Assembly (NCBI RefSeq): GCF_009930815.1
Contig: NZ_CP022222.1
Location: 3,328,501 to 3,392,500 of the forward strand
Length of the DNA stretch: 64,000 bases
DNA from: Bradyrhizobium sp. CCBAU 051011
Lineage (GTDB): Bacteria; Pseudomonadota; Alphaproteobacteria; Rhizobiales; Xanthobacteraceae
Direction: 5' to 3'
A model generated the notes under the pieces. The model was not told the origin of the DNA. It made no database searches and worked only from the letters and a program-made list of their open reading frames with translations. The position numbers were made by a program, and so were the translations under genes. Positions 1 through 64,000 of the stretch are shown piece by piece (positions within the stretch are counted from its first letter, which is position 1; each line of letters starts with the position of its first letter).

Positions 1-225
1 GCCCTGAGCCTTCAACTCGACATGGATACGCGGGCTGCCATAACGCCCGCGGGTGTCGCGGTGGACCCGCCTGATGTCGTCGACGAGGTCACGATTGGCA
101 GCAGATCGTCGGCTCTCCGGGCGCGAGCGCCAGGCATAATAGCCGGCCGGCGAGACGCCGAGCACGTCGCACAGGAGCGTCACCGGATAGTCGGCGCGGC
201 GATCTTCGATGAAGCGGAATCTCAT
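1..225 (-). CDS. IS3-family transposase OrfB, N-terminal part (cut by window edge)
   Basis: Integrase-core subunit of an IS3-type transposase; the catalytic DDE part lies outside the window. The 75 visible codons begin at an ATG overlapping the orfA stop (ATGA) and show the usual OrfB start: a 'DYPV..LC.VLGVS..GYYAW' segment (HTH_21-like) followed by 'RYGSPRIH', the run-in to the rve core domain. OrfB lies in the -1 frame relative to OrfA, and no stop separates it from the A6G slippery run in OrfA, so a fused OrfAB product by programmed frameshifting is expected, as in other IS3 elements. Reading frame and motifs are seen directly; the mechanism follows from the family. Confidence 0.8.
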   Translation of the reverse strand, partial: MRFRFIEDRRADYPVTLLCDVLGVSPAGYYAWRSRPESRRSAANRDLVDDIRRVHRDTRGRYGSPRIHVELKAQG

Positions 226-542
226 GTCCGTGTTCCAGCAAAGATCGCGATCGACTTTTTTAAAATGTCGCGCTCCATGCGCAGCCGCTCGTTCTCTCGC
301 TGCAAACGCGCGATCTCTGCCGCGTGGTCCGCCGACGGCAGCGTCGCCTGCGTTGTGGGGCGCCGCGTCGCCGCCGTCGGCTCCAGCCGAGCCCCTCGCT
401 GCTCCATCCACCGCCGCAGCACGGAATCGCGCAGCCCAAGCTCCTTGGCAACAGATCCGATCGAGCGCCCGCTCGACGCTACGAGATCAACCGCTTGCCG
501 CTTGTAGTCGTCCGTAAACGACCGACGTTGACGTCCTTCCAT
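222..542 (-). CDS. IS3-family transposase OrfA (HTH_Tnp_1)
   Basis: Small DNA-binding subunit (106 aa) of an IS3-type transposase. The N-terminal half has the helix-turn-helix pattern of transposase_8 proteins ('RRSFTDDYKRQAV', 'SVAKELG', 'LRRWM'). The C-terminal part has the leucine-rich helix typical of OrfA ('RLQRENERLRMERDILKK'), which mediates multimerisation in the family. Length is normal. It ends in 'FAGTRT' with a TGA that overlaps the OrfB start. The DILKK codons hold the A6G slippery heptamer. The element interrupts the methyltransferase remnant to its right. Confidence 0.85.
   Translation of the reverse strand: MEGRQRRSFTDDYKRQAVDLVASSGRSIGSVAKELGLRDSVLRRWMEQRGARLEPTAATRRPTTQATLPSADHAAEIARLQRENERLRMERDILKKSIAIFAGTRT
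255..261 (-). promoter_or_regulatory. Probable programmed -1 frameshift site (A AAA AAG) in the IS3 element
   Basis: On the minus strand the OrfA codons read TTA AAA AAG, giving the A6G heptamer in the correct phase. After a -1 slip the frame stays open through the OrfB start. This is the standard signal of IS3 elements; use in vivo is inferred. Confidence 0.6.
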
Positions 543-601
543 CCGACACCTCCTGGCTCTTCGAGCCTACTACAGGTGTCCATCAATTCGGAGGAGGTTC
601 A

Positions 602-918
602 TCCCTTTCTGGGTGCGGCTGCCCGAATGGGAGACCTGGGTAGTAATGAGTCTCGACATAGCCTTTACACTGCGTCTTTAGCTTCTTGCTAAGGGGTAGC
701 CACGGAGAGGGGGATGACTCGTGAATAATCGCGTCCCTCCAGTTCGGTAATTGAGACTGGAGAACATACATAATCGCGCGTTCCCTAGGAATAGAATTGC
801 ACCGAGTGCACCGGAGCCGATCTCGAAACCAAGAGTGATCAGCCTTGAAGATCGCTTCCATTTCACAGATTGGGCACCATCCGGTGTGACTAAATTCTAT
901 CGCTTCGTGGTTCGACAT
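602..918 (-). pseudogene. Zinc-ribbon class I SAM methyltransferase, truncated by the IS3 element
   Basis: Only the N-terminal ~105 residues remain. They show a zinc-ribbon (CPIC near residue 15, CTRC near 37) followed by 'IPRERA' and 'IHESSP', which I associate with a family of glycan-locus SAM methyltransferases of about 230-260 aa that carry this N-terminal ribbon. The SAM-binding core is missing: the frame runs into the IS3 end near 601 and stops at 583 inside the element. The protein cannot be a working methyltransferase. The two neighbours on its right are also methyltransferase-like and on the same strand, suggesting one former glycan-modification locus. Family assignment is from memory of the pattern. 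Confidence 0.65.
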
Positions 919-1094
919 GGATGTTCACTAAGTATACGTCCGGCTAGAGCAGACTTCTGCGATCGCAGATCAAACTAGCGGGAGACACGAACGAGTGGAA
1001 GATGGATTCGCTTACCGGGTTACACAGATCCCTTCCGAACTCGGTATCAAGTCTTCGACCAATAAACCCGCAGCCCTGGTTGCATGCAGAATGA

Positions 1095-1721
1095 CTACGG
1101 CCTGCGAATCAGCGAGATGCGATCAAGATCTTCAACGCCGCCCCATCTGATCGAGATAGACTCTACAATCTCCATCCTAGCTTCGTCGCAAAATGACCTG
1201 AAGAGCTCTTGCGTCATATGATTACGGGCATGAATATTTTTTGCGTAGTTTGTCCCTGGTGCGTTGAGGTTGGAATGATGGTAAAGCGCCATCCCGCCTG
1301 ACAGCAACACACGGCGGGTGTCCTTGATGTACGATTGAACAACGTCAGGAGCGAAATGCACCATCGCGTCGTAGCAGAAGATGGCCGAGATGGTATCGGC
1401 GGCAATGGGTTCAAAATTGTAGCCGTTATTGACGAAAAAGCTTAGCGTTGGAAAGCGACCGAGCCTGCTTCTGCAAGCATCGATATTTTCCTGATGTATG
1501 TCCATGAGCGCGATTGCGCCGCATTGTCCGACAATTCGTTCAGAATGCCGACCGTGGCCAGCGGCTAACTCGATCACGTTATCGAGTGCCAGTTTTTTGA
1601 AAAGTCGCAAGAAAACAGTGTTGTCCCCCCAGAAAAGATGCGTCCACCTCTCCGCATCCGCGTAGTACGGAGAGCTTTTCCAAGCAGAAGCGACGTGCTG
1701 AACCGACTTCTCGATGGTCAT
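1095..1721 (-). CDS. Class I SAM-dependent methyltransferase
   Basis: A 208-aa protein with a Rossmann methyltransferase core. Motif I is 'VIELAAGHGRHS' near residues 49-60, the acidic end of strand 2 is 'ALMDIHQENI', and the 'AIFCYDAMVHF' strand-4 motif lies near 113-123, followed by 'RRVLLSGGMALYHHSN'. These show SAM binding; the acceptor is unknown. It sits between a truncated methyltransferase and a second methyltransferase-like gene, all on the minus strand and upstream of a ugd remnant, so sugar or lipid modification in a surface-polysaccharide locus is a reasonable guess. Length is complete for the Methyltransf_11/25 type. Expression is uncertain because the surrounding locus is decaying. 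Confidence 0.75.
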   Translation of the reverse strand: MTIEKSVQHVASAWKSSPYYADAERWTHLFWGDNTVFLRLFKKLALDNVIELAAGHGRHSERIVGQCGAIALMDIHQENIDACRSRLGRFPTLSFFVNNGYNFEPIAADTISAIFCYDAMVHFAPDVVQSYIKDTRRVLLSGGMALYHHSNLNAPGTNYAKNIHARNHMTQELFRSFCDEARMEIVESISIRWGGVEDLDRISLIRRP

Positions 1722-1793
1722 AGGGGGCCATCCCTCTGTTGTTGTATCACCTATAGCTGTCGTTGACTAATGATAGAGATTACCGACGCCGCA

Positions 1794-2360
1794 TCATTGA
1801 GGGTCCAGACGATGCTTCTGAAGTATCTCTTGGGCTTGTTCGCTGTCTAAGTGTAATGGTCTTTGAAAGATTGACATGTTGTTCGCTCGAGCTATTTCCC
1901 GCGCGATCTGCTTGACAGCGTGATATTGGGGCCGATTGGAAAAATCGTGTATTGCTATGAACGTTCCTGGGGTTGAGTGAAGCAAACATTGGGTGAAACA
2001 GGCCACTCTGAAACGGCCGTCAACGAAACAAAAATCAGCGGTTCGGCTTTGCGGTCGCTGCCAAATACTTTCGTGGTACTGCGGCCACGAGGCCTCCTTT
2101 TCTCGATCTGCTGGATAGCCCCAATCGCCAAGCTTACCTATATCGACGTGAATCAGCTCGGGTCTGTTAGCGCAATTCCGGGTTGCGACAGCAACATTGG
2201 TAAGCCATGGTTGAGACGCGTCGATCGAAATGATCCACTCCTTCTTCGTTTGGCAGGCCAGCCACGTGCTGCCGCCTGATCCAAACTCCAGATATCGCGT
2301 CGATAGAGCTACGAAGCTCTTGAACAGCGTCATTTCCTGATCATCCATCGCAACTTGCAT
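1794..2360 (-). CDS. Methyltransferase-like protein (SAM-fold), substrate unknown
   Basis: A 188-aa protein. 'RYLEFGSGGSTWLA' (residues 22-35) is a glycine-rich motif I of a class I methyltransferase fold, followed by 'WIISIDASQPW', where an acidic residue would bind the SAM ribose. 'ADFCFVDGRFR' and 'TFIAIHDF' fit strands 4 and 5. Such short proteins occur in polysaccharide gene clusters; no acceptor can be named. The ATG at 2360 gives the longest frame and one at 2348 is possible. A decayed copy of its first ~35 residues lies on the same strand at 3329-3511, beyond the ugd remnant, so this segment was once duplicated. Confidence 0.6.
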   Translation of the reverse strand: MQVAMDDQEMTLFKSFVALSTRYLEFGSGGSTWLACQTKKEWIISIDASQPWLTNVAVATRNCANRPELIHVDIGKLGDWGYPADREKEASWPQYHESIWQRPQSRTADFCFVDGRFRVACFTQCLLHSTPGTFIAIHDFSNRPQYHAVKQIAREIARANNMSIFQRPLHLDSEQAQEILQKHRLDPQ

Positions 2361-2421
2361 GATAGACCCCGTTGCTGTTCGACGGCCAACTCAGCTTCGT
2401 CAGTAAATCTCTGCGATCCAC

Positions 2422-3324
2422 TTACTGCCGGCCAATACTCTCATACTTGAACCCCTGCGCCCGCACGTCTTCCGGCCGGTAGATATTCCTGAGGTCGACG
2501 ATCACCGGCGCCGCCATGGCCCGCTTGATCCGCTCCAGATCAAGCCCGCGAAACTTCCACTCGGTGACGATGACGAGCGCGTCGGCGCCGCGGGTGCAGG
2601 TGTATGGGTCGTCGCAATATTCGCTGCCGTCCAGTTCCTTCTTTGCCTGCTCCATGCCGACGGGGTCGTGGGCTCCCACCTTGGCGCCGGCGATCAGCGG
2701 GAGCGACGGGGCTTCGCGCCCATCGTCGGTGTCCGGCTTGAAGGTGAGGCCAAGCATGGCAATGGTCTTGCCACGGATGTCGCCGCCCATCACCTTCCGC
2801 GCCCGCTCGTCCGCGGTGCCGACGACGATGCGATCGGGATGCTGGAAGTCGCGGATCGCCGCGCCCTCGCGCAGGAATTCCGGATTCGAAGCGACGGCGA
2901 AGTCGGCGGCCGGGTTGGCTTCCCGCACGATCCGCTCGGCCTCGTCGCCGGTGCCGACCGGCACCGTCGATTTGGTGACGACCGTGAAATCCTTCAGATG
3001 CGTCGCGATCTCGTGCGCGGCTGCGGGAACATAGCTGAGATCTGCATGCCCGTCGCCGCGCCGGGAAGCGGTACCGACCGCGATGAAGACGGCGTCCGCA
3101 TCTCCGATGCTCGACAGATCGGTGGCAAATTTCAAGCGGCCGGCGTTCACGCCTGATGTGACGAGCTGATCAAGGTCGGGCTCGTAGATCGGGATCTTGC
3201 TTTGCTTCAGCGCCGCGATCTTCTCCGCATTCTTGTCGATGCAGGTGACGTCGTGGGCGAAATCGGCGAAACAGGCTCCGGATACCAGGCCTATATAGCC
3301 GGCCCCAATCATTGCTATGCGCAT
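2422..3324 (-). pseudogene. UDP-glucose 6-dehydrogenase with internal in-frame deletion
   Basis: Ugd oxidises UDP-glucose to UDP-glucuronate for capsule and exopolysaccharide. The N-terminal NAD domain (IGAGYIG at residues 6-12, 'KSTVPVGTG', 'SNPEFLREG') and the C-terminal UDP-binding domain ('GLTFKPDTDD', 'HDPVGMEQAKKEL', 'DLRNIYRPE') are excellent matches. Between residue 179 ('ERARKVM') and 'GGDIRGKT' about 130 residues are gone, including the catalytic-cysteine segment (GGSCFPKD in the family) and the dimerisation helices. Two further small in-frame losses appear ('LIAGAKV', 'TEWKFRG'). The frame is 300 aa against a usual ~435. It stays open, but the product must be inactive. Confidence 0.85.
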
Positions 3325-3328
3325 TGCA

Positions 3329-3511
3329 TTATTGATCCAACTTCGTGGCGACTGTCTCCATCATGGAGCCATCGCGTGACGAGTCGATGAAATGATCGAC
3401 TTCGTTTGGGGACGCCGGCCTGCCGCCAAACCTAAGCTCGGGATATCTCTTTGACAGGTTTAGGAGACTTTTAAGAAGCGATGGTCCGTGACCATCCATG
3501 GCGGCTGGCAT
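3329..3511 (-). pseudogene. Decayed partial copy of the 1794-2360 gene's N-terminus
   Basis: The 60-codon frame starts 'MPAAMDGHGPSLLKSL', followed by 'LSKRYPELRFGG'. This parallels 'MQVAMDDQEMTLFKSF' and 'LSTRYLEFGSGG' of the methyltransferase-like gene at 1794-2360. Similarity is lost after about 35 residues. It is best read as the leftover of a duplicated gene on the other side of the ugd remnant, not as a functional gene. Confidence 0.45.
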
Positions 3512-3649
3512 GAGTGGATCTATTCAACGATCGGCCCGGTGAGGCAGCCCAGGTAGCGCTACGATCTCGTCACCAATGTGGCGCATGCTGCTCATTTTTC
3601 CCTGACAGTGATGCTTCAACCCGGGCGTGTGCCTTGCGTGCAACAACGA

Positions 3650-3895
3650 TGTGGAGGTCGAGGCCGCGACTAATCAACCCGACGGGGCAAATCAGCCAGA
3701 AGTCTGTCCAGCCCACCGGCAAAAAACATTTCCCTTCAGTCTTGGCGCAAATCAGTTGCTTGTAGCGCGCGTCTCGCCCGATGCGAGGGGCGGGTCGCGA
3801 TCGTCACGAACGCGCGGTGGGATGCGGTGGACCGGATGGCTGCACAAGACGAATGCAGTCTATCCGCGGACGGCGAAGTCGTGTGGGCTATATTT
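3650..3895. repeat. Bradyrhizobiaceae-type interspersed non-coding repeat
   Basis: The stretch around 'CGATGCGAGGGGCGGGTCGC', then 'TCACGAACGCGCGGTGGG' and 'GACGGCGAAGTCGTGTGG', is one I recognise from memory as a non-coding module scattered through Bradyrhizobium and related genomes. It accounts for most of the 3512-4051 gap, where no credible gene is seen. A genome-wide search would confirm the copy number. Confidence 0.5.
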
Positions 3896-4051
3896 TGAAA
3901 TCAGGTGAAAGAACCTGAAAGCAACCAGTCACCAGCTTTCAGCGCATTTCGCCAAATCTAGGGCCCGGTCCTAAGCCTCTCGCGATCCTCCAAGGACTGA
4001 GAGACCCAAGCCCGAGCCCATGGTCCCAAACCCTTCGAGGAGCCTGAAACC

Positions 4052-5454
4052 ATGAGCGATACTACCACGACCGTTGACCGCGCCAAGCGCGGACGCAGCG
4101 GCAGCGTCATCCTAACGGACCGCAGGTGCGGAAAGCGCGTCGCCAACCGTACCAAGATTTACGACCGCAGATGCCCAGGTCTCTACGTCTCCATCATCCC
4201 GGCAGGCGTGGCCACACTCTCGTTCAAGTTCACCGATCCGGGAACCGGCAAGCAGCGCTCGACCACGCTCGGCATCTTCAACCCGGAGACCTTCACTGTC
4301 GAGCACGCGCGCAGCCGGGTCTATGCGCTGAAGGCGCTCGATCCGGCGGCGCTGGTCAATCAACTGCGCTAGCACCGGGTCACCAAAGGCAAGCACGGCA
4401 AGACGGTGGCCGAGATTATCAAACTGCGCATCAACTGGATGCAGCAACTGGAGCGGAAGGCCGATGGCGAGATGCGGCCCCGCATCGAAAGCTGGCGCTG
4501 CACCGAAGGCCACCTGAGGCGCTTGGTCGAGCCGAAGCTCGGCAAGATGATCGCAAGCGACGTGACACGGCAGGATATCGCTGAGTTGTCGAACGACATT
4601 CTCGACGGCAAGTACGGGAGGCGATCGGCCAGCAACGCCCGCCACATGCGCCGCGCCGTCTCGGGCCTTTACACATGGGCAGCGGAAGCGGGCCGCGACT
4701 TCGTCCCCGAAACCTGCCGCCCTACCTTCAATCTTCCGAAACTACCGAAGGAGCATGCCCGCGAACGGGTGCTGACCGAGGATGAAATCCGGATTTTCTG
4801 GCATGGCCTTGACCGCGACGACCTGCCTTGGGATCGCAAACGCGGCTGGCGCTCAAATTCGAATTGGTCACCATGCTGCGCTCACGCGAACTGCTAGCCG
4901 CACAGCGCAACGAACGGTTCGACCTCGACGGCAGCGCGCCTTACTTCCGCGTGCCTTCTAAGCGGGTCAAGAAGCGCCGCGTGATCGAGCAGCCATTGTC
5001 CGATCTGGCGGTCGAGATTATCCGCGAAGCGTTGGCCAGCGACGCACAACAGTTTGTTTTTGAAAGCCCGGTCTATCCGGGTCAACCGATCCACCGCATT
5101 GCGATGGCAACCGCGCTATGCGGCACCAAGCACGAGAAAAACCCGGACAAGAGCAAGAAATCGGGCCTTTGCGAATTGTTGGGCCTGAAGCCGTTCACGC
5201 CGCACGATCTGCGCCGCACCGCCGCTACGCTGGCAGGCGAACTCGGGTACTCAGACGCCGCGATCGCGAAATGCCTCGATCACGCCGTAACCAGGGATGA
5301 CGGCGAGAAGGTCAACAGGGTTACCGGCATCTATAATCAGTCGAAACGTGCCCAGCAGAAGCGCGCAGTGCTCGACGGCATCGCAGCCGAACTGCGGCGC
5401 ATCATCGCCGAACGAGCGCCGAAGGCCATCGCCAAGCTGCGGCTCGCGGCCTGA
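4052..5454 (+). pseudogene. Phage-type tyrosine integrase, broken by a nonsense codon and a frameshift
   Basis: Site-specific recombinase of the DUF4102/P4 integrase type. The N-terminal arm-binding domain ('TDRRCGKRVAN', 'GLYVSI', 'LSFKFTDPGTGK') runs to an in-frame TAG at 4370-4372. The same frame then continues with the core-binding domain to about 4838, where one A seems lost from an A-run (reads 'GATCGCAAACGC'). The catalytic domain continues in another frame to 5454, with 'MLRSREL' (Arg), 'HDLRRT' (H-x-x-R) and 'GIYNQS' (Tyr candidate). Joining the pieces gives a normal ~465-aa integrase. With two lesions it should be dead. It probably mobilised the island now at about 4050-7660. Confidence 0.85.
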
Positions 5455-5483
5455 TACACGAAAACTCCACCCAAATGACCCGA

Positions 5484-5512
5484 CCCGGTCAGCACGTCGC
5501 TGGCCGGGTTTT
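5484..5512 (+). terminator. Rho-independent terminator after the integrase remnant
   Basis: A 10-bp stem (CCCGGTCAGC / GCTGGCCGGG, one G-T pair) with a 5-base loop is followed by TTTT. It lies 30 bases past the integrase stop. Confidence 0.7.
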
Positions 5513-5665
5513 CATTTGAAATCTGGTGAAGCCCGCTGTTTGGTCGCTGGTGCGTTCGGCGCGCTGCGGGGACTATCGGCATCGGCTCCGGAGTAATGCA
5601 GCAGCAATGCGAGCAACTCCAAGCCGAGGCTCCCGCCGGCCGACGCGACGCGCAACATGGAGTAC

Positions 5666-5944
5666 TTAGGATTTCGAGCCGCTGGGGTGATTTGGGCGGC
5701 CACGGGCGCGGCCATTAATCTCGTTCTGCCAAGCGATGACTTCATCCTCGAACCAGACCTTGCGGTTCGGAGTTATGACGCTCCCGCGCGGAAACCTGCC
5801 TGTCTTTTCCATACGCCAAAGCGTCACCGGTGAGACCGGGACGATCGCCAGAACCTGCGCCTCGTTCAACATGCGTCGAGGTCCGGACTTGGTTGATGCG
5901 CTCTTGGCAAGCTCGTCCTCTACATGTTCGGATGCTTCGATCAT
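5666..5944 (-). CDS. AlpA/excisionase-like helix-turn-helix protein
   Basis: A 92-aa DNA-binding protein, last gene of a three-gene minus-strand operon. The segment 'MLNEAQVLAIVPVSPVTLWR' (about residues 25-44) is the helix-turn-helix of AlpA-type phage regulators and excisionases, and 'GRFPRGSVITPNRKVWFEDE' is the wing and second helix found in that family. The ATG at 5944 is chosen because it sits 10 bases after the upstream gene's stop. Beside a tyrosine-integrase remnant it most likely regulated or directed excision of the island. With the integrase broken the excision role is lost, though regulation may remain. Confidence 0.7.
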   Translation of the reverse strand: MIEASEHVEDELAKSASTKSGPRRMLNEAQVLAIVPVSPVTLWRMEKTGRFPRGSVITPNRKVWFEDEVIAWQNEINGRARGRPNHPSGSKS

Positions 5945-5954
5945 GGCGCGCACC

Positions 5955-6185
5955 TCACTTGAGACCGACACTAGTTTTTTCTTGCTCGGCGATCCAAGCG
6001 AGCAATGTGCTGCGGCGACCACAGATAACGTCGCCGAGCCGAAACAGCGGCAGTTCCGAATGGGCTGCCAAGTGGTAGACGCGCCGACGTTTGGCTGCGG
6101 AGCCGAATATAAAGCGCGCGATTTCTTCTGCACGTTCGAGCAGATCGTCAGCGATGCACTCGTTATCACGCGCCATCATGGTCAC
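5955..6185 (-). CDS. Small HTH-like DNA-binding protein of the phage-like island
   Basis: A 76-aa protein with the pattern 'AEEIARFIFGSAAKRRRVYHLA' followed by 'LPLFRLGDVICGRRSTLLAWIAEQE', resembling short DNA-binding proteins next to rhizobial integrases: a core that reads position-specific sequence through 'FRLGDVICGRRSTL'. It starts 2 bases after the stop of the upstream gene and ends 10 bases before the AlpA-like gene, so the three are one operon. An internal ATG (residue 4) is an alternative start. Its role is inferred from family and position: regulation of island genes or an excision accessory factor. Confidence 0.6.
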   Translation of the reverse strand: MTMMARDNECIADDLLERAEEIARFIFGSAAKRRRVYHLAAHSELPLFRLGDVICGRRSTLLAWIAEQEKTSVGLK

Positions 6186-6187
6186 CC

Positions 6188-6772
6188 TTATGTCCGGAGA
6201 ACGTTGCCGACCGCAAGGATCGTCCGCTCGGTGATCCTTGTTCTTTCCCTGCGGTCACCAGCAGCGGCTGATAGCTGTTGCCGGCGATCCTCGAAAGAGA
6301 TGTAGTCGTTTCGGCTCCCAGCCCAAACTCCTAAGACCACCGAAGGAACCGGTTTCTCAAATTCAATGTCGAGCCTATAGGCCTCGTCGAGAAACAGTTT
6401 TCTGCCGAGAATATGGCGGCGCGTTCCTAGGAGCGCGACGACCTTCATCATGTAGTGCGCCAAGCGCTCCTGCTTAGCCGCTCCAATCATCTCTTCCAGT
6501 TCGCTGCCGAATTCGCGCGTTCGCTGCCGCTGAGCTTTGAGCGCGCGGTATTGCGTGACAGTGGTCGACGCGGTGCGCGCCGTATCTGCCATGTTCGCCG
6601 CGATCAACAAGTTCGCCGCGTCCTGCTCTGACATTTGCGCAGCCGAAGTTCCTCGCCCCGAAGTTCGAATAAAGCCATCTTCGCGAACAGCGCGTGCGAT
6701 CGCGCCCACGCGCTCCGCGTCGATCCCTTCCGCCGTCGCTATCGCTGTAACCAAATCGCTAAGTGTCGCCAT
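6188..6772 (-). CDS. Conserved hypothetical protein of the phage-like island
   Basis: A 194-aa protein, first gene of the minus-strand island operon. I do not recognise a named family. The N-terminal third ('LVTAIATAEGIDAERVGAIARAVREDGFI.TSGRG') looks like a compact helical domain, and 'MSEQDAANLLIAANMA' resembles a segment in small phage and island proteins that accompany DNA-binding regulators. The rest is mixed helix and strand without membrane segments or a signal peptide. It is divergently arranged with the YdaU-type gene; the 200-base gap between them should contain both promoters. A regulatory or DNA-packaging-related role is possible, but nothing here proves it. Confidence 0.5.
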   Translation of the reverse strand: MATLSDLVTAIATAEGIDAERVGAIARAVREDGFIRTSGRGTSAAQMSEQDAANLLIAANMADTARTASTTVTQYRALKAQRQRTREFGSELEEMIGAAKQERLAHYMMKVVALLGTRRHILGRKLFLDEAYRLDIEFEKPVPSVVLGVWAGSRNDYISFEDRRQQLSAAAGDRRERTRITERTILAVGNVLRT

Positions 6773-6976
6773 GACAAGCCCCCATTAGTAAACATTGCAA
6801 ATGGGCGGGAGGCGTGTCAACCTCCATCAGGTAAAATACCAGATGGCGAGTGACGTTAAAAATGGTGCCGCCCATTCCGGACCGAGAAGCTTCGGACAAA
6901 AGATCCGCCGGCTGTGATGCGAGCGGGACACTCCCGCAGCGCACTGCAGCCTGAAACGAAAGAACGCTACCGTGCC

Positions 6977-7661
6977 ATGAGCAAGTTGCCTTCTTTGCCT
7001 TTGTGGGTCGACGAGTGGACGGCGAGTACGCGCCATCTCAACTATGAACAGCGAGGCATTTATTTGAGCTTGCTGATCCTGATGTGGGAAAAGCCGCGTG
7101 GCCGAATTCCGAACGACGACAAATGGCTCGCGCATCACCTCGCAATGTCGGTCGCCAAGGTCGAAAAGATTGTGCGCCCGATCATCGGGGACCTCTGCAA
7201 ATCGTCCGGGAATTGGATCACGCAGGAGCGCTTGAGGAAGGAGTACGATTACGTGCGGCAGAAGATAGAAGCGAATAGGGCTTCCGCTAAACGTCGGCAG
7301 GACAAGGAGAAAGGTGCATCCGATCGCAATGCGATCGCAGGTGCGAAGGCAATGCTACCTACACCTAAACTTACACCCACACCCACAAGGAAAGAGAGAG
7401 GCTCTCTCTGAGCCGGTTGGCAAAAGATCAAACGGCCAATCGGCGTTCCTGCCCACGAACTGGAAGCCGTCACAGGCTGACGTCAGATTTGCGCTAGAGC
7501 GCGGCTGGACGAACGAGCGGATCAATTCCGTCGCCGACAAATTCCGCACCTATTACCAAACCCGCCCGATGACGACCACGGATGTCTCGGCGACGTGGCG
7601 AATGTGGGTGTGTCGGGAGAGAGATGAGCCCGAGGAAGAAAAGCCAATGGTGATCATATGA
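6977..7661 (+). pseudogene. YdaU/DUF1376-type phage replication protein, frameshifted in a CT repeat
   Basis: Replication-initiation-like protein found in prophages. The N-terminal domain starts at the ATG of 6977 with 'LPLWVDEWTASTRHLNYEQRGIYLSLL', a classic DUF1376 start, and 'DKWLAHHLAMSVAKVEKIV'. The frame stops at 7411. The expected C-terminal domain ('FLPTNWKPSQADVRFALERG' ... 'WRMWVCRERDEPEEE') continues in the next frame to 7661. The break lies in a CT repeat at 7402-7409; restoring two bases gives 'GSLSEPVGK' across the join. A slipped-strand 2-base deletion therefore split the gene. Two separate proteins are less likely, because the C-terminal half has no good start. Confidence 0.65.
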
Positions 7662-7695
7662 CCGCGCTGAGCGGATCGATCTCTCCTCGATCACG

Positions 7696-8934
7696 TTGCG
7701 CCAGGCGAAGGCGGCGACACTGCGAGACGTCTTGAACTCAAAGCCCTCTAACTTGCCGCACAAGGCGAACAGAGCATCGGGAGACATCGCCGATCTGGAT
7801 AGAGAGCCGTCCCTCGAGCTGTGGCCGTTCCTGGGCGCCGGCGCGGCGGTCTTGATACTGCCGGACGAGACGGCGCGCGACGGGCGATTGCTCGACGATT
7901 TTCTCCGGCGGAACGGCCCGACCCACGCCTGGCTGCCGGCGCCGCACTGCGAGAGGCTGGCGCGGCTCGAGAATGAGACGCTGCGTTTCGTGCTGACCTG
8001 CGGCGGCCATGTGGGAGCGCTGCGGCGGGGCAAGTACGAGCTTGTGCGATGCGCCGGCCCCGCCGAGACCACGGTGTTGGCGACGAGCCTCCCGGTGCGC
8101 GGCACCGGGGCGGGCGACAACATCGGCAAGCCGGCCGGGTTGTCACATATCCGGATACTCGGCCATGACGACGGCATGTTGCCGGTCGGCGTGAGCGGCG
8201 AGCTGTGCGTCGCCGGCGCCGGCGTTGCGGCCGGCTACTGGGACGATGCGGAGACCACGTCGCGCCAATTCGAGCCGTGTCCGCATGTGGCGCCGGGCCG
8301 GATGTTTCGCACCGGCCAGTCGGCGCGCTGGCTCGCCGACGGTACCATCGCGTTGACCGGGCCGGTGGTGGAGGCGAGCATCGACGGCCACCGCGTGTCG
8401 CTTGCCGAGATCGAGTGCCTGCTGCGATCGAACGGCGCCATCGACGACGCCGTCGTGGTATTCGACGACCGCGATCCGCTGAGCGAGCGGCTGGTCGCCT
8501 TCATCGTGGTCCGCGGCACCGGGCCGGTGCCGGCCCAGTCGTTCGTCCAGACGGTGTGGCACCACCTCGCGCAATGGCTGCCGCCGGCGATGATTCCCGA
8601 CACCTACATGCAGGTCGGCGCGATCCCGCGCGACCTCGACGGGCGCGTGCAGCGCGAGCAGTTGCCGCTTCCCGAACTGGCGTCGGAGCCGGCCGCAGCC
8701 TCGCCCCCGTCCGTTGCCAAGGTGGCCGAGATCGTCGGGGACGTGCTGGGCGTCGACACGATTTCCCCGGACGAGGACCTGTCGGCGCTCGGTATGACAT
8801 CCTTGGCGGCCGCGCGGCTGGCGACCCGCATCCATTCGAGCTTCGGCGCCGCACCCGACCTCTGCCGGATTCGGTCGGCCCCGACGATCTCGGCCATTTC
8901 CAACGCCATTGAGGCATCTGGGAGCCCGTCATGA
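7696..8934 (+). CDS. N-terminally truncated, catalytically degenerate NRPS adenylation domain fused to a carrier (T) domain
   Basis: First gene of the biosynthetic operon (412 aa). Residues from about 40 match the second half of an NRPS adenylation domain ('LELWPFLGAGA', 'GPAETT' at 121-126 for A5, 'GELCVAGAGVAAGYW', 'FRTGQ' at 204-208 for A7, 'HRVSLAEIE' for A8). The first half with the ATP loop is absent, the A7 Asp is Gln, and the A10 segment reads 'DGRVQR' (315-320) without the catalytic Lys. The C-terminus is a clean carrier domain with 'LGMTSL', Ser369 being the expected phosphopantetheine site. Residues 1-38 do not look like an A domain and seem to come from the neighbouring island. 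No good start exists at the junction (TTG 7696 is the only early one), so expression is uncertain. ATGA overlap with the next gene. Confidence 0.75.
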   Translation: MRQAKAATLRDVLNSKPSNLPHKANRASGDIADLDREPSLELWPFLGAGAAVLILPDETARDGRLLDDFLRRNGPTHAWLPAPHCERLARLENETLRFVLTCGGHVGALRRGKYELVRCAGPAETTVLATSLPVRGTGAGDNIGKPAGLSHIRILGHDDGMLPVGVSGELCVAGAGVAAGYWDDAETTSRQFEPCPHVAPGRMFRTGQSARWLADGTIALTGPVVEASIDGHRVSLAEIECLLRSNGAIDDAVVVFDDRDPLSERLVAFIVVRGTGPVPAQSFVQTVWHHLAQWLPPAMIPDTYMQVGAIPRDLDGRVQREQLPLPELASEPAAASPPSVAKVAEIVGDVLGVDTISPDEDLSALGMTSLAAARLATRIHSSFGAAPDLCRIRSAPTISAISNAIEASGSPS

Positions 8935-10058
8935 GCACCGCAACCGCCGTGCAGGATGCCATTCGCGACGTCGTCGACCTGCACCGAGATCGGCTCGAGC
9001 TGCTGCGCGCTCGCCCGGAACCGAAGCTCGGATTCGTGTCGATTCACACGCCGGAGGAAATTCTTCTCGCCGCGGGAGCGATCCCGTTTCGCATCACCGG
9101 GGAGCAAGCGAACACGAGCGATGCCGCCGCGCGACTGAGCGCCAACTACTGCTCGTACGTGCTGGGCTGCCTAAGCGAAGGGATGGACGGCGTCCATGAC
9201 TTCGCCGACGGCGTCGTGTTCGTCAACGGTTGCGACATGCGCAAGCGCCTGTGCGAGGCGTGGGCGTGCGATGTGCCCGGCCAGTCGGCGTATTATCTCG
9301 ATCTGCCCGGGGATGCCAGCGACCTTTCTAAGGCCTACTTCGCGACCCAACTGCGCAAGCTGATCGGGGCGCTCGAGCGGCGCTATGACCGCAAGATCGG
9401 CGACGAGGCGCTCGGGCGGGCGATCGAGACGTGCAACCGGTTGCGCGCGCTGGTACAGGAACTCGATCGCCATGCCCGCAACGGCAGGCGGGTGCTGTCG
9501 GGCGGCGAAGCGATCGGGGTCGTCAAGGCGGCGACCACGGGGCTCAAGGACGCGTTCAACCACCGCGTCGCGACCCTGCTCGACGCGCTCAAAGCCTCCG
9601 ACTCCCTGCCCCGGCGGCGGCCACATCGCGTCATGATCTGCGGCAGCTACTTCGATCACCAGGGTATCATCGACACCATCGAGGACACCGGCGCCGAAGC
9701 GATCTGCGCCGACATCAGCAACGGAGCGAAGTACTTCGAAGGCCGCATCGATCCCGACGCCGAGCCGGTCGCGGCGATCGCCGCCTACTATCTCGACAAG
9801 CACACGAGCGCGCGCCGCCTCGATACCGATGTGAGGATGCGCCACATGCTCGAGCTGGTGCGCGCCTACGGCGTCGACTCGGTCATCTATTACGTTCTCA
9901 AGTTCTGCGACACCAACCTGCACGAATACCCCTACATCCAGCAGAGGCTGCAGGCCGAGAAGATCCCGGTGTTGTTCATCGAAGGCGAACGCAACGCGAC
10001 GAACATCGCCGGCACGCGAACGCGAATTCAGACTTTTCTGGAATCCCGGATGACATGA
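8931..10058 (+). CDS. 2-hydroxyacyl-CoA dehydratase / benzoyl-CoA reductase-like subunit (HgdB/BcrC family)
   Basis: A 375-aa member of the HGD-D family (PF06050 type): iron-sulfur enzymes that make ketyl or aryl radicals on thioester substrates with an electron from an ATP-driven activator. Cluster-ligand candidates are Cys74 ('NYCSYVLGC'), Cys101 ('VNGCDMRK') and Cys326 ('LKFCDTN'), the same three-block spacing as in HgdA/HgdB. The C-terminal 'GTRTRIQTFLE' matches the family's closing motif. It overlaps the carrier gene by ATGA and is followed one base later by the second subunit. Substrate is unknown. The operon context suggests an acyl group on a carrier protein rather than CoA, which is inference. 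Confidence 0.85.
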   Translation: MSTATAVQDAIRDVVDLHRDRLELLRARPEPKLGFVSIHTPEEILLAAGAIPFRITGEQANTSDAAARLSANYCSYVLGCLSEGMDGVHDFADGVVFVNGCDMRKRLCEAWACDVPGQSAYYLDLPGDASDLSKAYFATQLRKLIGALERRYDRKIGDEALGRAIETCNRLRALVQELDRHARNGRRVLSGGEAIGVVKAATTGLKDAFNHRVATLLDALKASDSLPRRRPHRVMICGSYFDHQGIIDTIEDTGAEAICADISNGAKYFEGRIDPDAEPVAAIAAYYLDKHTSARRLDTDVRMRHMLELVRAYGVDSVIYYVLKFCDTNLHEYPYIQQRLQAEKIPVLFIEGERNATNIAGTRTRIQTFLESRMT

Positions 10059-10059
10059 G

Positions 10060-11289
10060 GTGACGCCCGTGAGAACCGAGAGACGCGAAGGAGAGCGCGC
10101 AGCGCAGTATCAGAACCTGCTCGGCCTGATGGGCGAGCCGCATGCCGATGAAGCCGAGGCCCCCCAGGCCCTGCGCAAGGCAATCCGCATGCGCTCGGTG
10201 ATGAACTGCCATCGCCTAGCCGACGCCTACCGCGACGACTCCAAGGTCGCGTACGTGTCCGAGCAGTTTCCCACCGAGGTCGTGTTCGCGGCGGGCGCGA
10301 TGCCGTGGAACATCGAATCAATGGCGATCATGCTCGCCCAGTCGGTCGACGTGAACCGCATCTTCCAGCTGACGCAGGAGAAGGGGCTGTCACGCGACAT
10401 CTGCTCGTTCCTGCGCGGGCCGTACGGCATGATGCTGGCCGATTGCTATCCGACGCCGGACTTCGTCCTGACCAACGACCAGCCGTGCGAGGGCCTCGCC
10501 AAGGAGATGTGCCTCGCCGGGAAGCGATTCAACGTGCCGGTGATCGCGCTAAACACCCCGGAATCGCTCGACGAGGACGCAATCGGCTACGTCGCAGGGC
10601 AGATCGAGCGGATGCGAGAGAGGATGGCGGCGGAGCTCGGACTCGAGGGGAGTTCCGAGTCCCTGCAGCGGGCGGTCGCGTTCTCCAACGAGGCCCGCGA
10701 GTACTACCGCAAGACGGTGGCACTGCTCGAGACCCACAAACTTCCCGGCGTCTCGCGCGAGCTGCAGGAGATCTTCGGGATGAATTATTTCGGCCCGCGG
10801 GAGAACGTGACCCTGTGCAAGGCACTGTACCAGGCTGCGGCCGAGCTCGCCAAGGACGCGCCGGGCAGCGGCAAGCGCGTGATGTGGATCGGCCAGGTCC
10901 CGGAGGAGGCACACGAGCTGCTGCGCCACATGAGCCGCGTGGTCGAGATCCTCTACTGGGCGCCGCTGTGGAACGCCAATCTGCGCAGCCTCGACGAGAC
11001 CCGGCCGCTGCACAGCATCGCCGAGCGGGCGATCCTCTACCACTGGAATGCGGAGCGGATGTCGGTCGAGCTGGAGCGGATCTGCGATCGCTTCTCCGTC
11101 GAAGGCTTCGTGATCGTCAACGTGTGGGGATGCCGGAACATCGCCGGCATCAGCCCGGTGCTCAGGGACTTCGCCGCAAGGCGCAAGATCAGGCACATCA
11201 CGCTCAACATCGACCTGGTCGACCGCAACAACTACGCGTTCAACCACGTCAAGAACCGGGTCGACGCTTTTCTCGAGTTGATGCAATAG
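10060..11289 (+). CDS. 2-hydroxyacyl-CoA dehydratase-like second subunit
   Basis: A 409-aa paralogue in the same HGD-D family, expected partner of the previous product in a heterodimer. Candidate cluster cysteines are Cys115 ('SRDICSFLRG'), Cys143 ('NDQPCEG') and Cys358 ('NVWGCRN'). 'YVSEQFPTEVVFAAGAMPW' near residue 65 is the conserved N-terminal strand and helix ('P.EIl.AaG..P') of the family. Translation starts at GTG 10060 or GTG 10069, right behind the previous stop, so coupling is likely. With the activator gene next, these three genes form a complete archerase-type system. Such systems are oxygen-sensitive and typical of anaerobes, which is notable in this background. Confidence 0.85.
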   Translation: MTPVRTERREGERAAQYQNLLGLMGEPHADEAEAPQALRKAIRMRSVMNCHRLADAYRDDSKVAYVSEQFPTEVVFAAGAMPWNIESMAIMLAQSVDVNRIFQLTQEKGLSRDICSFLRGPYGMMLADCYPTPDFVLTNDQPCEGLAKEMCLAGKRFNVPVIALNTPESLDEDAIGYVAGQIERMRERMAAELGLEGSSESLQRAVAFSNEAREYYRKTVALLETHKLPGVSRELQEIFGMNYFGPRENVTLCKALYQAAAELAKDAPGSGKRVMWIGQVPEEAHELLRHMSRVVEILYWAPLWNANLRSLDETRPLHSIAERAILYHWNAERMSVELERICDRFSVEGFVIVNVWGCRNIAGISPVLRDFAARRKIRHITLNIDLVDRNNYAFNHVKNRVDAFLELMQ

Positions 11290-11309
11290 GCGCGTGGAGG
11301 CGCAACAAC

Positions 11310-12092
11310 ATGATCACGGTAGGTATCGACGTCGGCTCGCTGTCGACGAAGTCCGCTCTCATGAACAATCGCCTGGAGGTGATCGCATCGGACGTGGTGC
11401 TGACCGGAGGCACCAACCGGGCGGCGGCCGAGACCACCTACGAGCAGGTGCTGGCCAAGGCCGGGCTCAGGCGCCACGACGTCGGCTTCGTGGTCACGAC
11501 CGGGTACGGGCGGGAGAACATCACGTTCGCCGACAAGCACCTCTCGGAGATCACCTGCCACGGGCTCGGCATGCACCTCATCAATCCGGAGATCCGCACG
11601 ATCCTCGAGATCGGCGGCCAGGACAGCAAGGCGATCCGGATCGACGAGCACGGGAACGTCGAGAACTTCGCCATGAACGACAAGTGTGCGGCCGGCTGCG
11701 GCAGGTTCCTCGAGGTCACCGCGCGGGCGATGGGGGTCCCACTCGACCAGCTCGGCGAGGTGTCGGCGCGCTCGCAGAACACCGTGCGGATCAGCAATAC
11801 CTGCACGGTCTTTGCCGAGACCGAGGTCGTCTCCCTGGTCGCGGTCGGGACACCCATTCCGGACATCGTGCGCGGCGTCCACAACTCGATCGCGGCGCGC
11901 GCCGCCTCGCTGCTGCGCACCGTGACGATCAGCGGCCGGGTCGGGATGAGCGGGGGAGTGGCGCTCAATTCCGGCGTCGTGCGGGCGCTCGCCGACGCGC
12001 TCAAGACCGACATTTACGTGGTGGACAACCCGCAGGTCAGAGGCGCGATCGGCGCGGCGTTCATCGGCCAGCGGCGCTCGCGCGCCGCCTAG
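11310..12092 (+). CDS. Activator ATPase of 2-hydroxyacyl-CoA dehydratase type (HgdC / BcrA-BadF family)
   Basis: A 260-aa ASKHA-fold ATPase whose homodimer holds one [4Fe-4S] cluster and injects an electron into the dehydratase/reductase on ATP hydrolysis. 'GIDVGSLSTKSAL' is the phosphate-1 loop, 'ILEIGGQDSKAI' (residues 98-110) the connecting motif, and Cys126 ('NDKCAAGCGRF') and Cys165 ('SNTCTVFAE') fall at almost the same positions as the two HgdC cluster cysteines. 'GRVGMSGGVALNSGVV' is the adenosine motif. The ATG at 11310 is chosen because GGAGG lies about 8 bases upstream; longer frames extend back over the previous gene and are shadows. Length is normal. Confidence 0.9.
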   Translation: MITVGIDVGSLSTKSALMNNRLEVIASDVVLTGGTNRAAAETTYEQVLAKAGLRRHDVGFVVTTGYGRENITFADKHLSEITCHGLGMHLINPEIRTILEIGGQDSKAIRIDEHGNVENFAMNDKCAAGCGRFLEVTARAMGVPLDQLGEVSARSQNTVRISNTCTVFAETEVVSLVAVGTPIPDIVRGVHNSIAARAASLLRTVTISGRVGMSGGVALNSGVVRALADALKTDIYVVDNPQVRGAIGAAFIGQRRSRAA

Positions 12093-12110
12093 CGCGCCAC
12101 GGAGGCGCTC

Positions 12111-13538
12111 ATGAACCTGTGTGGCACGAAGATGGGCCGTTACCAGGCGATCGGCCGGCACAACATCGGCAAGCTGCCGGAATGGGCCGCCCTCGACCCC
12201 GACCTGCGCGAGGCCATCCAGGTCGTCGCGCAGGTGCTGCCGTTCCGCGCCAACCGTTACGTGGTCGAGAGCCTGATCGATTGGTCCAAGGTCCCCGACG
12301 ACCCGATCTTCCGGCTAATCTTCCCGCAGCGAGAGATGCTCGACGCCGACGAGTTCGGCGAGGTGAAGCAATGCCTGCGCGAGAACGACAGCGAAGCACT
12401 GGCCAGGACCGTCCGCCGCATCCGGCTGGCGCTCAATCCGCATCCGGACGGGCAGCTTACCCACAACGTGCCGATTGTCGCGGGACGGCCCCTCTGGGGC
12501 CTGCAGCACAAGTACCGCGAAACCGTGCTGTTCTTTCCGTTTCAGGGACAGACGTGCCATTCCTACTGCACGTATTGCTTCCGCTGGGCGCAGTTCGTCG
12601 ACATGGACGGCCTCAAGTTCGCTCGCAAGGATGCCACCGACCTGGTCGCCTATCTCAAGGTCCACCCCGAAGTGACCGACGTGCTCGTCACCGGCGGCGA
12701 CCCCATGGTGATGCGCGCGCCGGTGCTGCGGAAGTACATCGAGCCGCTGCTCGATCCCGCGCTCGAGCACGTGCAGACGATCCGCATCGGTACCAAAGCG
12801 GTCGCCTCGTGGCCGTATCGCTTCGTGTCGGACGACGATGCGGACGACTGCCTGCGGCTGTTCGAGCAGATCGTCGCCGCCGGGCGGCATCTCGCCGTCA
12901 TGGGGCACTACTCGCATCCGGCCGAGCTCGCGCCGGAGATCGCCCGCGAGGCCATCCGCCGCATCCGCGCGACCGGCGCGCAGATCCGCATGCAGACGCC
13001 GCTGATCCGCCATGTGAATGACAACCCCGAGGCGTGGGCCGCGCTGTGGCGGACGGGCGTGCGGCTCGGGCTTGTTCCCTACTACATGTTCGTCGAGCGG
13101 GACACCGGCGCGCGCAAGTACTTCGAGGTGCCGCTGGTGCGGGCGCTCGACGTCTATCGGCAGGCGCAGGCGCGTGTGTCCGGCCTCGGTCGCACCGCGC
13201 AGGGCCCGTCGATGTCGGCGTTCCCTGGCAAGGTGCGGATTCTCGGCTCGGTCACGCTGCGCAGCCTGCTCGACGACTGCGCGGCCGCCGCGCTGGCGGC
13301 GCTGCCGGCGCGTGCCGGGGCGGCCGATCCGGACACGCCGATGCTGATCTGCGATTTCCTCCAGGCGCGCGATCCGGCCTTCGATCGCACGCTCTTCGTC
13401 GCCGCGTGCGACCCGGACGCGACCTGGCTCGATCATCTGCGGCCCGTCGGGAGGCGAGATCGGTTCCCGTTCGACTGCTGGACCGACAACGGCCGGAGCC
13501 ACCGGCTGCAGTCGGAGACGGAGTGTCTGCTGCATTGA
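12111..13538 (+). CDS. KamA-type radical SAM aminomutase
   Basis: A 475-aa radical SAM enzyme of the lysine 2,3-aminomutase type, moving an amino group between C2 and C3 with SAM, a [4Fe-4S] cluster and PLP. The cluster motif is C149-x3-C153-x2-C156 ('TCHSYCTYCFRW'). Other KamA hallmarks are 'DVLVTGGDP' near 190-198, 'GHYSHPAEL', 'MQTPLIRHVND', 'PYYMFVERDTG' (323-333), and 'FPGK' with Lys374 as the likely PLP lysine. The 'CHSYC' form and 'FRWAQFVD' differ from classical KamA ('CRHC'), marking a separate subfamily. GGAGG sits 7 bases before the ATG. Substrate is not readable; lysine, another amino acid, or a carrier-bound aminoacyl group are all possible. Confidence 0.85.
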   Translation: MNLCGTKMGRYQAIGRHNIGKLPEWAALDPDLREAIQVVAQVLPFRANRYVVESLIDWSKVPDDPIFRLIFPQREMLDADEFGEVKQCLRENDSEALARTVRRIRLALNPHPDGQLTHNVPIVAGRPLWGLQHKYRETVLFFPFQGQTCHSYCTYCFRWAQFVDMDGLKFARKDATDLVAYLKVHPEVTDVLVTGGDPMVMRAPVLRKYIEPLLDPALEHVQTIRIGTKAVASWPYRFVSDDDADDCLRLFEQIVAAGRHLAVMGHYSHPAELAPEIAREAIRRIRATGAQIRMQTPLIRHVNDNPEAWAALWRTGVRLGLVPYYMFVERDTGARKYFEVPLVRALDVYRQAQARVSGLGRTAQGPSMSAFPGKVRILGSVTLRSLLDDCAAAALAALPARAGAADPDTPMLICDFLQARDPAFDRTLFVAACDPDATWLDHLRPVGRRDRFPFDCWTDNGRSHRLQSETECLLH

Positions 13539-13639
13539 AGACGTACGACAAAGCCCCCGGCCAATTCCTCAGTGTGAGTGGCGCGCGAGCAGTGCCGCCA
13601 TCGCGGCCCTTGGGGCGATATCCTGAGAGGAGCGAAGCC

Positions 13640-14380
13640 ATGTCCTTCTCCAACGTCTATGACGATGCCGCGCGTGCCGAGGCGTACGCGCGGTTGGAGT
13701 TCCCCTGTACGTACTATCTCGCCTACCGCGATCTGCCGACCATCATCGCGGCCCATGTAAAGGGTGGTACGGCACTCGACTTCGGCTGCGGCGCTGGCCG
13801 TTCGACCCGCTTCCTCAAGAAGCTCAAGTTCGACGCCATCGGGATTGACATCTCGCGGAGCATGATCGCAGCTGCCAAGAAAGCTGATCCGGACGGAGAC
13901 TATCGCCTGGTCGGCAACGGCGATTTCAGCGCGTTCGCGCCCGGATCGCTCGACCTCGTGCTTTCGGCTTTCGCATTCGACAATATTCCCGACCTCGCCA
14001 ACCGGCGCGCCTTGCTGGAAGGCCTGAGACGCCTGCTGCGGCCGGACGGGCGCGTCATCATGCTCGGCTCGACGCCGGAGATATACAGGCACGAATGGGC
14101 GTCGTTCACAACTGAGGCCTTTCCCGAGAACCGCGTGGCGAAAAGCGGCGAGGTGGTCCGCATCGTCATGACTGACGTTGGTGATTCGCGGCCCGTAGTC
14201 GACCTCGTCTGGTCTCACCAGGACTACCTGGACCTGTTTGCGGCCAGCGGGCTCGTGTTGCGCGCCGAGTACCGCCCGCTCGGGCGCGCCGACGAGCCTT
14301 ATTCCTGGGTCAGCGAGATGACGGTCGCGCCGTGGTTCATCTACGTGCTGGAGCGGAGCGGCTCATTTTCCTGCGGCTAG
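13640..14380 (+). CDS. Class I SAM-dependent methyltransferase
   Basis: A 246-aa methyltransferase, last plus-strand gene of the biosynthetic operon. 'GGTALDFGCGAGRSTRFL' (about 42-59) is motif I, 'AIGIDISRSMIAAA' carries the SAM-binding Asp, 'GSLDLVLSAFAFDNI' is motif II, and 'LRRLLRPDGRVIML' the strand-5 motif. The 'YDDAARAEAYARLEFP' start occurs in small-molecule methyltransferases. The ATG at 13640 is chosen over earlier in-frame codons because GAGAGGAG lies just upstream and the preceding frame overlaps the aminomutase. About 100 bases separate it from the aminomutase, so it may also have its own transcript. It ends in an 18-base convergent overlap with the Ppant transferase gene. It could tailor the operon's product; the acceptor is unknown. 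Confidence 0.8.
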   Translation: MSFSNVYDDAARAEAYARLEFPCTYYLAYRDLPTIIAAHVKGGTALDFGCGAGRSTRFLKKLKFDAIGIDISRSMIAAAKKADPDGDYRLVGNGDFSAFAPGSLDLVLSAFAFDNIPDLANRRALLEGLRRLLRPDGRVIMLGSTPEIYRHEWASFTTEAFPENRVAKSGEVVRIVMTDVGDSRPVVDLVWSHQDYLDLFAASGLVLRAEYRPLGRADEPYSWVSEMTVAPWFIYVLERSGSFSCG

Positions 14381-15082
14381 ATTCCGCGCCGGGAGCCATC
14401 GTGCGACCACGCGCCAGTCGGAGCCGCGCATTGCGACCGCGCCGTAGTATCCGTCGTATCCGTCGGGGACTTCTATCTGGACAACAAACCAGTTTGTCAT
14501 GATCGGCGGCTCACCGACGGGAATCACGGGCCGCGGCGCCGGCGCAGAGGATGGAACAGTGAAACAATCGAGCGGAAGCCCGAGACCCTGTCCCGCAGCC
14601 TTCACGACCGCTTCCTTCATGGTCCAGATGCGAAAGAACTCGTCGGTCGGATCGGTCGCGGCGCGCACGCGCTCCGCCTCGTTTTTCGAAAAGAAACGCG
14701 CCGCGATCGCCGCCATTTCGGGAATGTGATGCTTGGCCTCGATGTCGACCCCGACTTCGTTCGCCGCTAGCGCGATCGCGACGACCTCGCCTGAATGGCT
14801 CACGTTGAAGTGGATGTCCGACTGCTGCAGGAAGGGTTTGCCGTTCTCCCGCAGATCGAAACGAAACGCTTGCGGCTCGACGCCCAGATGCCGGGACAAG
14901 AGGCGTCTCAACGCGGCGCGGCCGACGATGCTTCTGCGTCGATCCTCGTCACGATGAAAACGGGCCGCACGATCCGCTTCGGCTGAAGTGAGAAAAGTCA
15001 AGAGGCGCGCAACAACGGATGGCGTAACATCGATCGAGACGAAGAGAAGTTCCACAGCGTTTCGCGCGAGGGCCATGGTCAT
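14363..15082 (-). CDS. 4'-phosphopantetheinyl transferase, Sfp type
   Basis: Transfers phosphopantetheine from CoA to the Ser of carrier domains. In the 239-aa form from ATG 15082, 'FNVSHS' (92-97), 'VGVDIE' (110-115) and 'WTMKEAVVKA' (153-162) hold the family's CoA and Mg2+ residues, including Asp113, Glu115 and Glu157. 'GRAALRRLLSRHLG' and 'NGKPFL' are typical of the first half. It faces the operon and overlaps the methyltransferase end by 18 bases. The obvious client is the carrier domain at 7696-8934 (Ser369). An in-frame ATG at 15112 is less likely as a start. Catalytic residues are intact, so the locus kept its activating enzyme though its adenylation half is lost. Confidence 0.9.
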   Translation of the reverse strand: MTMALARNAVELLFVSIDVTPSVVARLLTFLTSAEADRAARFHRDEDRRRSIVGRAALRRLLSRHLGVEPQAFRFDLRENGKPFLQQSDIHFNVSHSGEVVAIALAANEVGVDIEAKHHIPEMAAIAARFFSKNEAERVRAATDPTDEFFRIWTMKEAVVKAAGQGLGLPLDCFTVPSSAPAPRPVIPVGEPPIMTNWFVVQIEVPDGYDGYYGAVAMRGSDWRVVARWLPARNLAAGK

Positions 15083-15308
15083 CCCGCGGGTCGTCAACTG
15101 GGAACGTGGCATCCATCGCTCCGCGCGCAGGGTCGATCGGATATTTGGAACATTTTCGCACGCGCAAGCAAGTGCGGATTCCGATTTGTTCCGGCCGGCA
15201 TTCCGATTTGAAGCCGGCCGGGGTTTTGGAAGTCGGCGTTTTCGTTTGGGTCAGTTCTTCAGGCATCAAGTCCCTCGTTGATCAACCAGGAAGCGGAGAG
15301 AACTGACC

Positions 15309-16758
15309 ATGCGACAGATACGACAGATGCTTCGGCTTGCCCGTGATGGGGTGAGCGCCCGGGAGATCGGGCGCACGCTCGGTGTGGCGCGCAGCACCAT
15401 CCAGGACAATCTCAAGCGTGCCTCGACTGCCGGGCTGGCGTGGCCTCTGGCGGGCGATCTGACCGATGCCGTTCTTGAACAACGTCTGTTTGCCCATGCC
15501 GGCGTCAGGCGCGGCTTCCGCCGGCGCCGGGAACCGGATTGGGCCTCGCTGGTGTGTGAGCTGAAGCGGCTTGGCGTCAATCTGATGGTGCTGTGGGAGG
15601 AGTACCGGGCGGTCCACCCCCAAGGATATGGCTACAGCCGGTTCTGCGATTTATTCCGGAAATTTGTGCGGCGGCTGTCTCCGACGATGCGGCAGCACCA
15701 TCCGGCCGGCGACAAGGTCTTTGTCGATTACTCCGGCAAGAAGATCATGATCGTTGATCGCAAAACTGGGGTTGTGCGCGACGCGGAGATCTTCGTCGCC
15801 GTGCTTGGCGCCTCGAATTACACGTACGCCGAGGCGAGCTGGACGCAGACACTACCGGACTGGATCGAGGCCCATGTCCGGATGTTCCGGTTCTTTGGCG
15901 GGGTGCCCGCCTCGTCGTCCCTGACAAAGTCCGGCGTGCACCGGCTTCGTTCTATGACCCTGAAATCAATCGCAGCTACGGGATGATGGCGTCCCATTAC
16001 GGCGTTGGCATCCTTCCGGCACGGCCAAGAAAGCCCCGGGATAAGGCAAAAGTGGAAGCCGGAGTGCGTTTTGCCCAGACCTATATCCCTCGGGTGGCTT
16101 CGCGGGCAGACCTTCTTCTCCCTGGCCGAGGCGAAAGCGGCAATCACCGCCGCGCTGGAGCGCATCAACGCCCACGTCATGCGCCGGATCGGCGTCAGCC
16201 GCCGACAATTGTTCGAGACCGTCGAAAGGCCTGTCCTGGCGCCGTTGCCGGATGCTGACTATCAGTTCGCGGAATGGCCCTTGGCCCGCGTCTCGCTTGA
16301 TTATCACGTCGAGGTCGACGGCTTCTTCTACTCAGTTCCACACGGCCTGATCCGGGAGCAGGTCGACGTTCGCGCCACCACCCGGACCATCGAGTTGTTC
16401 CATCGGGGTTTGCGTGTTGCTGCTCACCAGCGCCGTTATGGCGGCCGCCGGCACGGCACTGATCCCGATCACATGCCCAGTGCGCATCGGCGTTACGCCG
16501 AGTGGACTCCCGATCGATTCCGGCGCTGGGGGCGGTCGATCGGGCCCAACACCGAGGGGCTAAGTCCTCGCCATTTTGGCCAATCGGCCTCATCCCGAAC
16601 GCGCCGAGCTGATCGCGGCCCGCGCGGTCGCGGTCAGCGCACTGACCTACAAGAGCATCGCCTCCATCATTGCCAACAAGCTCGAACGCAGTTCTCGCGA
16701 TACCGAGGACGCGGTCATCGAACATCCCAATCTGCGCGGCCCCGGTTACTTCCATTGA
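15309..16758 (+). pseudogene. istA: IS21 transposase IstA, multiple frameshifts
   Basis: The N-terminal ~200 residues are intact: 'MRQIRQMLRLARDGVSAREI' (helix-turn-helix), 'HPQGYGYSRFCDLFRKF', 'GDKVFVDYSGKK' (first catalytic Asp) and 'EIFVAVLGASNYTYAEASWTQ'. Near 15925 the frame breaks in 'GGVPASSS'; the expected continuation ('SFYDPEINRSYGMMASHYGVGILPAR', containing the 'PRKPRDKAKVE' motif with the last catalytic Glu) lies in another frame from about 15945. A further shift near 16100 leads to 'VDGFFYSVPHGLI', and the C-terminus reappears in a third frame ending at 16758 ('NLRGPGYFH'). At least three lesions inactivate it. Confidence 0.8.
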
Positions 16759-16772
16759 AAGGATTATCCAGC

Positions 16773-17009
16773 ATGCTGACCCATCCTACCCTCGACCTGC
16801 TGCATAGCCTCGGTCTCCACGGTATGGCCAAAGGCTTCAAGGACCTCGATGCCCAGTCCGAAGCGCGCAGCCTCGAACACGCCGAATGGCTGGCTTTGCT
16901 CCTGGAACACGAGAAAACGCTGCGCCAGCAAAAGTTGCGACGCTCTCGGCGCGGTCCGAATCCGCGCTGGATACTGATGGATCGAAGAGAGCCTGTTAAA
17001 AGGCCGTAA
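16773..17009 (+). pseudogene. istB: IS21 helper ATPase IstB, truncated
   Basis: Starts at ATG 16773, 15 bases after istA, with 'LLHSLGLHGMAKGFKDL' and 'HAEWLALLLEHEKTLR', the typical N-terminus of IstB. Similarity ends near residue 55 and the frame stops at 17009, about 79 codons in all against a usual ~250. The AAA+ ATPase domain with its Walker motifs is missing. Confidence 0.75.
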
Positions 17010-17089
17010 TGGTTCAATCGGTTGGAGCGATAGCATCGCGCCATATGGCATGCACAATCGGTACACCGGCTTGTCGCGCAAGCTTCGCG

Positions 17090-17400
17090 GCTTGCTATTT
17101 TACCGCAAATAGTGGAGGCGTTCTGAGACGATGCAATATCTCAAGCCTTCGCTGACGATTTCGACCAAGATTGCTGGGCGAGGTCGAGGTGGCACTTCAG
17201 CACATCAATGTATTTTTAGAGTCGGCAAGATTCTTCAGATAATTGGCCTGATCGTGCAGAGAGGAAGTAGCCAATCTTAATCCGTCCTTTGGTACCACAT
17301 CGAACATGATTCTTGTTGCCTCGATTGATTTTTGCCATTCCGGAATGAAATGTGCGATGTGGCTGTCTTTTCTACCATGTAGCCACTTCTAAGGGTTGAA
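17090..17400 (-). pseudogene. Decayed duplicate of the phasin-like gene
   Basis: About 260 bases closely parallel the phasin-like gene at 18603-19004: shared blocks include 'AGTCGGCAAGA', 'GATTGATTTTTGCCATTCCG' and 'GAAATGTGCGATG' in the same order and spacing. Stops and indels break the frame. It fills most of the 17010-17489 gap, where I see no other gene. The pair brackets the hdeD remnant. Confidence 0.7.
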
Positions 17401-17489
17401 TTCTTTCTCGGTCAGTAAGCACCTCCGGTGGAGACAGCTAAACTCTCCTCTGGCTCTGCATGTCTTTCTTCGAATTAAGGCGCCCCGCA

Positions 17490-18085
17490 CTACGCCGGCG
17501 ATAGTGCCTGTGACACGATCGAAGTGCGGCGCAGGCGAAAGCTGATTCCGATCCAGCTCGCGCCTGCCACAATTAGATCGAGGCCGAGAAACAGGCCCAG
17601 GATATAAACACTGTTGATCGGCCAACGTGCTAGGATCAACAATCCAACCAGCATGGTAATCACGCCAGATGTCGGTAGCCAGAACCTCGCCGTTTGGCGC
17701 TTCATGCTGAATCCCAGGATCACGCGCATAATGCCGGCGGCGACCAGCGATCCGCCCAGGATCAGCGTAAGCACCGCAGCAGCGAGCGCATGATTCTCAA
17801 ATGTCACAAAGCCCGCAACGATGTAGAGCGCACCCAAAGGAGCCCACACAAAAAACTTGCCCCAATTCTTTACCTGGAAGGCGTTGATCAGCTCGGCGAC
17901 ACCAGCGATGAACATCATCACGCCAACGACGAGCACACTCACGACCGTCGCGAGCGCAACGCTACCGAGCGCCACGAAGCCAGTGAAACATAAACTACGC
18001 CGAGGGCGAAAACCCACCCCCACTTCGGTAGTGAAGCGATGTCCGGACCGGCTCGAAAATGCTTCAGGATATCAGAATTTGTCAT
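17490..18085 (-). pseudogene. HdeD-family membrane protein (DUF308), frameshifted near residue 35
   Basis: HdeD-type inner-membrane protein (acid-resistance family, six short membrane helices). The ATG at 18085 has GGAG upstream and begins 'MTNSDILKHF', then 'PKWGWVFALGVVYVSL'. The frame then breaks: restoring one G near 17980 turns 'CTGGCTTC' into 'CTGGGCTTC' and continues into 'GFVALGSVALATVVSVLVVG'. The rest is intact to 17490, with paired helices 'VVSVLVVGVMMFIAGVAELI', 'LAAAVLTLILGGSLVAAGIM' and 'VYILGLFLGLDLIVAGAS'. One missing base is the only defect, so a sequencing error is a real alternative. Confidence 0.75.
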
Positions 18086-18099
18086 GATGGTGCTCCGAT

Positions 18100-18476
18100 G
18101 CGAAAGCTGCGCCGCTGCGTGGCGCGTACCCTGAAATTTTCGCCATCGCTTGTCGCGACGTGCGGCGAGATCACCGGGCTGAGCTCACCGTTCGTTGCGA
18201 GCAGTCGGCTCAGCGTGCCCATGACATGCACGCGCTGCGCGAGGTGCTCGCCCTCGAGGCCCAGGCGGCGAGTTGCTCACGATCTCGCCCAGATACCGAC
18301 GCCCAGGTCTCTAACACCACGTTGTTGTTCAGGCCCGGCAGACTTGTTGACCATCGCGAACAGTTCCCACGAGACCTTGTCGGGATTGTTCAGTGCGGAA
18401 TCGAGATCAGGAGCCTGGGCGCGCGCAGCCCACGAGCGCGAATGTGACAAGGAAAACTGATGCGCTGCGCTTCATC
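18100..18476 (-). pseudogene. Decayed exported lipoprotein-like gene
   Basis: On the minus strand from 18476 the frame begins 'MKRSASVFLVTFALVGCA', a good lipoprotein signal peptide with a lipobox-like cysteine. A stop follows at once, and related-looking segments ('ALNNPDKVSWELFAMVNKS', 'LNNNVVLETWAS') appear in two further frames. The order is sensible for one gene broken by several indels. It directly precedes the hdeD remnant on the same strand. Function unknown. Confidence 0.4.
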
Positions 18477-18602
18477 TTTGCCTCCTATTGTTGTCGTAAC
18501 GTAGTCGAAAGAACGCTCCATACCGTCGCCAGCCGCAACGTACGGCCCGGTCGCGCAGGGAATAGAGCGCGGTCGCGCCCTATCTCACGCTTGGCGGATT
18601 GC

Positions 18603-19004
18603 TTATCTTACCGCAGATTGATGGCTGTGGTTTAAATGATCCAACATCTTCGAGCCTTCGCTGAACGATTTCGACCAGGATTGCTCCGCGAAATTCACGT
18701 GGCACTTCAGTAGCTCAGAGGAAGTTTTGGAGTCGGCAAGAGTTTTCAGAAAATTGGCCTGGTCGTGCAAAGAGGAAGCAGCCAATTTCAATCCGCCCCC
18801 CAGTGCCGCGGCGAACAGGTTTCTTGTTGCTTCGATTGATTTTTGCCATTCCGGAAACGAAAATGAAATGTGCGATGCAGCTGCCGCCTTTTCTCTAACA
18901 CCATCAGCGGCGCCACCTCCTCCAGGGGTTGATGCTTGGGCCAGTTCGGGCCCTGCACGTGTCCGCCGTTCGCGTTTCTCGTCTTCGCCTGTGGTCGCGG
19001 GCAT
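18603..19004 (-). CDS. Phasin-family-like protein
   Basis: A 133-aa protein. The C-terminal two thirds ('FPEWQKSIEATRNLFAAALG', 'LKLAASSLHDQANFLKTLAD', 'LKCHVNFAEQSWSKSFSEGS') form the amphipathic helices of phasin_2-like proteins, which coat polyhydroxyalkanoate granules. The first ~45 residues are low-complexity (Pro, Gly, Ala and charged residues) with no signal peptide. A decayed copy lies 1.5 kb away at 17090-17400. No PHA-synthesis gene is in the window, so granule binding rests on family resemblance alone. Confidence 0.6.
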   Translation of the reverse strand: MPATTGEDEKRERRTRAGPELAQASTPGGGGAADGVREKAAAASHISFSFPEWQKSIEATRNLFAAALGGGLKLAASSLHDQANFLKTLADSKTSSELLKCHVNFAEQSWSKSFSEGSKMLDHLNHSHQSAVR

Positions 19005-19450
19005 TCGATATCTCCCGGAAAGGAGTTGCTACGTGCGGAGTGGTTCGCTGCTCAGTTACGATCAGCACCCTTCAGAGGGTACCACAACCTTCAACAAGTC
19101 ATACCTGCCTTATCTGGTAGCGCTTGATCGCGAGGAAGAAGCACGACATCCGTTCGGCCTCCGTCCTCAAGGAGCAATGTGAAGCTCGCCCAATGATTCT
19201 GGATGCAGTTGAAGGATGTGGTCAGGTCGTGTGCACCGGAGAGCTTGGCCACTTGCTCGCGCATATACTATACGTTGAAGACCGCCGATACCGGTCGGCT
19301 TAGCGTCTGCCGCCTCCAGGCGCCGCATGGACCGTCTCTGTCGGCAGCTCGATCCTTGGCTGTCAGGCAAAAAGACCACCTACTTGGTTGCAGACTGTCA
19401 GTGGTGTGTCCGGCTCGCTGTCCCCGATAACGATCCGCTGGAAATAGCGA
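19005..19450. other. No credible gene seen
   Basis: Short frames exist on both strands but none shows a recognisable domain, a good start or plausible composition. A 22-base sequence at 19103-19124 recurs at 20376-20397. Confidence 0.4.
19103..19124 (+). repeat. 22-bp direct repeat, copy 1
   Basis: ACCTGCCTTATCTGGTAGCG followed by CT. It matches 20376-20397 with one mismatch (G/A at the fifth base). The TACC/GGTA arms in copy 2 are palindromic. The copies bracket 1.25 kb holding the decayed gene at 19451-20237. Confidence 0.6.
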
Positions 19451-20237
19451 TCACGACCTCGTGGAAATGGTGATCACGATCAGGGAGCGCTTGCACCGCG
19501 CGTGATATTCCTTGTCGCCGCTTGTTCGCGTTCGGAGTGCACTGGCAAGGCCGTGGCCGGACCGCTGGCCGACTGCTTGCTGCCATCGCGGCTCGCCAAG
19601 CGTCAGAATCCCGGGAAGCAGCTGTGCGAAATTGCGCGTGACGAAGTCGCTGTTGTAGACGCGAGACACGAGCGTCTGGCCCTTTTGCCACGTCAAGGCG
19701 CACGACGCGTAAGAGTCAGGATCGTTGATGCCGCACTCACCCGCGCGATTCTCAGCCTGGGCTGATCGTGATTCAGACGCGCCGCTATGGTAACGCTAGC
19801 CGCGGGGCGCCGCTTGCGGCCCCAAGCGTCGCGTGTGATAGATTGTCATCAAACACCAGCGTGTAGCGCATTTCCTCTCCACCCCACACGTGAATAGCCC
19901 CCAAGTACTTCCCGAGATGTTGTCGGAGACGAAGCGTCCGTCGATATAGAGGCCCAAGCGACCATTCCGTACGGTAAACTCGCCATCGCAATCGATGTAG
20001 GGCAGCGCGACGCGTGCCTTTCGCGTCTCGTCGTCGTTAGTGCGAACGGCCGGTTTGCGCGCCGCGCGCTCCATATTAAGTGCAGCAAAGCACACACGCG
20101 GCGCATCGTTAGAGTTCGGCAACCACTCCGCGCAGATGCGACGCAGTTCGGACGTGTCTTGCCGTATCTTGGCCTCGTCGCCGCACACCGGCGCCAGCGG
20201 CGAGCACGAGCAGGCTTGCGACGGTTCGGTTCATTTG
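19451..20237 (-). pseudogene. Decayed secreted protein of unknown family
   Basis: The minus strand from 20237 begins 'MNRTVASLLVLAAGAG', a signal-peptide-like start, then loses frame. The next frame runs from about 20188 ('IRQDTSELRRICAEWLPNSN', 'YIDCDGEFTVRNGRLGLYID') to a TAG at 19796-19798, and the same frame resumes as 'ENRAGECGINDPDSYASCAL' and 'VYNSDFVTRNFAQLLPGI' down to 19451. The cysteine-containing, sensibly composed segments suggest one exported protein of about 250 aa with one frameshift and one nonsense codon. I do not recognise the family. Confidence 0.4.
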
Positions 20238-20375
20238 CAGTTCCTTCAAAAGTCATCAGAGCGCATCGCGCCCGCAGGCCGGGAAGCGCCGGAGCCCCAA
20301 GCAAATTGATTAGTCGATATCGAATTTCACGGCCAGTTTCGGGCGAAACTGCTACGTCTCTATGTCGTCCCGGTC

Positions 20376-20397
20376 ACCTACCTTATCTGGTAGCGCT
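20376..20397 (+). repeat. 22-bp direct repeat, copy 2
   Basis: ACCTACCTTATCTGGTAGCG followed by CT; see the copy at 19103-19124. It lies just outside the IS256 remnant. Confidence 0.6.
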
Positions 20398-20439
20398 CGC
20401 TATTCGATCTCGTTAAGCATGTGTTAACCACGCACGTGC

Positions 20440-20888
20440 CCGAGCGAGAACGCCGCCCCGAAGTGGTGAATGTCCCAATCGCTGTTGAACTAGGTCGGGC
20501 CGACGTTGCCAGAATGAACTTGCGCGGCCCTCGTAACGTGCGCAACGAGGTTGATCGTCATGTGATTGTGGTGGGCTTGAAGAGCCGCACGCAGAACCAA
20601 CAATTGCTTAATGCGCCTTCAATCGTCGGAAGCCCTTGTTGGCCTCGATCATGCCGGCCGCGATCTATCGCAAGGCCATACCGGCATCCCGCCAGCGTTT
20701 GACTTGTGTGTGACGCGGCGAATGGTGCCCATCATGTTCTCGGCGATGTTGGTACAGGCGAGCGATCGACGAAGCTCCTTCGGCAACTTCAACCGGACGA
20801 CAGTCAGGATTTCGTCAAGGCCTTCGAGGATGCTCGCCGCTACGCCGGGCCATTGCAGGTCGAGTCGACGCGCAAGATTGCGGATCAT
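20440..20888 (-). pseudogene. IS256-family transposase, C-terminal remnant
   Basis: 'LKLPKELRRSLACTNIAENM' followed by 'MGTIRRV' is the hallmark C-terminal segment of IS256/Mutator transposases, and 'RRIKQLLVLRAALQAHH' further down the minus strand matches their end in another frame. The upstream catalytic part is missing, replaced by an IS6-type remnant. Frameshifts and the missing N-terminus make it dead. Confidence 0.7.
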
Positions 20889-20969
20889 TTTCTCAGCCTT
20901 GTCGGGCGTAGCCTTAGTGGGGATGCCGGCGATGCGGCGAGCGCATCAGCGAGCCAAGCTTGCGCGCCC

Positions 20970-21290
20970 TCGTTGTTGAGAGCTTTGTGCTGGTGATGTT
21001 CAACGTGAAAGCCCATCTTCGCCCCCGCAGCGCCGTATAAACGGAGCTTGTCCGTGATCATCACGCCCGGCGGCGTGCCGGCGGATTTCAACATTTCATG
21101 AGCCGCTGCGCAGCGCGCGACTTTCTTTGGGCGCAGGATCAAGACCTCGAGAACGAAGCCATTCTGGTCGACAGCGCGTCAGAGCCAATGTTGTCCGCCC
21201 GATCGCGATAACAACTTCGTCCAAATGCCGTTTGTCGCGGCGAGCGGGGGCGCGCCGGCGGCGATAAAGAGGGGCCCGGGCGGTCGGCAT
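20970..21290 (-). pseudogene. IS6-family transposase remnant
   Basis: Reading the minus strand across two frames gives 'DKRHLDEVVIAIG', 'LILRPKKVARCAAAHEMLKS', 'PPGVMITDKLRLYGAAGAKM' and 'VEHHQHKALNN', the middle of an IS6/IS240-type transposase (DDE domain). Both ends are missing and a frameshift lies near 21110. It abuts the IS256 remnant, so one element probably landed in the other before both decayed. Confidence 0.7.
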
Positions 21291-21375
21291 GCCGGTCGTC
21301 TATCCCTCGGCCGCTCCATTTCCGTAACGTGACGGTGCCGACTTGACGAATCTCGGCGAGCGACCCCTATATGTA

Positions 21376-21572
21376 GGTCTGTTACGGTCTTCTATTCCAA
21401 CATCTCGGAGGATGGAAGCTAAGAGGGAACCCGGTGCGCCGGCAACGGCTATTCCGGGGCTGCCCCCGCAACTGTAAGCGGCGAGCGGTTGTCATCATGG
21501 TCACTGGCGCGACAGCGCCGGGAAGGCCGACAGCTGCAGCGACCCGCGAGCCAGGAGACCTGCCGCGACAGA
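21376..21572 (+). promoter_or_regulatory. Cobalamin riboswitch upstream of nrdAB
   Basis: Conserved cobalamin-aptamer blocks occur in order: 'AAGAGGGAACCCGGTG', 'CCCCCGCAACTGTAAGCGG', 'CACTGG', 'CGGGAAGGC', then 'GAGCCAGGAGACCTGCC' ending at about 21564. The spacing is normal for the class. The NrdA ATG lies at 21683, so the remaining ~110 bases are the expression platform and leader. In this class adenosylcobalamin binding usually reduces expression. B12 control of a B12-independent ribonucleotide reductase is known from other bacteria that also own a B12-dependent one. Confidence 0.93.
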
Positions 21573-21682
21573 ACGAACGTCCTCGGGCGGGGTGCCCGGT
21601 GGGGCGCTTGCAGCTGGGAACATTTGCCCGGTCTTCTTGCAAGTTGTCCGCGGCCCCAGCCCCAAACATCGCGGGGTTGCCG

Positions 21683-23617
21683 ATGTCGCAGTCCTACAAC
21701 TTCGATCAGCATGGTCATCTCATTGAGCCGAGTATGCCGCCGCGGCCAGCGCATGCAAAGCCTACCGCGCCAGAGCTGTATCTTGTGCCGCCGCCATCGC
21801 CGGCTCCGCTGCCGTGGCCCCTTGCGCCATCGCCAAAGCCGTCCGACCTCACGCTCGATCGGTCGCGCGACGACCTGCTGGCATCGTTCGGCAAGCTGAC
21901 GCTGACCGACCGTTATCTGCTCGCCGGCGAAAGCCTCCAGGACATGTTCGCACGGGTGTCTTGCGCCTTCGCGGACGATGTTGCGCATGCTCAACGTCTC
22001 TATGATGCGATGTCTCGGCTGTGGTTCATGCCGGCCACACCGGTGCTCTCTAACGGCGGCACCACGCGCGGCCTGCCGATCTCGTGCTTCGTTAACTCGG
22101 TGCCGGACTCGCTCGAAGGCATCGTCGGCACCTGGAACGAAAACGTCTTGCTTGCCTCCAACGGCGGCGGCATCGGCACCTACTGGGGCAATGTTCGCTC
22201 GATCGGCGAGAAGGTGAAGGGCGGCGTCACCTCAGGCATCATCCCGTTCATCCACGTCATGGACGGCCTGACGCTGGCGATCAGCCAGGGCTCGTTGCGG
22301 CGGGGCTCGGCGGCGGTCTATCTCGATATCCACCATCCCGAGATCGAGGAGTTCCTCGAGATCCGCAAGGCGTCCGGCGACTTCAACCGCAAGAGCCTCA
22401 ACCTGCATCACGGCATCAACGTCACCGACGAGTTCATGGATGCGGTGGGCGCCGGCACCGCGTTCGCTCTGCGCAGCCCGAAGACGAACGAGGTCGTCCG
22501 CGAGATCGACGCCCGCCAGCTGTGGCAACGAATCCTTGAGAACCGGCTGCAGACCGGCGAGCCTTATCTCTTGTTCATCGACACCGTGAACCGCTCGCTC
22601 CCCAAGCACCAGCGCGAGCTCGGCCTCAAGGTCTCGACCTCCAACCTGTGCAGCGAGATTACGCTGCCGACCGGCATTGATCATCGCGATGAGGAGCGCA
22701 CCGCGGTGTGCTGCCTGTCGTCGCTCAACCTCGAGGCCTGGGATCAATGGAATGAGGAGCCCGGCTTCATCGAGGACGTCATGCGCTTCCTCGATAACGT
22801 GCTCACCCATTTCATCAGGGTGGCGCCGGACGGCATGAAGCGTGCCCGCTACGCCGCCCTGCGCGAGCGCTCCGTCGGCCTCGGCGTGATGGGCTTCCAC
22901 TCGTTTCTCCAGGCCAAGGGCATTCCGATGGAGAGTGTCCTGGCCAAGTCGTTCAATCTGAACATGTTCCAGAAAATCCGTCGCGATGCCGACGCGGCAT
23001 CGGTGGCGCTCGCTCGCGAGCGCGGCCCGTGCCCGGATGCCCTGGAACGCGGCGTGATGGCGCGCTTCAGCCACAAGATCGCGATCGCGCCGACCGCCTC
23101 GATTAGCATCATCTGCGGCGGCACCAGCGCCTGCACCGAGCCGATCCCGGCCAACATCTACACCCACAAGACGTTGTCCGGCGCCATCTCGGTGCGCAAT
23201 CCGCATCTCGCCAAGGTGCTGACCGCCAAGGGCGCCGACATCTTGGCGACCTGGCAGTCGATCATCGCGCACGAGGGGTCGGTCGCCCATCTCGACATCC
23301 TGTCGGAGCACGAGAAAGCGATCTTTCGCACCGCCTTCGAGATCGACCAGCGCTGGATCATCGAGCTTGCCGCCGATCGCGCCGCGTTCATCTGCCAGAG
23401 CCAGTCGATCAACCTCTATCTGCCGGCCGACGTCGATAAGTGGGACCTCCACATGCTGCACTGGACGGCATGGAAGCGCGGGGTGAAGAGCCTCTACTAC
23501 TGCCGTTCAAAATCGATCTCGCGCGCGGCGTTCGCCGGCAAGACCGCCGACGGCGACAAGGCCGCGCCGCTGGCGCCGCAGCGCACCGACTATGAGGAGT
23601 GCCTCGCATGTCAGTGA
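21683..23617 (+). CDS. nrdA: Ribonucleoside-diphosphate reductase class I, alpha subunit
   Basis: Catalytic subunit (644 aa) reducing ribonucleotides to deoxyribonucleotides. 'PATPVLSNGG', 'SCFVNSVPDSLEGI' and 'ASNGGGIGTYWGNVRS' form the start of the barrel; 'STSNLCSEITLPT' holds the active-site N-x-C-x-E; 'PTASISIICGGTSACTEPIP' is the phosphate loop; 'SLYYCRS' carries the radical-transfer tyrosines. The C-terminus 'YEECLACQ' is the CxxC that regenerates the active site. No N-terminal ATP-cone is seen; instead a proline-rich ~60-residue leader. The ATG at 21683 is chosen because upstream in-frame codons lie inside the riboswitch. It overlaps nrdB by 10 bases. Confidence 0.95.
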   Translation: MSQSYNFDQHGHLIEPSMPPRPAHAKPTAPELYLVPPPSPAPLPWPLAPSPKPSDLTLDRSRDDLLASFGKLTLTDRYLLAGESLQDMFARVSCAFADDVAHAQRLYDAMSRLWFMPATPVLSNGGTTRGLPISCFVNSVPDSLEGIVGTWNENVLLASNGGGIGTYWGNVRSIGEKVKGGVTSGIIPFIHVMDGLTLAISQGSLRRGSAAVYLDIHHPEIEEFLEIRKASGDFNRKSLNLHHGINVTDEFMDAVGAGTAFALRSPKTNEVVREIDARQLWQRILENRLQTGEPYLLFIDTVNRSLPKHQRELGLKVSTSNLCSEITLPTGIDHRDEERTAVCCLSSLNLEAWDQWNEEPGFIEDVMRFLDNVLTHFIRVAPDGMKRARYAALRERSVGLGVMGFHSFLQAKGIPMESVLAKSFNLNMFQKIRRDADAASVALARERGPCPDALERGVMARFSHKIAIAPTASISIICGGTSACTEPIPANIYTHKTLSGAISVRNPHLAKVLTAKGADILATWQSIIAHEGSVAHLDILSEHEKAIFRTAFEIDQRWIIELAADRAAFICQSQSINLYLPADVDKWDLHMLHWTAWKRGVKSLYYCRSKSISRAAFAGKTADGDKAAPLAPQRTDYEECLACQ

Positions 23618-24681
23618 TCGATTTCTCGGCCGTCGATCCGCGCACGCTGATCGGCAAGGGACGCGTCGGCCTCCTGGACTCGACCGGCAGCTATGACGTC
23701 GATCGCTACGCCTGGGCCTACGAGTTCTGGAAGCGCCAGCAGCAGACCCACTGGATGGGCGAGGAGGTGCCGCTCGGCACCGACCTCAAGGACTGGGCGT
23801 CGGACCGCGTCACCGCCAACGAGCGCGCGCTGCTCACCCAGATCTTCCGTTTCTTCACTCAGTCGGACATCGAGGTCGGCGACAACTATCTCAAGCGCTA
23901 CATCCCGATTTTCCAGCCGCTCACCGTTCAGATGATGATGGCCGCCTTCACCAACATGGAGACGGTCCATATCGACGCCTATGCGCTGCTGCTCAAGACG
24001 CTCGGCATGCCCAAGACCGAGTTCGAGGCATTCCGCGGCTATGCGGAGATGCGCGCCAAGGCGGATTACATGCACGAGTTCGGCGTTGACACCGTGTCCG
24101 ATGTCGCGCGCACGCTGGCAATGTTCGGCGCCTTCACCGAAGGTATGGCGTTGTTCGCGAGCTTCGCCATGCTGCTCAACTTCCCGCGCCACAACAAGAT
24201 GAACGGCATGGGACAGATCGTAAGCTGGTCAGTGCGCGACGAGAGTCTCCACTGCGAGGGCGTCATCAAGTTATTTCACGAATGGCACCGGGAAACCGGC
24301 GCGGTGACGCGCTCGGTCCGCGACGACATTGTCGACGTCGCCAAGACCATGGTGAAGCTGGAGGAGAACTTCGTCGATCTCGCCTTCGGCCTCGGCACGA
24401 TCGAGGGCATGCGGCCTGAGCAGATCCACACCTACGTCCGCTATGTCGCCGACTGGCGACTGACCCAACTCCGGATTGCCCCGGTCTTCGGCTTCTTCGA
24501 GGCTAAGGAGGGCGGGTTCTCCCAGCTCAAGGCGCATCCGCTGCCGTGGCTCGTCGAGATTCTCAATGGCGTCGAGCACGCCAACTTCTTCGAGCAGCGC
24601 GCCACGGAGTACTCCAAGGCAGCGAGTCGCGGCAGCTGGGACGGCGAAGACGGGGTGTGGGCGGCTTTCGGCCGTATGTAG
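23608..24681 (+). CDS. nrdB: Ribonucleoside-diphosphate reductase class I, beta subunit
   Basis: Radical-generating ferritin-like subunit (357 aa). Metal ligands and the tyrosyl radical site are visible: 'QSDIEVGDNY', 'NMETVHIDAYALLLK' (Glu, His and the radical Tyr in the E-x2-H-x3-Y spacing), 'FTEGMALFASFA' and 'SWSVRDESLHCEGVIKLFHEW'. The ATG at 23608 overlaps the nrdA end and has GAGG upstream; a GTG at 23599 is possible but less likely. Tyr is present, so a class Ia/Ib-type radical rather than a Tyr-less class Ic form is expected. Transcribed with nrdA under the cobalamin riboswitch. Confidence 0.95.
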   Translation: MSVIDFSAVDPRTLIGKGRVGLLDSTGSYDVDRYAWAYEFWKRQQQTHWMGEEVPLGTDLKDWASDRVTANERALLTQIFRFFTQSDIEVGDNYLKRYIPIFQPLTVQMMMAAFTNMETVHIDAYALLLKTLGMPKTEFEAFRGYAEMRAKADYMHEFGVDTVSDVARTLAMFGAFTEGMALFASFAMLLNFPRHNKMNGMGQIVSWSVRDESLHCEGVIKLFHEWHRETGAVTRSVRDDIVDVAKTMVKLEENFVDLAFGLGTIEGMRPEQIHTYVRYVADWRLTQLRIAPVFGFFEAKEGGFSQLKAHPLPWLVEILNGVEHANFFEQRATEYSKAASRGSWDGEDGVWAAFGRM

Positions 24682-24715
24682 GCAACACGAACCGCGGTTT
24701 GGTGAGGTACCGTCA

Positions 24716-25286
24716 TGTTATATGGTCGCAGGTAATCCGCTGGGCGGTTTTTCTCGCGATGCTTGTCGAGCTTTTGCCGAGCTTGCAGTTTCTGGCCTCT
24801 TTCCTGGAATTGCAGGCAATGACAACTGGGCAAGGCAGATACCTCGGGACGCGATCTCCTTGTGGACTTTTGTGGCCGAACTTGACCACGACAGCCGCAT
24901 GGCGTTGTTCGCGCATTGCGTTGCGCTCACCGTCAATGCGGTCAAATTGCCGTGGGATCGCAGGCCGCGCGCCTTGGCGGCAGCCGATCGTTTGGCCGAA
25001 GCCGTGGCCCTCGACATGACCAGTTGCTGGCGCCCGACAGTGCGCAGTTGTCTCGGCCGTGTCACCAAGGCGGGCATTCTGGAAGCCGTGCGCGAAGGCG
25101 TGGGCGAGGAGGCGACTGAGCGCATGTCGGCCATGACGAAGGCTGACATGCGCAAGCCGCAGAGCAGCTGTTGGCGGCGACGGGCTGGCTCCCGTCGTTG
25201 CTGCGGACGGCCGCGTCGCAGGGGCAAACCGATGTGCAAAGCGAGGCGCAAGGCAGCGAGCTCCATTCGCAAGCTGCGGAATGAAG
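24716..25286 (+). pseudogene. ParB/RepB-type partition protein, C-terminal remnant
   Basis: The frame 'AISLWTFVAELDHDSRMALF' followed by 'AHCVALTVNAVKLPWDRRPR' and 'RSCLGRVTKAGILEAVREGV' matches the C-terminal region of ParB-like proteins carried by rhizobial integrative elements. One G appears lost near 25150 ('GACATGCGCAAGCC'); in the next frame it continues 'AEQLLAATGWLPSLLRTAAS' to a stop near 25286. The N-terminal ParB nuclease and HTH domains are absent. It is probably the leftover of the same element as the DUF736 gene downstream. Confidence 0.65.
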
Positions 25287-25979
25287 CCAGCGCCGGGGCC
25301 GCGAGGGCGGCCCCGGCCGGCTCCAAAATTTTGGCCACGTGCCTGATGGCGCGCGGCTGGTTCGATCGGTCCAAAGTAACGGCTTGTCGACGCAAGCCCT
25401 CGCTCGGATGAGGGCTACAATCTGTCCGTTCGGCGCGTCCGGGGCAACTGTTTCGCCTCCTTTTGAAGAGCGAAGCGATTGGGCCAGACGCCTCGATCAT
25501 GTCATGATGGCAGGCTTCGAGAGCGCGCTTTGGCCGATAATTCTGGCGGTACCGCCGGCTCCTTACGCGCAAATGTCGCTGGGTTCGCTTGTGTTGGTCC
25601 GGCTGCGTCCACCCTGCGATTGATGCGCAGACATCGACCTATCTTCAACCGATTCAGCCGTGTCCCGGTGCTGCGGCGGGGGGCGGTCGCCACGAAAATC
25701 GCCATCAGTTCGCTCATGGACTCGCGTCCAACGCAACCTCGAATGGGCCGATCAAGCCCGAGGGACGGCAAGAGCCTCGATCGTCTTCCTGCAACGGCTA
25801 CGCCTGCTTTTTTCCCCTGCCGCCAAGCGGCGGCATTCCTCGCGGGAAAACAAAAAAGCCGGCTTTCGCCGTCCTCCGCTGGCGCTGCGGGCCTTAGGCT
25901 GCGGGCCGATCGCTCCCCGGGCCAAGGATCGCCATCGAGGCTGCGATGGGCGCGGCCCGAGCAACAGACGGAGATTACC
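25287..25979. other. Gap between ParB remnant and DUF736; no gene seen
   Basis: About 690 bases without a supportable gene. A GC-rich inverted repeat (GGCCGCGAGGGCGGCC) lies near 25295. The 100 bases before the DUF736 start should hold its promoter. Confidence 0.4.
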
Positions 25980-26291
25980 ATGGCGACCATCGGCACCTTC
26001 ACCGCATCGGACAACGGATACACCGGCTCGATCAAGACGCTGACGCTGAACATCAAGGCAAAGTTCGTGGCATCGGAGAAGGACAACGACAAGGCTCCCG
26101 ACTACCGTATCTTCGCCGGCGCCACCGAGTTCGGCGCCGCCTGGAAGAAGACCGCCCGCGAGACCGATCGCGAATATCTCTCGGTCAAACTCGACGATCC
26201 GAGCTTCCCGGCGCCGATCTACGCCTCGCTGGTGAAGGTCGAAGGCGACGAAGGCTTCAGCCTGATCTGGTCGCGCCGCAACGGCGACTGA
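25980..26291 (+). CDS. DUF736 family protein
   Basis: A 103-aa protein of the DUF736 family, found on plasmids and integrative elements of alphaproteobacteria; its biochemical role is unknown. The start '[20 protein letters not shown]' with '[10 protein letters not shown]', the '[17 protein letters not shown]' core, '[20 protein letters not shown]' and the closing 'GFSLIWSR' are near-textbook for the family. GGAG precedes the ATG by 7 bases and a strong terminator follows. Length is normal and the frame intact, unlike its decayed neighbours, so it may still be expressed. Confidence 0.9.
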
Positions 26292-26306
26292 TCGCCCGGG
26301 ACCATC

Positions 26307-26336
26307 GGCCCCGCCTCCTCGGAGGCGGGGCCTTTT
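26307..26336 (+). terminator. Rho-independent terminator after the DUF736 gene
   Basis: Perfect GC-rich stem GGCCCCGCCTCC / GGAGGCGGGGCC with a tiny loop, followed by TTTT, 15 bases past the stop codon. Confidence 0.85.
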
Positions 26337-26339
26337 GCG

Positions 26340-27415
26340 TTTCTTGCGCTGCTTTGGGAGGAAGCAGAAGAGCATTTTGCGTTCAGAAGAGGAGCTTCGC
26401 CGCCCGCCAAAATGCGATCAATCGGACAGATCCTGGGACACTGTTTGGGCTGATCCTCGGAATTTCGCGTCGGATCGAGCCCCGATTTTCGATGTCCGGA
26501 CGTGCTATTTCGTCGGTTCTCACGAGCTGCAGGGACGTGTCCACACCTGCTCTCAGGGCTCAAACTGATTTCAATTTGTTGAGCGAAAGGCCTCTACTTC
26601 ACGTCGCTCCCATTGAACCAGGGTGGATGAAGTTGGCAATGTAAGCAAAGCCAGACCAGCCAAGCTTGGGGACGGGGCAGGGTAGGGTGTAGAGCAAGAT
26701 AAAAGCACTATCGCCCAAGAGCGGCTAAGTCGTTGTCTGCACATCCAAGATTTGGCGCCATTGGCGCACTACGTGTCGCCACAACGTGCTCAAGTGGCGC
26801 AGTCTCTTCGTGAAATTCGTCTGCATGCTCCATTTGGGTTTGTCGTTCGGAGAATTCCGGAATCGCGCCGGCAGCAGCGCAAGTGCGACCGAACTCGGAC
26901 CGATCGGTGCCGATGAGGCTATCGTTGCGTCGGCGTAGGCATTCGGCAGCGAGGCCTGCCGCCTCATCCGTAACTCGGCCGGCATCGTCGACGAGGTCAG
27001 GATCGGCGGCACTTAACAGGTTAACCATCGCGCGTAACCAGCGGCGGGGGCTACCTATCGGCTTAGGTCCGAGTTTGCGACCCTGACCGCTCTAAGTCCA
27101 GCGGAGCGCGGCCGCGCCTCGAAGACTTGCAATTGGGCGTGCTTGCTGGTCGCAGCAGGCACAGTATCGTTGCCCCACAGGACATTGAGGTCACCCCTAC
27201 CTTTGGCGAGCTTCCGAACGTCGCCGCAGCTTTTGATGCAAACGAGGCCAGATGATCGAATCTGCGTGGTCCATGGCCGCGGCGGCGGATTGCCTCATCC
27301 CGTCAGCTTGGATCGGGTCGCGTAAGCAGTCACACGTCGCGTTCCAACCAGCGCGGCAGCGCCTTCCGACAACAGCAATTCTGACCGCGACGCGTTTCGC
27401 CGACACGAGGGATTG
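26340..27415. other. About 1 kb with no supportable gene
   Basis: A minus-strand frame of 106 codons (26708-27028) has sensible composition ('DDAGRVTDEAAGLAAECLRR') but no recognisable domain and no clear ribosome site. Other frames look like chance openings. Probably decayed element DNA between the DUF736 gene and the next regulators. Confidence 0.35.
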
Positions 27416-27796
27416 CTAATTCGACCCATGCTTCATAACCTGTCGAACAAGTTCTACCGACCGCTCAAGCCGCTCTAACAGCAAAGCCAAATCCCCCGCC
27501 GAGATCTCCTCGAGGTGTAGATTTTCGATTGAAAGCAACTGGGCGATGAGCTGGTCGATCGGTTCTGCTCTCGACGTGGAGCCCGCACTTCCACCTACGC
27601 TGGATCTAACGTGTCCGTCGGGGGTGATCGTTATCGCAAGCGCTGACTTAGCTAAGATGGCTGCCTCAACGATCGCTGCAGGTAGCTCTACATTGCAGAT
27701 AATAGCCGCCCGGAGGCGATAGCCGGCGCGGTATGATATGGGACCCAAAGGTCCCAATTCGCTAATCTCCCAGAACGCTTCCACCGTGTCAGTCAT
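27416..27796 (-). CDS. Hypothetical protein
   Basis: A 126-aa frame from ATG 27796 ('MTDTVEAFWEISELGPLGPI'); a TTG at 27871 would add 25 residues. The C-terminal part ('PIDQLIAQLLSIENLHLEEI', 'LALLLERLERSVELVRQV') is strongly helical, possibly a coiled coil. No signal peptide, membrane segment or known motif. It is divergent from the XRE-type regulator 180 bases away, an arrangement seen for small regulated modules. Coding status is plausible from composition, but no function can be given. Confidence 0.4.
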   Translation of the reverse strand: MTDTVEAFWEISELGPLGPISYRAGYRLRAAIICNVELPAAIVEAAILAKSALAITITPDGHVRSSVGGSAGSTSRAEPIDQLIAQLLSIENLHLEEISAGDLALLLERLERSVELVRQVMKHGSN

Positions 27797-27973
27797 CGTA
27801 GGCAGGCTTCGGAGCCAGGTTGCTATTGTGGAAAGCGATCTTGCAGGTGGCCATTGATCCTCGAGGAGCAATTAGATCAAGCAACTTAATGTAGACGATA
27901 GTTAACATTTGCGGCCAAAAAATGGGACTCAAAGTCCGTGGATCGATAGTCTTCTCCGACGTTCTTTGGGCCG

Positions 27974-28225
27974 ATGGCGGTCGGGAAGGACGATCAAGGA
28001 ATAATCGGCGTCGTGGCTGACAACGTCAGGTCGCTCAGAAAGACGGCTGGGCTGTCGCAAGAAGGATTAGCCCATGAGGCGGGGGTGGATCGGACCTATA
28101 TTAGCCAGGTCGAACGCCGCCAAAGAAACGTGACAATCGTGGTCCTGGCGAAAATCGCAAAAGCTCTGAACGTGACACCGGACAAGCTACTACTCGCGCC
28201 CTCATCTCGGAGGAGAGGTCCCTGA
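27974..28225 (+). CDS. XRE-family helix-turn-helix regulator
   Basis: An 83-aa single-domain repressor-type protein. 'VADNVRSLRKTAGLSQEGLA' followed by 'HEAGVDRTYISQVERRQRNV' is a canonical HTH_3 domain with the recognition helix at about residues 37-47, and 'LAKIAKALNVTPDKLL' closes the five-helix fold. There is no extra effector domain. It lies just before the tRNA-fMet 3' fragment, so it belongs to the element ending there. Controlled genes are unknown; the divergent hypothetical gene is one candidate. Confidence 0.85.
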   Translation: MAVGKDDQGIIGVVADNVRSLRKTAGLSQEGLAHEAGVDRTYISQVERRQRNVTIVVLAKIAKALNVTPDKLLLAPSSRRRGP

Positions 28226-28373
28226 ACGTGGCTATCGATCCACCACCTCGCCACACGGACCGACCAAGGCGACTGGGATTCGGGTGGAGGCTGATACGGA
28301 GGGTGATTTCCGCCTGAGCCGAGTAATTCAGCAAAAAATTTGAGTGGGCCGGGATCCATGACCGCTCCCGCAC

Positions 28374-28429
28374 AGCTCGTCAGGCTCATAACCTGAAGGT
28401 CATAGGTTCAAATCCCATCCCCGCAACCA
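28374..28429 (+). other. 3' fragment of initiator tRNA-Met (CAU): probable attachment site
   Basis: 56 bases match the 3' half of an initiator tRNA-Met: anticodon arm 'CAGGCTCATAACCTG', T arm 'AGGTTCAAATCCCAT' and 'CCCCGCAACCA' at the end. The 5' half (acceptor, D arm) is missing, so this is not a functional tRNA. Tyrosine integrases commonly use tRNA 3' ends and leave such partial copies at one island border. The intact gene must lie outside the window. Confidence 0.85.
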
Positions 28430-28627
28430 AACCTAAATGAAATCAGCCGGTTAGCAGATCGCTAACCGAGAAGCTTCAGCTTGCCGCTACGAGGCCAAGG
28501 CGGCGCATACGTAGCACGAATGACTGCAATTACCCCTGGCCTGGAAACGGAGGAGCATGTGGGTGGAATGACAGCCCGACGCTAGCTGCCGCGCTGCGAC
28601 GGCCCGACCAAGTAGCAGGCCGTAGCG

Positions 28628-29521
28628 CTAGCGTCGAAATCGAGGCGTCCAGTTCTCGATCAAAGCTTCGTCGTCATCTTCCTGGTCGTCTTCTTCGACC
28701 CGTGCACTCAGACTCTTGCAGGTCAGGATCGTCAGGGTTCGGCCATACTGCCCGAGACCGACAACTTCTTCGGTGATATTGTACCCGCGTTCGATATCCA
28801 TCCAATCGCGCAGATTGCCGTCGGCGGCGTCTTGTTGCCCAGTGCGGATGTTCTCCGGGCGAGCGTTGAAGGACTCGGTCAATGTGCCCCCGGGAACGGG
28901 CGTGCCCTTGCGTAGCCACTTTATTCCTTTGGCCTCCTTGAGGCCGTCGGACATGAAGCACCAGTCGACCGTGCCGCCAACGCTGGAAATGACGGCGATA
29001 CCGTCACGCGTCAGTCCCGAATAGCGAATGGCGGTTGCCGTCAAAGACGTGGCGCACGCCTTGCGCAACGCCTCGATGCCGGCGAGCCCGATGGGATGGT
29101 CGTCGATTGCATTCTTGAAAGGACGCTCCGGCATCAGCAGCGCTGAGGCGAAGAAATCGGCCTCCTGTTCGTACGGGTCGGCCGAATGAAATCCGGCGTG
29201 CGAATAGTGCACGCCGGTTCCAAGCAGCGCATCAACATGGCCGCTTATGTAGTAGTGGCCAATTTCATGGGCGATGCTGAAGCGCTGGAATCCCTTGCTC
29301 GGAATATTCGTGGCGTACATGATTCCGAACTCATCGCCCACCTTGATGAGCGCGCCCGAGACACCGTTCGCCGTGTCCGGCTTGGCCTGTACCACGATAT
29401 CTTTGGCCGTCGCGATCGCTTCCGGGTCAACATAGAGACCTTCGATCTTCATCTCGCGCAGCACGCCGTGCGCGGTGTTCTCAGCTAAAGCGCGACGCGC
29501 GAGCTTCAGCTTTGTACTCAT
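28628..29521 (-). CDS. ImmA/IrrE-family zinc metallopeptidase
   Basis: A 297-aa protein of the COG2856 type, which cleaves partner XRE repressors to switch on phage, ICE or stress genes. 'FSIAHEIGHYYISGH' carries HEIGH at residues 85-89, and 'EQEADFFASALLMPE' (118-132) supplies the third zinc ligand and the conserved helix. The C-terminal ~120 residues form an extra domain with an acidic tail. The gene overlaps the upstream XRE gene by 4 bases, so they are a translationally coupled repressor-protease pair. It marks the left side of the defence island and may control it; cleavage of the partner is inferred from the family. Confidence 0.88.
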   Translation of the reverse strand: MSTKLKLARRALAENTAHGVLREMKIEGLYVDPEAIATAKDIVVQAKPDTANGVSGALIKVGDEFGIMYATNIPSKGFQRFSIAHEIGHYYISGHVDALLGTGVHYSHAGFHSADPYEQEADFFASALLMPERPFKNAIDDHPIGLAGIEALRKACATSLTATAIRYSGLTRDGIAVISSVGGTVDWCFMSDGLKEAKGIKWLRKGTPVPGGTLTESFNARPENIRTGQQDAADGNLRDWMDIERGYNITEEVVGLGQYGRTLTILTCKSLSARVEEDDQEDDDEALIENWTPRFRR

Positions 29522-29868
29522 TTCTTATCCTTCGACTGACCGCGCTTGATCAGCATTTCGACGAAGGCCTCCGTCAGCTTGATGTCTTCGGCGCTCAGCT
29601 TGTTCACATCGCGGTTGAGGCGGCCCGCCGTGGCTGACGCGTCAGGCGTCGCGGCGCGACCGAGCAGGTAGTCCGTCGTCACGTCGAGCGCTATCGCCAG
29701 GCGCTTGAGATTCTCAAACGATGGCTTTCGTGCGCCCGACTCGAAGTGGGACACCGAACTTGGCGGCAGCCCTGCTTTGGAGGCCAGATCGGTCTGATTA
29801 AGCCGTCGGAGGTCGCGGGCGGCTTTGAGACGTTCCTTAAAGATATCAGAAGCTTGCTGTTGTTCCAT
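29518..29868 (-). CDS. XRE-family repressor paired with the ImmA/IrrE peptidase
   Basis: A 116-aa regulator. 'FKERLKAARDLRRLNQTDLA' and 'SKAGLPPSSVSHFESGARKP' form the HTH_3 domain, then 'LKRLAIALDVTTDYLLGR'. A C-terminal ~45-residue tail ('LSAEDIKLTEAFVEMLIKRG') is typical of partners of ImmA-type peptidases. The stop overlaps the peptidase start. The 130-base region between this gene and the plus-strand DUF2188 gene should contain divergent promoters where it could act. Confidence 0.85.
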   Translation of the reverse strand: MEQQQASDIFKERLKAARDLRRLNQTDLASKAGLPPSSVSHFESGARKPSFENLKRLAIALDVTTDYLLGRAATPDASATAGRLNRDVNKLSAEDIKLTEAFVEMLIKRGQSKDKK

Positions 29869-29999
29869 GGCTCTTTCGACATGACGATATTGACGTATTC
29901 GCCATATGGAGTCAGTATGGCGGCACCGTCAACTATGCCATGGCGGATTCGTAATGCAAATCAACTTGAGGCCTAGTGCCCAAATAGAAGGGAAAGTTC

Positions 30000-30245
30000 A
30001 TGAGCAAAGATCGTGACAGAACGGTCTTCCGCCGCGATGGCGAGTGGATCAACAAGCGCAACGACGCCGACCGGGCATCGAGCAAACACGATACACAGGC
30101 CGAGGCCATCAAGGCGGCCAAGGAGAACCTCGGCAAGCAGGGCGGGGGCGAACTGATCGTGAAAGGCCGCGACGGCCAGATTCGCGGCAAGGACACGATC
30201 CCCCCTGGCAACGATCCCAATCCGCCGAAGGACCGCGAGCACTGA
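30000..30245 (+). CDS. DUF2188 family protein
   Basis: An 81-aa very hydrophilic protein. 'VFRRDGEWINKRNDADRASS', 'HDTQAEAIKAAKENLGKQGG' and 'ELIVKGRDGQIRGKDTIPPG' are the DUF2188 pattern: a short strand, the helix that follows 'tqaeAi.aAr', and an 'hgrdGqIr..dt' hairpin. Biochemical function is unknown for the family. It starts 131 bases from the divergent XRE repressor and 48 bases before the DUF2235 gene, so it is probably the leader gene of that operon, expressed from the repressor-controlled region. Confidence 0.75.
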   Translation: MSKDRDRTVFRRDGEWINKRNDADRASSKHDTQAEAIKAAKENLGKQGGGELIVKGRDGQIRGKDTIPPGNDPNPPKDREH

Positions 30246-30293
30246 TCGGGCGATGCGCACCGCCGAGTTCACCCTCAAGCGACTGAGACCCTC

Positions 30294-31652
30294 ATGAAAC
30301 GGATCATCTTCTGCTTCGACGGAACCTGGAACAGGCTGAGCGCAGACACGCCGACCAACGTGGTGCTGACGGCGGCGAGCATCATGCGGCAAGCGCCGGA
30401 CGGCATTACGCAGATCATTCACTACGACGAAGGCGTCGGGACGGACCGGCTCGAGCATTGGTCCGGTGGCATCATCGGATCAGGCCTCGTCGAGAATGTT
30501 CGCGAGGCCTATCGCTTTCTCATCTTCAATTACGACCCCGGCGATGAAATCTACGTCTTTGGCTTCTCCCGCGGCGCTTTCAGTGCGCAGACCTTTGTCG
30601 GCTTCCTTCGCCATGTTGGGCCGCTGCACCGCTTGCATGCCGCGCGGATTGACGAGGCGCTTGAGCTATATCGCCAGCGCCTGACGGAGTCTCCCGGGTC
30701 GAGCGATCGCATGCGGCGCTTCAGGGCTGACTATGCCAACAAAGTTTGCATCGGCACCGATGACGACGACTGGCGATGCCGGCACGTGCCCGCATATGTT
30801 CAGGGCGCCGCCCCGTTGTTCGCGATCAAGTATCTTGGCGTTTGGGACACCGTTTCTGCTCTCGGCCTTCCCGCGATCACGCCGTTCAGCGCCCACCTCA
30901 ATCGAAAGCATGCATTCCACGACGCGGGCCTCACGAACTTCGTGGAAAGCGCACGCCACGCCGTGGCCATCGACGAACGGCGTGCGCTCTTTCCGGCTGT
31001 GCTGTGGGGCGATTTGACGGAGATCAACAAGGCGAAAAGCTCGTCGGCGGACGCGCTCGACGCGCCTTATCAAGAAAAATGGTTTCCCGGTGTCCACGGA
31101 TCAGTCGGTGGCGGCGGCGACATCCGCGGTTTATCGGACGGTTCATTGGCGTGGGTGTTGAAGGGCGCGAAGCTGGCCGGCCTGAGACTTGATGTCGAGC
31201 ACGGATCTCGCATTCACGGTTTCGCACCTGATCCCTTCGCTCCGCTCATCAACATGAAGATGCCGGAGAAAGGCTTCACCGATATCATCCGAACGGATCG
31301 GCCTGGGCCCGATCACCTTTGGCAGCTCTCTGCGGCTGCCATACGGAGGTGGACCGCGAACGCCGAAAGGCTTCCAGAACGCACGCTCTATCGACCCAAA
31401 GCATTGAGCAAAGTTTCGGAACGCCTTAGCGCGCACCTGATCACGCAAACCGCGCCTTCTTCCGACCTCTTGACTGAACATGTTGTTCAGTCTGGCGATG
31501 CGCTCCGCAAACTCGCAAAGCAATATTACGGCGACGCGAAGCTGTGGGGTGTGATCTTCGAAGCCAACCGCGATGTCCTGGACGATCCGGACGAGCTCTT
31601 CGTCCATCAGCGGCTGCGTATCCCAGCGCAGAGCATTGTCGAAGCTGTCTGA
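30294..31652 (+). CDS. DUF2235 alpha/beta-hydrolase-like protein with C-terminal LysM domain
   Basis: A 452-aa protein. 'MKRIIFCFDGTWNRLSADTP' is the signature start of DUF2235 (family of Tle1-type phospholipases and related hydrolases) and 'YVFGFSRGAFSAQTFVGFL' holds the nucleophile elbow G-F-S-R-G (90-94, Ser92). The C-terminal ~50 residues ('HVVQSGDALRKLAKQYYGDA' ... 'LFVHQRLRIP') form a LysM module that could bind peptidoglycan or a similar glycan. No signal peptide is visible. The position just upstream of QatABCD suggests a membrane-attacking accessory or an independent defence gene, but no interaction is shown by sequence. Confidence 0.82.
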   Translation: MKRIIFCFDGTWNRLSADTPTNVVLTAASIMRQAPDGITQIIHYDEGVGTDRLEHWSGGIIGSGLVENVREAYRFLIFNYDPGDEIYVFGFSRGAFSAQTFVGFLRHVGPLHRLHAARIDEALELYRQRLTESPGSSDRMRRFRADYANKVCIGTDDDDWRCRHVPAYVQGAAPLFAIKYLGVWDTVSALGLPAITPFSAHLNRKHAFHDAGLTNFVESARHAVAIDERRALFPAVLWGDLTEINKAKSSSADALDAPYQEKWFPGVHGSVGGGGDIRGLSDGSLAWVLKGAKLAGLRLDVEHGSRIHGFAPDPFAPLINMKMPEKGFTDIIRTDRPGPDHLWQLSAAAIRRWTANAERLPERTLYRPKALSKVSERLSAHLITQTAPSSDLLTEHVVQSGDALRKLAKQYYGDAKLWGVIFEANRDVLDDPDELFVHQRLRIPAQSIVEAV

Positions 31653-31852
31653 AACCGTTCGAACATGTGCAGCCAGAGTTCACAATTTCGCCCAAGCCAC
31701 GACCTCAAGAGGACAGAGCGCCGCAAGTACGCAAACAGACCGCAAGATTTGGACGCTGCGACTATGTTGGGCCTGCGGCTTGGCTCCCCTTCAAATGCTC
31801 GCTATAGTTGCACCCAAAGAAGAGCCGCAACGGCCTTTACAGGGGATGGGGC

Positions 31853-33787
31853 ATGTTGATTCCAGATTACGAGACCGAAGTCGATTTTCTGAACTGTGAA
31901 GCCATTTCGAAGACAGTCGTTGAACTGCTTGTTCAGAACCGCAGTCGCGCGCTGACGATCGGCATTCACGGGGACTGGGGCGCGGGCAAGTCCAGCATTC
32001 TGAAGATGGTGCAGCGCGACCTTGCCGGAGACAAAGCTGTTGCCTGCCTGTGGTTCAACGGTTGGGCTTTTCAGGGCTTCGAGGATGCCAAGACGGTTCT
32101 TATCGAAGCGACCATCACCGAGCTGTGTCAGCAGCGCTCGACGATTGGCAAAGTGAAAGAACTCGGCGGGCGACTGCTCAAGCGCGTCGAGTGGCTCAAG
32201 CTCTTGAAGCGCGGCGGCGGCCTCGTGTTCAACGTGGCTACCGGACTGCCTTCGCCCGATCAGATCGGTTCCGTTATCGAAAAGCTCAACGCCACGATCG
32301 GCGGCCTGAAGGATTTGTCGCCCGATCAGATCAAGGAGCAGCTCTCCGAGGCCAGCACTTTTCTGAAGCCGGCGGAAGCCGCCGAGGCCAACGTGCCGGA
32401 GATCATTTATCACTTCCGTAAAGAGTTTGCCGACTTGCTGGAGGAAGCGAAGATCGATCAGCTTGTCGTGCTGATCGACGACCTCGATCGCTGCCTTCCG
32501 TCCACCGCGATCGCAACTCTCGAAGCCATCAGGCTCTTCCTCTTCGTCCCGAAGACAGCCTTCGTGATCGGCGCTGACGAGGGCATGATCGAATATGCCG
32601 TCCGGCAGCATTTTCCTGACCTTCCCCTCGCATCAGGACCTGTCTCCTACACACGCAACTATCTCGAGAAGCTGATTCAGGTGCCCTTCCGCATACCGGC
32701 TCTCGGCACGCAAGAGACCCGTGTCTACGTGATGCTCCTAATGGTCGAAAGTCTTCTCGGCAGCGAGCACGCTGGATTTAGAAAACTGCTTTCGGGCGCC
32801 AAGGCTGCACTCAATCGTCCCTGGCTCGGCACTGGCCTAACGCAAGCTGACGTGCGCGCAGCGGACCCTGGGCGGGCATCCGAACTCGACGCGGCCTTCG
32901 TTCTTGCAACGCGAATTGGCCCCATCCTGGGCGAAGGCACCAAAGGCAATCCGCGTCAGATCAAACGCTTTCTCAACACCATGCTTGTGCGCCGCGCGAT
33001 CGCCAAGGCGCGTGGTTTCGACGGCGAAGTCGATCAAAGCAAGCTCGCCAAGCTGATGCTCGCCGAGCGATTCCAGGAGGATTTCTATAACTACGTCGCC
33101 GGCAAGGCCATGTCCTCCGAAGACGGCAAAGTCGCCGAACTCCATGCATTCGAGGAGGAGTTGAAGGCGGAGAAGGACGAGGCCGAGACGCCGAAGAAGA
33201 AATCGGGCCAACAGACGTCGGAGACGGCCGAGGATGATGGAGCGAAGTGGCTTGCACGAGACTGGCTGAGGCGCTGGCTCACCATTCCGCCCGCGCTAGG
33301 TGATACCGATCTGCGGCCTTACATCTTTGTCACGCGCGATAAGCGCGCTCTGGCCGGACCGGCAAGCATCGGCGGTATCGAAGGGCTGGTCGAGAAGCTC
33401 ACGGGCTCAGGTCTCGCTTTGCGAATGGTCGAGCCTGAGGTGCGGGCGCTGCTGGCACAAGATGCTGAGGCCGCCTTCAGGGCGCTCAGCGAGCGCGTCC
33501 TTCAAGCGACCAATCTCAAGAGCCCCCCGGAGGGTTTCGAGGGGCTCGGCATCCTCGCCAAACATCATCCCCGGTTTCAGTCGCAGTTGGTCGCCCTTGT
33601 CAGCGCACTTGACGTTAGATCACTTGGTATCTGGATCGTCCGAGGCTGGAACGAGATCCTCACCGACGGGGCGGCCATGGCGCAGTTTCAAGCGGTCCTC
33701 AGCGAGTGGGCGGCGCAAGATGAGAACGCGACGTTGAAACGGGCCGCTGCGCAGGCCACCGCCGCCGTTCGCAAGAGGAAGAGCTAG
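31853..33787 (+). CDS. qatA: QatA: KAP-family P-loop NTPase of the Qat anti-phage system
   Basis: First gene of a four-gene defence operon. The 644-aa protein has a KAP NTPase domain: Walker A 'GDWGAGKS' at 40-47, 'LWFNGWAFQG' at 66-75, the long KAP insertion, and Walker B 'VVLIDDLDRC' at 205-214, followed by 'FVIGADEGMIEYAV'. 'GNPRQIKRFLNTML' is the conserved C-terminal KAP motif. The ATG at 31853 is preceded by AGGGGATGGGG and is preferred to a TTG at 31808. It shares one base with qatB. In the known QatABCD system the ATPase is required for phage protection; the mechanism is not settled. Confidence 0.9.
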   Translation: MLIPDYETEVDFLNCEAISKTVVELLVQNRSRALTIGIHGDWGAGKSSILKMVQRDLAGDKAVACLWFNGWAFQGFEDAKTVLIEATITELCQQRSTIGKVKELGGRLLKRVEWLKLLKRGGGLVFNVATGLPSPDQIGSVIEKLNATIGGLKDLSPDQIKEQLSEASTFLKPAEAAEANVPEIIYHFRKEFADLLEEAKIDQLVVLIDDLDRCLPSTAIATLEAIRLFLFVPKTAFVIGADEGMIEYAVRQHFPDLPLASGPVSYTRNYLEKLIQVPFRIPALGTQETRVYVMLLMVESLLGSEHAGFRKLLSGAKAALNRPWLGTGLTQADVRAADPGRASELDAAFVLATRIGPILGEGTKGNPRQIKRFLNTMLVRRAIAKARGFDGEVDQSKLAKLMLAERFQEDFYNYVAGKAMSSEDGKVAELHAFEEELKAEKDEAETPKKKSGQQTSETAEDDGAKWLARDWLRRWLTIPPALGDTDLRPYIFVTRDKRALAGPASIGGIEGLVEKLTGSGLALRMVEPEVRALLAQDAEAAFRALSERVLQATNLKSPPEGFEGLGILAKHHPRFQSQLVALVSALDVRSLGIWIVRGWNEILTDGAAMAQFQAVLSEWAAQDENATLKRAAAQATAAVRKRKS

Positions 33788-34671
33788 TGGGGACCTCAGG
33801 CTCTTCGGGAGGTCCCGGCTCGAACACGTCTCTCGTCCCGACGTTCCTTGAGCCAATCTCGAGCGAACCGTTGCCAGGCGGTGAGGTCGATCCCGCGGAC
33901 GGTGGCGAAACGGGCAATGGCAAGGGGCCCGGTGATGGAGCACCACCGACCGGGTCGCAAGCACCACGACCCGCCATCCAGCCGCCACCATCCGCCGGGC
34001 GCTACACAGGTGCTCGCACCAACTTCACGCGCTTTGCCTCGTCCGGGGGAAATGACCGCCGCGCCTTGCGGCGTGCGGTACGAGACTATGTGCGATCGGG
34101 CACGGGCGGCAGCCGCAATGCCACCCGAAAGATGGGCAGCGCCCGCGACACCGCCAGCGGCGCGCTGGGCGTCTTCAGGGCCTTTCAACGTGATGGGGTT
34201 GCCGACACGCTCGCTCGGCTTAACCTCGGAAACCTCGTGGGTCGCCCGACCCGCGAAGTGTTCATCGGCCTCACGGACATCATCTGCCGGGATGGCGGGC
34301 CGATTGACGAGGCCATCGCTCGCGACGCCTGGCTTGAAACCTGCGTCGATCTCGAACAGATCGGCATCGACAACCTCGATGCCCTGACCGCTGAACAGAT
34401 CAGGGACGTGTTCCTCGCCTTCATCGCGCACGCGGTCGAGGCCAGACTCTTTCAGGAGATCGGCATCAACGGGTTTGAGGTGGCCGACCTCAACACCATC
34501 CAAGCGTTTGAGGCGCAGTTTCGCAGCTATGTGGAGCGCGACGTTCGGGACTCGTTCGCCTCCGATCTTTCCTCGATTGCCGAACTTTCGGATGCCGAGA
34601 TTCGGGCGATCGTCGATCAGACCTACCAGAATGCGTGGGAATTGTTCGAGACGTGGGGGGATCAGAGCTGA
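33787..34671 (+). CDS. qatB: QatB: Qat system component of unknown biochemical function
   Basis: A 294-aa protein starting at GTG 33787, which shares one base with the qatA stop. The first ~75 residues are a low-complexity Gly/Ser/Pro linker ('GTSGSSGGPGSN'); the rest is a compact mostly helical domain ('FASSGGNDRRALRRAVRDYV', 'DAWLETCVDLEQIGIDNLDA', 'QTYQNAWELFETW'). No catalytic motif is evident. Assigned mainly by operon position between the KAP ATPase and the QueC-like gene, and by the length and layout expected for QatB. It shares one base with qatC. Confidence 0.8.
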   Translation: MGTSGSSGGPGSNTSLVPTFLEPISSEPLPGGEVDPADGGETGNGKGPGDGAPPTGSQAPRPAIQPPPSAGRYTGARTNFTRFASSGGNDRRALRRAVRDYVRSGTGGSRNATRKMGSARDTASGALGVFRAFQRDGVADTLARLNLGNLVGRPTREVFIGLTDIICRDGGPIDEAIARDAWLETCVDLEQIGIDNLDALTAEQIRDVFLAFIAHAVEARLFQEIGINGFEVADLNTIQAFEAQFRSYVERDVRDSFASDLSSIAELSDAEIRAIVDQTYQNAWELFETWGDQS

Positions 34672-36026
34672 TGCGCCGGCACAGTATCATCGCCCGTCTC
34701 GGTCCAACCGATAAAACGCGCGTCGCGCTGCGCGATAGCGACACTGTGAAGACGACAATTCGCTTCGTCGATGGCGATCATCGGCTGGGTTTCGGCCTCG
34801 GCCAGATGGTCGATCAATTGGCCGATCTGGGCTTATATCCCACGGAGCGCGCTATCGACCTCGCGATCCTCTCCGCCGTGGTGATGGCGGCCGACACACG
34901 AGTCTCACGTGCGACCGAGTCTCAGGATAGCTGGACGCGCGAAATCGATCTCTATCTGCCGGTCCTGGACCCCGACGCGTGGACGGCCCAAGCCGCTTTG
35001 ATCGAGCGAATGCTTCGCTTCCTCACCGGCGATCACTGGCGGCTCGCTTTTCGGAGGCGCCACCGCGACTATCACGAGCTCATCGAGCCGACTAACGAGC
35101 TAAGCTTCGACACTTTCGACTCGGTCTGCCTGTTCTCCGGCGGCCTCGATAGCTTCGTCGGCGCGATCGATTTGCTCGCCAAAAAACAGAGTCCGCTCTT
35201 CGTCAGCCACTACGGTGATGTCAGCACAAGCTCGCAGACGCAGTGCGCCGAAGGCATTGGCGCAGTCTACGGCGATCTCGAGCCGCGCCATGTTCGTGCC
35301 AATGTCGGGTTTCCGGGCGACTTGGTGCAGGGCTCGAACCCTGAACTAACGACGCGGGGCCGGTCGTTCCTCTTCTTGAGCCTTGCCGCCCTCGCGGCCA
35401 GCGCATTGCCGAGCCCCACGATCTATATTCCCGAGAATGGCCTGATCTCGCTAAATGTACCGCTCGATCCCTTGCGTCTTGGCGCATGGAGCACACGCAC
35501 GACGCACCCATTCTACCTCGCGCGCTGGCAACAATTGATCGACGCGCTTGGCATCTCGGCGATGATCACCAACCCGTACCGATTCATGACCAAGGGCGAC
35601 ATGCTAAAAAAATGCCGAAACCGCACGCTTGCCAAGCGGTTCGCGCCCAAGACAATCTCGTGCTCATCCTTTGGCAAGGCTCGTTATAGGAGTCTATCAC
35701 CTCGACACTGCGGCTATTGCACGCCTTGCCTTATCCGCCGCGCCGCGATTGAGTCCGCGTTTGGAACGGATCGGACCCTCTATTCCATTCCGAACCTTTC
35801 CGCTCAGCCATTGGAGGGATCGAAGGCAGAAAGCGAGCACGTGCGATCGTTTCAGATGATGGCGTCCCGCCTGTCTGAATCGCCCGACATTGAGAGTATA
35901 CTTGTTCACAAGCCGGGGCCGCTCTCGGACTATCCCCGGGGCGACATCGCACAGTACGCAGCCGTGTTCCGCCGTGGAATCGAGGAGGTCGCGCATATTC
36001 TAAGACAAGCGACGGTGCGCCCTTGA
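34671..36026 (+). CDS. qatC: QatC: QueC-like PP-loop enzyme of the Qat system
   Basis: A 451-aa protein related to QueC (7-cyano-7-deazaguanine synthase). 'SVCLFSGGLDSFVGAIDLLA' carries the PP-loop SGGLDSF at 156-162, which binds ATP for adenylation. 'HCGYCTPCLIRR' near residue 350 with an upstream Cys ('ISCSSF') matches the QueC zinc site. The ~140-residue N-terminal extension before the PP-loop is absent from housekeeping QueC and fits QatC. Its stop (TGATG) overlaps the qatD ATG. Known Qat work shows the gene is needed for defence; whether a deazaguanine-type modification of a protein or nucleic acid is made is not established by the sequence. Confidence 0.9.
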   Translation: MRRHSIIARLGPTDKTRVALRDSDTVKTTIRFVDGDHRLGFGLGQMVDQLADLGLYPTERAIDLAILSAVVMAADTRVSRATESQDSWTREIDLYLPVLDPDAWTAQAALIERMLRFLTGDHWRLAFRRRHRDYHELIEPTNELSFDTFDSVCLFSGGLDSFVGAIDLLAKKQSPLFVSHYGDVSTSSQTQCAEGIGAVYGDLEPRHVRANVGFPGDLVQGSNPELTTRGRSFLFLSLAALAASALPSPTIYIPENGLISLNVPLDPLRLGAWSTRTTHPFYLARWQQLIDALGISAMITNPYRFMTKGDMLKKCRNRTLAKRFAPKTISCSSFGKARYRSLSPRHCGYCTPCLIRRAAIESAFGTDRTLYSIPNLSAQPLEGSKAESEHVRSFQMMASRLSESPDIESILVHKPGPLSDYPRGDIAQYAAVFRRGIEEVAHILRQATVRP

Positions 36027-36790
36027 TGATTGCCGATGATATCCGTGGCGCCGACTTTCATTGCCACGTGGACCTCGACCGCGACCCCGCCGCGTTGGTT
36101 GAAGCATGCGAACGCGAGCGTATCGCCACGATCGCAGTCACAACCACTCCGAAGGCATGGCCTCACAACCAACAATGGATGCGCCAGAGCAGATATGTTT
36201 ATCCGGCGCTCGGTCTGCATCCTGAACTCGTAGCCGAACGCTATGCGGAACTTGATCTCCTCGAACGCCTCCTACCCGAAAGCCGGCTAGTCGGAGAAGT
36301 TGGCCTCGATGGGAGCCGAAAGCACGCGGCGAGCATGCCAAGGCAAAAAGAGGTCTTCGGAAGGGTACTGTCTGCCGCGCAGTCGTTGGGCGGCCGGGTC
36401 GTTACCATCCATAGCCGTCGCGCGGCAAACGACGTGATCACGATGCTCGAAGCCCTGACGACACCCGACAAACTGCTACCTATTTTGCATTGGTTCTCAG
36501 GATCAATTGCGAGCGCCAGGAAGGCTATCGCTTGCGGTTGCTACTTCTCCGTCAACGCAAACATGCTTGAGACCGAGACCGGCCGAACCTTGGTCGGGAG
36601 CATTCCTCTCGATAGACTTCTGATGGAAACCGACGCCCCATTCACCTCGACTGCCGGCCGCATCAGTGCGCCTTGGGATGTCATCCAGACTTGTGATGGC
36701 GTCGCGAGATTACTCGCGGCGGACGCCGCCGTACTTCGTACGACGGTAGCTCAGAACAGCAAGCGTGTTCTGGCTTTCGCGGGACTTTGA
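36026..36790 (+). CDS. qatD: QatD: TatD-like metal-dependent nuclease of the Qat system
   Basis: A 254-aa amidohydrolase-fold protein of the TatD DNase family. 'GADFHCHVDL' has the H-x-H metal site at 12-14, 'LVGEVGLDGS' the metal-binding Glu, 'VTIHSRRA' and 'PILHWFSGS' further His ligands, and 'LLMETDAPF' the family's terminal Asp motif. All expected metal residues are present, so it should be active. It starts inside the qatC stop codon (1-base overlap) and is the last gene of the operon. An upstream TTG at 36023 is a less likely start. The role in degrading nucleic acid during phage attack is inferred from the family. Confidence 0.9.
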   Translation: MIADDIRGADFHCHVDLDRDPAALVEACERERIATIAVTTTPKAWPHNQQWMRQSRYVYPALGLHPELVAERYAELDLLERLLPESRLVGEVGLDGSRKHAASMPRQKEVFGRVLSAAQSLGGRVVTIHSRRAANDVITMLEALTTPDKLLPILHWFSGSIASARKAIACGCYFSVNANMLETETGRTLVGSIPLDRLLMETDAPFTSTAGRISAPWDVIQTCDGVARLLAADAAVLRTTVAQNSKRVLAFAGL

Positions 36791-36796
36791 AACTCT

Positions 36797-36931
36797 TCAC
36801 TCCTCTTGAAGCCGTGCCCCGATGACTGGCTCAAGATTTGGCCGGTCGACAATAAGGTCGGCAACGTGCGCAACAAGGACGCTGATCTCGTCCTGCCGAT
36901 TGAACCGGTAACGGACGTTTGACGCGGTCAT
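36797..36931 (-). CDS. Possible 44-codon small gene or gene tail
   Basis: Minus-strand frame 'MTASNVRYRFNRQDEISVLV' ending '...GARLQEE', stop 6 bases from the convergent qatD stop. Composition looks protein-like with a regular helix/strand pattern, but there is no clear ribosome site and no recognised family. It may be the tail of a lost gene. Confidence 0.3.
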   Translation of the reverse strand: MTASNVRYRFNRQDEISVLVAHVADLIVDRPNLEPVIGARLQEE

Positions 36932-36974
36932 TGAGTGTCGGCTCACCTGACATTGGCTGCTAGTCTCAAGCAAC

Positions 36975-38123
36975 CTATTTCGGCTCCGTGCGATCAGTTG
37001 TGCCCGCCTTCGGCTCTGCCGCGATGCCATCAATTTCGCGACTCTTCTCCAGGACAGCATCGACGAACGCGGAAAGAGATTCTTCCTTCGCGGCAGCAAT
37101 CGAAGCAAACCGACTCCGGACTACTCCAATCACAGCAGCAAGTGGGGCAAGCCACAGCATTATCCAGGGAAGAGTCGGTATCGCATCGAGATAGGCGATA
37201 GAGGCGGCTGCGACCTGCAACAGAGACAACACCAGAATCACAATTGGCAATCCCAGAGTTGGCGCCTTTTTGTATAAATCGAATCGTGTCCTGTCCGTCT
37301 CCAGAATTTCCGCTATTCGTCTTGCCTGCATCGACCGGACTTTGAATTCCGGATCTTGCTCAAACGCAGCTTTCTGAGAGAAAAGATAGGCGATAAGCTT
37401 CCCAGTCCGAACGGTTTCCTGTGGTCCGAAGTATCGCTCATGCAAGCGCCAGGCATTCCAATCGGCATCGATCTCAGTGCTGACGCGCTCCGTTGCGTTG
37501 TAGAGGTGGAGACCGGCGATGGCGGCTATGGCGGAGCATGCGAGCCAATGCTGGCAGGCCAGAAGCAAAGGAAAGTAAAGCAGTATCAGCCGGTAGGTGG
37601 CCTTGTGGGCATGGACTTCCCTGATATGCCCCGGGACGCTCGCGTGGCAGAGCTCGTGGAGCAGGTAGAAGCGGTCGGCTATTCCGAGCTTGCCGTCCGC
37701 TCCGAGAAGGACAATCGTCCGGTAGGCTCCCGGTGTTGGTTGGATGAAGGACTTGAAAGTAAGCATCGGCTCATAGCCCGACCTTGGCGACGCCAACAGG
37801 ACCCGGGCCTTACCAGTGGTCTCTTTAAGCTGACCAAGGGTGGTCGCGTCGCCTACCAGAAAGTCGTCGGGAGCCTCGACGATCCGATATCCTTGAAGAT
37901 ACGACAGGAGGGCAGCGCGGGCGTCAGTTGCGTTTCTCCTGTAAGCATCGAAGAAAATCGCCCACTTGTTGTAGAAGGCCGCCACTGCAATACAGAGAGC
38001 CACCACTAGTGCTCCCGTGAGGCTGTCACTCCATTTGGTGAAGCCGAGAATTGCGTAGAGCAACACGGCCACGTTGGCCATCTCGTAATAGACGAGATCA
38101 GCGATGATCTTCCAAAACAGCAT
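36975..38123 (-). CDS. Putative membrane-embedded gluzincin-like metalloprotease, second gene of a two-gene operon
   Basis: A 382-aa protein I cannot place in a named family. Hydrophobic segments lie at about 17-58 (two passes), 178-205, and 285-330 (two or three passes). Between them 'FYLLHELCHASVPGH' contains HELCH (H156-E-x-x-H160), and 'RVSTEIDADWNAWRL' offers Glu217 in an E-x-x-x-D pattern, as in M48/M56-type gluzincins where that Glu is the third zinc ligand. The C-terminal ~50 residues are charged and soluble. It starts 6 bases after the stop of the small upstream gene, so the two are co-transcribed. Position in a defence island suggests immunity or regulated proteolysis; this is inference. 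Confidence 0.6.
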   Translation of the reverse strand: MLFWKIIADLVYYEMANVAVLLYAILGFTKWSDSLTGALVVALCIAVAAFYNKWAIFFDAYRRNATDARAALLSYLQGYRIVEAPDDFLVGDATTLGQLKETTGKARVLLASPRSGYEPMLTFKSFIQPTPGAYRTIVLLGADGKLGIADRFYLLHELCHASVPGHIREVHAHKATYRLILLYFPLLLACQHWLACSAIAAIAGLHLYNATERVSTEIDADWNAWRLHERYFGPQETVRTGKLIAYLFSQKAAFEQDPEFKVRSMQARRIAEILETDRTRFDLYKKAPTLGLPIVILVLSLLQVAAASIAYLDAIPTLPWIMLWLAPLAAVIGVVRSRFASIAAAKEESLSAFVDAVLEKSREIDGIAAEPKAGTTDRTEPK

Positions 38124-38129
38124 GGCAGG

Positions 38130-38516
38130 CTAGCGGGCAGTGCGACCAGGCGAGCGAGTATGTCTTGTGACGGCCTGGACAATAGCCGGAAGCTGTCTTG
38201 TCAGTTCCTCTTTAATTGCCTTTTCGGTTGTGATGACGATGACTTTGCTGTTCTTGGCATCAAACGTGAACTCAACCTTTTCTTCCCGTGGAAACGTATC
38301 CCGATATGCTGTCTGGACCTCACGAATTACGCCCAGCCCCGCTTTCACGACCGAATAAACTGATTTGAGCGAAAGGTTCTGTCCACCAACGATATTGATT
38401 TCCTTGTTATCTTCCGGCTTCTCAACAATGTGTCTGATACGTTCTTCACCCAGTAACGCGTATGCCTCAGGGAAGACGACTTTCAGAATTTCAATCTCTT
38501 CATTATGCGATGTCAT
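38130..38516 (-). CDS. Small conserved-looking partner protein of the membrane protease-like gene
   Basis: A 128-aa soluble protein, no signal or membrane segment, no recognised family. It starts at ATG 38516 with GAGG about 7 bases upstream; an earlier in-frame codon at 38534 is less likely. 'LSLKSVYSVVKAGLGVIREV' looks like a helix, and 'EKVEFTFDAKNSKVIVITTE' followed by 'KAIKEELTRQLPAIVQAVT' a strand-strand-helix unit. It precedes the membrane metalloprotease-like gene by 6 bases. By analogy with other two-gene modules it could be a sensor, substrate or adaptor for that protein, but no sequence evidence decides between them. Confidence 0.5.
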   Translation of the reverse strand: MTSHNEEIEILKVVFPEAYALLGEERIRHIVEKPEDNKEINIVGGQNLSLKSVYSVVKAGLGVIREVQTAYRDTFPREEKVEFTFDAKNSKVIVITTEKAIKEELTRQLPAIVQAVTRHTRSPGRTAR

Positions 38517-38534
38517 GCTCAACCTCGCCCCCAA

Positions 38535-39178
38535 TGATCCATCCGCCTTATGCTTATTTTGTTCGATTAGTCGTATGCGGGCAACCGATGTTTCGGAGAA
38601 GCTGACGACTTTCGGCGTATCGTTGCACTTTGGCGCACCCGCCTCGCGGACCGGGCTGTCGTGAACGGAGCCGCAAAGAGGCGTCTCCGCCGTCTGGCTT
38701 ACATCCCTTGCGCTGGAAATAGTGCATCGCTCGCCGGGGGCAGTCGGTCCCGGGTCCCGCCGCTGCGCGTCGGCGCTATGTGACCTCCTGCGGCTGCCCA
38801 GCTAGAACCGGTCTCACGATCGCAGTCGATCCCGCGCCCTCAAGTCACGCTCCCACGTCTGCATGTTTCCGCTTCGCCTGTCTGGCGGCTGACCGCCACT
38901 ATTTCTTAACTTGGCCACGTCGCAATCATGCGAACCATCCCATTAGCAACACGGGCCCGGGACCTCCTTGCCGCAGTGGGGCAGCCCCTCCCAAACGGTC
39001 GGGCACTCTCTTGGCGCTCTTTGGCTTGCGCTCGGCGCACCGGTTTCACTCGTCACACAGATTGCGATTTACACGCTCTATGGCGCGGGAGTGAAATCTC
39101 GGTGTCGGTGATTGCGCGACCGCGATTTGAAGCCCTGACGGCTCGCACGACTCAGGCAGACTTCGTTCCGCACTCGCA
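38535..39178. other. Island DNA without a supportable gene
   Basis: About 640 bases upstream of the first IS66 element. Open frames of about 100 codons exist but have arginine/serine-rich shadow-like composition. The first ~60 bases should hold the promoter of the minus-strand two-gene operon. Confidence 0.4.
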
Positions 39179-39264
39179 GTCGGAAAGTATCGCTCCGGCG
39201 GAGGCCGCCTTGTGCGGTTTGGCGGTTCGTCTGAGGATTTGACCTTAAGTCTAGCCTTAAGGTC

Positions 39265-39666
39265 ATGTGGCGAATGCAGGTGAAGGTCTTGGGCGCTGAA
39301 CGTCGGCGCCGATGGAGTTACGACGAGAAGGTTCGTCTGATTGAAGAGACGTTGCAGGCTGGCGAGACTGTGTGCGGCGTCGCGCGCCGACATGGAATGG
39401 CGCAGAGCCTGCTGTTCACCTGGCGTCGGCAAACGCGCCAGGGCCGCCTGGGCGGCGAGGCCGTGCCGGCTCTTGTTCCTGTCGAGATCGCCTCCACGCC
39501 GGCTCCCGCACCCACGTTCGGGCCGCAGCCGTCTTCGCCTCCTGCGCAGCGTCCAAGGAACGGAATGATCGAGATCGAGCTTGGCGGCGGCTGTCGCGTG
39601 CGCGTTGACCGGGAGGTTGACGCCGAAGCGCTGCAGCGAGTGCTTGAGCTTCTGAGGCGGCGATGA
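39265..39666 (+). CDS. tnpA: IS66 accessory transposition protein TnpA (Orf1)
   Basis: A 133-aa protein. 'RRRRWSYDEKVRLIEETLQA' and 'VCGVARRHGMAQSLLFTWRR' are the helix-turn-helix of transposase_8 type used by IS66 Orf1 to bind DNA. A proline-rich linker follows, then the closing 'IEIELGGGCRVRVDREVDAE' strand pair usual in IS66 TnpA. The stop overlaps the tnpB ATG by 4 bases, so translation is coupled. Length and order (tnpA-tnpB-tnpC) are standard for the family. Confidence 0.9.
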   Translation: MWRMQVKVLGAERRRRWSYDEKVRLIEETLQAGETVCGVARRHGMAQSLLFTWRRQTRQGRLGGEAVPALVPVEIASTPAPAPTFGPQPSSPPAQRPRNGMIEIELGGGCRVRVDREVDAEALQRVLELLRRR

Positions 39667-40010
39667 TCCCGATTCCGAGCGGCGTCAGGGTCTGGATCGC
39701 CACCGGTCACACGGACATGCGCCGCGGCATGCAAAGCCTGGCTCTTACGGTTCAGGAGAGCTTGAAGCGCGATCCTCATGCCGGCGATCTTTATATTTTC
39801 CGGGGCCGTCGCGGCGATCTGGTCAAGATTCTTTGGCATGATGGGTTGGGCATGTCGCTCTACGCCAAACGTCTGGACCGTGGAAAGTTCATCTGGCCCT
39901 CGGCGGTGGCCGGCGCGGTGTCGATCTCAGCGGCACAGATGGCTTATATGCTCGAAGGCATTGACTGGAGAAATCCTCAACTGAGCTGGCGGCCTGCGAG
40001 CGCGGGCTGA
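39663..40010 (+). CDS. tnpB: IS66 accessory protein TnpB (Orf2)
   Basis: A 115-aa protein with the family's fixed pattern: 'MIPIPSGVRVWIATGHTDMR', 'GMQSLALTVQESLKRDPHAG', 'LYIFRGRRGDLVKILWHDGL', 'GMSLYAKRLDRGKFIWPSA' and 'AYMLEGIDWRNP'. It is required for transposition of IS66 elements with TnpA and TnpC; its biochemical function is not defined. Full length, intact. It overlaps tnpA by 4 bases. Confidence 0.95.
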   Translation: MIPIPSGVRVWIATGHTDMRRGMQSLALTVQESLKRDPHAGDLYIFRGRRGDLVKILWHDGLGMSLYAKRLDRGKFIWPSAVAGAVSISAAQMAYMLEGIDWRNPQLSWRPASAG

Positions 40011-40079
40011 ACGAAGAAGTTGCGGCTGCCGGCATTTTGGGGAGTCACAACGCATTCAATCTGTGATTCACTGCTTCGC

Positions 40080-41624
40080 ATGGATGCTGATGGCGGAGCG
40101 ATTCCGGATGACATTGCTGCCTTGAAAGAGGCGCTGGCGATCGAGCGCGCGAAGGCGTTAGAGGTTGCAGCGGAACTCGCGGTCGCCCGCGCGAAAGCCT
40201 CGGAAGACAGCGCGCTGATCGCCCAGCAGAAGCTACGGATCGCCAAGCTCGAGCGTCAGATCTACGGACAACGGTCGGAGCGATCATCGCGGCTGATCGA
40301 TCAGTTGGCACTGACGTTCGAAGAGCTGGAAGCCGACGCCACGGAAGACGAATTGGCAGCCGAACGGGCTGCGGCCAGGACGACGACTGTGCGCGGATTT
40401 ACGCGCAAGCGCGCCGAGCGCCAGACATTCCCTGAGCATCTTCCACGCGAGCGGGTGGTGATCGATCCGCCGACGGCTTGCGCGTGCTGCGGCAGCAATC
40501 GCCTGCGCAAACTCGGGGAAGACGTGACCCGGACGCTGGAATCGGTGCCGCGTCAGTGGAAAGTAATCGAGACGGTGCGGGAGAAGTTCAGCTGCCGCGA
40601 CTGCGAGAAGATCAGCCAGGCGCCGGCGCCGTTCCATGCCGTCGCACGGGGATGGGCCGGCCCCAGCCTGTTGGCTATGATCATGTTTGAGAAGTTCGGC
40701 CAGCATCAGCCGCTGAACCGTCAGGCCGAGCGCTACGCTCTCGAAGGTGTGCCGATCGCGTTGTCGACCATGGCCGACGCCGTGGGATCGGTCTGTACGT
40801 CGCTTGATCCCCTGCTTCGCTTGGTTGAAGCCCATGTCATGGCGGCTGAGCGTCTTCATGCCGATGATACGACCGTGCCGGTGCTAGCCAAGGGGAAGAC
40901 CGACACGGGACGGTGTTGGATCTACGTCCGGGACGACCGGCCATTTGGTGGTGCCGGACCGCCAGCGGCGATGTTCCACTACTCGCGCGACCGCAAGGGC
41001 GAGCATCCCCAGGCGCATCTGGCCCGCTATGCCGGCATCCTCCAGGCCGACGCCTACGACGGGTATAACCAGCTCTATCTGGCTGGGCGCCATCCTGGAC
41101 TGATCCGGGAAGCTGCGTGTTGGTCGCACGCGCGGCGCCCGTTCTTTGCCATGGCCGATATCGAGGAGAATGCGCGGCGCAAGGCCGCCGGCAAAAAGGA
41201 AATTGCGCTCTCTCCGATCGCGATCGAGGTGGTGCGCCGGATCGATGCGCTGTTTGAGATCGAGCGGTCCATCAACGGCAAGAGTGCCGAGGGGCGCCTG
41301 GAGGTTCGTCAGGCTCTGAGCCGCCCCCTGGTGGAGGATCTTCAGGTCTATATGCGAGAGCAACTCGCCAAGCTCTCCCGCGGGCACGACCTGGCCAAGG
41401 CGTTCAACTACATCCTGAAGCGATGGGCGGCCTTCACGCTATTCCTGGAGGATGGGCGCGTGTGCCTCTCTAACAACGCCGCCGAACGGGGGCTGAGAGG
41501 CATCGCTCTTGGGCGAAAGTCATGGCTCTTCTGCGGATCCGATCGCGGCGGACGACGCGCCGCGGCCATGTACGGCCTGATCGTCACGGCCAAGATGAAC
41601 GGTGTCGATCCCCTGGTTGGCTGA
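40080..41624 (+). CDS. tnpC: IS66 transposase TnpC, C-terminus altered by an indel
   Basis: DDE transposase of IS66 (514 aa from ATG 40080). An N-terminal coiled coil ('LRIAKLERQIYGQRSERSSR'), a zinc-finger block ('CACCGSNRLRKLGEDVTRTL', 'FSCRDCEKISQ'), the catalytic core ('ERLHADDTTVPVLAKGKTDT', 'ILQADAYDGYNQLY') and 'CLSNNAAERGLRGIALGRKS' are all present. The end reads 'AKMNGVDPLVG' and stops, whereas the family continues 'W.ADVLARI..HP..RLDELLPWNW'; that sequence is present in another frame to about 41685. A small indel near 41612 removed the last ~25 residues; activity may or may not survive. Confidence 0.9.
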   Translation: MDADGGAIPDDIAALKEALAIERAKALEVAAELAVARAKASEDSALIAQQKLRIAKLERQIYGQRSERSSRLIDQLALTFEELEADATEDELAAERAAARTTTVRGFTRKRAERQTFPEHLPRERVVIDPPTACACCGSNRLRKLGEDVTRTLESVPRQWKVIETVREKFSCRDCEKISQAPAPFHAVARGWAGPSLLAMIMFEKFGQHQPLNRQAERYALEGVPIALSTMADAVGSVCTSLDPLLRLVEAHVMAAERLHADDTTVPVLAKGKTDTGRCWIYVRDDRPFGGAGPPAAMFHYSRDRKGEHPQAHLARYAGILQADAYDGYNQLYLAGRHPGLIREAACWSHARRPFFAMADIEENARRKAAGKKEIALSPIAIEVVRRIDALFEIERSINGKSAEGRLEVRQALSRPLVEDLQVYMREQLAKLSRGHDLAKAFNYILKRWAAFTLFLEDGRVCLSNNAAERGLRGIALGRKSWLFCGSDRGGRRAAAMYGLIVTAKMNGVDPLVG

Positions 41625-41723
41625 CGTCCTCGCCCGTATCGCCGCCCATCCGGCTCATCGGCTGGACGAACTGCTGCCCTGGAATTGGGCCCTGTCAGCG
41701 TCAGCAATCTCAGCCCGAGCGGC

Positions 41724-41969
41724 ATGACCATGCACGTCAACAAGGTCTATCGCGTCACCACGATCAATCGCGTCGCCCAGGACCTCGGCGAAGACGAGGA
41801 CTGGCTGTCGGACGTCGCCAGCGAAATGGACGCCGAGGACGGCCGCCTCTGGGTCTACGGTGTCGGAGAAGACGGCGTCATGGCCTTCACCGACTTTGGG
41901 ATCGAGACCTTGATGGAGCTCATCAGGATCCACAAAGAGAACCCTCATCTGCTCAGGCGCCAGGATTAG
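41724..41969 (+). CDS. Small accessory protein carried by the IS66 element
   Basis: An 81-aa protein inside the right end of the IS66 copy A, from ATG 41724 ('MTMHVNKVYRVTTINRVAQD'). The pattern 'LGEDEDWLSDVASEMDAEDG', 'WVYGVGEDGVMAFTDFGIET', 'LMELIRIHKENPHLL' is one I have seen downstream of IS66 tnpC in Rhizobiales; its function is unknown. It lies between the end of tnpC and the right inverted repeat, so it moves with the element. An earlier in-frame start (41685) reads through the tnpC tail and is less likely. The second IS66 copy in this window lacks it. Confidence 0.7.
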   Translation: MTMHVNKVYRVTTINRVAQDLGEDEDWLSDVASEMDAEDGRLWVYGVGEDGVMAFTDFGIETLMELIRIHKENPHLLRRQD

Positions 41970-42000
41970 AAGACGTCTGCGGCCTACGCCGGACGGGTAC

Positions 42001-42455
42001 GTCGGAAACTCGCTCCTGACGAACGTAAAGTGCACGTATCTGGTGCGGTTTCTGGTGCGCTCGTCTCGGTGCGGGCAACGAAGACCGAGTAAATCACTGA
42101 TATTCTTGGTGGGCCCGGCAGGACTCGAACCTGCAACCAGACCGTTATGAGCCGGCGAGGGCAATGGTGCAGCCCGGCAGAATCCGTATAGAGGTGGCGG
42201 GCCCATAGCGCCCTAAGCGTTTCCTGATGAAATTGATAACTCCATCTGACTGCTCACGGCTTGTTGTACTGTTCGACGACACTCGCTCAAATTTGCCAGG
42301 GCTGGATTTGCAGTGAGAGTACTGGATTGAAATAGCCGCGGCTCATTCGCGCGATTTGCAAGTCTGTTGAAGTTTCTTCGTTGTTGCGCATTGTATCATT
42401 CGACGTTGTCTCGCAACACGCTGTAACCAAGCGTTTTTTTTTACCACGAGGGTCT
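42001..42455. other. Island border region; holds a tRNA fragment, no gene
   Basis: Contains the tRNA-Ile(CAU) 3' fragment at 42107-42156 and the leader of the excisionase-like gene. No supportable protein gene. A T-run (TTTTTTTTT) lies at about 42434-42442. Confidence 0.5.
42107..42156 (-). other. 3' fragment of tRNA-Ile(CAU): probable attachment site
   Basis: On the minus strand the anticodon region 'GCTCATAACGGTCTGG', the T arm 'GCAGGTTCGAGTCCTGC' and 'CGGGCCCACCA' match the 3' two thirds of the CAU-anticodon isoleucine tRNA. The D arm is not recognisable; a 7-base GGGCCCG block occurs about 45 bases upstream, but the intervening sequence does not fold as a tRNA. It is therefore a border remnant of a tRNA-integrating island, in opposite orientation to the initiator-tRNA fragment at 28374-28429. 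Confidence 0.8.
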
Positions 42456-42722
42456 ATGACGAACAGCCAATTGGAGGGCGATGGGCGGAGACAGCCGAAA
42501 AGCGCTCCGTCGACTACGATTGGTCGAGAGCCGAAGGCGGTCCCGTTTGCCGAGCGATTGAGCTGCACGATCGGCGAGGCTTGCCAAGCAACTGGCCTGG
42601 GACGCACAAAGCTTTACGAGCTGATAGGAACGGGCCAACTCATCACAATCGCCGTTGGACGTCGGCGCTTAGTGTTAATCCGGTCGCTCCTCACGCTACT
42701 CGATAAGACAACACCGTTATGA
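42456..42722 (+). CDS. Excisionase-like helix-turn-helix protein
   Basis: An 88-aa protein from ATG 42456 (GAGG 7 bases upstream). 'CTIGEACQATGLGRTKLYEL' is the winged-HTH recognition segment of excisionase/MerR-like 'excise' domains; 'IGTGQLITIAVGRRRLVLIR' and 'SLLTLLDKTTP' complete the fold. The first 35 residues are hydrophilic. Its position beside a tRNA 3' fragment suggests it once served an integrase that is no longer present in the window, probably displaced by the adjacent IS66 insertion. The frame is intact. Confidence 0.75.
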   Translation: MTNSQLEGDGRRQPKSAPSTTIGREPKAVPFAERLSCTIGEACQATGLGRTKLYELIGTGQLITIAVGRRRLVLIRSLLTLLDKTTPL

Positions 42723-42835
42723 TCAATTGCTATCTTTGGCTTCTCCTCAAGCTCCCTTCTTGATTACACAGCGTAAGTCTTTTGGCTGATCCAATCCTTT
42801 TGGCCACAGCGCATCATCGTATCCGTCCGGTGAAG

Positions 42836-44414
42836 CTTACGATTACCCACATTTTTTTGAGGTGCACTGAGCCGAAAAACTTGAGTCGCTAGAATCGCTT
42901 GTGATTCTTTGATGGGCACCTGATTCGAGAAGAGGTGCTCTATGGGACTGACTTCACGCGCCCGGGATGAGAAGGCGCATCGGTCGGCGTCTGACGCGGT
43001 GACCTGGTTTGACCGTGAAGCTGCGCTGTGCGAATTCCAGGACGCTCGGCTTGGCGAGAGATTTCGCATGCTGCTGAAGCAGATTGGTGGAGACGTCGGC
43101 CAGAGCATTCCTATGGTTTGCCAAGACTGGGCGAATACCAAGGCGGCCTATCGTTTCTTCTCCAATGAACGAGTAAGCGAGGCCGACATCCTGTCTGGTC
43201 ATTTTAAATCGACGCGGGAACGCATCGCGGCTGCGAAGGGACCTGTTCTTGTTCTGCATGATACGACCGAATTCACCTATCAAAGGGAGCGCCCGGATCT
43301 GATCGGGATGATTAAGCGCATCCCCAAAAGCTACTCTCGAAGATTGGACGGAAAACCCCAAACGTACACGACATGCGGAATATTGATGCATTCGAGCCTT
43401 GCGGTGACCCTCGATGGGCTTCCACTGGGGCTCAGCGCTGTGAAGTTCTGGACCAGAAAGAAATTCAGAGGGGTCGCTGCGCTCAGGCGCGAGGTCAACC
43501 TGACACGGATCCCCATTGAAACCAAGGAGAGCATTCGGTGGCTGGAGAACCTCAAGCAATCCACGGAGCTTTTCGAGAAGCCATCGCAATGCATCCATAT
43601 CGGTGATCGTGAGGCCGATATTTATGAATTGTTTTGCGCCGCCCAAGAGGTTGGAACGCATTTCTTGGTAAGGACCTGTGTCAATCGCCTGGCAGGCGAT
43701 GGCGATCATACCGTTGCAACGATAATGGATGAGGTCTTGGTCAAAGGTCTCCACCGGATCGAAGTCCAGGATAGCAAGGGCAATCCAGATCAGGCTGTTC
43801 TTGAAATCCGGTATCGCAAAATCCGTATTCTGCCACCGATAGGCAAGCAGTCGCGGTATCCAGCTTTGACTTTGACGGTGATCCACGCTGATGAAAGAGG
43901 AGCGCCAAAGAACAGAAAAAAGATTGAATGGAAACTCCTGACCGATCTTCCGGTGCAATCGCGCGGGGATGCGATCGAGAAACTCGAATGGTATTCCCTG
44001 CGATGGAAGATCGAGGTCTTCCACAAGATACTCAAATCCGGCTGTAGGGCAGAGGACTCGCAACTGCGGACTGCTCAGCGATTGACGAATCTGATCTCGG
44101 TATTCTGCGTTGTGAGCTGGCGCATTTTTTGGATGACGATGCTCAATCGTTCAGCGCCAAATGCTTCACCGGAATTTGTGCTGACCAAAGCTGAAATCCA
44201 ATTGCTTGATCGGCTCGTCAAAGACAAGAATCCAGTCAGCACACAACGAAAAACATTGTCGCATTATCTCATCAAGATCGCCAGGCTCGGCGGCTATCTC
44301 GCCCGCGCCAACGATCCGCCACCAGGGAATCTGATCATGTGGCGCGGATTATCGCGATTCATCGATATCGCAACGGGAGCAAAACTCTGACTCAAAAATG
44401 TGGGTAATCGTAAG
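42836..44414 (+). mobile_element. IS4-family (IS50-like) insertion sequence, copy 1
   Basis: 1,579 bp bounded by perfect inverted repeats CTTACGATTACCCACATTTT. The 9-bp target duplication CCGGTGAAG is at 42827-42835 and 44415-44423. The insertion point is inside the left terminal repeat of IS66 copy B. One transposase gene. Confidence 0.95.
42942..44390 (+). CDS. IS4-family transposase, copy 1
   Basis: A 482-aa DDE transposase of the IS4/IS50 (Tn5-like) group. The N-terminal DNA-binding region 'WFDREAALCEFQDARLGERF' and 'DWANTKAAYRFFSNERVSEA' is typical. Catalytic Asp candidates lie in 'VLVLHDTTEFTY' and 'IHIGDREADIYEL', and the YREK signature with the catalytic Glu is 'EWYSLRWKIEVFHKILKSG'. 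Full length and intact. It differs from copy 2 by one residue (Pro in 'DGKPQTY', base C43356). A 9-bp duplication flanks the element, as expected for IS50-type transposition. Confidence 0.95.
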   Translation: MGLTSRARDEKAHRSASDAVTWFDREAALCEFQDARLGERFRMLLKQIGGDVGQSIPMVCQDWANTKAAYRFFSNERVSEADILSGHFKSTRERIAAAKGPVLVLHDTTEFTYQRERPDLIGMIKRIPKSYSRRLDGKPQTYTTCGILMHSSLAVTLDGLPLGLSAVKFWTRKKFRGVAALRREVNLTRIPIETKESIRWLENLKQSTELFEKPSQCIHIGDREADIYELFCAAQEVGTHFLVRTCVNRLAGDGDHTVATIMDEVLVKGLHRIEVQDSKGNPDQAVLEIRYRKIRILPPIGKQSRYPALTLTVIHADERGAPKNRKKIEWKLLTDLPVQSRGDAIEKLEWYSLRWKIEVFHKILKSGCRAEDSQLRTAQRLTNLISVFCVVSWRIFWMTMLNRSAPNASPEFVLTKAEIQLLDRLVKDKNPVSTQRKTLSHYLIKIARLGGYLARANDPPPGNLIMWRGLSRFIDIATGAKL

Positions 44415-44464
44415 CCGGTGAAGGCCGCCTTGCCGAATGAGGCGTGTTGTTGAGTACTGTCCTT

Positions 44465-44875
44465 ATGGACAGTGATAGGCGCAGTGCCCAAGTCGAACGG
44501 CTTGAAGTGGTGGACACGGGCCGGCGGCGGCGCTGGTCCGAGGATGAGAAGCTCAAGATCGTCCTGGAGAGCTTACAGGCGCCGCGCCAGGTCGCGGCGA
44601 CGGCGCGGCGGTATGGCGTTTCGCGCTCATTGCTGCTGCGGTGGCGACGCTCGTTTCGGCCTGAGCCGAAGGATGCCGCCCATCAAACGGGTTTCGTACC
44701 GGCGATGGTGGTCGCGGAGTCGGGGCCGACGCCTGGTCCAGTCGCGCCGGCAAGCAGCGGCGGGTCAATCGAGATCGAGTTTGCTGCCGGGGCTCGGATG
44801 CGGATCACGGGGACGGTCGACACGGCGACGCTGAAGGCCGCCGTGGCGGCTCTGGCAGATGGACGCCTACGGTGA
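44465..44875 (+). CDS. tnpA: IS66 copy B TnpA (Orf1)
   Basis: A 136-aa protein. 'RRRRWSEDEKLKIVLESLQA' and 'VAATARRYGVSRSLLLRWRR' form the transposase_8-type helix-turn-helix, and the C-terminal 'IEIEFAAGARMRITGTVDTA' matches the usual TnpA ending. The ATG at 44465 is favoured over a TTG at 44444. It overlaps tnpB by 4 bases. The protein is clearly divergent from TnpA of copy A, so the two IS66 elements are different members of the family, not recent copies. Confidence 0.85.
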   Translation: MDSDRRSAQVERLEVVDTGRRRRWSEDEKLKIVLESLQAPRQVAATARRYGVSRSLLLRWRRSFRPEPKDAAHQTGFVPAMVVAESGPTPGPVAPASSGGSIEIEFAAGARMRITGTVDTATLKAAVAALADGRLR

Positions 44876-45324
44876 TCCCCATTGCGTCGGGCGTGCGGGT
44901 GTGGGTTGCGACCGGCCACACCGATACGCGTCGCGGTATGAACTCGCTGGCCTTGCTGGTGCAGGAAGCCTTTAGGCGCGACCCGCACGGCGGCGACATC
45001 TACGTGTTCCGTGGCAAGAGCGGCAAGCTCATCAAGATCCTTTGGCATGATGGGCTGGGCATGTCGCTCTATGCCAAGCGGCTGGAGCGGGGCCGCTTTC
45101 TCTGGCCGTCGTCAGCTGATGGCGTGGTGACAATCCCCCCAGCCCAGCTTGGCTACCTGCTGGAGGGCATTGACTGGCGGATGCCGCAACACACGTGGAG
45201 GCCGCAGGCGGCGGCTAATCGCTGTGATTTGAATCGACGGCGCGACCAGCAGTCCAGACAGAGGCCGCGTCTTGTGATTCTTGGTCGGCGATGGGCGCCG
45301 ATGATTCTCTCCCCGACGATGTGA
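44872..45324 (+). CDS. tnpB: IS66 copy B TnpB (Orf2), with a C-terminal extension
   Basis: The first ~115 residues follow the strict family pattern ('IPIASGVRVWVATGHTDTRR', 'GDIYVFRGKSGKLIKILWHD', 'GYLLEGIDWRMPQHTWRP'). The frame then runs 30 residues further ('DLNRRRDQQSRQRP') into the start of tnpC, probably because the original stop was lost; the total is 150 aa against about 115. The core should be functional, but it is of no use with a broken tnpC. Confidence 0.85.
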   Translation: MIPIASGVRVWVATGHTDTRRGMNSLALLVQEAFRRDPHGGDIYVFRGKSGKLIKILWHDGLGMSLYAKRLERGRFLWPSSADGVVTIPPAQLGYLLEGIDWRMPQHTWRPQAAANRCDLNRRRDQQSRQRPRLVILGRRWAPMILSPTM

Positions 45325-46830
45325 CCACCCTGAAGGCGATGCTGCGCCGAGCGAGCGGCCCGCTTGGCCGCGGAGGCGGAAGCTCAGGCACGGATACTGC
45401 TGATCGAGAAGCTCAAGCTCACGATCAAGAAGCTGCGGCACGAGCAGTTCGGACAGTCCTCCGAGCGAGGCGCATTGTTGGATCAGCTCGAGCTACAGCT
45501 CGCCGACCTGGAGGAGAACGCGGCGCAAGCTGAGACCGCAGCGCAAATGGCAGCCGAGAAGATTGCGGTGCCATCGTTCGAGCGCCGCAAGCCAGCCCGC
45601 TGGCCGCTGCCGGAGCATTTGCCGCGGGAACGCCTTGTCTATCCAGTGCCTGCGACCTGCCCATGCTGTGGCGATAGCCGGTTGCGCAAGATTGGCGAGG
45701 ACGTGACGGAGACGCTGGAGCTCGTTCCGCGCCAGTGGAAAGTGATCCAGCACGTGCGCGAGAAGCTCGTCTGCCGGGCCTGTGAAGCGATTACCCAGCC
45801 GCCGGCTCCCTCGCATCCGATTGCGCGCGGGCGTGCAGGGCCCAAGCTGCTGGCCCATGTCCTGTTCGCCAAGTACGGCCTGCACCTGCCACTCTCAGAG
45901 CGACGTCTACCAGCGTGAAGGCATCGACCTCGATGTCTCGACGCTGGCAGAATGGGTGGGAGCCTCCGCCGCAACCCTGATGCCGCTGGTTGAGGCGATC
46001 CGGAGCCATGTCTTTGCGGCCGAACGCATCCACGCGGACGACACCACGGTGCCGGTCCTGGCCAAGGGCAAGACCCGAACCGCCCGGCTCTGGACCTACC
46101 TGCGCGACGACCGTCCGTTTGCCGGCCCAGATCCGCCGGCGGCCGTGTTCTTCTACTCGCCTGATCGTGGCGGTGCGCATCCGGAGCAGCATCCGTCGGG
46201 CTATGCCGGACTGATGCAGGCCGACGCCTATGCCGGGTTCAGCAAGCTCTACGAGGCCAATCGCAAGGGCGGCCCAATCATCGAGGCCGCGTGCTGGGCA
46301 CACGGCAGGCGCAAGTTCTTTGATCTCGCGCGGCTCAGCAAGGCGCCGATCGCGGCCGAGGCGGTCAAGCGCATCGATGTTCTGTTCGCCATCGAGCGCG
46401 AGATCAACGATCTTACTACGCAGGAGCGTTTGCGTGTACGCCAGGAGCGTAGCCGCCCCCTGATGGTCGAGCTGGAGGCGTGGTTGCGCGAGCAGCGCGC
46501 CAAGCTCTCCAGGAACAACGGGACGACCAAAGCGATCAATTACTGTCTCAGCCGCTGGGATGCATTTAGCCGCTTCCTTGATGACGGACGGCTTTGCATG
46601 TCGAACAATGCTGCTGAGCGTGAGCTACGGGCGGTCGCCCTGGGACGAAAAAATTGGACCTTCGCCGGGTCCGATGCGGGCGGCCGGCGTGCGGCTGCCA
46701 TCTACAGCCTCATCGCCACCGCCAAGCGATTGCCGACGCGTTGGCGCGCCTACCGGATCACCCTGCAAAGCGCATTGACGAACTGCTGCCTTGGAAGTGG
46801 CAGCCTCAAAGCGTCGCTCACGCCGCTTAG
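45291..46830 (+). pseudogene. tnpC: IS66 copy B transposase TnpC, at least three frameshifts
   Basis: The frame opens with 'MGADDSLPDDVTTLKAMLRR' and breaks near 45355. The coiled coil, zinc finger ('CPCCGDSRLRKIGEDVTETL', 'VCRACEAITQ') and the stretch to 'HLPLSE' follow in a second frame to 45918. The catalytic core ('QSDVYQREGIDLDVSTLAEW', 'ERIHADDTTVPVLAKGKTRT', 'MSNNAAERELRAVALGRKNW') is in a third frame. Near 46728 a further shift and a short deletion leave the true C-terminus ('RIDELLPWKWQPQSVAHAA') in another frame, ending at TAG 46828-46830. Confidence 0.9.
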
Positions 46831-46881
46831 GCGCGATCAGCCTTTCGCCCAAAAAACGCCCTAACCGGGGGCCTTCGCCGG

Positions 46882-48460
46882 CTTACGATTACCCACATTT
46901 TTTTGAGGTGCACTGAGCCGAAAAACTTGAGTCGCTAGAATCGCTTGTGATTCTTTGATGGGCACCTGATTCGAGAAGAGGTGCTCTATGGGACTGACTT
47001 CACGCGCCCGGGATGAGAAGGCGCATCGGTCGGCGTCTGACGCGGTGACCTGGTTTGACCGTGAAGCTGCGCTGTGCGAATTCCAGGACGCTCGGCTTGG
47101 CGAGAGATTTCGCATGCTGCTGAAGCAGATTGGTGGAGACGTCGGCCAGAGCATTCCTATGGTTTGCCAAGACTGGGCGAATACCAAGGCGGCCTATCGT
47201 TTCTTCTCCAATGAACGAGTAAGCGAGGCCGACATCCTGTCTGGTCATTTTAAATCGACGCGGGAACGCATCGCGGCTGCGAAGGGACCTGTTCTTGTTC
47301 TGCATGATACGACCGAATTCACCTATCAAAGGGAGCGCCCGGATCTGATCGGGATGATTAAGCGCATCCCCAAAAGCTACTCTCGAAGATTGGACGGAAA
47401 ATCCCAAACGTACACGACATGCGGAATATTGATGCATTCGAGCCTTGCGGTGACCCTCGATGGGCTTCCACTGGGGCTCAGCGCTGTGAAGTTCTGGACC
47501 AGAAAGAAATTCAGAGGGGTCGCTGCGCTCAGGCGCGAGGTCAACCTGACACGGATCCCCATTGAAACCAAGGAGAGCATTCGGTGGCTGGAGAACCTCA
47601 AGCAATCCACGGAGCTTTTCGAGAAGCCATCGCAATGCATCCATATCGGTGATCGTGAGGCCGATATTTATGAATTGTTTTGCGCCGCCCAAGAGGTTGG
47701 AACGCATTTCTTGGTAAGGACCTGTGTCAATCGCCTGGCAGGCGATGGCGATCATACCGTTGCAACGATAATGGATGAGGTCTTGGTCAAAGGTCTCCAC
47801 CGGATCGAAGTCCAGGATAGCAAGGGCAATCCAGATCAGGCTGTTCTTGAAATCCGGTATCGCAAAATCCGTATTCTGCCACCGATAGGCAAGCAGTCGC
47901 GGTATCCAGCTTTGACTTTGACGGTGATCCACGCTGATGAAAGAGGAGCGCCAAAGAACAGAAAAAAGATTGAATGGAAACTCCTGACCGATCTTCCGGT
48001 GCAATCGCGCGGGGATGCGATCGAGAAACTCGAATGGTATTCCCTGCGATGGAAGATCGAGGTCTTCCACAAGATACTCAAATCCGGCTGTAGGGCAGAG
48101 GACTCGCAACTGCGGACTGCTCAGCGATTGACGAATCTGATCTCGGTATTCTGCGTTGTGAGCTGGCGCATTTTTTGGATGACGATGCTCAATCGTTCAG
48201 CGCCAAATGCTTCACCGGAATTTGTGCTGACCAAAGCTGAAATCCAATTGCTTGATCGGCTCGTCAAAGACAAGAATCCAGTCAGCACACAACGAAAAAC
48301 ATTGTCGCATTATCTCATCAAGATCGCCAGGCTCGGCGGCTATCTCGCCCGCGCCAACGATCCGCCACCAGGGAATCTGATCATGTGGCGCGGATTATCG
48401 CGATTCATCGATATCGCAACGGGAGCAAAACTCTGACTCAAAAATGTGGGTAATCGTAAG
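46882..48460 (+). mobile_element. IS4-family (IS50-like) insertion sequence, copy 2
   Basis: 1,579 bp, same terminal repeats and orientation as copy 1. The 9-bp target duplication CTTCGCCGG is at 46873-46881 and 48461-48469. The insertion point is inside the right terminal repeat of IS66 copy B, at the mirror image of the copy 1 site. Confidence 0.95.
46988..48436 (+). CDS. IS4-family transposase, copy 2
   Basis: A 482-aa transposase with the same catalytic motifs as copy 1; the only amino-acid difference I found is Ser instead of Pro in 'DGKSQTY' (T47402 against C43356). Both genes are intact, so either could mobilise both elements. The two copies are direct repeats 2.47 kb apart and could act as a composite transposon or recombine to delete the IS66 core. 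Confidence 0.95.
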   Translation: MGLTSRARDEKAHRSASDAVTWFDREAALCEFQDARLGERFRMLLKQIGGDVGQSIPMVCQDWANTKAAYRFFSNERVSEADILSGHFKSTRERIAAAKGPVLVLHDTTEFTYQRERPDLIGMIKRIPKSYSRRLDGKSQTYTTCGILMHSSLAVTLDGLPLGLSAVKFWTRKKFRGVAALRREVNLTRIPIETKESIRWLENLKQSTELFEKPSQCIHIGDREADIYELFCAAQEVGTHFLVRTCVNRLAGDGDHTVATIMDEVLVKGLHRIEVQDSKGNPDQAVLEIRYRKIRILPPIGKQSRYPALTLTVIHADERGAPKNRKKIEWKLLTDLPVQSRGDAIEKLEWYSLRWKIEVFHKILKSGCRAEDSQLRTAQRLTNLISVFCVVSWRIFWMTMLNRSAPNASPEFVLTKAEIQLLDRLVKDKNPVSTQRKTLSHYLIKIARLGGYLARANDPPPGNLIMWRGLSRFIDIATGAKL

Positions 48461-48485
48461 CTTCGCCGGATGCGTACGCATCATC

Positions 48486-48962
48486 CGTACGCGTTCCTGC
48501 GAAAACTCGGCAGCGTGGACAAGGCGCCACGCCGACGGCACCTGTGCGGCCTCATTTTCTTTTTGTGCCATTCAGCGTCGGCCAGGTTGGACGCTGCCCA
48601 CTAGGCTGTGCCCGTCTGAGGGGCACGACGCCGTCGCATCGGCGGTAGTTCATGACGACGCGGCGCAGGCACAGCCCATGAACCAATGGTGGGGCGGATG
48701 GTGGGGCGGAGCGGGAGCATCTTCTGAAATGCCCGGGAAAAAAAGCAGGGCGCGACCGGCATCACCACGGTCGCGCCCTACGTCGCCGGTCAATGGGGCA
48801 GGGGGAATAACCGGCTGCCGGGATGACTCCGAGGCCCCCGAAGTCGTTCCATGGTGCCGCAAATATTTTTTGTACACGGTTAAGTGATCGAGGAGCGCCG
48901 GACCTTCGGCGGCTCTCGTCGGGTTGTTTCGGTGATCGCCATGGGGCGAGGGATGCACCGTC
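48486..48962. other. No credible gene seen
   Basis: About 480 bases between the IS nest and the exported-protein gene. Frames on both strands have shadow-like composition (poly-Trp/Gly/Pro runs). The last ~80 bases should include the promoter of the next gene. Confidence 0.4.
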
Positions 48963-49349
48963 ATGTTACAGATTTTCCAAGCAATTTTTGCCGCACTCGC
49001 CGTCACCGCCACGTTGGGCGCCGTTCAATTCGCTTCCGGTCACGATCTCACCGGCGGCCGGGAACTTGCCTCGCCCGCGCCAGCGGCGGGCATCAACCGC
49101 GCTGGCAAAGCCGACCGCGCGGGCTTGAAGGTCGCGCCGGGCGAGACCGAGACGATTACGATCCGCACCGTGGGCCTTGAGGACACGTCCGTTGTGGTCC
49201 GAGTTCCCGTCGTCAAGGACGAAGCACGAAACCGTCTGCCGCCACCGGCCAAGCCCGGCAAGGCGAAGACGGCGATCGCCTGTGAGCCGCCGGTCAGCGT
49301 GCTGACTGAGGTCGCCAAGCTGCTTCAGCCCGGTCGCTGCTTGACCTGA
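48963..49349 (+). CDS. Small exported protein of unknown function
   Basis: A 128-aa protein with an N-terminal hydrophobic signal-like segment ('IFQAIFAALAVTATLGAVQF'), followed by a hydrophilic periplasmic part with 'LASPAPAAGINRAGKADRAG' and a short strand-rich stretch ('ETITIRTVGLEDTSVVVRVP'). One conserved-looking Cys pair position: 'IACEPPVSVLTEVAKLLQPG' with a C-terminal 'RCLT', which could form a disulfide. Similar short proteins are common and uncharacterised in Bradyrhizobium. It is the first core-like gene right of the IS nest. Confidence 0.6.
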   Translation: MLQIFQAIFAALAVTATLGAVQFASGHDLTGGRELASPAPAAGINRAGKADRAGLKVAPGETETITIRTVGLEDTSVVVRVPVVKDEARNRLPPPAKPGKAKTAIACEPPVSVLTEVAKLLQPGRCLT

Positions 49350-49407
49350 TGGCGGCGTAGGCGCGGTATCTGCAAAACAGGAAAGCAGGACTAGACGAAC
49401 CTTCTCT

Positions 49408-49510
49408 CGTCATTGCGAGCGAAGCGAAGCAATCCACTGCGCCATTTGCAGAGTTGCTTCGTCGCTTCAGCACAAAATTGCTTTGCAATTTTGTCGCGAG
49501 TTCCTCGCAA
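49408..49510. repeat. Interspersed palindromic repeat
   Basis: 'CGTCATTGCGAGCGAAGCGA' followed by AGCAATCCA is a widespread REP-like motif in this clade. It is followed by an inverted repeat (AAAATTGC / GCAATTTT). No coding sense. Confidence 0.6.
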
Positions 49511-49528
49511 CGGCGTCTGGGACGCGGT

Positions 49529-50380
49529 TTATGATTTCACCGCGCCCGCAGTCAGCCCGCCGACCATATACCGCTTGAATGCGTAATAGATTGCGGCCGG
49601 CGGCAGCGCGTAGATGAAGCCGGTAGTCATCAGCAATTCCCACGGCGAGTCGTCGGCGGCCAGGAAGTTGCCGAGCGCGACGGGGAGCGTGATCTCGGTG
49701 TCCTTCGAGAGCAGCAGGAATGCGTAGAGATACTCGTTCCAGGCCAGCAGGATGGCGTAGGTGCCGATCGCCACCAGCGACGGCATCATCAGGGGCACAT
49801 AGACCAGGCGGAACAGCTGCAGCGTGGTGGCGCCGTCCATGGTGGCGGCTTCGTCCAGCTCGACCGGTAGCTTGTCGGACGCCTGCTTCAACACCCAGAT
49901 CGCGTAAGGAGAGGCGATCGTCACCATCGCGAGAATCAGCGACCAGTGATTGTTGAGCAGGCCGTAATTGCCCATGGTGCGGTACATCGGCACGGCGAGG
50001 AACGCCGCCGGGATGAAATAGGTGAACAGCGCCAGATTCATCACCCAGCGACCGCCGGGCACGCGCAGCCGCGAGATCGAGAACGCCGCTGCGGTCGCGA
50101 TCATCAATGTCAGCGCGCCGGCGGACAACGCGATCACCACCGAATTGAAGAACTGGATCCAGAAATCACGCAGGAAATAGTGCTCCTGGTAGAACACGAT
50201 CTTGAAATTGTTCAGCGTCGGATGCGCCGGCCAGAGCTTGCCCGAAAACGCGTCCTCCTTCGGCGAGATCGCGAACAGGAACATGTGGTAGATCGGCACC
50301 AGGGTCCAGATCAGCACGGGAATGCCGATCAAGAGCAGCTTTGCTTCGGTGCCGATTTCGCGGAGTGTTGGCAGCTTCAT
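49529..50380 (-). CDS. Carbohydrate-type ABC transporter permease (MalG/UgpE-like)
   Basis: A 283-aa inner-membrane permease with six predicted helices. The ABC-ATPase docking loop is 'ELDEAATMDGATTLQLFRLV' (EAA motif, about residues 180-199), and 'YTYFIPAAFLAVPMYR'-like and 'WNEYLYAFLLLSKDTE' segments are typical of sugar-uptake (CUT1) permeases. The start overlaps the upstream permease by 4 bases (ATGA), so both are made together. With the binding-protein gene it forms an import system for a sugar or polyol phosphate. The matching ATPase gene is not in the window. Confidence 0.9.
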   Translation of the reverse strand: MKLPTLREIGTEAKLLLIGIPVLIWTLVPIYHMFLFAISPKEDAFSGKLWPAHPTLNNFKIVFYQEHYFLRDFWIQFFNSVVIALSAGALTLMIATAAAFSISRLRVPGGRWVMNLALFTYFIPAAFLAVPMYRTMGNYGLLNNHWSLILAMVTIASPYAIWVLKQASDKLPVELDEAATMDGATTLQLFRLVYVPLMMPSLVAIGTYAILLAWNEYLYAFLLLSKDTEITLPVALGNFLAADDSPWELLMTTGFIYALPPAAIYYAFKRYMVGGLTAGAVKS

Positions 50381-51249
50381 CGCGACAACCGTTTCATCAT
50401 GAAATAGACCAGCGGCAGCACGAACGGCAGCGCGCAGACGATCGAGGCCATCGCGAGGCTGAGCTGATCGAGCCTGAGATAGCGGATACCCAACGTCGCC
50501 AGCACGTGGGTGAGGTCGGCGGGGCCGCCGCCGGTGAGCAAATAGACACTGTTGAAATCGCCGAGCGTCCAGATCATCGAAAGCAGCGTGCAGGTGACGT
50601 AGAGCGTCTGCATCGACGGCCAGGTGATATAACGGAATTTCTGCGACCAGCTCGCGCCGTCGACTTCGGCGGCCTCATAGAGGTCATGCGAGATCGCGAG
50701 CCGTCCGGTCATCAGGATCAGCGTCCAGAACGGCAGCGATTTCCAGATGTGGACGCCGATCGCCATGCCGAGCGCCACCGTCGGGTCGTTCAGCCAGTTC
50801 GGGCCATCCTCGGCGGTGAGCTTGAAGATGATCTGGTTGATTACGCCCCATTCCGGGTTGAGCATGAAGCGCACGGAGAGGATGGTCGGGATCGACGGCA
50901 CCGCCCAGGGCAGGATGAACAGCACCGACAGCCATTTGATCCAGGTGCGCTGCTGCGCAAAGAAGCCGGACAAAAACAGCGCGATCGCCATTTTCAGATT
51001 GATGCCGACCAAGAGGAAGATCAGCGTGTTGACGGCGGCGCGCGCAAAAATCGGATCGTGATAGAGCGCGACATAGCTCGCCGGATGCCGCGCCAGCCAC
51101 AGCCCGTAGCCGACGGGGTAGACCACGAAGGCCAGGAACACCAGCAGATAGGGCGCGAGCAGCACGATGCCCCAGACCTGCGGCGTGGTCAGCCGGGCTG
51201 ATAAAGGCGGGCTTGGAATTGCCTGATCGCCCGAAAGCGTGATTGCCAT
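50377..51249 (-). CDS. Carbohydrate-type ABC transporter permease (MalF/UgpA-like)
   Basis: A 290-aa inner-membrane permease of the CUT1 type. Helices include 'GIVLLAPYLLVFLAFVVYPV' and 'WIKWLSVLFILPWAVPSIPT'; the EAA loop reads 'DLYEAAEVDGASWSQKFRYI' (about residues 188-207). It lies between the solute-binding-protein gene (210 bases upstream, separated by a repeat) and the second permease, which it overlaps by 4 bases. The substrate cannot be read from the permease. Confidence 0.9.
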   Translation of the reverse strand: MAITLSGDQAIPSPPLSARLTTPQVWGIVLLAPYLLVFLAFVVYPVGYGLWLARHPASYVALYHDPIFARAAVNTLIFLLVGINLKMAIALFLSGFFAQQRTWIKWLSVLFILPWAVPSIPTILSVRFMLNPEWGVINQIIFKLTAEDGPNWLNDPTVALGMAIGVHIWKSLPFWTLILMTGRLAISHDLYEAAEVDGASWSQKFRYITWPSMQTLYVTCTLLSMIWTLGDFNSVYLLTGGGPADLTHVLATLGIRYLRLDQLSLAMASIVCALPFVLPLVYFMMKRLSR

Positions 51250-51294
51250 ACGTTTACTCTTGAAAGGAAGGCGCGGCCGGAAATTGTTGTGGTC

Positions 51295-51452
51295 ACCTCA
51301 CCCCGCTTGCGGGGGAGAGGTCGAAGCCGAATGCTTCGGGTGAGGGGGTACAGGACTTTCCGCGAGCTGTGCTCGCGGAGGGAGCCCCACACCCCGACCC
51401 TCTAAGAGCGAGCTTTCGCTCGTCTCGACCCCGCGAAGAGCTGGGAGAGGGA
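51295..51452. repeat. Interspersed repeat with hairpins in the ABC operon
   Basis: 'CCTCACCCCGCTTGCGGGGG' then GAGAGGTCG, and later CGAGCTTTCGCTCG and GAGAGGGAGGG, form the type of hairpin repeat common between genes in this clade. It may attenuate or stabilise the transcript between the binding protein and the permeases. Confidence 0.6.
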
Positions 51453-51460
51453 GGGATACA

Positions 51461-52840
51461 TCAACCCGCGACCTGCTTGAGGCGGGCGATCAGTTCGTCG
51501 ACGGCCTTGTCGACCGGTACCTTCTCGCTGACCACGCGGTTCATCGCCTTGGCCCAGACGTTCTCGTTGTTCAGGATCGTGAACTTCCAGTTCTTGGTGA
51601 AGTCGAACGGCGTGGTGCCGCCGGTGAACTGGTTGTACACCGCCTTGCGATGCCGGTCAGCCTGCCAGAACGGGCTCTGCTGGCTTGCTGTCGTCACCGG
51701 GAACCAACGGCCGAGCGCGCCTTCAATGTAGGGCCGCACGTTCTCTTCCTGCAGCAGGAACTTGATGAACTCCTTGCCCTCCGCCTTGTTCTTGGCGACC
51801 GTGAACATCAGCCCCGTCTTGACGTCCGAGCGGTACTTGATCGGAGTACCATCAGGCTTGTTGGGGAACGAGGCGGTGATAATGGTCTCGTCATAGTTCT
51901 TCTTGCCGAGCGCCCGCTGTTCCGGCGTCAGTGCCGGGTTGTTGGCGTCGTCGAGCCATTTCGCCGCGATCGAAATCGTGAAGTTGTGCGTCATCACGAT
52001 CGTCTTGTTGTGGAAGGCGACGTTGTTGTCCGGGTCTTTCCAGGTGGTGGAGGAGGGCGGCGTGCAGCCCTTGATGTAGGTATCGGTATAATCCTTCATC
52101 GCCTTGATCAGGTTTTCCCGCACCTTGGGATCGTCGACCAGAAGCTTGCCGTCGTCGTCCACCAGCTTGACGTTGTAGGCGTCCATAAAGGTGTAGAACG
52201 ACTGGAAGCTATCGGTGGATTCCACGCCCATCGGCTGGCCGACGGCGTAGACGCGCTGACCGGTGGCCTTGCGGATCGCCGGCTGCACCTTGTCGCACCA
52301 GAATGACCAGTAATCTTCCCACTTGGTCGGGATGTCGCTCTGCTTGAAGCCGGCCTGTTCCAGCATGTCCTGCCAGATCTGGACGTGCATGCTCTGCTGC
52401 TTCAGCGGAAAGCCGTAATAGGCCTTCTTCTTGGCTACGTCGTTATAGAGCAGCGCGGTTTCCAGCGTGTTCGGCGCGAAGGCTGATTTCATCGGCGTCA
52501 GGATGTCGCCGAGGTCCTCGAGCTTGCCCTCGAACGCCCATTTGCCCTGCGCCTGCACGTCATAGCTGTCAGAATAGGCGACGTCAGGCACGGTGCCGGA
52601 ATCCAGCGCCGCTACCGTCTTCGGGATCATGTCCTGAATGGCGTATTGCGACAGTTCGACCTTGATGCCGGTCTTGGCCTCGAATTTCTTGATCGCCTCG
52701 AGGAGCGCGTCGTCCTCGGATTTGTAAAAGCCCTTGCCGAACCAGACCGTGATGGTCTTCTGCTGGGCGAGCGCAGGTGCAGTAGCGTAAAGCAGCCCGA
52801 CCGCAGCGACCGCGAGTGAAACTGATCTCCTGGATATCAC
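51461..52840 (-). CDS. ABC transporter solute-binding protein, family 1 (MalE/UgpB-like)
   Basis: A 459-aa periplasmic binding protein for the adjacent permeases. From GTG 52840 (GGGAG 8 bases upstream) it begins 'ISRRSVSLAVAAVGLLYATA' ending 'PALAQQK', a signal peptide with an AxA-type cleavage site. The mature part has 'ITVWFGKGFYKSEDDALLEA' and 'IKKFEAKTGIKVELSQYAIQ', the usual start of SBP_bac_1 proteins, with 'FTISIAAKWLDDANN' and 'EFIKFLLQEENVRPYIEG' further on. A longer frame to 52963 has no good start. First gene of the operon; ligand unknown, sugar-like by family. Confidence 0.9.
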   Translation of the reverse strand: MISRRSVSLAVAAVGLLYATAPALAQQKTITVWFGKGFYKSEDDALLEAIKKFEAKTGIKVELSQYAIQDMIPKTVAALDSGTVPDVAYSDSYDVQAQGKWAFEGKLEDLGDILTPMKSAFAPNTLETALLYNDVAKKKAYYGFPLKQQSMHVQIWQDMLEQAGFKQSDIPTKWEDYWSFWCDKVQPAIRKATGQRVYAVGQPMGVESTDSFQSFYTFMDAYNVKLVDDDGKLLVDDPKVRENLIKAMKDYTDTYIKGCTPPSSTTWKDPDNNVAFHNKTIVMTHNFTISIAAKWLDDANNPALTPEQRALGKKNYDETIITASFPNKPDGTPIKYRSDVKTGLMFTVAKNKAEGKEFIKFLLQEENVRPYIEGALGRWFPVTTASQQSPFWQADRHRKAVYNQFTGGTTPFDFTKNWKFTILNNENVWAKAMNRVVSEKVPVDKAVDELIARLKQVAG

Positions 52841-53352
52841 ATTGTTCTCCCTGAAAACCCGGCTTGTTAACCGGTTGGATAATGATAGCGCAACCAAGCG
52901 GCGCGATCCAGATGGGGCGGTGCAAACTTCTGTAGGGGGATATTCGCGGCGCAAATGCGGCAAAGCGCTCTTGAATGGCCGGGCGTTGGTTCAACCATTT
53001 TGGTTTCATGGTTCAATCATTTTTGCGGCCAGCCATCCTGCGTCCGTGATACCGCGAGCCGAGGAAGAATGGGCTGAATGCATCGCACGAAGGCGCGAGC
53101 CCGCGACGCAGAGCGCCGGAGTCGTTCACAACGTTTTCTCCCGAAACTGAGGATGTGGTGGAACGCCGGACCCTCGCTACCGGTTGGTGAGCGTTCTGCT
53201 GTCGGCCACCGAACGCCGGGCAGCGTATCCATGACTAGTCATTTGCTTGTTATCGGCCCGCCACGTTGCTGGTGGAGAAAGAGCAATATTCAGGATCTGC
53301 GCTCGAATCGCATTAAGGTTGAGGTCTGTGGGATATTCAATCTTTGTCCGGG
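52841..53352. other. Divergent intergenic region without a supportable gene
   Basis: About 510 bases between the minus-strand ABC operon and the plus-strand acyltransferase. It should hold both promoters. Short frames here lack domains and good starts. Confidence 0.4.
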
Positions 53353-54423
53353 ATGGTAATGCAGTTCTCAATGCCTGATCAGCAAAGGCTGCCGGGGCTA
53401 CAGGTTGCGCGGGCCATTGCGGCATTGAGCGTTGCCTATTTTCATTCCTACATAGCGCTGCGGGCGTTTCCCGACGCCGCCCAGATACCGATCCCGCCGT
53501 TGAAGCAGTGGGGCTACTTGGGCGTGGATCTGTTCTTCGCAATCAGCGGCTATGTGATTTGCCTGGTCGCAGCGAAGCCCTCATTTGCGCCGTTGCCATT
53601 CGCCATCAAGCGTGTGTTCCGGCTGTACCCGATATACTGGGTCGCGATGGCCTGCATCGCGGGTCTGATCGCCATCGGCAAATATCGTGAGGAGCCGATC
53701 GGCCATTTTCTCTATTCGATGACGCTGCTGCCGCAGCAGGGCGCACCGGCTTATGATCTGAGCTGGACGCTTGAACGCGAGATGGTGTTTTACGCGATTG
53801 CCGCGCTTGTTGTGCCCGTAGCCGGCATACGCGGTCTTGCACTCGTCATGGCGTCGCTTGCGACGGCCGGCTGGTACTTCAGAAACCCGTGGAGCTACCA
53901 TCTGATATCGACGACGCAGGCCGACTTTCTGGCCGGCATCCTGGTGTTTCTTCTTGGCGGGCGCGCCAGATTTCTCGGCGCAATCATTCCCCTCGTCTCC
54001 GGGGTGGCGCTGCTGGTCTTCACGCATGCCAGCCAGAACGTGCTCTACATTCCCCTGTCGATGGGGATCATCCTGTTGGGGATGGTCCATCTTCAACTGC
54101 CGTGGAATCGTTGGCCGTTACGCTGGATGGTTGCGATGGGCGACGCCTCCTATTCGATCTATCTGTTGCACTACATCGTCTTCATCGGCTCGGTGTATCT
54201 TTGCGCCGCGGTGGCGCCTCCCAGCTGGATGTGCGAGCCGTGGCGCTTTGCGACATTGGCTGCCTGCGCGATCATCTCCATCCTGACCTGGCGGATAATC
54301 GAACGCCCCATGATCGGGGTCGGCAATACGCTTGCTGCCGCTGCGGCACGGTGGCAATCGGCCGGCAGCTTGATATCCCCTCGCGAACAATCAGTGGCAG
54401 CCCGCTTGCCGCCAGGCGAGTAG
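53353..54423 (+). CDS. Acyltransferase 3 family membrane protein
   Basis: A ~356-aa integral membrane acyltransferase (OafA/NodX-like) that would acylate a surface sugar. 'GLQVARAIAALSVAYFHSYI' contains the catalytic-type His in the R-x10-H arrangement, 'GYLGVDLFFAISGYVICLVA' the second signature, 'FAIKRVFRLYPIYW' the R-x-x-R-x-x-P-x-Y/W block, and 'SWTLEREMVFYAI' the Glu-bearing loop. About ten membrane helices follow. The start is taken at ATG 53353 with another ATG at 53359; either fits. The last ~40 residues are soluble. Substrate unknown. Confidence 0.9.
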   Translation: MVMQFSMPDQQRLPGLQVARAIAALSVAYFHSYIALRAFPDAAQIPIPPLKQWGYLGVDLFFAISGYVICLVAAKPSFAPLPFAIKRVFRLYPIYWVAMACIAGLIAIGKYREEPIGHFLYSMTLLPQQGAPAYDLSWTLEREMVFYAIAALVVPVAGIRGLALVMASLATAGWYFRNPWSYHLISTTQADFLAGILVFLLGGRARFLGAIIPLVSGVALLVFTHASQNVLYIPLSMGIILLGMVHLQLPWNRWPLRWMVAMGDASYSIYLLHYIVFIGSVYLCAAVAPPSWMCEPWRFATLAACAIISILTWRIIERPMIGVGNTLAAAAARWQSAGSLISPREQSVAARLPPGE

Positions 54424-54435
54424 CGTGGACGAATC

Positions 54436-54912
54436 TCAGAAAAACCCGATCTGCGGTTTGGCGATCATCAGCCACAAGATCACGGCGACGGCGGCGAACG
54501 CCGGGATGCCGAAGGCAAACCACAGCCAGAAGATCCGGTGGTATTCTTTCGGGAGCGGCTTGCCCTCTGCCGCCGCGATGGCGGCGAAATCGCGCAGGTG
54601 CATTTGCATCCAGACCACCGGTAGCCACAGCGCGCCGGTGATAATGTACAGCACGATCGACCAGATCACCCAGCCGTCCCAGAACGAATAGCCGACGTGC
54701 AGTACCAGCAGCGTGCCAGTGATGGGCTGCACGACGACGGCTGTCGCCGTGAAGATGAAGTCGGCAATCACGACGATGCGCGCGACGCCGGCGATGACGG
54801 CCGGCTTGCCGCCGAGGTGGGCCGCCAGCATGAAAAAGGCAATGCCCGCGCCGGTGCCGAGCAGCACCGCGGCGCCGACGACGTGGAGATATTTGAGGAC
54901 AAAATACAGCAC
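54436..54912 (-). CDS. DUF2269 family membrane protein
   Basis: A 158-aa protein with four predicted membrane helices: 'LYFVLKYLHVVGAAVLLGTG', 'IVVIADFIFTATAVVVQPIT', 'IWSIVLYIITGALWLPVVWM' and 'FWLWFAFGIPAFAAVAVILW'. 'KYLHVVGAAVLLGTGAGIAF' with the conserved His-Gly pattern is characteristic of DUF2269, found in many proteobacteria beside epimerase-DoxX fusions. It overlaps the stop of the epimerase gene upstream by one base, so the two are one operon. Function unknown; a role in a small redox or membrane complex with the DoxX part is possible. Confidence 0.85.
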   Translation of the reverse strand: MLYFVLKYLHVVGAAVLLGTGAGIAFFMLAAHLGGKPAVIAGVARIVVIADFIFTATAVVVQPITGTLLVLHVGYSFWDGWVIWSIVLYIITGALWLPVVWMQMHLRDFAAIAAAEGKPLPKEYHRIFWLWFAFGIPAFAAVAVILWLMIAKPQIGFF

Positions 54913-56189
54913 TAGCGGTCCTCAAGCACAGCAAGCGCTGCGAAATGCAGCACGATGACCGGCCAGATCTTCAACATCGGCCCGAGCGGGTCGGCCCAGA
55001 GCCGCGGCACCAGGATGGTGCCGACGATCGCATAGGTGAAGGAGATCACGATGGCCGCGTAGAGCCCATAGCGGCTGGTCGGCCTGTAGGCGATCGCAAT
55101 GCCAATGACCAGATCGGCCAGTGCGCCTGCGATGACCGTGAGCGCAGCAGCCGTCCCTTCCACGCCGCCTTCGCCCATCAGGCCCATGCCATATCCCCAG
55201 CCGGGCCCCAGCGAGACGAACGCGGTCGAGATCCAGAACAGGGATAAGACGATGAAGATCGCAGGCTTGACCAGGTACATGCCGGCAAACCAGCGTTCCT
55301 GCACGGAAGCTGGCTCAGCGGCGAAGAACTCTGAAAGGCTTTTGGATTGGAGCCCAAGCCGCTGCATGCCTTCGAGATTGCCTGTGGCGCCCCGCACCAT
55401 TTCCCGCTCGGCCGTGCTGCGTACGGGAGGCCGCCAGCCGAGATACGAAATCATGTCGCCGAATTTATACATCATGCTTGAAGCAAACTGCGGCAGGTGA
55501 ATCTCACGTGCCGGCGGCCAGCGACACCAGCGGCGGATGAGCGCAACGACCTCGCCGAATGAATAGCGCTGCGGGCCGACCAGCTCGACAACCTGCCGTG
55601 CCGGCGTGTCGGAGTCGAGAAAATGCTCCACGGTCCGTACGACGTCCTCAAGCAGGACGATCTGGAGCTGTCCCGTGTTGGGCATCACGGGAATTGCGGG
55701 CAGCGCAGCCAGGCCCCGCATCAGCGCACTGGCGCCATAGGCCGGGCGACCGATCACCACGGAAGGCCGCAAGATGACCCAATCGAGATCGCGCTCCATC
55801 AACGCCTTGTCGCCGGCCAGTTTCGATCGGGAAAAATCGCTGGGAGTTTCGCGGTCGACGCCGATGGCGGAAAAATGGATGACGCGACGGATCTGGAGCT
55901 GCTCGCAAGCGGCAAACAGGTTCGCGATGCCGTGGTGATGCACCATCGAGGTGGAGTCGCCGGGGCTGTCCTGGAGTACGCCTGCGCAATTCACGATCGC
56001 TTCGATGCCGTCGAGATACGGCACCCAATAGGCGGCCGATGTCGCCGCGGAGATGTCAACCCTCTGAACTGCAGGGCCGGACTGGTCGCCGCTCCTGCTC
56101 ATCGAAACGACGGAATGACCGCGCGAGGACAGGTGAGCCGCGATGGCCGATCCGATCAGCCCGGTCCCTCCTATGACAGCAATTTTCAT
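54912..56189 (-). CDS. SDR/epimerase-like protein fused to a DoxX-like membrane domain
   Basis: A 425-aa two-domain protein. The N-terminal half is an atypical short-chain dehydrogenase fold: 'MKIAVIGGTGLIGSAIAAHL' (G-x-x-G-x-x-G), 'IEAIVNCAGVL', 'RRVIHFSAIGVDRETPSDFS' and 'WVILRPSVVIG'. It binds a dinucleotide; the usual Tyr-x3-Lys is not evident. From about residue 300 four membrane helices form a DoxX-like domain ('LVKPAIFIVLSLFWISTAFV', 'LADLVIGIAIAYRPTSRYGL', 'LKIWPVIVLHFAALAVLEDR'). This fusion occurs in Bradyrhizobium next to DUF2269. First gene of that pair. Substrate unknown. Confidence 0.88.
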   Translation of the reverse strand: MKIAVIGGTGLIGSAIAAHLSSRGHSVVSMSRSGDQSGPAVQRVDISAATSAAYWVPYLDGIEAIVNCAGVLQDSPGDSTSMVHHHGIANLFAACEQLQIRRVIHFSAIGVDRETPSDFSRSKLAGDKALMERDLDWVILRPSVVIGRPAYGASALMRGLAALPAIPVMPNTGQLQIVLLEDVVRTVEHFLDSDTPARQVVELVGPQRYSFGEVVALIRRWCRWPPAREIHLPQFASSMMYKFGDMISYLGWRPPVRSTAEREMVRGATGNLEGMQRLGLQSKSLSEFFAAEPASVQERWFAGMYLVKPAIFIVLSLFWISTAFVSLGPGWGYGMGLMGEGGVEGTAAALTVIAGALADLVIGIAIAYRPTSRYGLYAAIVISFTYAIVGTILVPRLWADPLGPMLKIWPVIVLHFAALAVLEDR

Positions 56190-56210
56190 GACCGACTCCG
56201 TATCGGTAAG

Positions 56211-56765
56211 TCATGTCCGCTTGCGTGAACGCAAGCCCCGAATGAATTCTTCCAGAAAGGGAAGCGCCTCAAACAACGTGGACGCGGCCAGGAAAGCGGC
56301 GACGAATTGCCAAGGCAGCGGATCCTGCTTGAGGACGAGATCGAAGCGCGCAGCTTCGGGACCAAGCCCCCACAGGCTGAGAAATTGCGGCCAGTTCAGC
56401 GCGATGACGATGAGCATGGCCGTGAGAGGCATCAGTTCGAGAAAACTATGGACGTGCTGTTCGACCGGCGTGACGGACCGTCTGTGACTGGCGAATGTCG
56501 TGTCCCATAAGGCCGTCAACTGGTGCAGAACGAAACACGCAATCATGGTTGCGATGATGAGGGCGTTGACCTCAAAGAACATCACCGCAAGGAGAGGGAC
56601 CGCTATCTCTGCCAACATCAACAGGTGAAGAAGCGATTCCTTGTAGCCGCTGGTCAATTCAATCCGCGAAGCGCGATGACAGAGGTAGTCGGCAAAACCG
56701 GCCAACAACCAGACCGGCAGCACGAAATACAGCAATATCGTTTCGGCCGCGGCAGAAGAGGACAT
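56211..56765 (-). CDS. Conserved membrane protein of unknown function
   Basis: A 184-aa protein with about five membrane helices ('ILLYFVLPVWLLAGFADYLC', 'LHLLMLAEIAVPLLAVMFFE', 'ALIIATMIACFVLHQLTALW', 'LMPLTAMLIVIALNWPQFLS', 'FVAAFLAASTLFEALPFLEE'). Several conserved-looking polar residues sit in or near the helices: 'DYLCHRASRIE', 'SLLHLL', 'HQLTALWDTTFASHRR', 'PVEQHVHSFLE'. The histidines suggest metal or heme contacts but no known motif is formed. It ends 21 bases before the epimerase gene and is probably its operon partner. No family name recognised. Confidence 0.65.
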   Translation of the reverse strand: MSSSAAAETILLYFVLPVWLLAGFADYLCHRASRIELTSGYKESLLHLLMLAEIAVPLLAVMFFEVNALIIATMIACFVLHQLTALWDTTFASHRRSVTPVEQHVHSFLELMPLTAMLIVIALNWPQFLSLWGLGPEAARFDLVLKQDPLPWQFVAAFLAASTLFEALPFLEEFIRGLRSRKRT

Positions 56766-56791
56766 CGGCAGTTCGGCTAAGCAGTTCTGGT

Positions 56792-56953
56792 CTACAGCGT
56801 ATCGGGCGTGCGGACGGGCGACGACTTGTCCTCGTTGCGCAGCTCTTGCTCGGCCAGGCGCCAGAATTCTTCCTCTTTGCCTTTGGGCCTGCCATTGCGT
56901 TCCCAGATCTCATAGGCGCGGTTCTTGATTTCTTGTTCGGTCGGCTCGCTCAT
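56792..56953 (-). CDS. DUF2934 family small protein
   Basis: A 53-aa protein. 'SEPTEQEIKNRAYEIWERNG' followed by 'RPKGKEEEFWRLAEQELRNE' is the DUF2934 signature: two amphipathic helices around 'R-A-Y-x-I-W-E-x-x-G-x-P-x-G'. Function is unknown; such proteins are common in rhizobia. The ATG at 56953 matches the family start; a longer frame to 56995 adds an unrelated 14 residues. Confidence 0.85.
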   Translation of the reverse strand: MSEPTEQEIKNRAYEIWERNGRPKGKEEEFWRLAEQELRNEDKSSPVRTPDTL

Positions 56954-57082
56954 CCAGGTCTCCCATAACGGCTTCCCTTCATCCGGGATAAGCACGCAGC
57001 GAAGAGCAAGGTTCCTAAGGCGAAACCGGTCTGGGATCGGCTTTGGATTCTGAAATGAAAGAAGTGGCGCGCCGCCGACCGC

Positions 57083-57262
57083 TCAGAACGAGTTCGCCAG
57101 TTCGATCTCTGCCTTCAGTGCGGCAATCCGCCGCTCGGCTTCTTGGGCAGTCAGATTCTTCTCGAACAGTTTTGGCTGATAGGCCTCGGCGCTAAGCGTC
57201 CGGAGCGTCGCCAATTGGCGCGGCGTCATCGGCGCGTCGACCTGGTCCGGGAGGCGGGACAT
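57083..57262 (-). CDS. DUF3072 family small protein
   Basis: A 59-aa protein on the minus strand. 'MTPRQLATLRTLSAEAYQPK' and 'FEKNLTAQEAERRIAALKAE' form the two helices of the DUF3072 family ('P.T..Q...L..L..ea'). The start at ATG 57262 ('MSRLPDQVDAP') gives the usual leader; GAG precedes it. The stop is TGA at 57083-57085. Function unknown. It is divergent from the 94-aa gene at 57359. Confidence 0.75.
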   Translation of the reverse strand: MSRLPDQVDAPMTPRQLATLRTLSAEAYQPKLFEKNLTAQEAERRIAALKAEIELANSF

Positions 57263-57358
57263 CGGGAAACTCCAAGATTCTTTGATCCGGGCCGGACTCT
57301 TAACTTGAAATTTGTTCTTTATTTGTTCTTATAGGGTTCAACCGCAGCGAGGTGGCCC

Positions 57359-57643
57359 ATGGACAACAAGCTCAATGAAATTCGAAGGAAAATCAAAGTT
57401 TTACGGGCGGAGATGCTGAACGCCGGGGATAATATCCGCAAACAGGTCAACCGGGATGAGGATTGCTCGGAAGCCGCCACACGCCTGATGGCGATGCGGG
57501 CGGCGATGGTTGGTCTCGTCGCTGAGCGAAACAGGCTCGGCGGTGAGGAGCGCCTGCTCAATGTCGACGAGCGGCTGAAGCTGGATGTCCGCGCCGTCAG
57601 CAGAAAACAGTTGGCCAGGGCGCTCGACGGCCGTGGGCGATGA
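57359..57643 (+). CDS. Small helical hypothetical protein
   Basis: A 94-aa protein, highly charged and helical. 'NKLNEIRRKIKVLRAEMLNA' and 'DCSEAATRLMAMRAAMVGLV' followed by 'AERNRLGGEERLL' suggest a short coiled-coil hairpin. No signal or membrane segment. It overlaps the next small gene by 11 bases, and a third small gene follows, so the three form one operon of hypothetical proteins. I do not recognise a family. Confidence 0.65.
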   Translation: MDNKLNEIRRKIKVLRAEMLNAGDNIRKQVNRDEDCSEAATRLMAMRAAMVGLVAERNRLGGEERLLNVDERLKLDVRAVSRKQLARALDGRGR

Positions 57644-57845
57644 CCCGATTCAAGCGCTGCGCCGGCGGATTGCCGAGCTGGACCAGCTCGCGCGTCAGCT
57701 CGATCAATCCGGCCTCGACAACGCGCGGGCGCAGCTCCTGCTCTCGCGCAAGCGGGCGGAGCTGGAAGACTTCATCAACAGAGGCCGGCGATGTCAGCAC
57801 CGCTCAGATGGTATGACCACAACGCGGATAATCCGCCGTGGCTGA
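57633..57845 (+). CDS. Small hypothetical protein
   Basis: A 70-aa frame from GTG 57633 ('GDDPIQALRRRIAELDQLAR', 'QLDQSGLDNARAQLLLSRKR', 'AELEDFINRGRR'): a long amphipathic helix, coiled-coil like. The composition in this frame is better than in the other frames, and the overlap with the previous stop suggests coupling. It overlaps the next gene by 55 bases, so the last residues are less certain to be conserved. Confidence 0.5.
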   Translation: MGDDPIQALRRRIAELDQLARQLDQSGLDNARAQLLLSRKRAELEDFINRGRRCQHRSDGMTTTRIIRRG

Positions 57846-58015
57846 AAGCCTTGGCGGAGGTCCGGATCAGGGCGACGCGGGAAGGGTGGTGCCACGCCCA
57901 CGTCCAGGCGATCGTCGTCGCGATCGATCAATATGCCGAGGCGGCGCTCGGCAATCGGGATTACTTCCTCAACAAGCCGCATAGCATCGGCCGCAGCAAT
58001 AATAATATTCCCTGA
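57791..58015 (+). CDS. Small conserved hypothetical protein
   Basis: A 74-aa soluble protein: 'LRWYDHNADNPPWLKALAEV' , 'RIRATREGWCHAHVQAIVVA' and 'IDQYAEAALGNRDYFLNKPH'. The 'WCHAHVQAI..AIDQYAE.A..NR.YF' pattern resembles short proteins that recur in Bradyrhizobium genomes; no function is known. The start at ATG 57791 has AGAGGC just upstream. Last gene of a three-gene operon and followed by an intergenic repeat. Confidence 0.65.
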   Translation: MSAPLRWYDHNADNPPWLKALAEVRIRATREGWCHAHVQAIVVAIDQYAEAALGNRDYFLNKPHSIGRSNNNIP

Positions 58016-58019
58016 AGGT

Positions 58020-58090
58020 AGCCCGCACCGCGCAGCGATATGCGGGACGGCAAGATCCCGGATCTCGCTTCGTTCATCCGGCTTATGCCC
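58020..58090. repeat. Interspersed palindromic repeat
   Basis: 'CGATATGCGGGACGGCAAGA' followed by TCCCGGATCTCGCTTCG and TCATCCGGCTTATG matches a REP-like intergenic motif common in this clade. It lies between convergent genes. Confidence 0.55.
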
Positions 58091-58095
58091 TGCTG

Positions 58096-60030
58096 CTAAT
58101 TCTGCTTCGCGCTATCCGCAGCCTCCGGCGCCGCCTGCCGCGGTCCACCGGTAAACCGCTCGATCACCGAGCGCACCGCATCGCGCGTCTTGCGGTCCTT
58201 CACCGCATCGAGCAGGGGCGCAGCGCCCGGCGAGCGGCGGATCAGGCTTTCGGGATCGGGAAACACCAGGGGATCGTCCCACGGGCCCTGCACGACGAAG
58301 GGCAGTTCAAAACCCTTGTCGCCGCCGGCCGCCGCCGGGGTCAGGCTGGCGACGCCTTTGAGGTCGTACTCGCGTGATGGCACCGAGGCGGTGCCGGTCA
58401 GGGTCAGGCGCGTCGTCGGTCCGTCGACGCGGAGATCCTCGACGGTGGCGATGCCGTCGTTGAACCGCACCGAAACCGAGAGATTGTCGTAAGGGGTCGA
58501 ACCGCTACGCAAATTGCCGCCGCCGGACAATGGCCGCCGCTCCAGCCGCTTCAGGAGCTGCTCGACATTGAATCCCGCGATCGCGCCGTCATGACCGTTG
58601 AGCGTGGCCGTGCCGTCGAGCGAAGAGGCGAGACCGAACGGGCTCGAGCCGGATGCCGTCAGCGAGAGGCCGAGATTGCCGCGGCCGGACAGCTTGGTGA
58701 TGCCGAACAATTCGTTGGCGCAGGCCTGCAGATCGACGTCGGTGAACTGCAGCTGCGCCTTGACGTCGGCCACCGCGTCCGACCGCGCGATCCCGAATGA
58801 GCCCTTGGCAATGCCGCCATACATCTGCGCCTCGCCGACCGAGAGTGCCAGCGCGCCGTTGCGCAGGTTGGCGCCCAAGGCGGTGCGGCCAAGCCTGGTC
58901 CCGCCGACCGTTACTCTCGCCGCCGACAGGCGCATGTCGAGATCGGTGGCGGAAAGCGACGTCAGGTCGAACAATTGCCGGTTCCAGTCGCGCGCGCCGC
59001 TCGCGAGCAGGCGGAAGGTCGAGATGTAAGGCGTGAAATCCAGGTTGCCGGCCGCCAGCGTCGCTTGCAGCGTCTGGCGGCCATTATTGGCGACCGTCAT
59101 CACGCCCTCGGCGGCGTTGCCGTCGAGTTCGACATTCACGTTGGTCAAAGCGACAGAGGCGCCGACGACATTAGCGCGGGCCTTCAGCGTGAAACGGCCG
59201 AACCCGCCGCTGCCGGGCACCGGTTGTCCCATCCAGCGCAACGCGTTGCGCAGCGACAGGCTGTCCACGCTGACGATGCCCTCCATCATCAGGCTGGTGC
59301 GGTTGGCGACAAAGCCGTCGAAGGCGAGCTTGAGAGGCGCGCTGACCAGCCGTGCCTTCAGGCCGGAGCGGTCGCCCGACAGCATCGCGACGAAGTCACT
59401 GGCCGAGATCGAGCCGTCGACGCGTTCGCCGCGAAAGTCGAATTGCCCGATCGCCGCGAACGAGCGCGAGATCGACGGCCAGGCCAGCGACAGATCGATG
59501 TCGCTGAGCTGTTCCTTGGCGTTGTTGGCAGCGTCCTCGTATTTCAGCACGCCGTCCTGAATCCTGATTTCGGAGAACGAAACCTGGTTCTCTGCGCCGG
59601 GCTTCATCGTGCGCGCGATCCGTTCGACGAACGGCGTCCAGTTGCTCTCGCCGCCGGCTTCCCTGACGACACGGATGTGCGGCCGCAACATCATGACGTC
59701 GGCAATCTCGAACCGGCGCAGCAATAGCGGCAACAGGCGCAGGTTCGCCGTCAGCACGTCGACCTGCAGCGCGGGGTCGGTGGTGCCGCCACCCTTCAGC
59801 CCGACATTGTGAAAGGAGACGTAGCTTCCCGGAAACACCGACACGTCGATCGTGCCTGACACGATCAGATCAAGCCCGGTGACCGCGCGGATCTGCGCCT
59901 CGACCGCCTGTCGCAGTGCGTCCCGGTTGAGGAACCAGGACATGCTGATCAGGCCGATTACAGCCGCGGCGAACAGCGCCGCGACCGGCATCCCGAGGCG
60001 CTTCATTCCTTGGGCCATCGTCAATGACAT
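58096..60030 (-). CDS. AsmA family outer-membrane-assembly-related protein
   Basis: A 644-aa protein anchored by one N-terminal helix ('MPVAALFAAAVIGLISMSWF') with a long periplasmic part. 'LRQAVEAQIRAVTGLDLIVS' and 'GTIDVSVFPGSYVSFHNVGL' are the AsmA N-terminal domain, and the C-terminal 'LGLSLTASGSSPFGLASSLD', 'GAIAGFNVEQLLKRLERRPL' and 'GGDKGFELPFVVQGPWDDPL' are the AsmA_2 region. The repetitive beta structure fits the AsmA-like group linked to lipid transport and envelope integrity. ATG 60030 is the first of several possible starts. Monocistronic by layout. Confidence 0.9.
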   Translation of the reverse strand: MSLTMAQGMKRLGMPVAALFAAAVIGLISMSWFLNRDALRQAVEAQIRAVTGLDLIVSGTIDVSVFPGSYVSFHNVGLKGGGTTDPALQVDVLTANLRLLPLLLRRFEIADVMMLRPHIRVVREAGGESNWTPFVERIARTMKPGAENQVSFSEIRIQDGVLKYEDAANNAKEQLSDIDLSLAWPSISRSFAAIGQFDFRGERVDGSISASDFVAMLSGDRSGLKARLVSAPLKLAFDGFVANRTSLMMEGIVSVDSLSLRNALRWMGQPVPGSGGFGRFTLKARANVVGASVALTNVNVELDGNAAEGVMTVANNGRQTLQATLAAGNLDFTPYISTFRLLASGARDWNRQLFDLTSLSATDLDMRLSAARVTVGGTRLGRTALGANLRNGALALSVGEAQMYGGIAKGSFGIARSDAVADVKAQLQFTDVDLQACANELFGITKLSGRGNLGLSLTASGSSPFGLASSLDGTATLNGHDGAIAGFNVEQLLKRLERRPLSGGGNLRSGSTPYDNLSVSVRFNDGIATVEDLRVDGPTTRLTLTGTASVPSREYDLKGVASLTPAAAGGDKGFELPFVVQGPWDDPLVFPDPESLIRRSPGAAPLLDAVKDRKTRDAVRSVIERFTGGPRQAAPEAADSAKQN

Positions 60031-60281
60031 ATCCGGATCTGGCTAAACCGAACGCGGGTTGCTGCTACAGGGTCTATCTTGATTTGGGCAGGCGGCGCAT
60101 AGGTAAGCCCGTGCCAACCCCAACAACTTGAAGGGTTTTCTTGACGCTTTCAAGGCCGGGATGGCGGTCGGTGGGCGGTTCGGCGGCATAATCCCCGCAT
60201 CATTGACGCACCGCGAAGAATTCGCCTAATAATCCGGATAATGCCGGCTTTCGGCCGTTCCCTCCATCAGGTCAGATTTCC

Positions 60282-60989
60282 ATGAACAAGGTTTATCCCG
60301 ACGCCAAATCGGCACTCGATGGCGTCCTCAAGGACGGCATGATGATCATGTCCGGCGGTTTCGGTCTGTGCGGTATCGCCGAGACCCTGTCGGACGCGAT
60401 CCGCGATTCCGGCGTCAAGAATCTGACGGTCGTTTCCAACAATGCCGGCGTCGATGGCATCGGGCTGAGCCGGTTGCTGGAAACCCGGCAGATCAGGAAG
60501 ATGATCTCGTCCTATGTCGGCGAGAACAAGCTGTTCGCGCAGCAATACCTCGCCGGCGAGTTGGAACTCGAATTCAACCCACAGGGCACGCTGGCCGAGC
60601 GCATCCGCGCGGGCGGCGCCGGTATTCCGGCGTTCTACACCAAAACCGGCGTCGGCACGCTGATCGCCGAAGGCAAGGAAGTGAAGGAATTCGACGGCGA
60701 GAAATACATCATGGAGCGCGGCCTGTTCGCCGACCTCGCCATCGTCCACGCCTGGAAGGGCGACACCGCCGGTAACCTGATCTACCGCAAGACCGCGCGG
60801 AATTTTAATCCGATGATGGCGACCGCTGCGAAGATCACGGTGGCCGAGGTCGAGCAGCTTGTTCCGGCCGGCGAACTCAATCCCGACCACATCCATACGC
60901 CCGGCATTTTCGTCAAGCGCATCATCGAGGTCGGCACCGGCAAGAAGCGGATCGAGTTCCGCAACACGCGCCCGCGGCCGGCCGCTTAA
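60282..60989 (+). CDS. scoA: 3-oxoacid CoA-transferase subunit A
   Basis: Alpha subunit (235 aa) of a succinyl-CoA:3-oxoacid CoA-transferase that activates acetoacetate. '[20 protein letters not shown]' is the CoA-binding G-G-F-G-x-x-G block, '[20 protein letters not shown]' and '[20 protein letters not shown]' follow, then '[20 protein letters not shown]' with the family's substrate loop. The C-terminus '[17 protein letters not shown]' is standard. The ATG at 60282 begins '[12 protein letters not shown]'. Subunit B follows 22 bases downstream. Confidence 0.95.
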
Positions 60990-61011
60990 GCGCACGCACA
61001 GGAGAAACGAT

Positions 61012-61662
<651 letters not shown>

Positions 61663-61666
61663 CGCG

Positions 61667-62320
61667 ATGGCGGGGCGGTCGCAGCCTGCGATCCGTCCCG
61701 CGCGTCCCGAAGACGCAGGCTTCATTGCCCGCAACATCTTGGCCTCGCAGCGCGGCCCGTTCCCGCGCGGCTGGTTCGATATCGCGCTTGGCTGGGACGA
61801 GCCGCAATGCCTTGCGTTCGTCGAATGCATCGCGCTCGCACAAACGCAATCGTGGTGGCACATCACCCAATTCATCGTCGCTGAGGTCGAGGGTGAGCCG
61901 GCGGCATCGCTCTGCGCGCTGCCTGCTGAAGGCACCGAGGCCGCCGCGGGGGCGGCGATCAAGGAGGTAGCGGCCGCGATCGGGTTGAGCGCAACCGATC
62001 TGACGGCGATCTTCCGGCGTGGCACCTATGGAGCGAATTGCTGGGTGCAGGGCGGCGAGGGCGAATGGCTGATCGAGCATGTCGCGACGCTGCCCGAGTA
62101 TCGCGGCCGCGGACTGGTGCAGGCGCTGATCGAACACGCACTGGCTGCTGGCAGGACCGCGGGGTTCGAACGGGCGTCGATCTCGTTTCTGATCGGCAAC
62201 GAGGCGGCGGAGCGATGTTACGCCAAGGCAGGCTTTGCCTTTGCGGAGGAAAAACGCGATCCCGCGTTCGAAGCGATCACGGGCGCGCCAGGCTTCCGCC
62301 GCTTTGTGCGGGCGATCTAG
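61667..62320 (+). CDS. GNAT family N-acetyltransferase
   Basis: A 217-aa acetyltransferase. 'IRPARPEDAGFIARNILASQ' is the usual first strand-helix; 'WLIEHVATLPEYRGRGLVQA' holds the acetyl-CoA loop (R-G-R-G at about 145-148), and 'FLIGNEAAERCYAKAGFAFA' is motif B. The middle carries an insertion ('EGTEAAAGAAIKEVAAAIGL') found in some GNAT subfamilies. It starts 4 bases after scoB, so it probably shares the transcript. Acceptor unknown. Confidence 0.9.
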   Translation: MAGRSQPAIRPARPEDAGFIARNILASQRGPFPRGWFDIALGWDEPQCLAFVECIALAQTQSWWHITQFIVAEVEGEPAASLCALPAEGTEAAAGAAIKEVAAAIGLSATDLTAIFRRGTYGANCWVQGGEGEWLIEHVATLPEYRGRGLVQALIEHALAAGRTAGFERASISFLIGNEAAERCYAKAGFAFAEEKRDPAFEAITGAPGFRRFVRAI

Positions 62321-62328
62321 AACATTTC

Positions 62329-62413
62329 GTAGGGTGGGCAAAGCGAAGCGTGCCCACCCTCTATCCTCGATCATTATCCTGAACGGTGGGCACGCTGCGC
62401 TTTGCCCACCCTG
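62329..62413. repeat. Inverted interspersed repeat between convergent genes
   Basis: Two arms, 'GTAGGGTGGGCAAAGCGAAG' followed by CGTGCCCACC and 'GGTGGGCACGCTGCGCTTTG' followed by CCCACCC, form a large hairpin. The same motif is a common repeat in Bradyrhizobium. It may also serve as a bidirectional terminator. Confidence 0.75.
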
Positions 62414-62437
62414 CGGCGCTACACATACGCGGCGCCT

Positions 62438-64000
62438 TCACGCCGGCCCGGCCGGCACATCCGAAAACCGCGTCAGCCACGCCACCGGGCCGATGCTGGC
62501 GGCGACAATCAGGAGCGCGGCGAGCGCGCCTTCCTCAAAACTGCCGCGGCTGGCGTATAGGTAGATCGAGGTCGCCAGCGTGTCGACGTTGAGCGGCCGC
62601 AACAGCAGCGTTGCCGGCAATTCCTTCAGGCAATCCACGAACACCACGATGACGGCGCCGAGCATGGCGGGGCGCAACAGCGGCAGATGGATCAGCCGCA
62701 TCGTCGTGGTCTGGCCGGCGCCGACCGCGCGTGCGCTGTCGTCATAGTCGCGCGGAATCCGCTCGAACCCCGCCTTGATGAATCCGGTCGGCACTGCCAG
62801 AAACCGGATCACATAGGCGATGATGACGGCAGCGCCCGAGCCGACAATGATCAGTCCCGGCAGCGATCGTCCGAGCCATCCGGCGAGCGCGTTGATCGCG
62901 TTGTCGATGGCTAGCACCGGCGCGAGCAGGCCGAGCGCCAGCACCAGCCCCGGCAGCGTGTAGCCCAATTGCGCGATGTTCATCGCGACAAGGCGCAGCG
63001 CCGTCGACCGCCAGCGCCACGCCAGAATCGTCGCAAAGCCGAGCAGGAGCGCCGTCAGCGTGGCGAGGCTTGCAAACGCGACGGAGTTGAAGGCGTCGCG
63101 CCATAACGCCGTGTCGAAATTCGCAAACAGCCCGCGCTTGAAACTCTGATGCGCGAGATAGAGCAGCGGCACCAGAAATCCGAGGCAGACCGGCAGCAGG
63201 CAGGCTGCGAATGCACATGCGCCGTTGATGCCGGTAAGCTTCGTCCGTTGCGTGAGCCGCGGGCTCTCGGCGGAAAATTCCGTCGTGACGTTGCGACGCC
63301 CGTAGCGCTCGATCGCGATAAGGCAGGCTACGATCGCCAGCATGAAGCAGGACAATTGCGCGGCGCCGGCCAGGCTGCCGCGGTTGAGCCAGGTCGTGAA
63401 CACCGACACGGTGAGCGTACGGACGCCGAGATATTCGCTGGCGCCGATGTCGTTTAGCGTTTCCAGCGACACCAGCGCTGTGCCGACCGCTAGCGCAGGA
63501 CGTGCCATCGGCAGCGAGATGCGCCAGAACGTGGTCCAGCGGCCGGCGCCCAGCGTCTTTGCGGCTTCCGCGAACTCCGCGCTCTGGAACTGGAACATCG
63601 TGCGCGCCGACAAATAGACGTAAGGGTAGAGCACCAGCGAGATCACGACGACCGCGCCGGGCAGCGAGCGCAGATTGGGCAGCATGTGCACGGCATCCGG
63701 CAGCGGCAGCCAGAGCGCAAGCGTCTTGTGGATCAGCCCAAGCGGCTCGAACAGATCGACATAGACGTAAGCCGCGAGGTAGGTCGGGATCGCCAGCGGC
63801 AGAGGCAGCAGCCATAGCAGCATCTGCCGGCCGCGGAATTCATGCAGGGATACCGTCCATGCCGTGCCGGTGCCGATCGCAACCGACAACGCTGCGACGC
63901 CGCCGAGCAACAGCGTGGTGTCGAGGATGGTGGCCGGCAGCACATAGTCGATCAGGTGCCGCCAGATATCCGGCGCCGGCTGCAGCGCGAGGACAATGAT
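62438..64000 (-). CDS. Iron-type ABC transporter permease (FbpB/ThiP-like), 5' end outside the window
   Basis: At least 520 residues of a double-domain permease with about twelve membrane helices. Two EAA-type loops are visible: 'QSAEFAEAAKTLGAGRWTTF' in the first half and 'DYDDSARAVGAGQTTTMRLI' in the second. The C-terminal half ends 'LLIVAASIGPVAWLTRFSDV'. The duplicated layout is that of ferric-iron and thiamine-type importers (FbpB, ThiP). The frame is open to the window edge upstream of 63943 ('DIWRHLIDYVLPATILDTTL'), so the true start lies outside. Substrate likely iron, by family frequency only. Confidence 0.88.
   Translation of the reverse strand: MIVLALQPAPDIWRHLIDYVLPATILDTTLLLGGVAALSVAIGTGTAWTVSLHEFRGRQMLLWLLPLPLAIPTYLAAYVYVDLFEPLGLIHKTLALWLPLPDAVHMLPNLRSLPGAVVVISLVLYPYVYLSARTMFQFQSAEFAEAAKTLGAGRWTTFWRISLPMARPALAVGTALVSLETLNDIGASEYLGVRTLTVSVFTTWLNRGSLAGAAQLSCFMLAIVACLIAIERYGRRNVTTEFSAESPRLTQRTKLTGINGACAFAACLLPVCLGFLVPLLYLAHQSFKRGLFANFDTALWRDAFNSVAFASLATLTALLLGFATILAWRWRSTALRLVAMNIAQLGYTLPGLVLALGLLAPVLAIDNAINALAGWLGRSLPGLIIVGSGAAVIIAYVIRFLAVPTGFIKAGFERIPRDYDDSARAVGAGQTTTMRLIHLPLLRPAMLGAVIVVFVDCLKELPATLLLRPLNVDTLATSIYLYASRGSFEEGALAALLIVAASIGPVAWLTRFSDVPAGPA

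What the first reader, a model, noticed from the sequence alone, without database searches (positions are those of the whole stretch)
7696..15082. Unfamiliar operon: carrier domain, two HgdB-like subunits, HgdC-like activator, KamA-type radical SAM enzyme, methyltransferase and Ppant transferase
Seen in sequence: six tightly packed genes with overlaps of 4 bases or gaps of 1-101 bases, plus a convergent Sfp-type transferase overlapping the last by 18 bases. Established knowledge: HgdC/BcrA-type activators use ATP to push an electron into HGD-D enzymes that make ketyl or aryl radicals on thioesters; KamA enzymes shift amino groups by SAM radicals; Sfp enzymes charge carrier domains. Inference: two different radical enzymes act in sequence on an amino acid held as a carrier-protein thioester, giving an unusual beta-amino, dehydrated or dearomatised building block. 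I do not know a described pathway with this set. Archerase chemistry on a carrier protein rather than CoA would be new.
Basis: partly seen in the sequence, partly recalled or inferred. Interest (0 to 1): 0.9.

Follow-up and report, generated by a model that had tools for sequence, protein, structure and literature searches.

The report
Remnant NRPS cluster with radical dehydratase
The window holds the surviving tail of a rare peptide-making gene cluster in which a fermentation-type radical enzyme (a 2-hydroxyacyl-CoA dehydratase relative and its ATP-driven activator) stands beside a peptide assembly line; complete versions exist in several bacterial phyla, and what the enzyme does there is unknown.

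Summary
B. jicamae keeps the whole cluster, about 28 kb. Of 18 genome loci encoding close relatives of HGD-D subunit 2, 16 have an NRPS beside it and 2 are cut by contig ends; 11 of the 18 are Paenibacillus. Seven clusters read further upstream all have a standalone carrier, standalone A domain, PP-loop enzyme, AsnB, acryloyl-CoA-reductase-like dehydrogenase and a KamA enzyme. Subunit 2 forms its own clade; its model ranks HadB first, narrowly; cluster cysteines are invariant. So archerase genes sit with carrier proteins in a conserved way. That the substrate is carrier-bound, and what it is, is inference. In this genome the upstream genes are gone, though dN/dS from HGD1 to methyltransferase is 0.07-0.21. 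Nine paper searches showed no description of the set; one listed only 25 of 498 papers.

The parts
7808..8934 (+). 3' remnant of the last NRPS module: part of a degenerate adenylation domain and a carrier domain (PP-binding about 8719-8910, Ser in ALGMTSLAA)
   Evidence: the ORF formally runs 7696-8934 but 7696-7807 has no similarity to the B. jicamae contig
8931..10058 (+). HGD1, HGD-D family subunit of beta/BzdN/HadC type, cysteines C74, C101, C326
   Evidence: Pfam HGD-D 6.2e-69; PDB relatives BzdN 3.2e-36, HadC 4.4e-27; cysteines invariant in 18 of 18 cluster copies, window included
10060..11289 (+). HGD2, HGD-D family subunit of alpha/HadB type (active-site subunit by homology), cysteines C115, C143, C358
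11310..12092 (+). ATP-driven activator (archerase, HgdC/HadI type), candidate cluster cysteines C126 and C165
   Evidence: BcrAD_BadFG 5e-63; TIGR00241 5.5e-73, above its cut-off; cysteines invariant in 18 of 18, window included
12111..13538 (+). KamA-family radical SAM enzyme, CxxxCxxC at C149/C153/C156, candidate PLP lysine K374, Arg330 where lysine aminomutase has Asp293
13640..14380 (+). class I SAM methyltransferase
   Evidence: Methyltransf_11 8.9e-16; a relative is found in 4 of the 7 clusters read upstream
14363..15082 (-). Sfp-type 4'-phosphopantetheinyl transferase (longest ORF to 15112)
   Evidence: ACPS 3.5e-17

Best explanation
The window carries the 3' end of a nonribosomal peptide cluster, found sporadically in Proteobacteria and Syntrophobacterales, Spirochaetales and Paenibacillus (and as a fragment in a Thermoanaerobaculia MAG), that contains a complete ketyl-radical (archerase) enzyme. 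Shown: in the seven clusters read upstream a standalone DltC-like carrier and a standalone A domain are followed by a PP-loop enzyme, AsnB, an AcrC-like acyl-CoA dehydrogenase, the NRPS, then HGD1-HGD2-activator, with a KamA enzyme in each. Inferred mechanism: KamA makes a beta-amino acid from a free amino acid; the standalone A domain loads an amino acid on the standalone carrier; the activator uses ATP to push one electron through HGD1 to the HGD2 cluster; HGD2 makes a ketyl radical anion on the carrier thioester and expels a group from C2 (OH, or possibly NH3), giving an alpha,beta-unsaturated acyl thioester; the AcrC-like enzyme (with ETF where present) reduces or re-oxidises it; AsnB and the PP-loop enzyme install nitrogen; the unit is then joined to the peptide, in the proteobacterial clusters perhaps through the terminal module, whose own A domain is degenerate. 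This is the reductive branch of amino acid fermentation (dehydratase plus acryloyl-type reductase) with a carrier protein in place of CoA. In this genome the cluster is cut off and the pathway as a whole has very probably been lost.
For: Content in 7 of 7 clusters read upstream: PCP, A, PP-loop, AsnB, ACAD and a KamA (families named by profile in the Rhodospirillales cluster, by tblastn in the others). NRPS beside the pair in 16 of 18 close loci, 2 of 18 contig-cut. HGD2 is a separate clade, support 100/100, 30 rows against 8 outgroup rows (genome context is known for only part of the 30). Under one profile the distant HGD-D proteins score at most 151.9 bits and the second HGD2 copy of the Spirochaetales MAG 619.7. 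Cofactor cysteines: HGD2 28 of 28, HGD1 18 of 18, activator 18 of 18. HadB Glu55 aligns with E86, 28 of 28; HadB Ser37 with position 68, 27 of 28 Glu and one Asp (that these are active-site residues is recalled). AlphaFold model of HGD2, pLDDT 87.7, best matches by E-value the HadB chains (TM 0.78-0.79). The ACAD of one cluster has as best NCBIfam match acryloyl-CoA reductase, 4.4e-121, below cut-off; IGDGTSEIQ motif in 7 of 7. Terminal A domain degenerate in 4 of 4 proteobacterial/Syntrophobacterales clusters and in the window; in P. tianmuensis the second NRPS has two C, one A and two carrier stretches, which fits C-A-T-C-T. Cut-off in this genome.
Against: No experiment. HGD1 is closest in sequence to BzdN, a benzoyl-CoA reductase subunit, and the HGD2 model fits MbdO and BzdO almost as well as HadB (TM 0.77-0.79). 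Glu at the E86 place is also found in 6 of 8 distant subunits, so it is not specific. The standalone A domain scores best against an acyl-CoA ligase family (TIGR03098, 1.3e-124, below cut-off), so CoA thioesters cannot be excluded. No hydroxyacid-making dehydrogenase was noticed in the ORF lists (not searched by profile), so the 2-hydroxy substrate of a classical dehydratase is unexplained. KamA is far wider spread than the clusters, and the Paenibacillus/Spirochaetales KamA is a different type, about 25% identical. ETF genes were found in 2 of 7 and the methyltransferase in 4 of 7 of the stretches read. A dead or missing terminal A domain is not general: the long NRPS of P. tepidiphilus ends in an A domain with normal motifs, and the Spirochaetales NRPS has two C, one A and one carrier stretch. 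dN/dS of 0.07-0.21 could mean that the remnant still does something.
Confidence: 0.5

Rival explanations
1. The archerase works on a CoA thioester in the ordinary way. The standalone 'A domain' is a CoA ligase, the product is released and only then activated by the NRPS; the carrier next to it serves something else.
For: The characterised relatives described in the review section read use CoA thioesters (PMC11574389). The standalone enzyme's best family is an acyl-CoA ligase, 1.3e-124, below cut-off.
Against: A small DltC-like carrier lies directly upstream of the enzyme in 7 of 7 clusters; its binding code keeps the Asp235 typical of amino acid activation; no CoA transferase was noticed in the ORF lists (not searched by profile).
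Confidence: 0.25
2. The pair is a benzoyl-CoA-reductase-like dearomatising or ring-reducing enzyme acting on an aromatic unit held on the carrier.
For: HGD1 is closest to BzdN (3.2e-36); the HGD2 model also matches MbdO and BzdO (query TM 0.77-0.79).
Against: HGD2 ranks HadB first by sequence and by fold, narrowly; aryl-acid A domains usually lack Asp235 (recalled) whereas the standalone A has it; the neighbouring ACAD resembles acryloyl-CoA reductase, although cyclohexane-1-carbonyl-CoA dehydrogenase is its second-best family (1.3e-92).
Confidence: 0.12
3. The pair is a double-cubane-type reductase of small molecules or a mere electron donor for other cluster enzymes.
For: Best NCBIfam model for both subunits is double_cubane (8.7e-47 and 1.3e-15).
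Against: Both scores (159.9 and 57.3) are far below the cut-off of 350; in the alignment to 6eno, HGD1 lacks the cysteines of the DCCP segments 'tfc' and 'eetc' (that these bind the cluster is recalled); DCCP is a homodimer (recalled), here are two distinct subunits.
Confidence: 0.08
4. In this genome the remnant is still a working small pathway on its own PCP, charged by the adjacent Sfp-type enzyme.
For: dN/dS 0.155, 0.140, 0.067, 0.210, 0.214 for HGD1, HGD2, activator, KamA, MT against B. jicamae; the PCP serine is kept.
Against: The pairwise value averages over time before the cut; the A domain is cut and degenerate; no PP-loop match in the genome, and the best match to the standalone A domain is 30% identical.
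Confidence: 0.1

Closest known systems
2-Hydroxyacyl-CoA dehydratases with activator (HadBC/HadI, HgdAB/HgdC, lactoyl-CoA dehydratase)
   Same: Two homologous HGD-D subunits, three cysteines each, archerase activator with two conserved cysteines; HGD2 model ranks HadB first
   Different: Found with NRPS and carrier genes; clade of its own; WGCR at the third cysteine in 28 of 28, where 5 of 8 distant subunits have [RK]SCK, and Glu or Asp in place of HadB Ser37
Class I benzoyl-CoA reductases (BzdNO, MbdNO)
   Same: HGD1 closest to BzdN in sequence; HGD2 model fits MbdO and BzdO nearly as well as HadB
   Different: HGD2 only distantly related in sequence (16-18% identity in the fold alignments, as for HadB); no aromatic degradation genes noticed in the clusters (not searched by profile)
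Reductive branch of Stickland / acrylate fermentation (dehydratase + AcrC-type reductase + ETF)
   Same: Same enzyme kinds occur in one cluster; ETF-alpha/beta in the two Paenibacillus clusters read upstream
   Different: Standalone A domain and DltC-like carrier; no CoA transferase noticed; embedded in an NRPS cluster
KamA family (lysine / glutamate 2,3-aminomutase)
   Same: Radical SAM motif, candidate PLP lysine
   Different: Asp293 of lysine aminomutase replaced by Arg330 in 6 of 6 copies of this type, so lysine is unlikely
NRPS with in-trans loaded terminal module (SyrB1/SyrE type, recalled)
   Same: Separate A and carrier proteins that could hold an amino acid for tailoring; in the proteobacterial clusters a terminal module without a working A domain
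   Different: Tailoring would be by ketyl-radical chemistry; no shuttle acyltransferase identified in the proteobacterial clusters

Membership tests
HGD-D / archerase two-component enzymes | Two HGD-D domain subunits encoded together | tested here: met
   Pfam HGD-D 6.2e-69 and 2.2e-41
HGD-D / archerase two-component enzymes | Three cysteine ligands for [4Fe-4S] in each subunit | tested here: met
   Sequence only: 28 of 28 (HGD2), 18 of 18 (HGD1), aligned with HadB/HadC/BzdN cysteines
HGD-D / archerase two-component enzymes | Activator ATPase with two cluster cysteines per monomer | tested here: met
   TIGR00241 245.5 bits, cut-off 125.4; C126, C165 invariant in 18 of 18; their role as ligands is recalled
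2-hydroxyacyl-CoA dehydratase (as enzyme) | Dehydrates a 2-hydroxyacyl-CoA | not testable with these tools
   needs assay
2-hydroxyacyl-CoA dehydratase (as enzyme) | Scores above NCBIfam cut-off of HadB or HadC equivalogs | tested here: not met
   127.4 against 700 (HadC, HGD1); 38.4 against 750 (HadB, HGD2)
Benzoyl-CoA reductase class I | Scores above NCBIfam cut-off of BzdN/BcrC or BzdO/BcrB | tested here: not met
   133 against 453.8 (BzdN) and 113.5 against 421.15 (BcrC) for HGD1; 25.6 against 486.55 (BcrB) and 20.1 against 448.6 (BzdO) for HGD2
Double-cubane cluster protein | Score above cut-off and extra cluster cysteines | tested here: not met
   159.9 and 57.3 against 350; cysteines absent from HGD1 in the alignment
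KamA family | Radical SAM CxxxCxxC and PLP lysine | tested here: met
   C149, C153, C156, K374 invariant in 6 of 6; K374 as PLP lysine rests on alignment and recall; TIGR00238 below cut-off
Lysine 2,3-aminomutase | Asp293 binding the lysine side chain | tested here: not met
   Arg330 at this place; role of Asp293 recalled
NRPS module | Functional A domain core motifs in the module that ORF1 belongs to | tested here: not met
   Asp of RTGD and Lys of A10 lost in 5 of 5 copies including the window; A3 disrupted in the 4 of 4 that have it
NRPS carrier domain | PP-binding domain with serine | tested here: met
   PF00550 2e-10; Ser in ALGMTSLAA

The most novel reading that the evidence does not exclude
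A ketyl-radical enzyme that works on a carrier-protein thioester inside an NRPS pathway: the HGD1/HGD2 pair, charged by its archerase, eliminates the C2 substituent of a PCP-bound amino acid (perhaps the amino group itself, since no hydroxyacid-making enzyme was noticed) to give a dehydro unit that the AcrC-like enzyme then processes. Fermentation chemistry on CoA thioesters would have been moved onto an assembly line and spread, probably by horizontal transfer, between phyla.
Probability: 0.35. Interest if true: 0.88.

Novelty: new variant of a known kind. Interest (0 to 1): 0.72.

Why it matters
Archerase enzymes perform very hard one-electron reductions, and those described in the review section read here (PMC11574389) act on CoA thioesters. 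A conserved cluster that places one beside carrier proteins, a standalone A domain and an acryloyl-type dehydrogenase offers a way to ask whether ketyl-radical chemistry occurs on assembly lines, and points to an unknown peptide from Paenibacillus species held as isolates. For Bradyrhizobium it is a case of a truncated cluster of which a relative, B. jicamae, still has the complete version.

Tried and rejected
Considered and rejected: (1) a free-standing A-T/HGD operon, because gene 1 is a fragment; (2) lysine as KamA substrate; (3) double-cubane protein; (4) a catabolic benzoyl-CoA-type system in this genome: the only two HGD-D matches in it are the two in the window.

Led nowhere: search of 397 genomes of the order with the Blastochloris PP-loop protein at E 1e-40 gave 0 matches, uninformative because no positive genome was known to be in the set. 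Search of 385 genomes of the class with HGD2 gave the window's own full-length match and 3 weak partial ones; in the genus, 2 of 265 full-length plus 1 weak partial. Plasmid search with HGD2: 1 record at 23% identity, not followed. PP-loop relatives on plasmids in other NRPS clusters showed AsnB and an acyl-CoA dehydrogenase nearby in one, and standalone A, carrier and acyl-CoA dehydrogenase in the other, but no known product. HGD1 was not modelled (1 of 2 structure jobs used). The A-domain code of module 1 was not assigned; Asn, Leu and Val/Ile for others are recalled codes. Which amino acid is loaded remains open: an arginine in the standalone A code and in KamA would fit an acidic amino acid, only a hint.

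Paper searches, nine in all. Four gave 0 papers (16, 22, 75, 77). One search listed 25 of 498 papers. Only listings were seen, except passages of PMC11574389 (and its section 6 whole), of PMC9850924 and of PMC12857086. Listed and not opened: PMC13101482, PMC5897657, PMC6316048, PMC11790488 and PMC12918008, and the 25. Most subscription papers and all bioRxiv preprints are outside the library.

Rows dropped: A-domain pieces of a neighbouring NRPS (G390_1) were left out of the code table; alignments used only hits above 250 bits (HGD1, activator), 150 (MT) and 200 (KamA); rows of L076 that are not alpha-type HGD-D proteins were ignored and 8 distant subunits counted. A1 holds 28 rows: the window and 27 of the 86 proteins.
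Full report
What is in the window. The host is a Bradyrhizobium (9.1 Mb, one contig; the genus set searched holds the B. jicamae contig with the same gene at 93% identity). ORF1, however, ends with the last 374 codons of an NRPS. DNA similarity to B. jicamae runs from 7808 to 15067 at 89.7% and stops sharply upstream. What remains is part of an A domain and a carrier domain. The A domain lacks the Asp of the RTGD motif and the Lys of motif A10. In the full-length copies of B. jicamae, a Syntrophobacterales MAG, a Rhodospirillales MAG and Rhodopseudomonas rhenobacensis the same domain is degenerate too, including motif A3, so this is an old property of the module, not damage from the cut.

The intact cluster. 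A search of 5.8 billion proteins found 86 relatives of HGD2 (only the 7998 candidates sharing most words were scored). A scan of about 85,000 species genomes gave 25 loci, 18 close (35-93% identity) and 7 distant. Of the 18, 16 have an NRPS ORF in the locus and 2 (L008, L022) begin within 150 bases of HGD2 at a contig end. Eleven of the 18 are Paenibacillus and many of these are alike, so the independent groups are fewer: four proteobacterial or Syntrophobacterales loci, one Thermoanaerobaculia MAG fragment, one Spirochaetales MAG (two contigs), and Paenibacillus. None of the 7 distant loci had a hit to the A-PCP query.

In seven clusters I read further upstream. All seven have a small carrier directly before a standalone A domain with the code DGSH[ST]IMRSK, then a PP-loop enzyme, AsnB and an acyl-CoA dehydrogenase. 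In the Rhodospirillales cluster, scanned by profile, the carrier's best match is DltC (2.3e-8, below cut-off), the PP-loop enzyme's is the N-acetyl sugar amidotransferase family TIGR03573 (1.2e-38, below cut-off), and the dehydrogenase's is acryloyl-CoA reductase (4.4e-121, below cut-off). All seven have a KamA enzyme, but of two types: the window type in four (in the Rhodospirillales MAG 44% identical, upstream and on the other strand) and a longer, glutamate-aminomutase-like type in three. The methyltransferase is found in four of seven; ETF genes in two of seven; thioesterase and MATE exporter in the two Paenibacillus clusters (and a MATE gene on the second Spirochaetales contig). The four proteobacterial or Syntrophobacterales NRPS sets have five A domains: an unassigned one, Val/Ile-like, Asn-like, Leu-like and the degenerate terminal one (codes; assignments recalled). 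In P. tianmuensis the second NRPS has two C, one A and two carrier stretches. This terminal pattern is not general: in P. tepidiphilus the last A domain has normal motifs, and the Spirochaetales NRPS shows two C, one A and one carrier stretch. Catalytic motifs are kept: SGGKDS in the PP-loop enzyme, Cys2 and SGGLDS in AsnB, IGDGTSEIQ in the dehydrogenase, 7 of 7 each.

The radical enzyme. HGD1 and HGD2 each keep three cysteines that align with those of HadC/BzdN and HadB. The activator keeps two cysteines at the places known as cluster ligands (role recalled). An AlphaFold model of HGD2 (pLDDT 87.7, pTM 0.89) matches HadB first (TM 0.78-0.79), then MbdO and BzdO nearly as well (0.77-0.79), then DCCP. 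HadB Glu55 is kept as E86 in 28 of 28, but 6 of 8 distant subunits have Glu there too; HadB Ser37 is replaced by Glu68 (27 of 28; one Asp). The HGD2 clade stands alone with support 100/100 on a branch of length 2.99 (midpoint root, several long outgroup branches; genome context is known for only part of its 30 rows). So this is a member of the HGD-D/archerase family by domain, cysteines and activator, but it falls below the cut-off of each NCBIfam HGD-D model listed.

How it may work. The known mechanism is ATP-driven transfer of one electron from the activator to the beta cluster, then to the alpha cluster and onto the thioester to form a ketyl radical anion, followed by loss of the C2 hydroxyl (PMC11574389, section 6 read). 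Here the same parts sit beside carrier, standalone A domain and acryloyl-type dehydrogenase, so the simplest inference is that the thioester is on a carrier. It is not proven: the standalone A domain scores best against an acyl-CoA ligase family. No enzyme for making a 2-hydroxy acid was noticed in the ORF lists, though none was searched for by profile, which leaves open whether an amino group is lost instead. KamA has Arg330 where lysine aminomutase has Asp293, and the standalone A code has an arginine; both could fit an acidic amino acid, a weak hint. KamA of the window type is very common outside such clusters (7998 of 7999 scored candidates pass the threshold), which argues that it supplies a free amino acid and is not tied to the carrier.

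The state of this copy. The genome has no other HGD-D match, no PP-loop match at E 0.001, and its best match to the Rhodospirillales standalone A domain is 30% identical over 2-505. Pairwise dN/dS against B. jicamae is 0.155 (HGD1), 0.140 (HGD2), 0.067 (activator), 0.210 (KamA), 0.214 (MT), 0.256 (Sfp) and 0.339 (A-PCP remnant). This shows purifying selection over most of the divergence but cannot tell whether the cut is recent. I read the window copy as a truncated cluster whose pathway is probably lost.

Novelty. Nine full-text searches of open papers gave no paper that by its listing describes an HGD-D/activator pair in an NRPS cluster. Only listings and passages of three papers were read, one search listed 25 of 498, and subscription papers are mostly missing from the library, so 'undescribed' means not seen there. 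The enzyme families are known; their combination looks like a new variant.

Noticed in passing
window 31808-36790 (+): Qat-type anti-phage defence operon: QatA (6.4e-249) and QatC (2.8e-176) by PADLOC; the ORFs between and after (33787-34671; 36023-36790, TatD-like by eye) would be QatB and QatD, not scanned.
   Followed up: partly
window 21368-21581 (+): Cobalamin riboswitch (Rfam 135.8 bits) just upstream of what look by eye like ribonucleotide reductase subunits (within ORF 21434-23617, and 23599-24681).
   Followed up: no
window 42942-44390 and 46988-48436 (+): Two transposase-like ORFs of 482 aa, nearly identical by eye; further transposase-like ORFs by eye at 222-542, 15309-17009, 40020-41624 and 45782-46864.
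   Followed up: no
window 4052-7661: Integrase-like and phage-like ORFs (by eye) directly upstream of the cut at 7808; possibly the cause of the truncation. The 168 bases 7640-7807 have no second match in the genome.
   Followed up: partly
L047 and L022 (Spirochaetales MAG): Two HGD1 copies on one contig and an HGD2 copy on each of two contigs of the same MAG; several pairs of HGD2 proteins share one contig length, hinting at two copies per contig and perhaps two archerase steps.
   Followed up: no
NRPS modules 1 and 2 of the intact clusters: Condensation domains with Ala (11) or Glu (1) in place of the Gly of HHxxxDG, 12 of 12 examined.
   Followed up: partly
L038 12829-13260 and relatives in L032-L041: Conserved protein of about 140 residues without a Pfam or NCBIfam match (one copy scanned) at the start of the four proteobacterial or Syntrophobacterales clusters.
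   Followed up: no
L096 (Streptomyces plasmid), L097 (Roseovarius plasmid): PP-loop domains related to the cluster's enzyme lie within NRPS-type proteins; AsnB and acyl-CoA dehydrogenase genes are near in the first, standalone A, carrier and acyl-CoA dehydrogenase in the second, with no HGD-D gene annotated in the stretch.
   Followed up: partly
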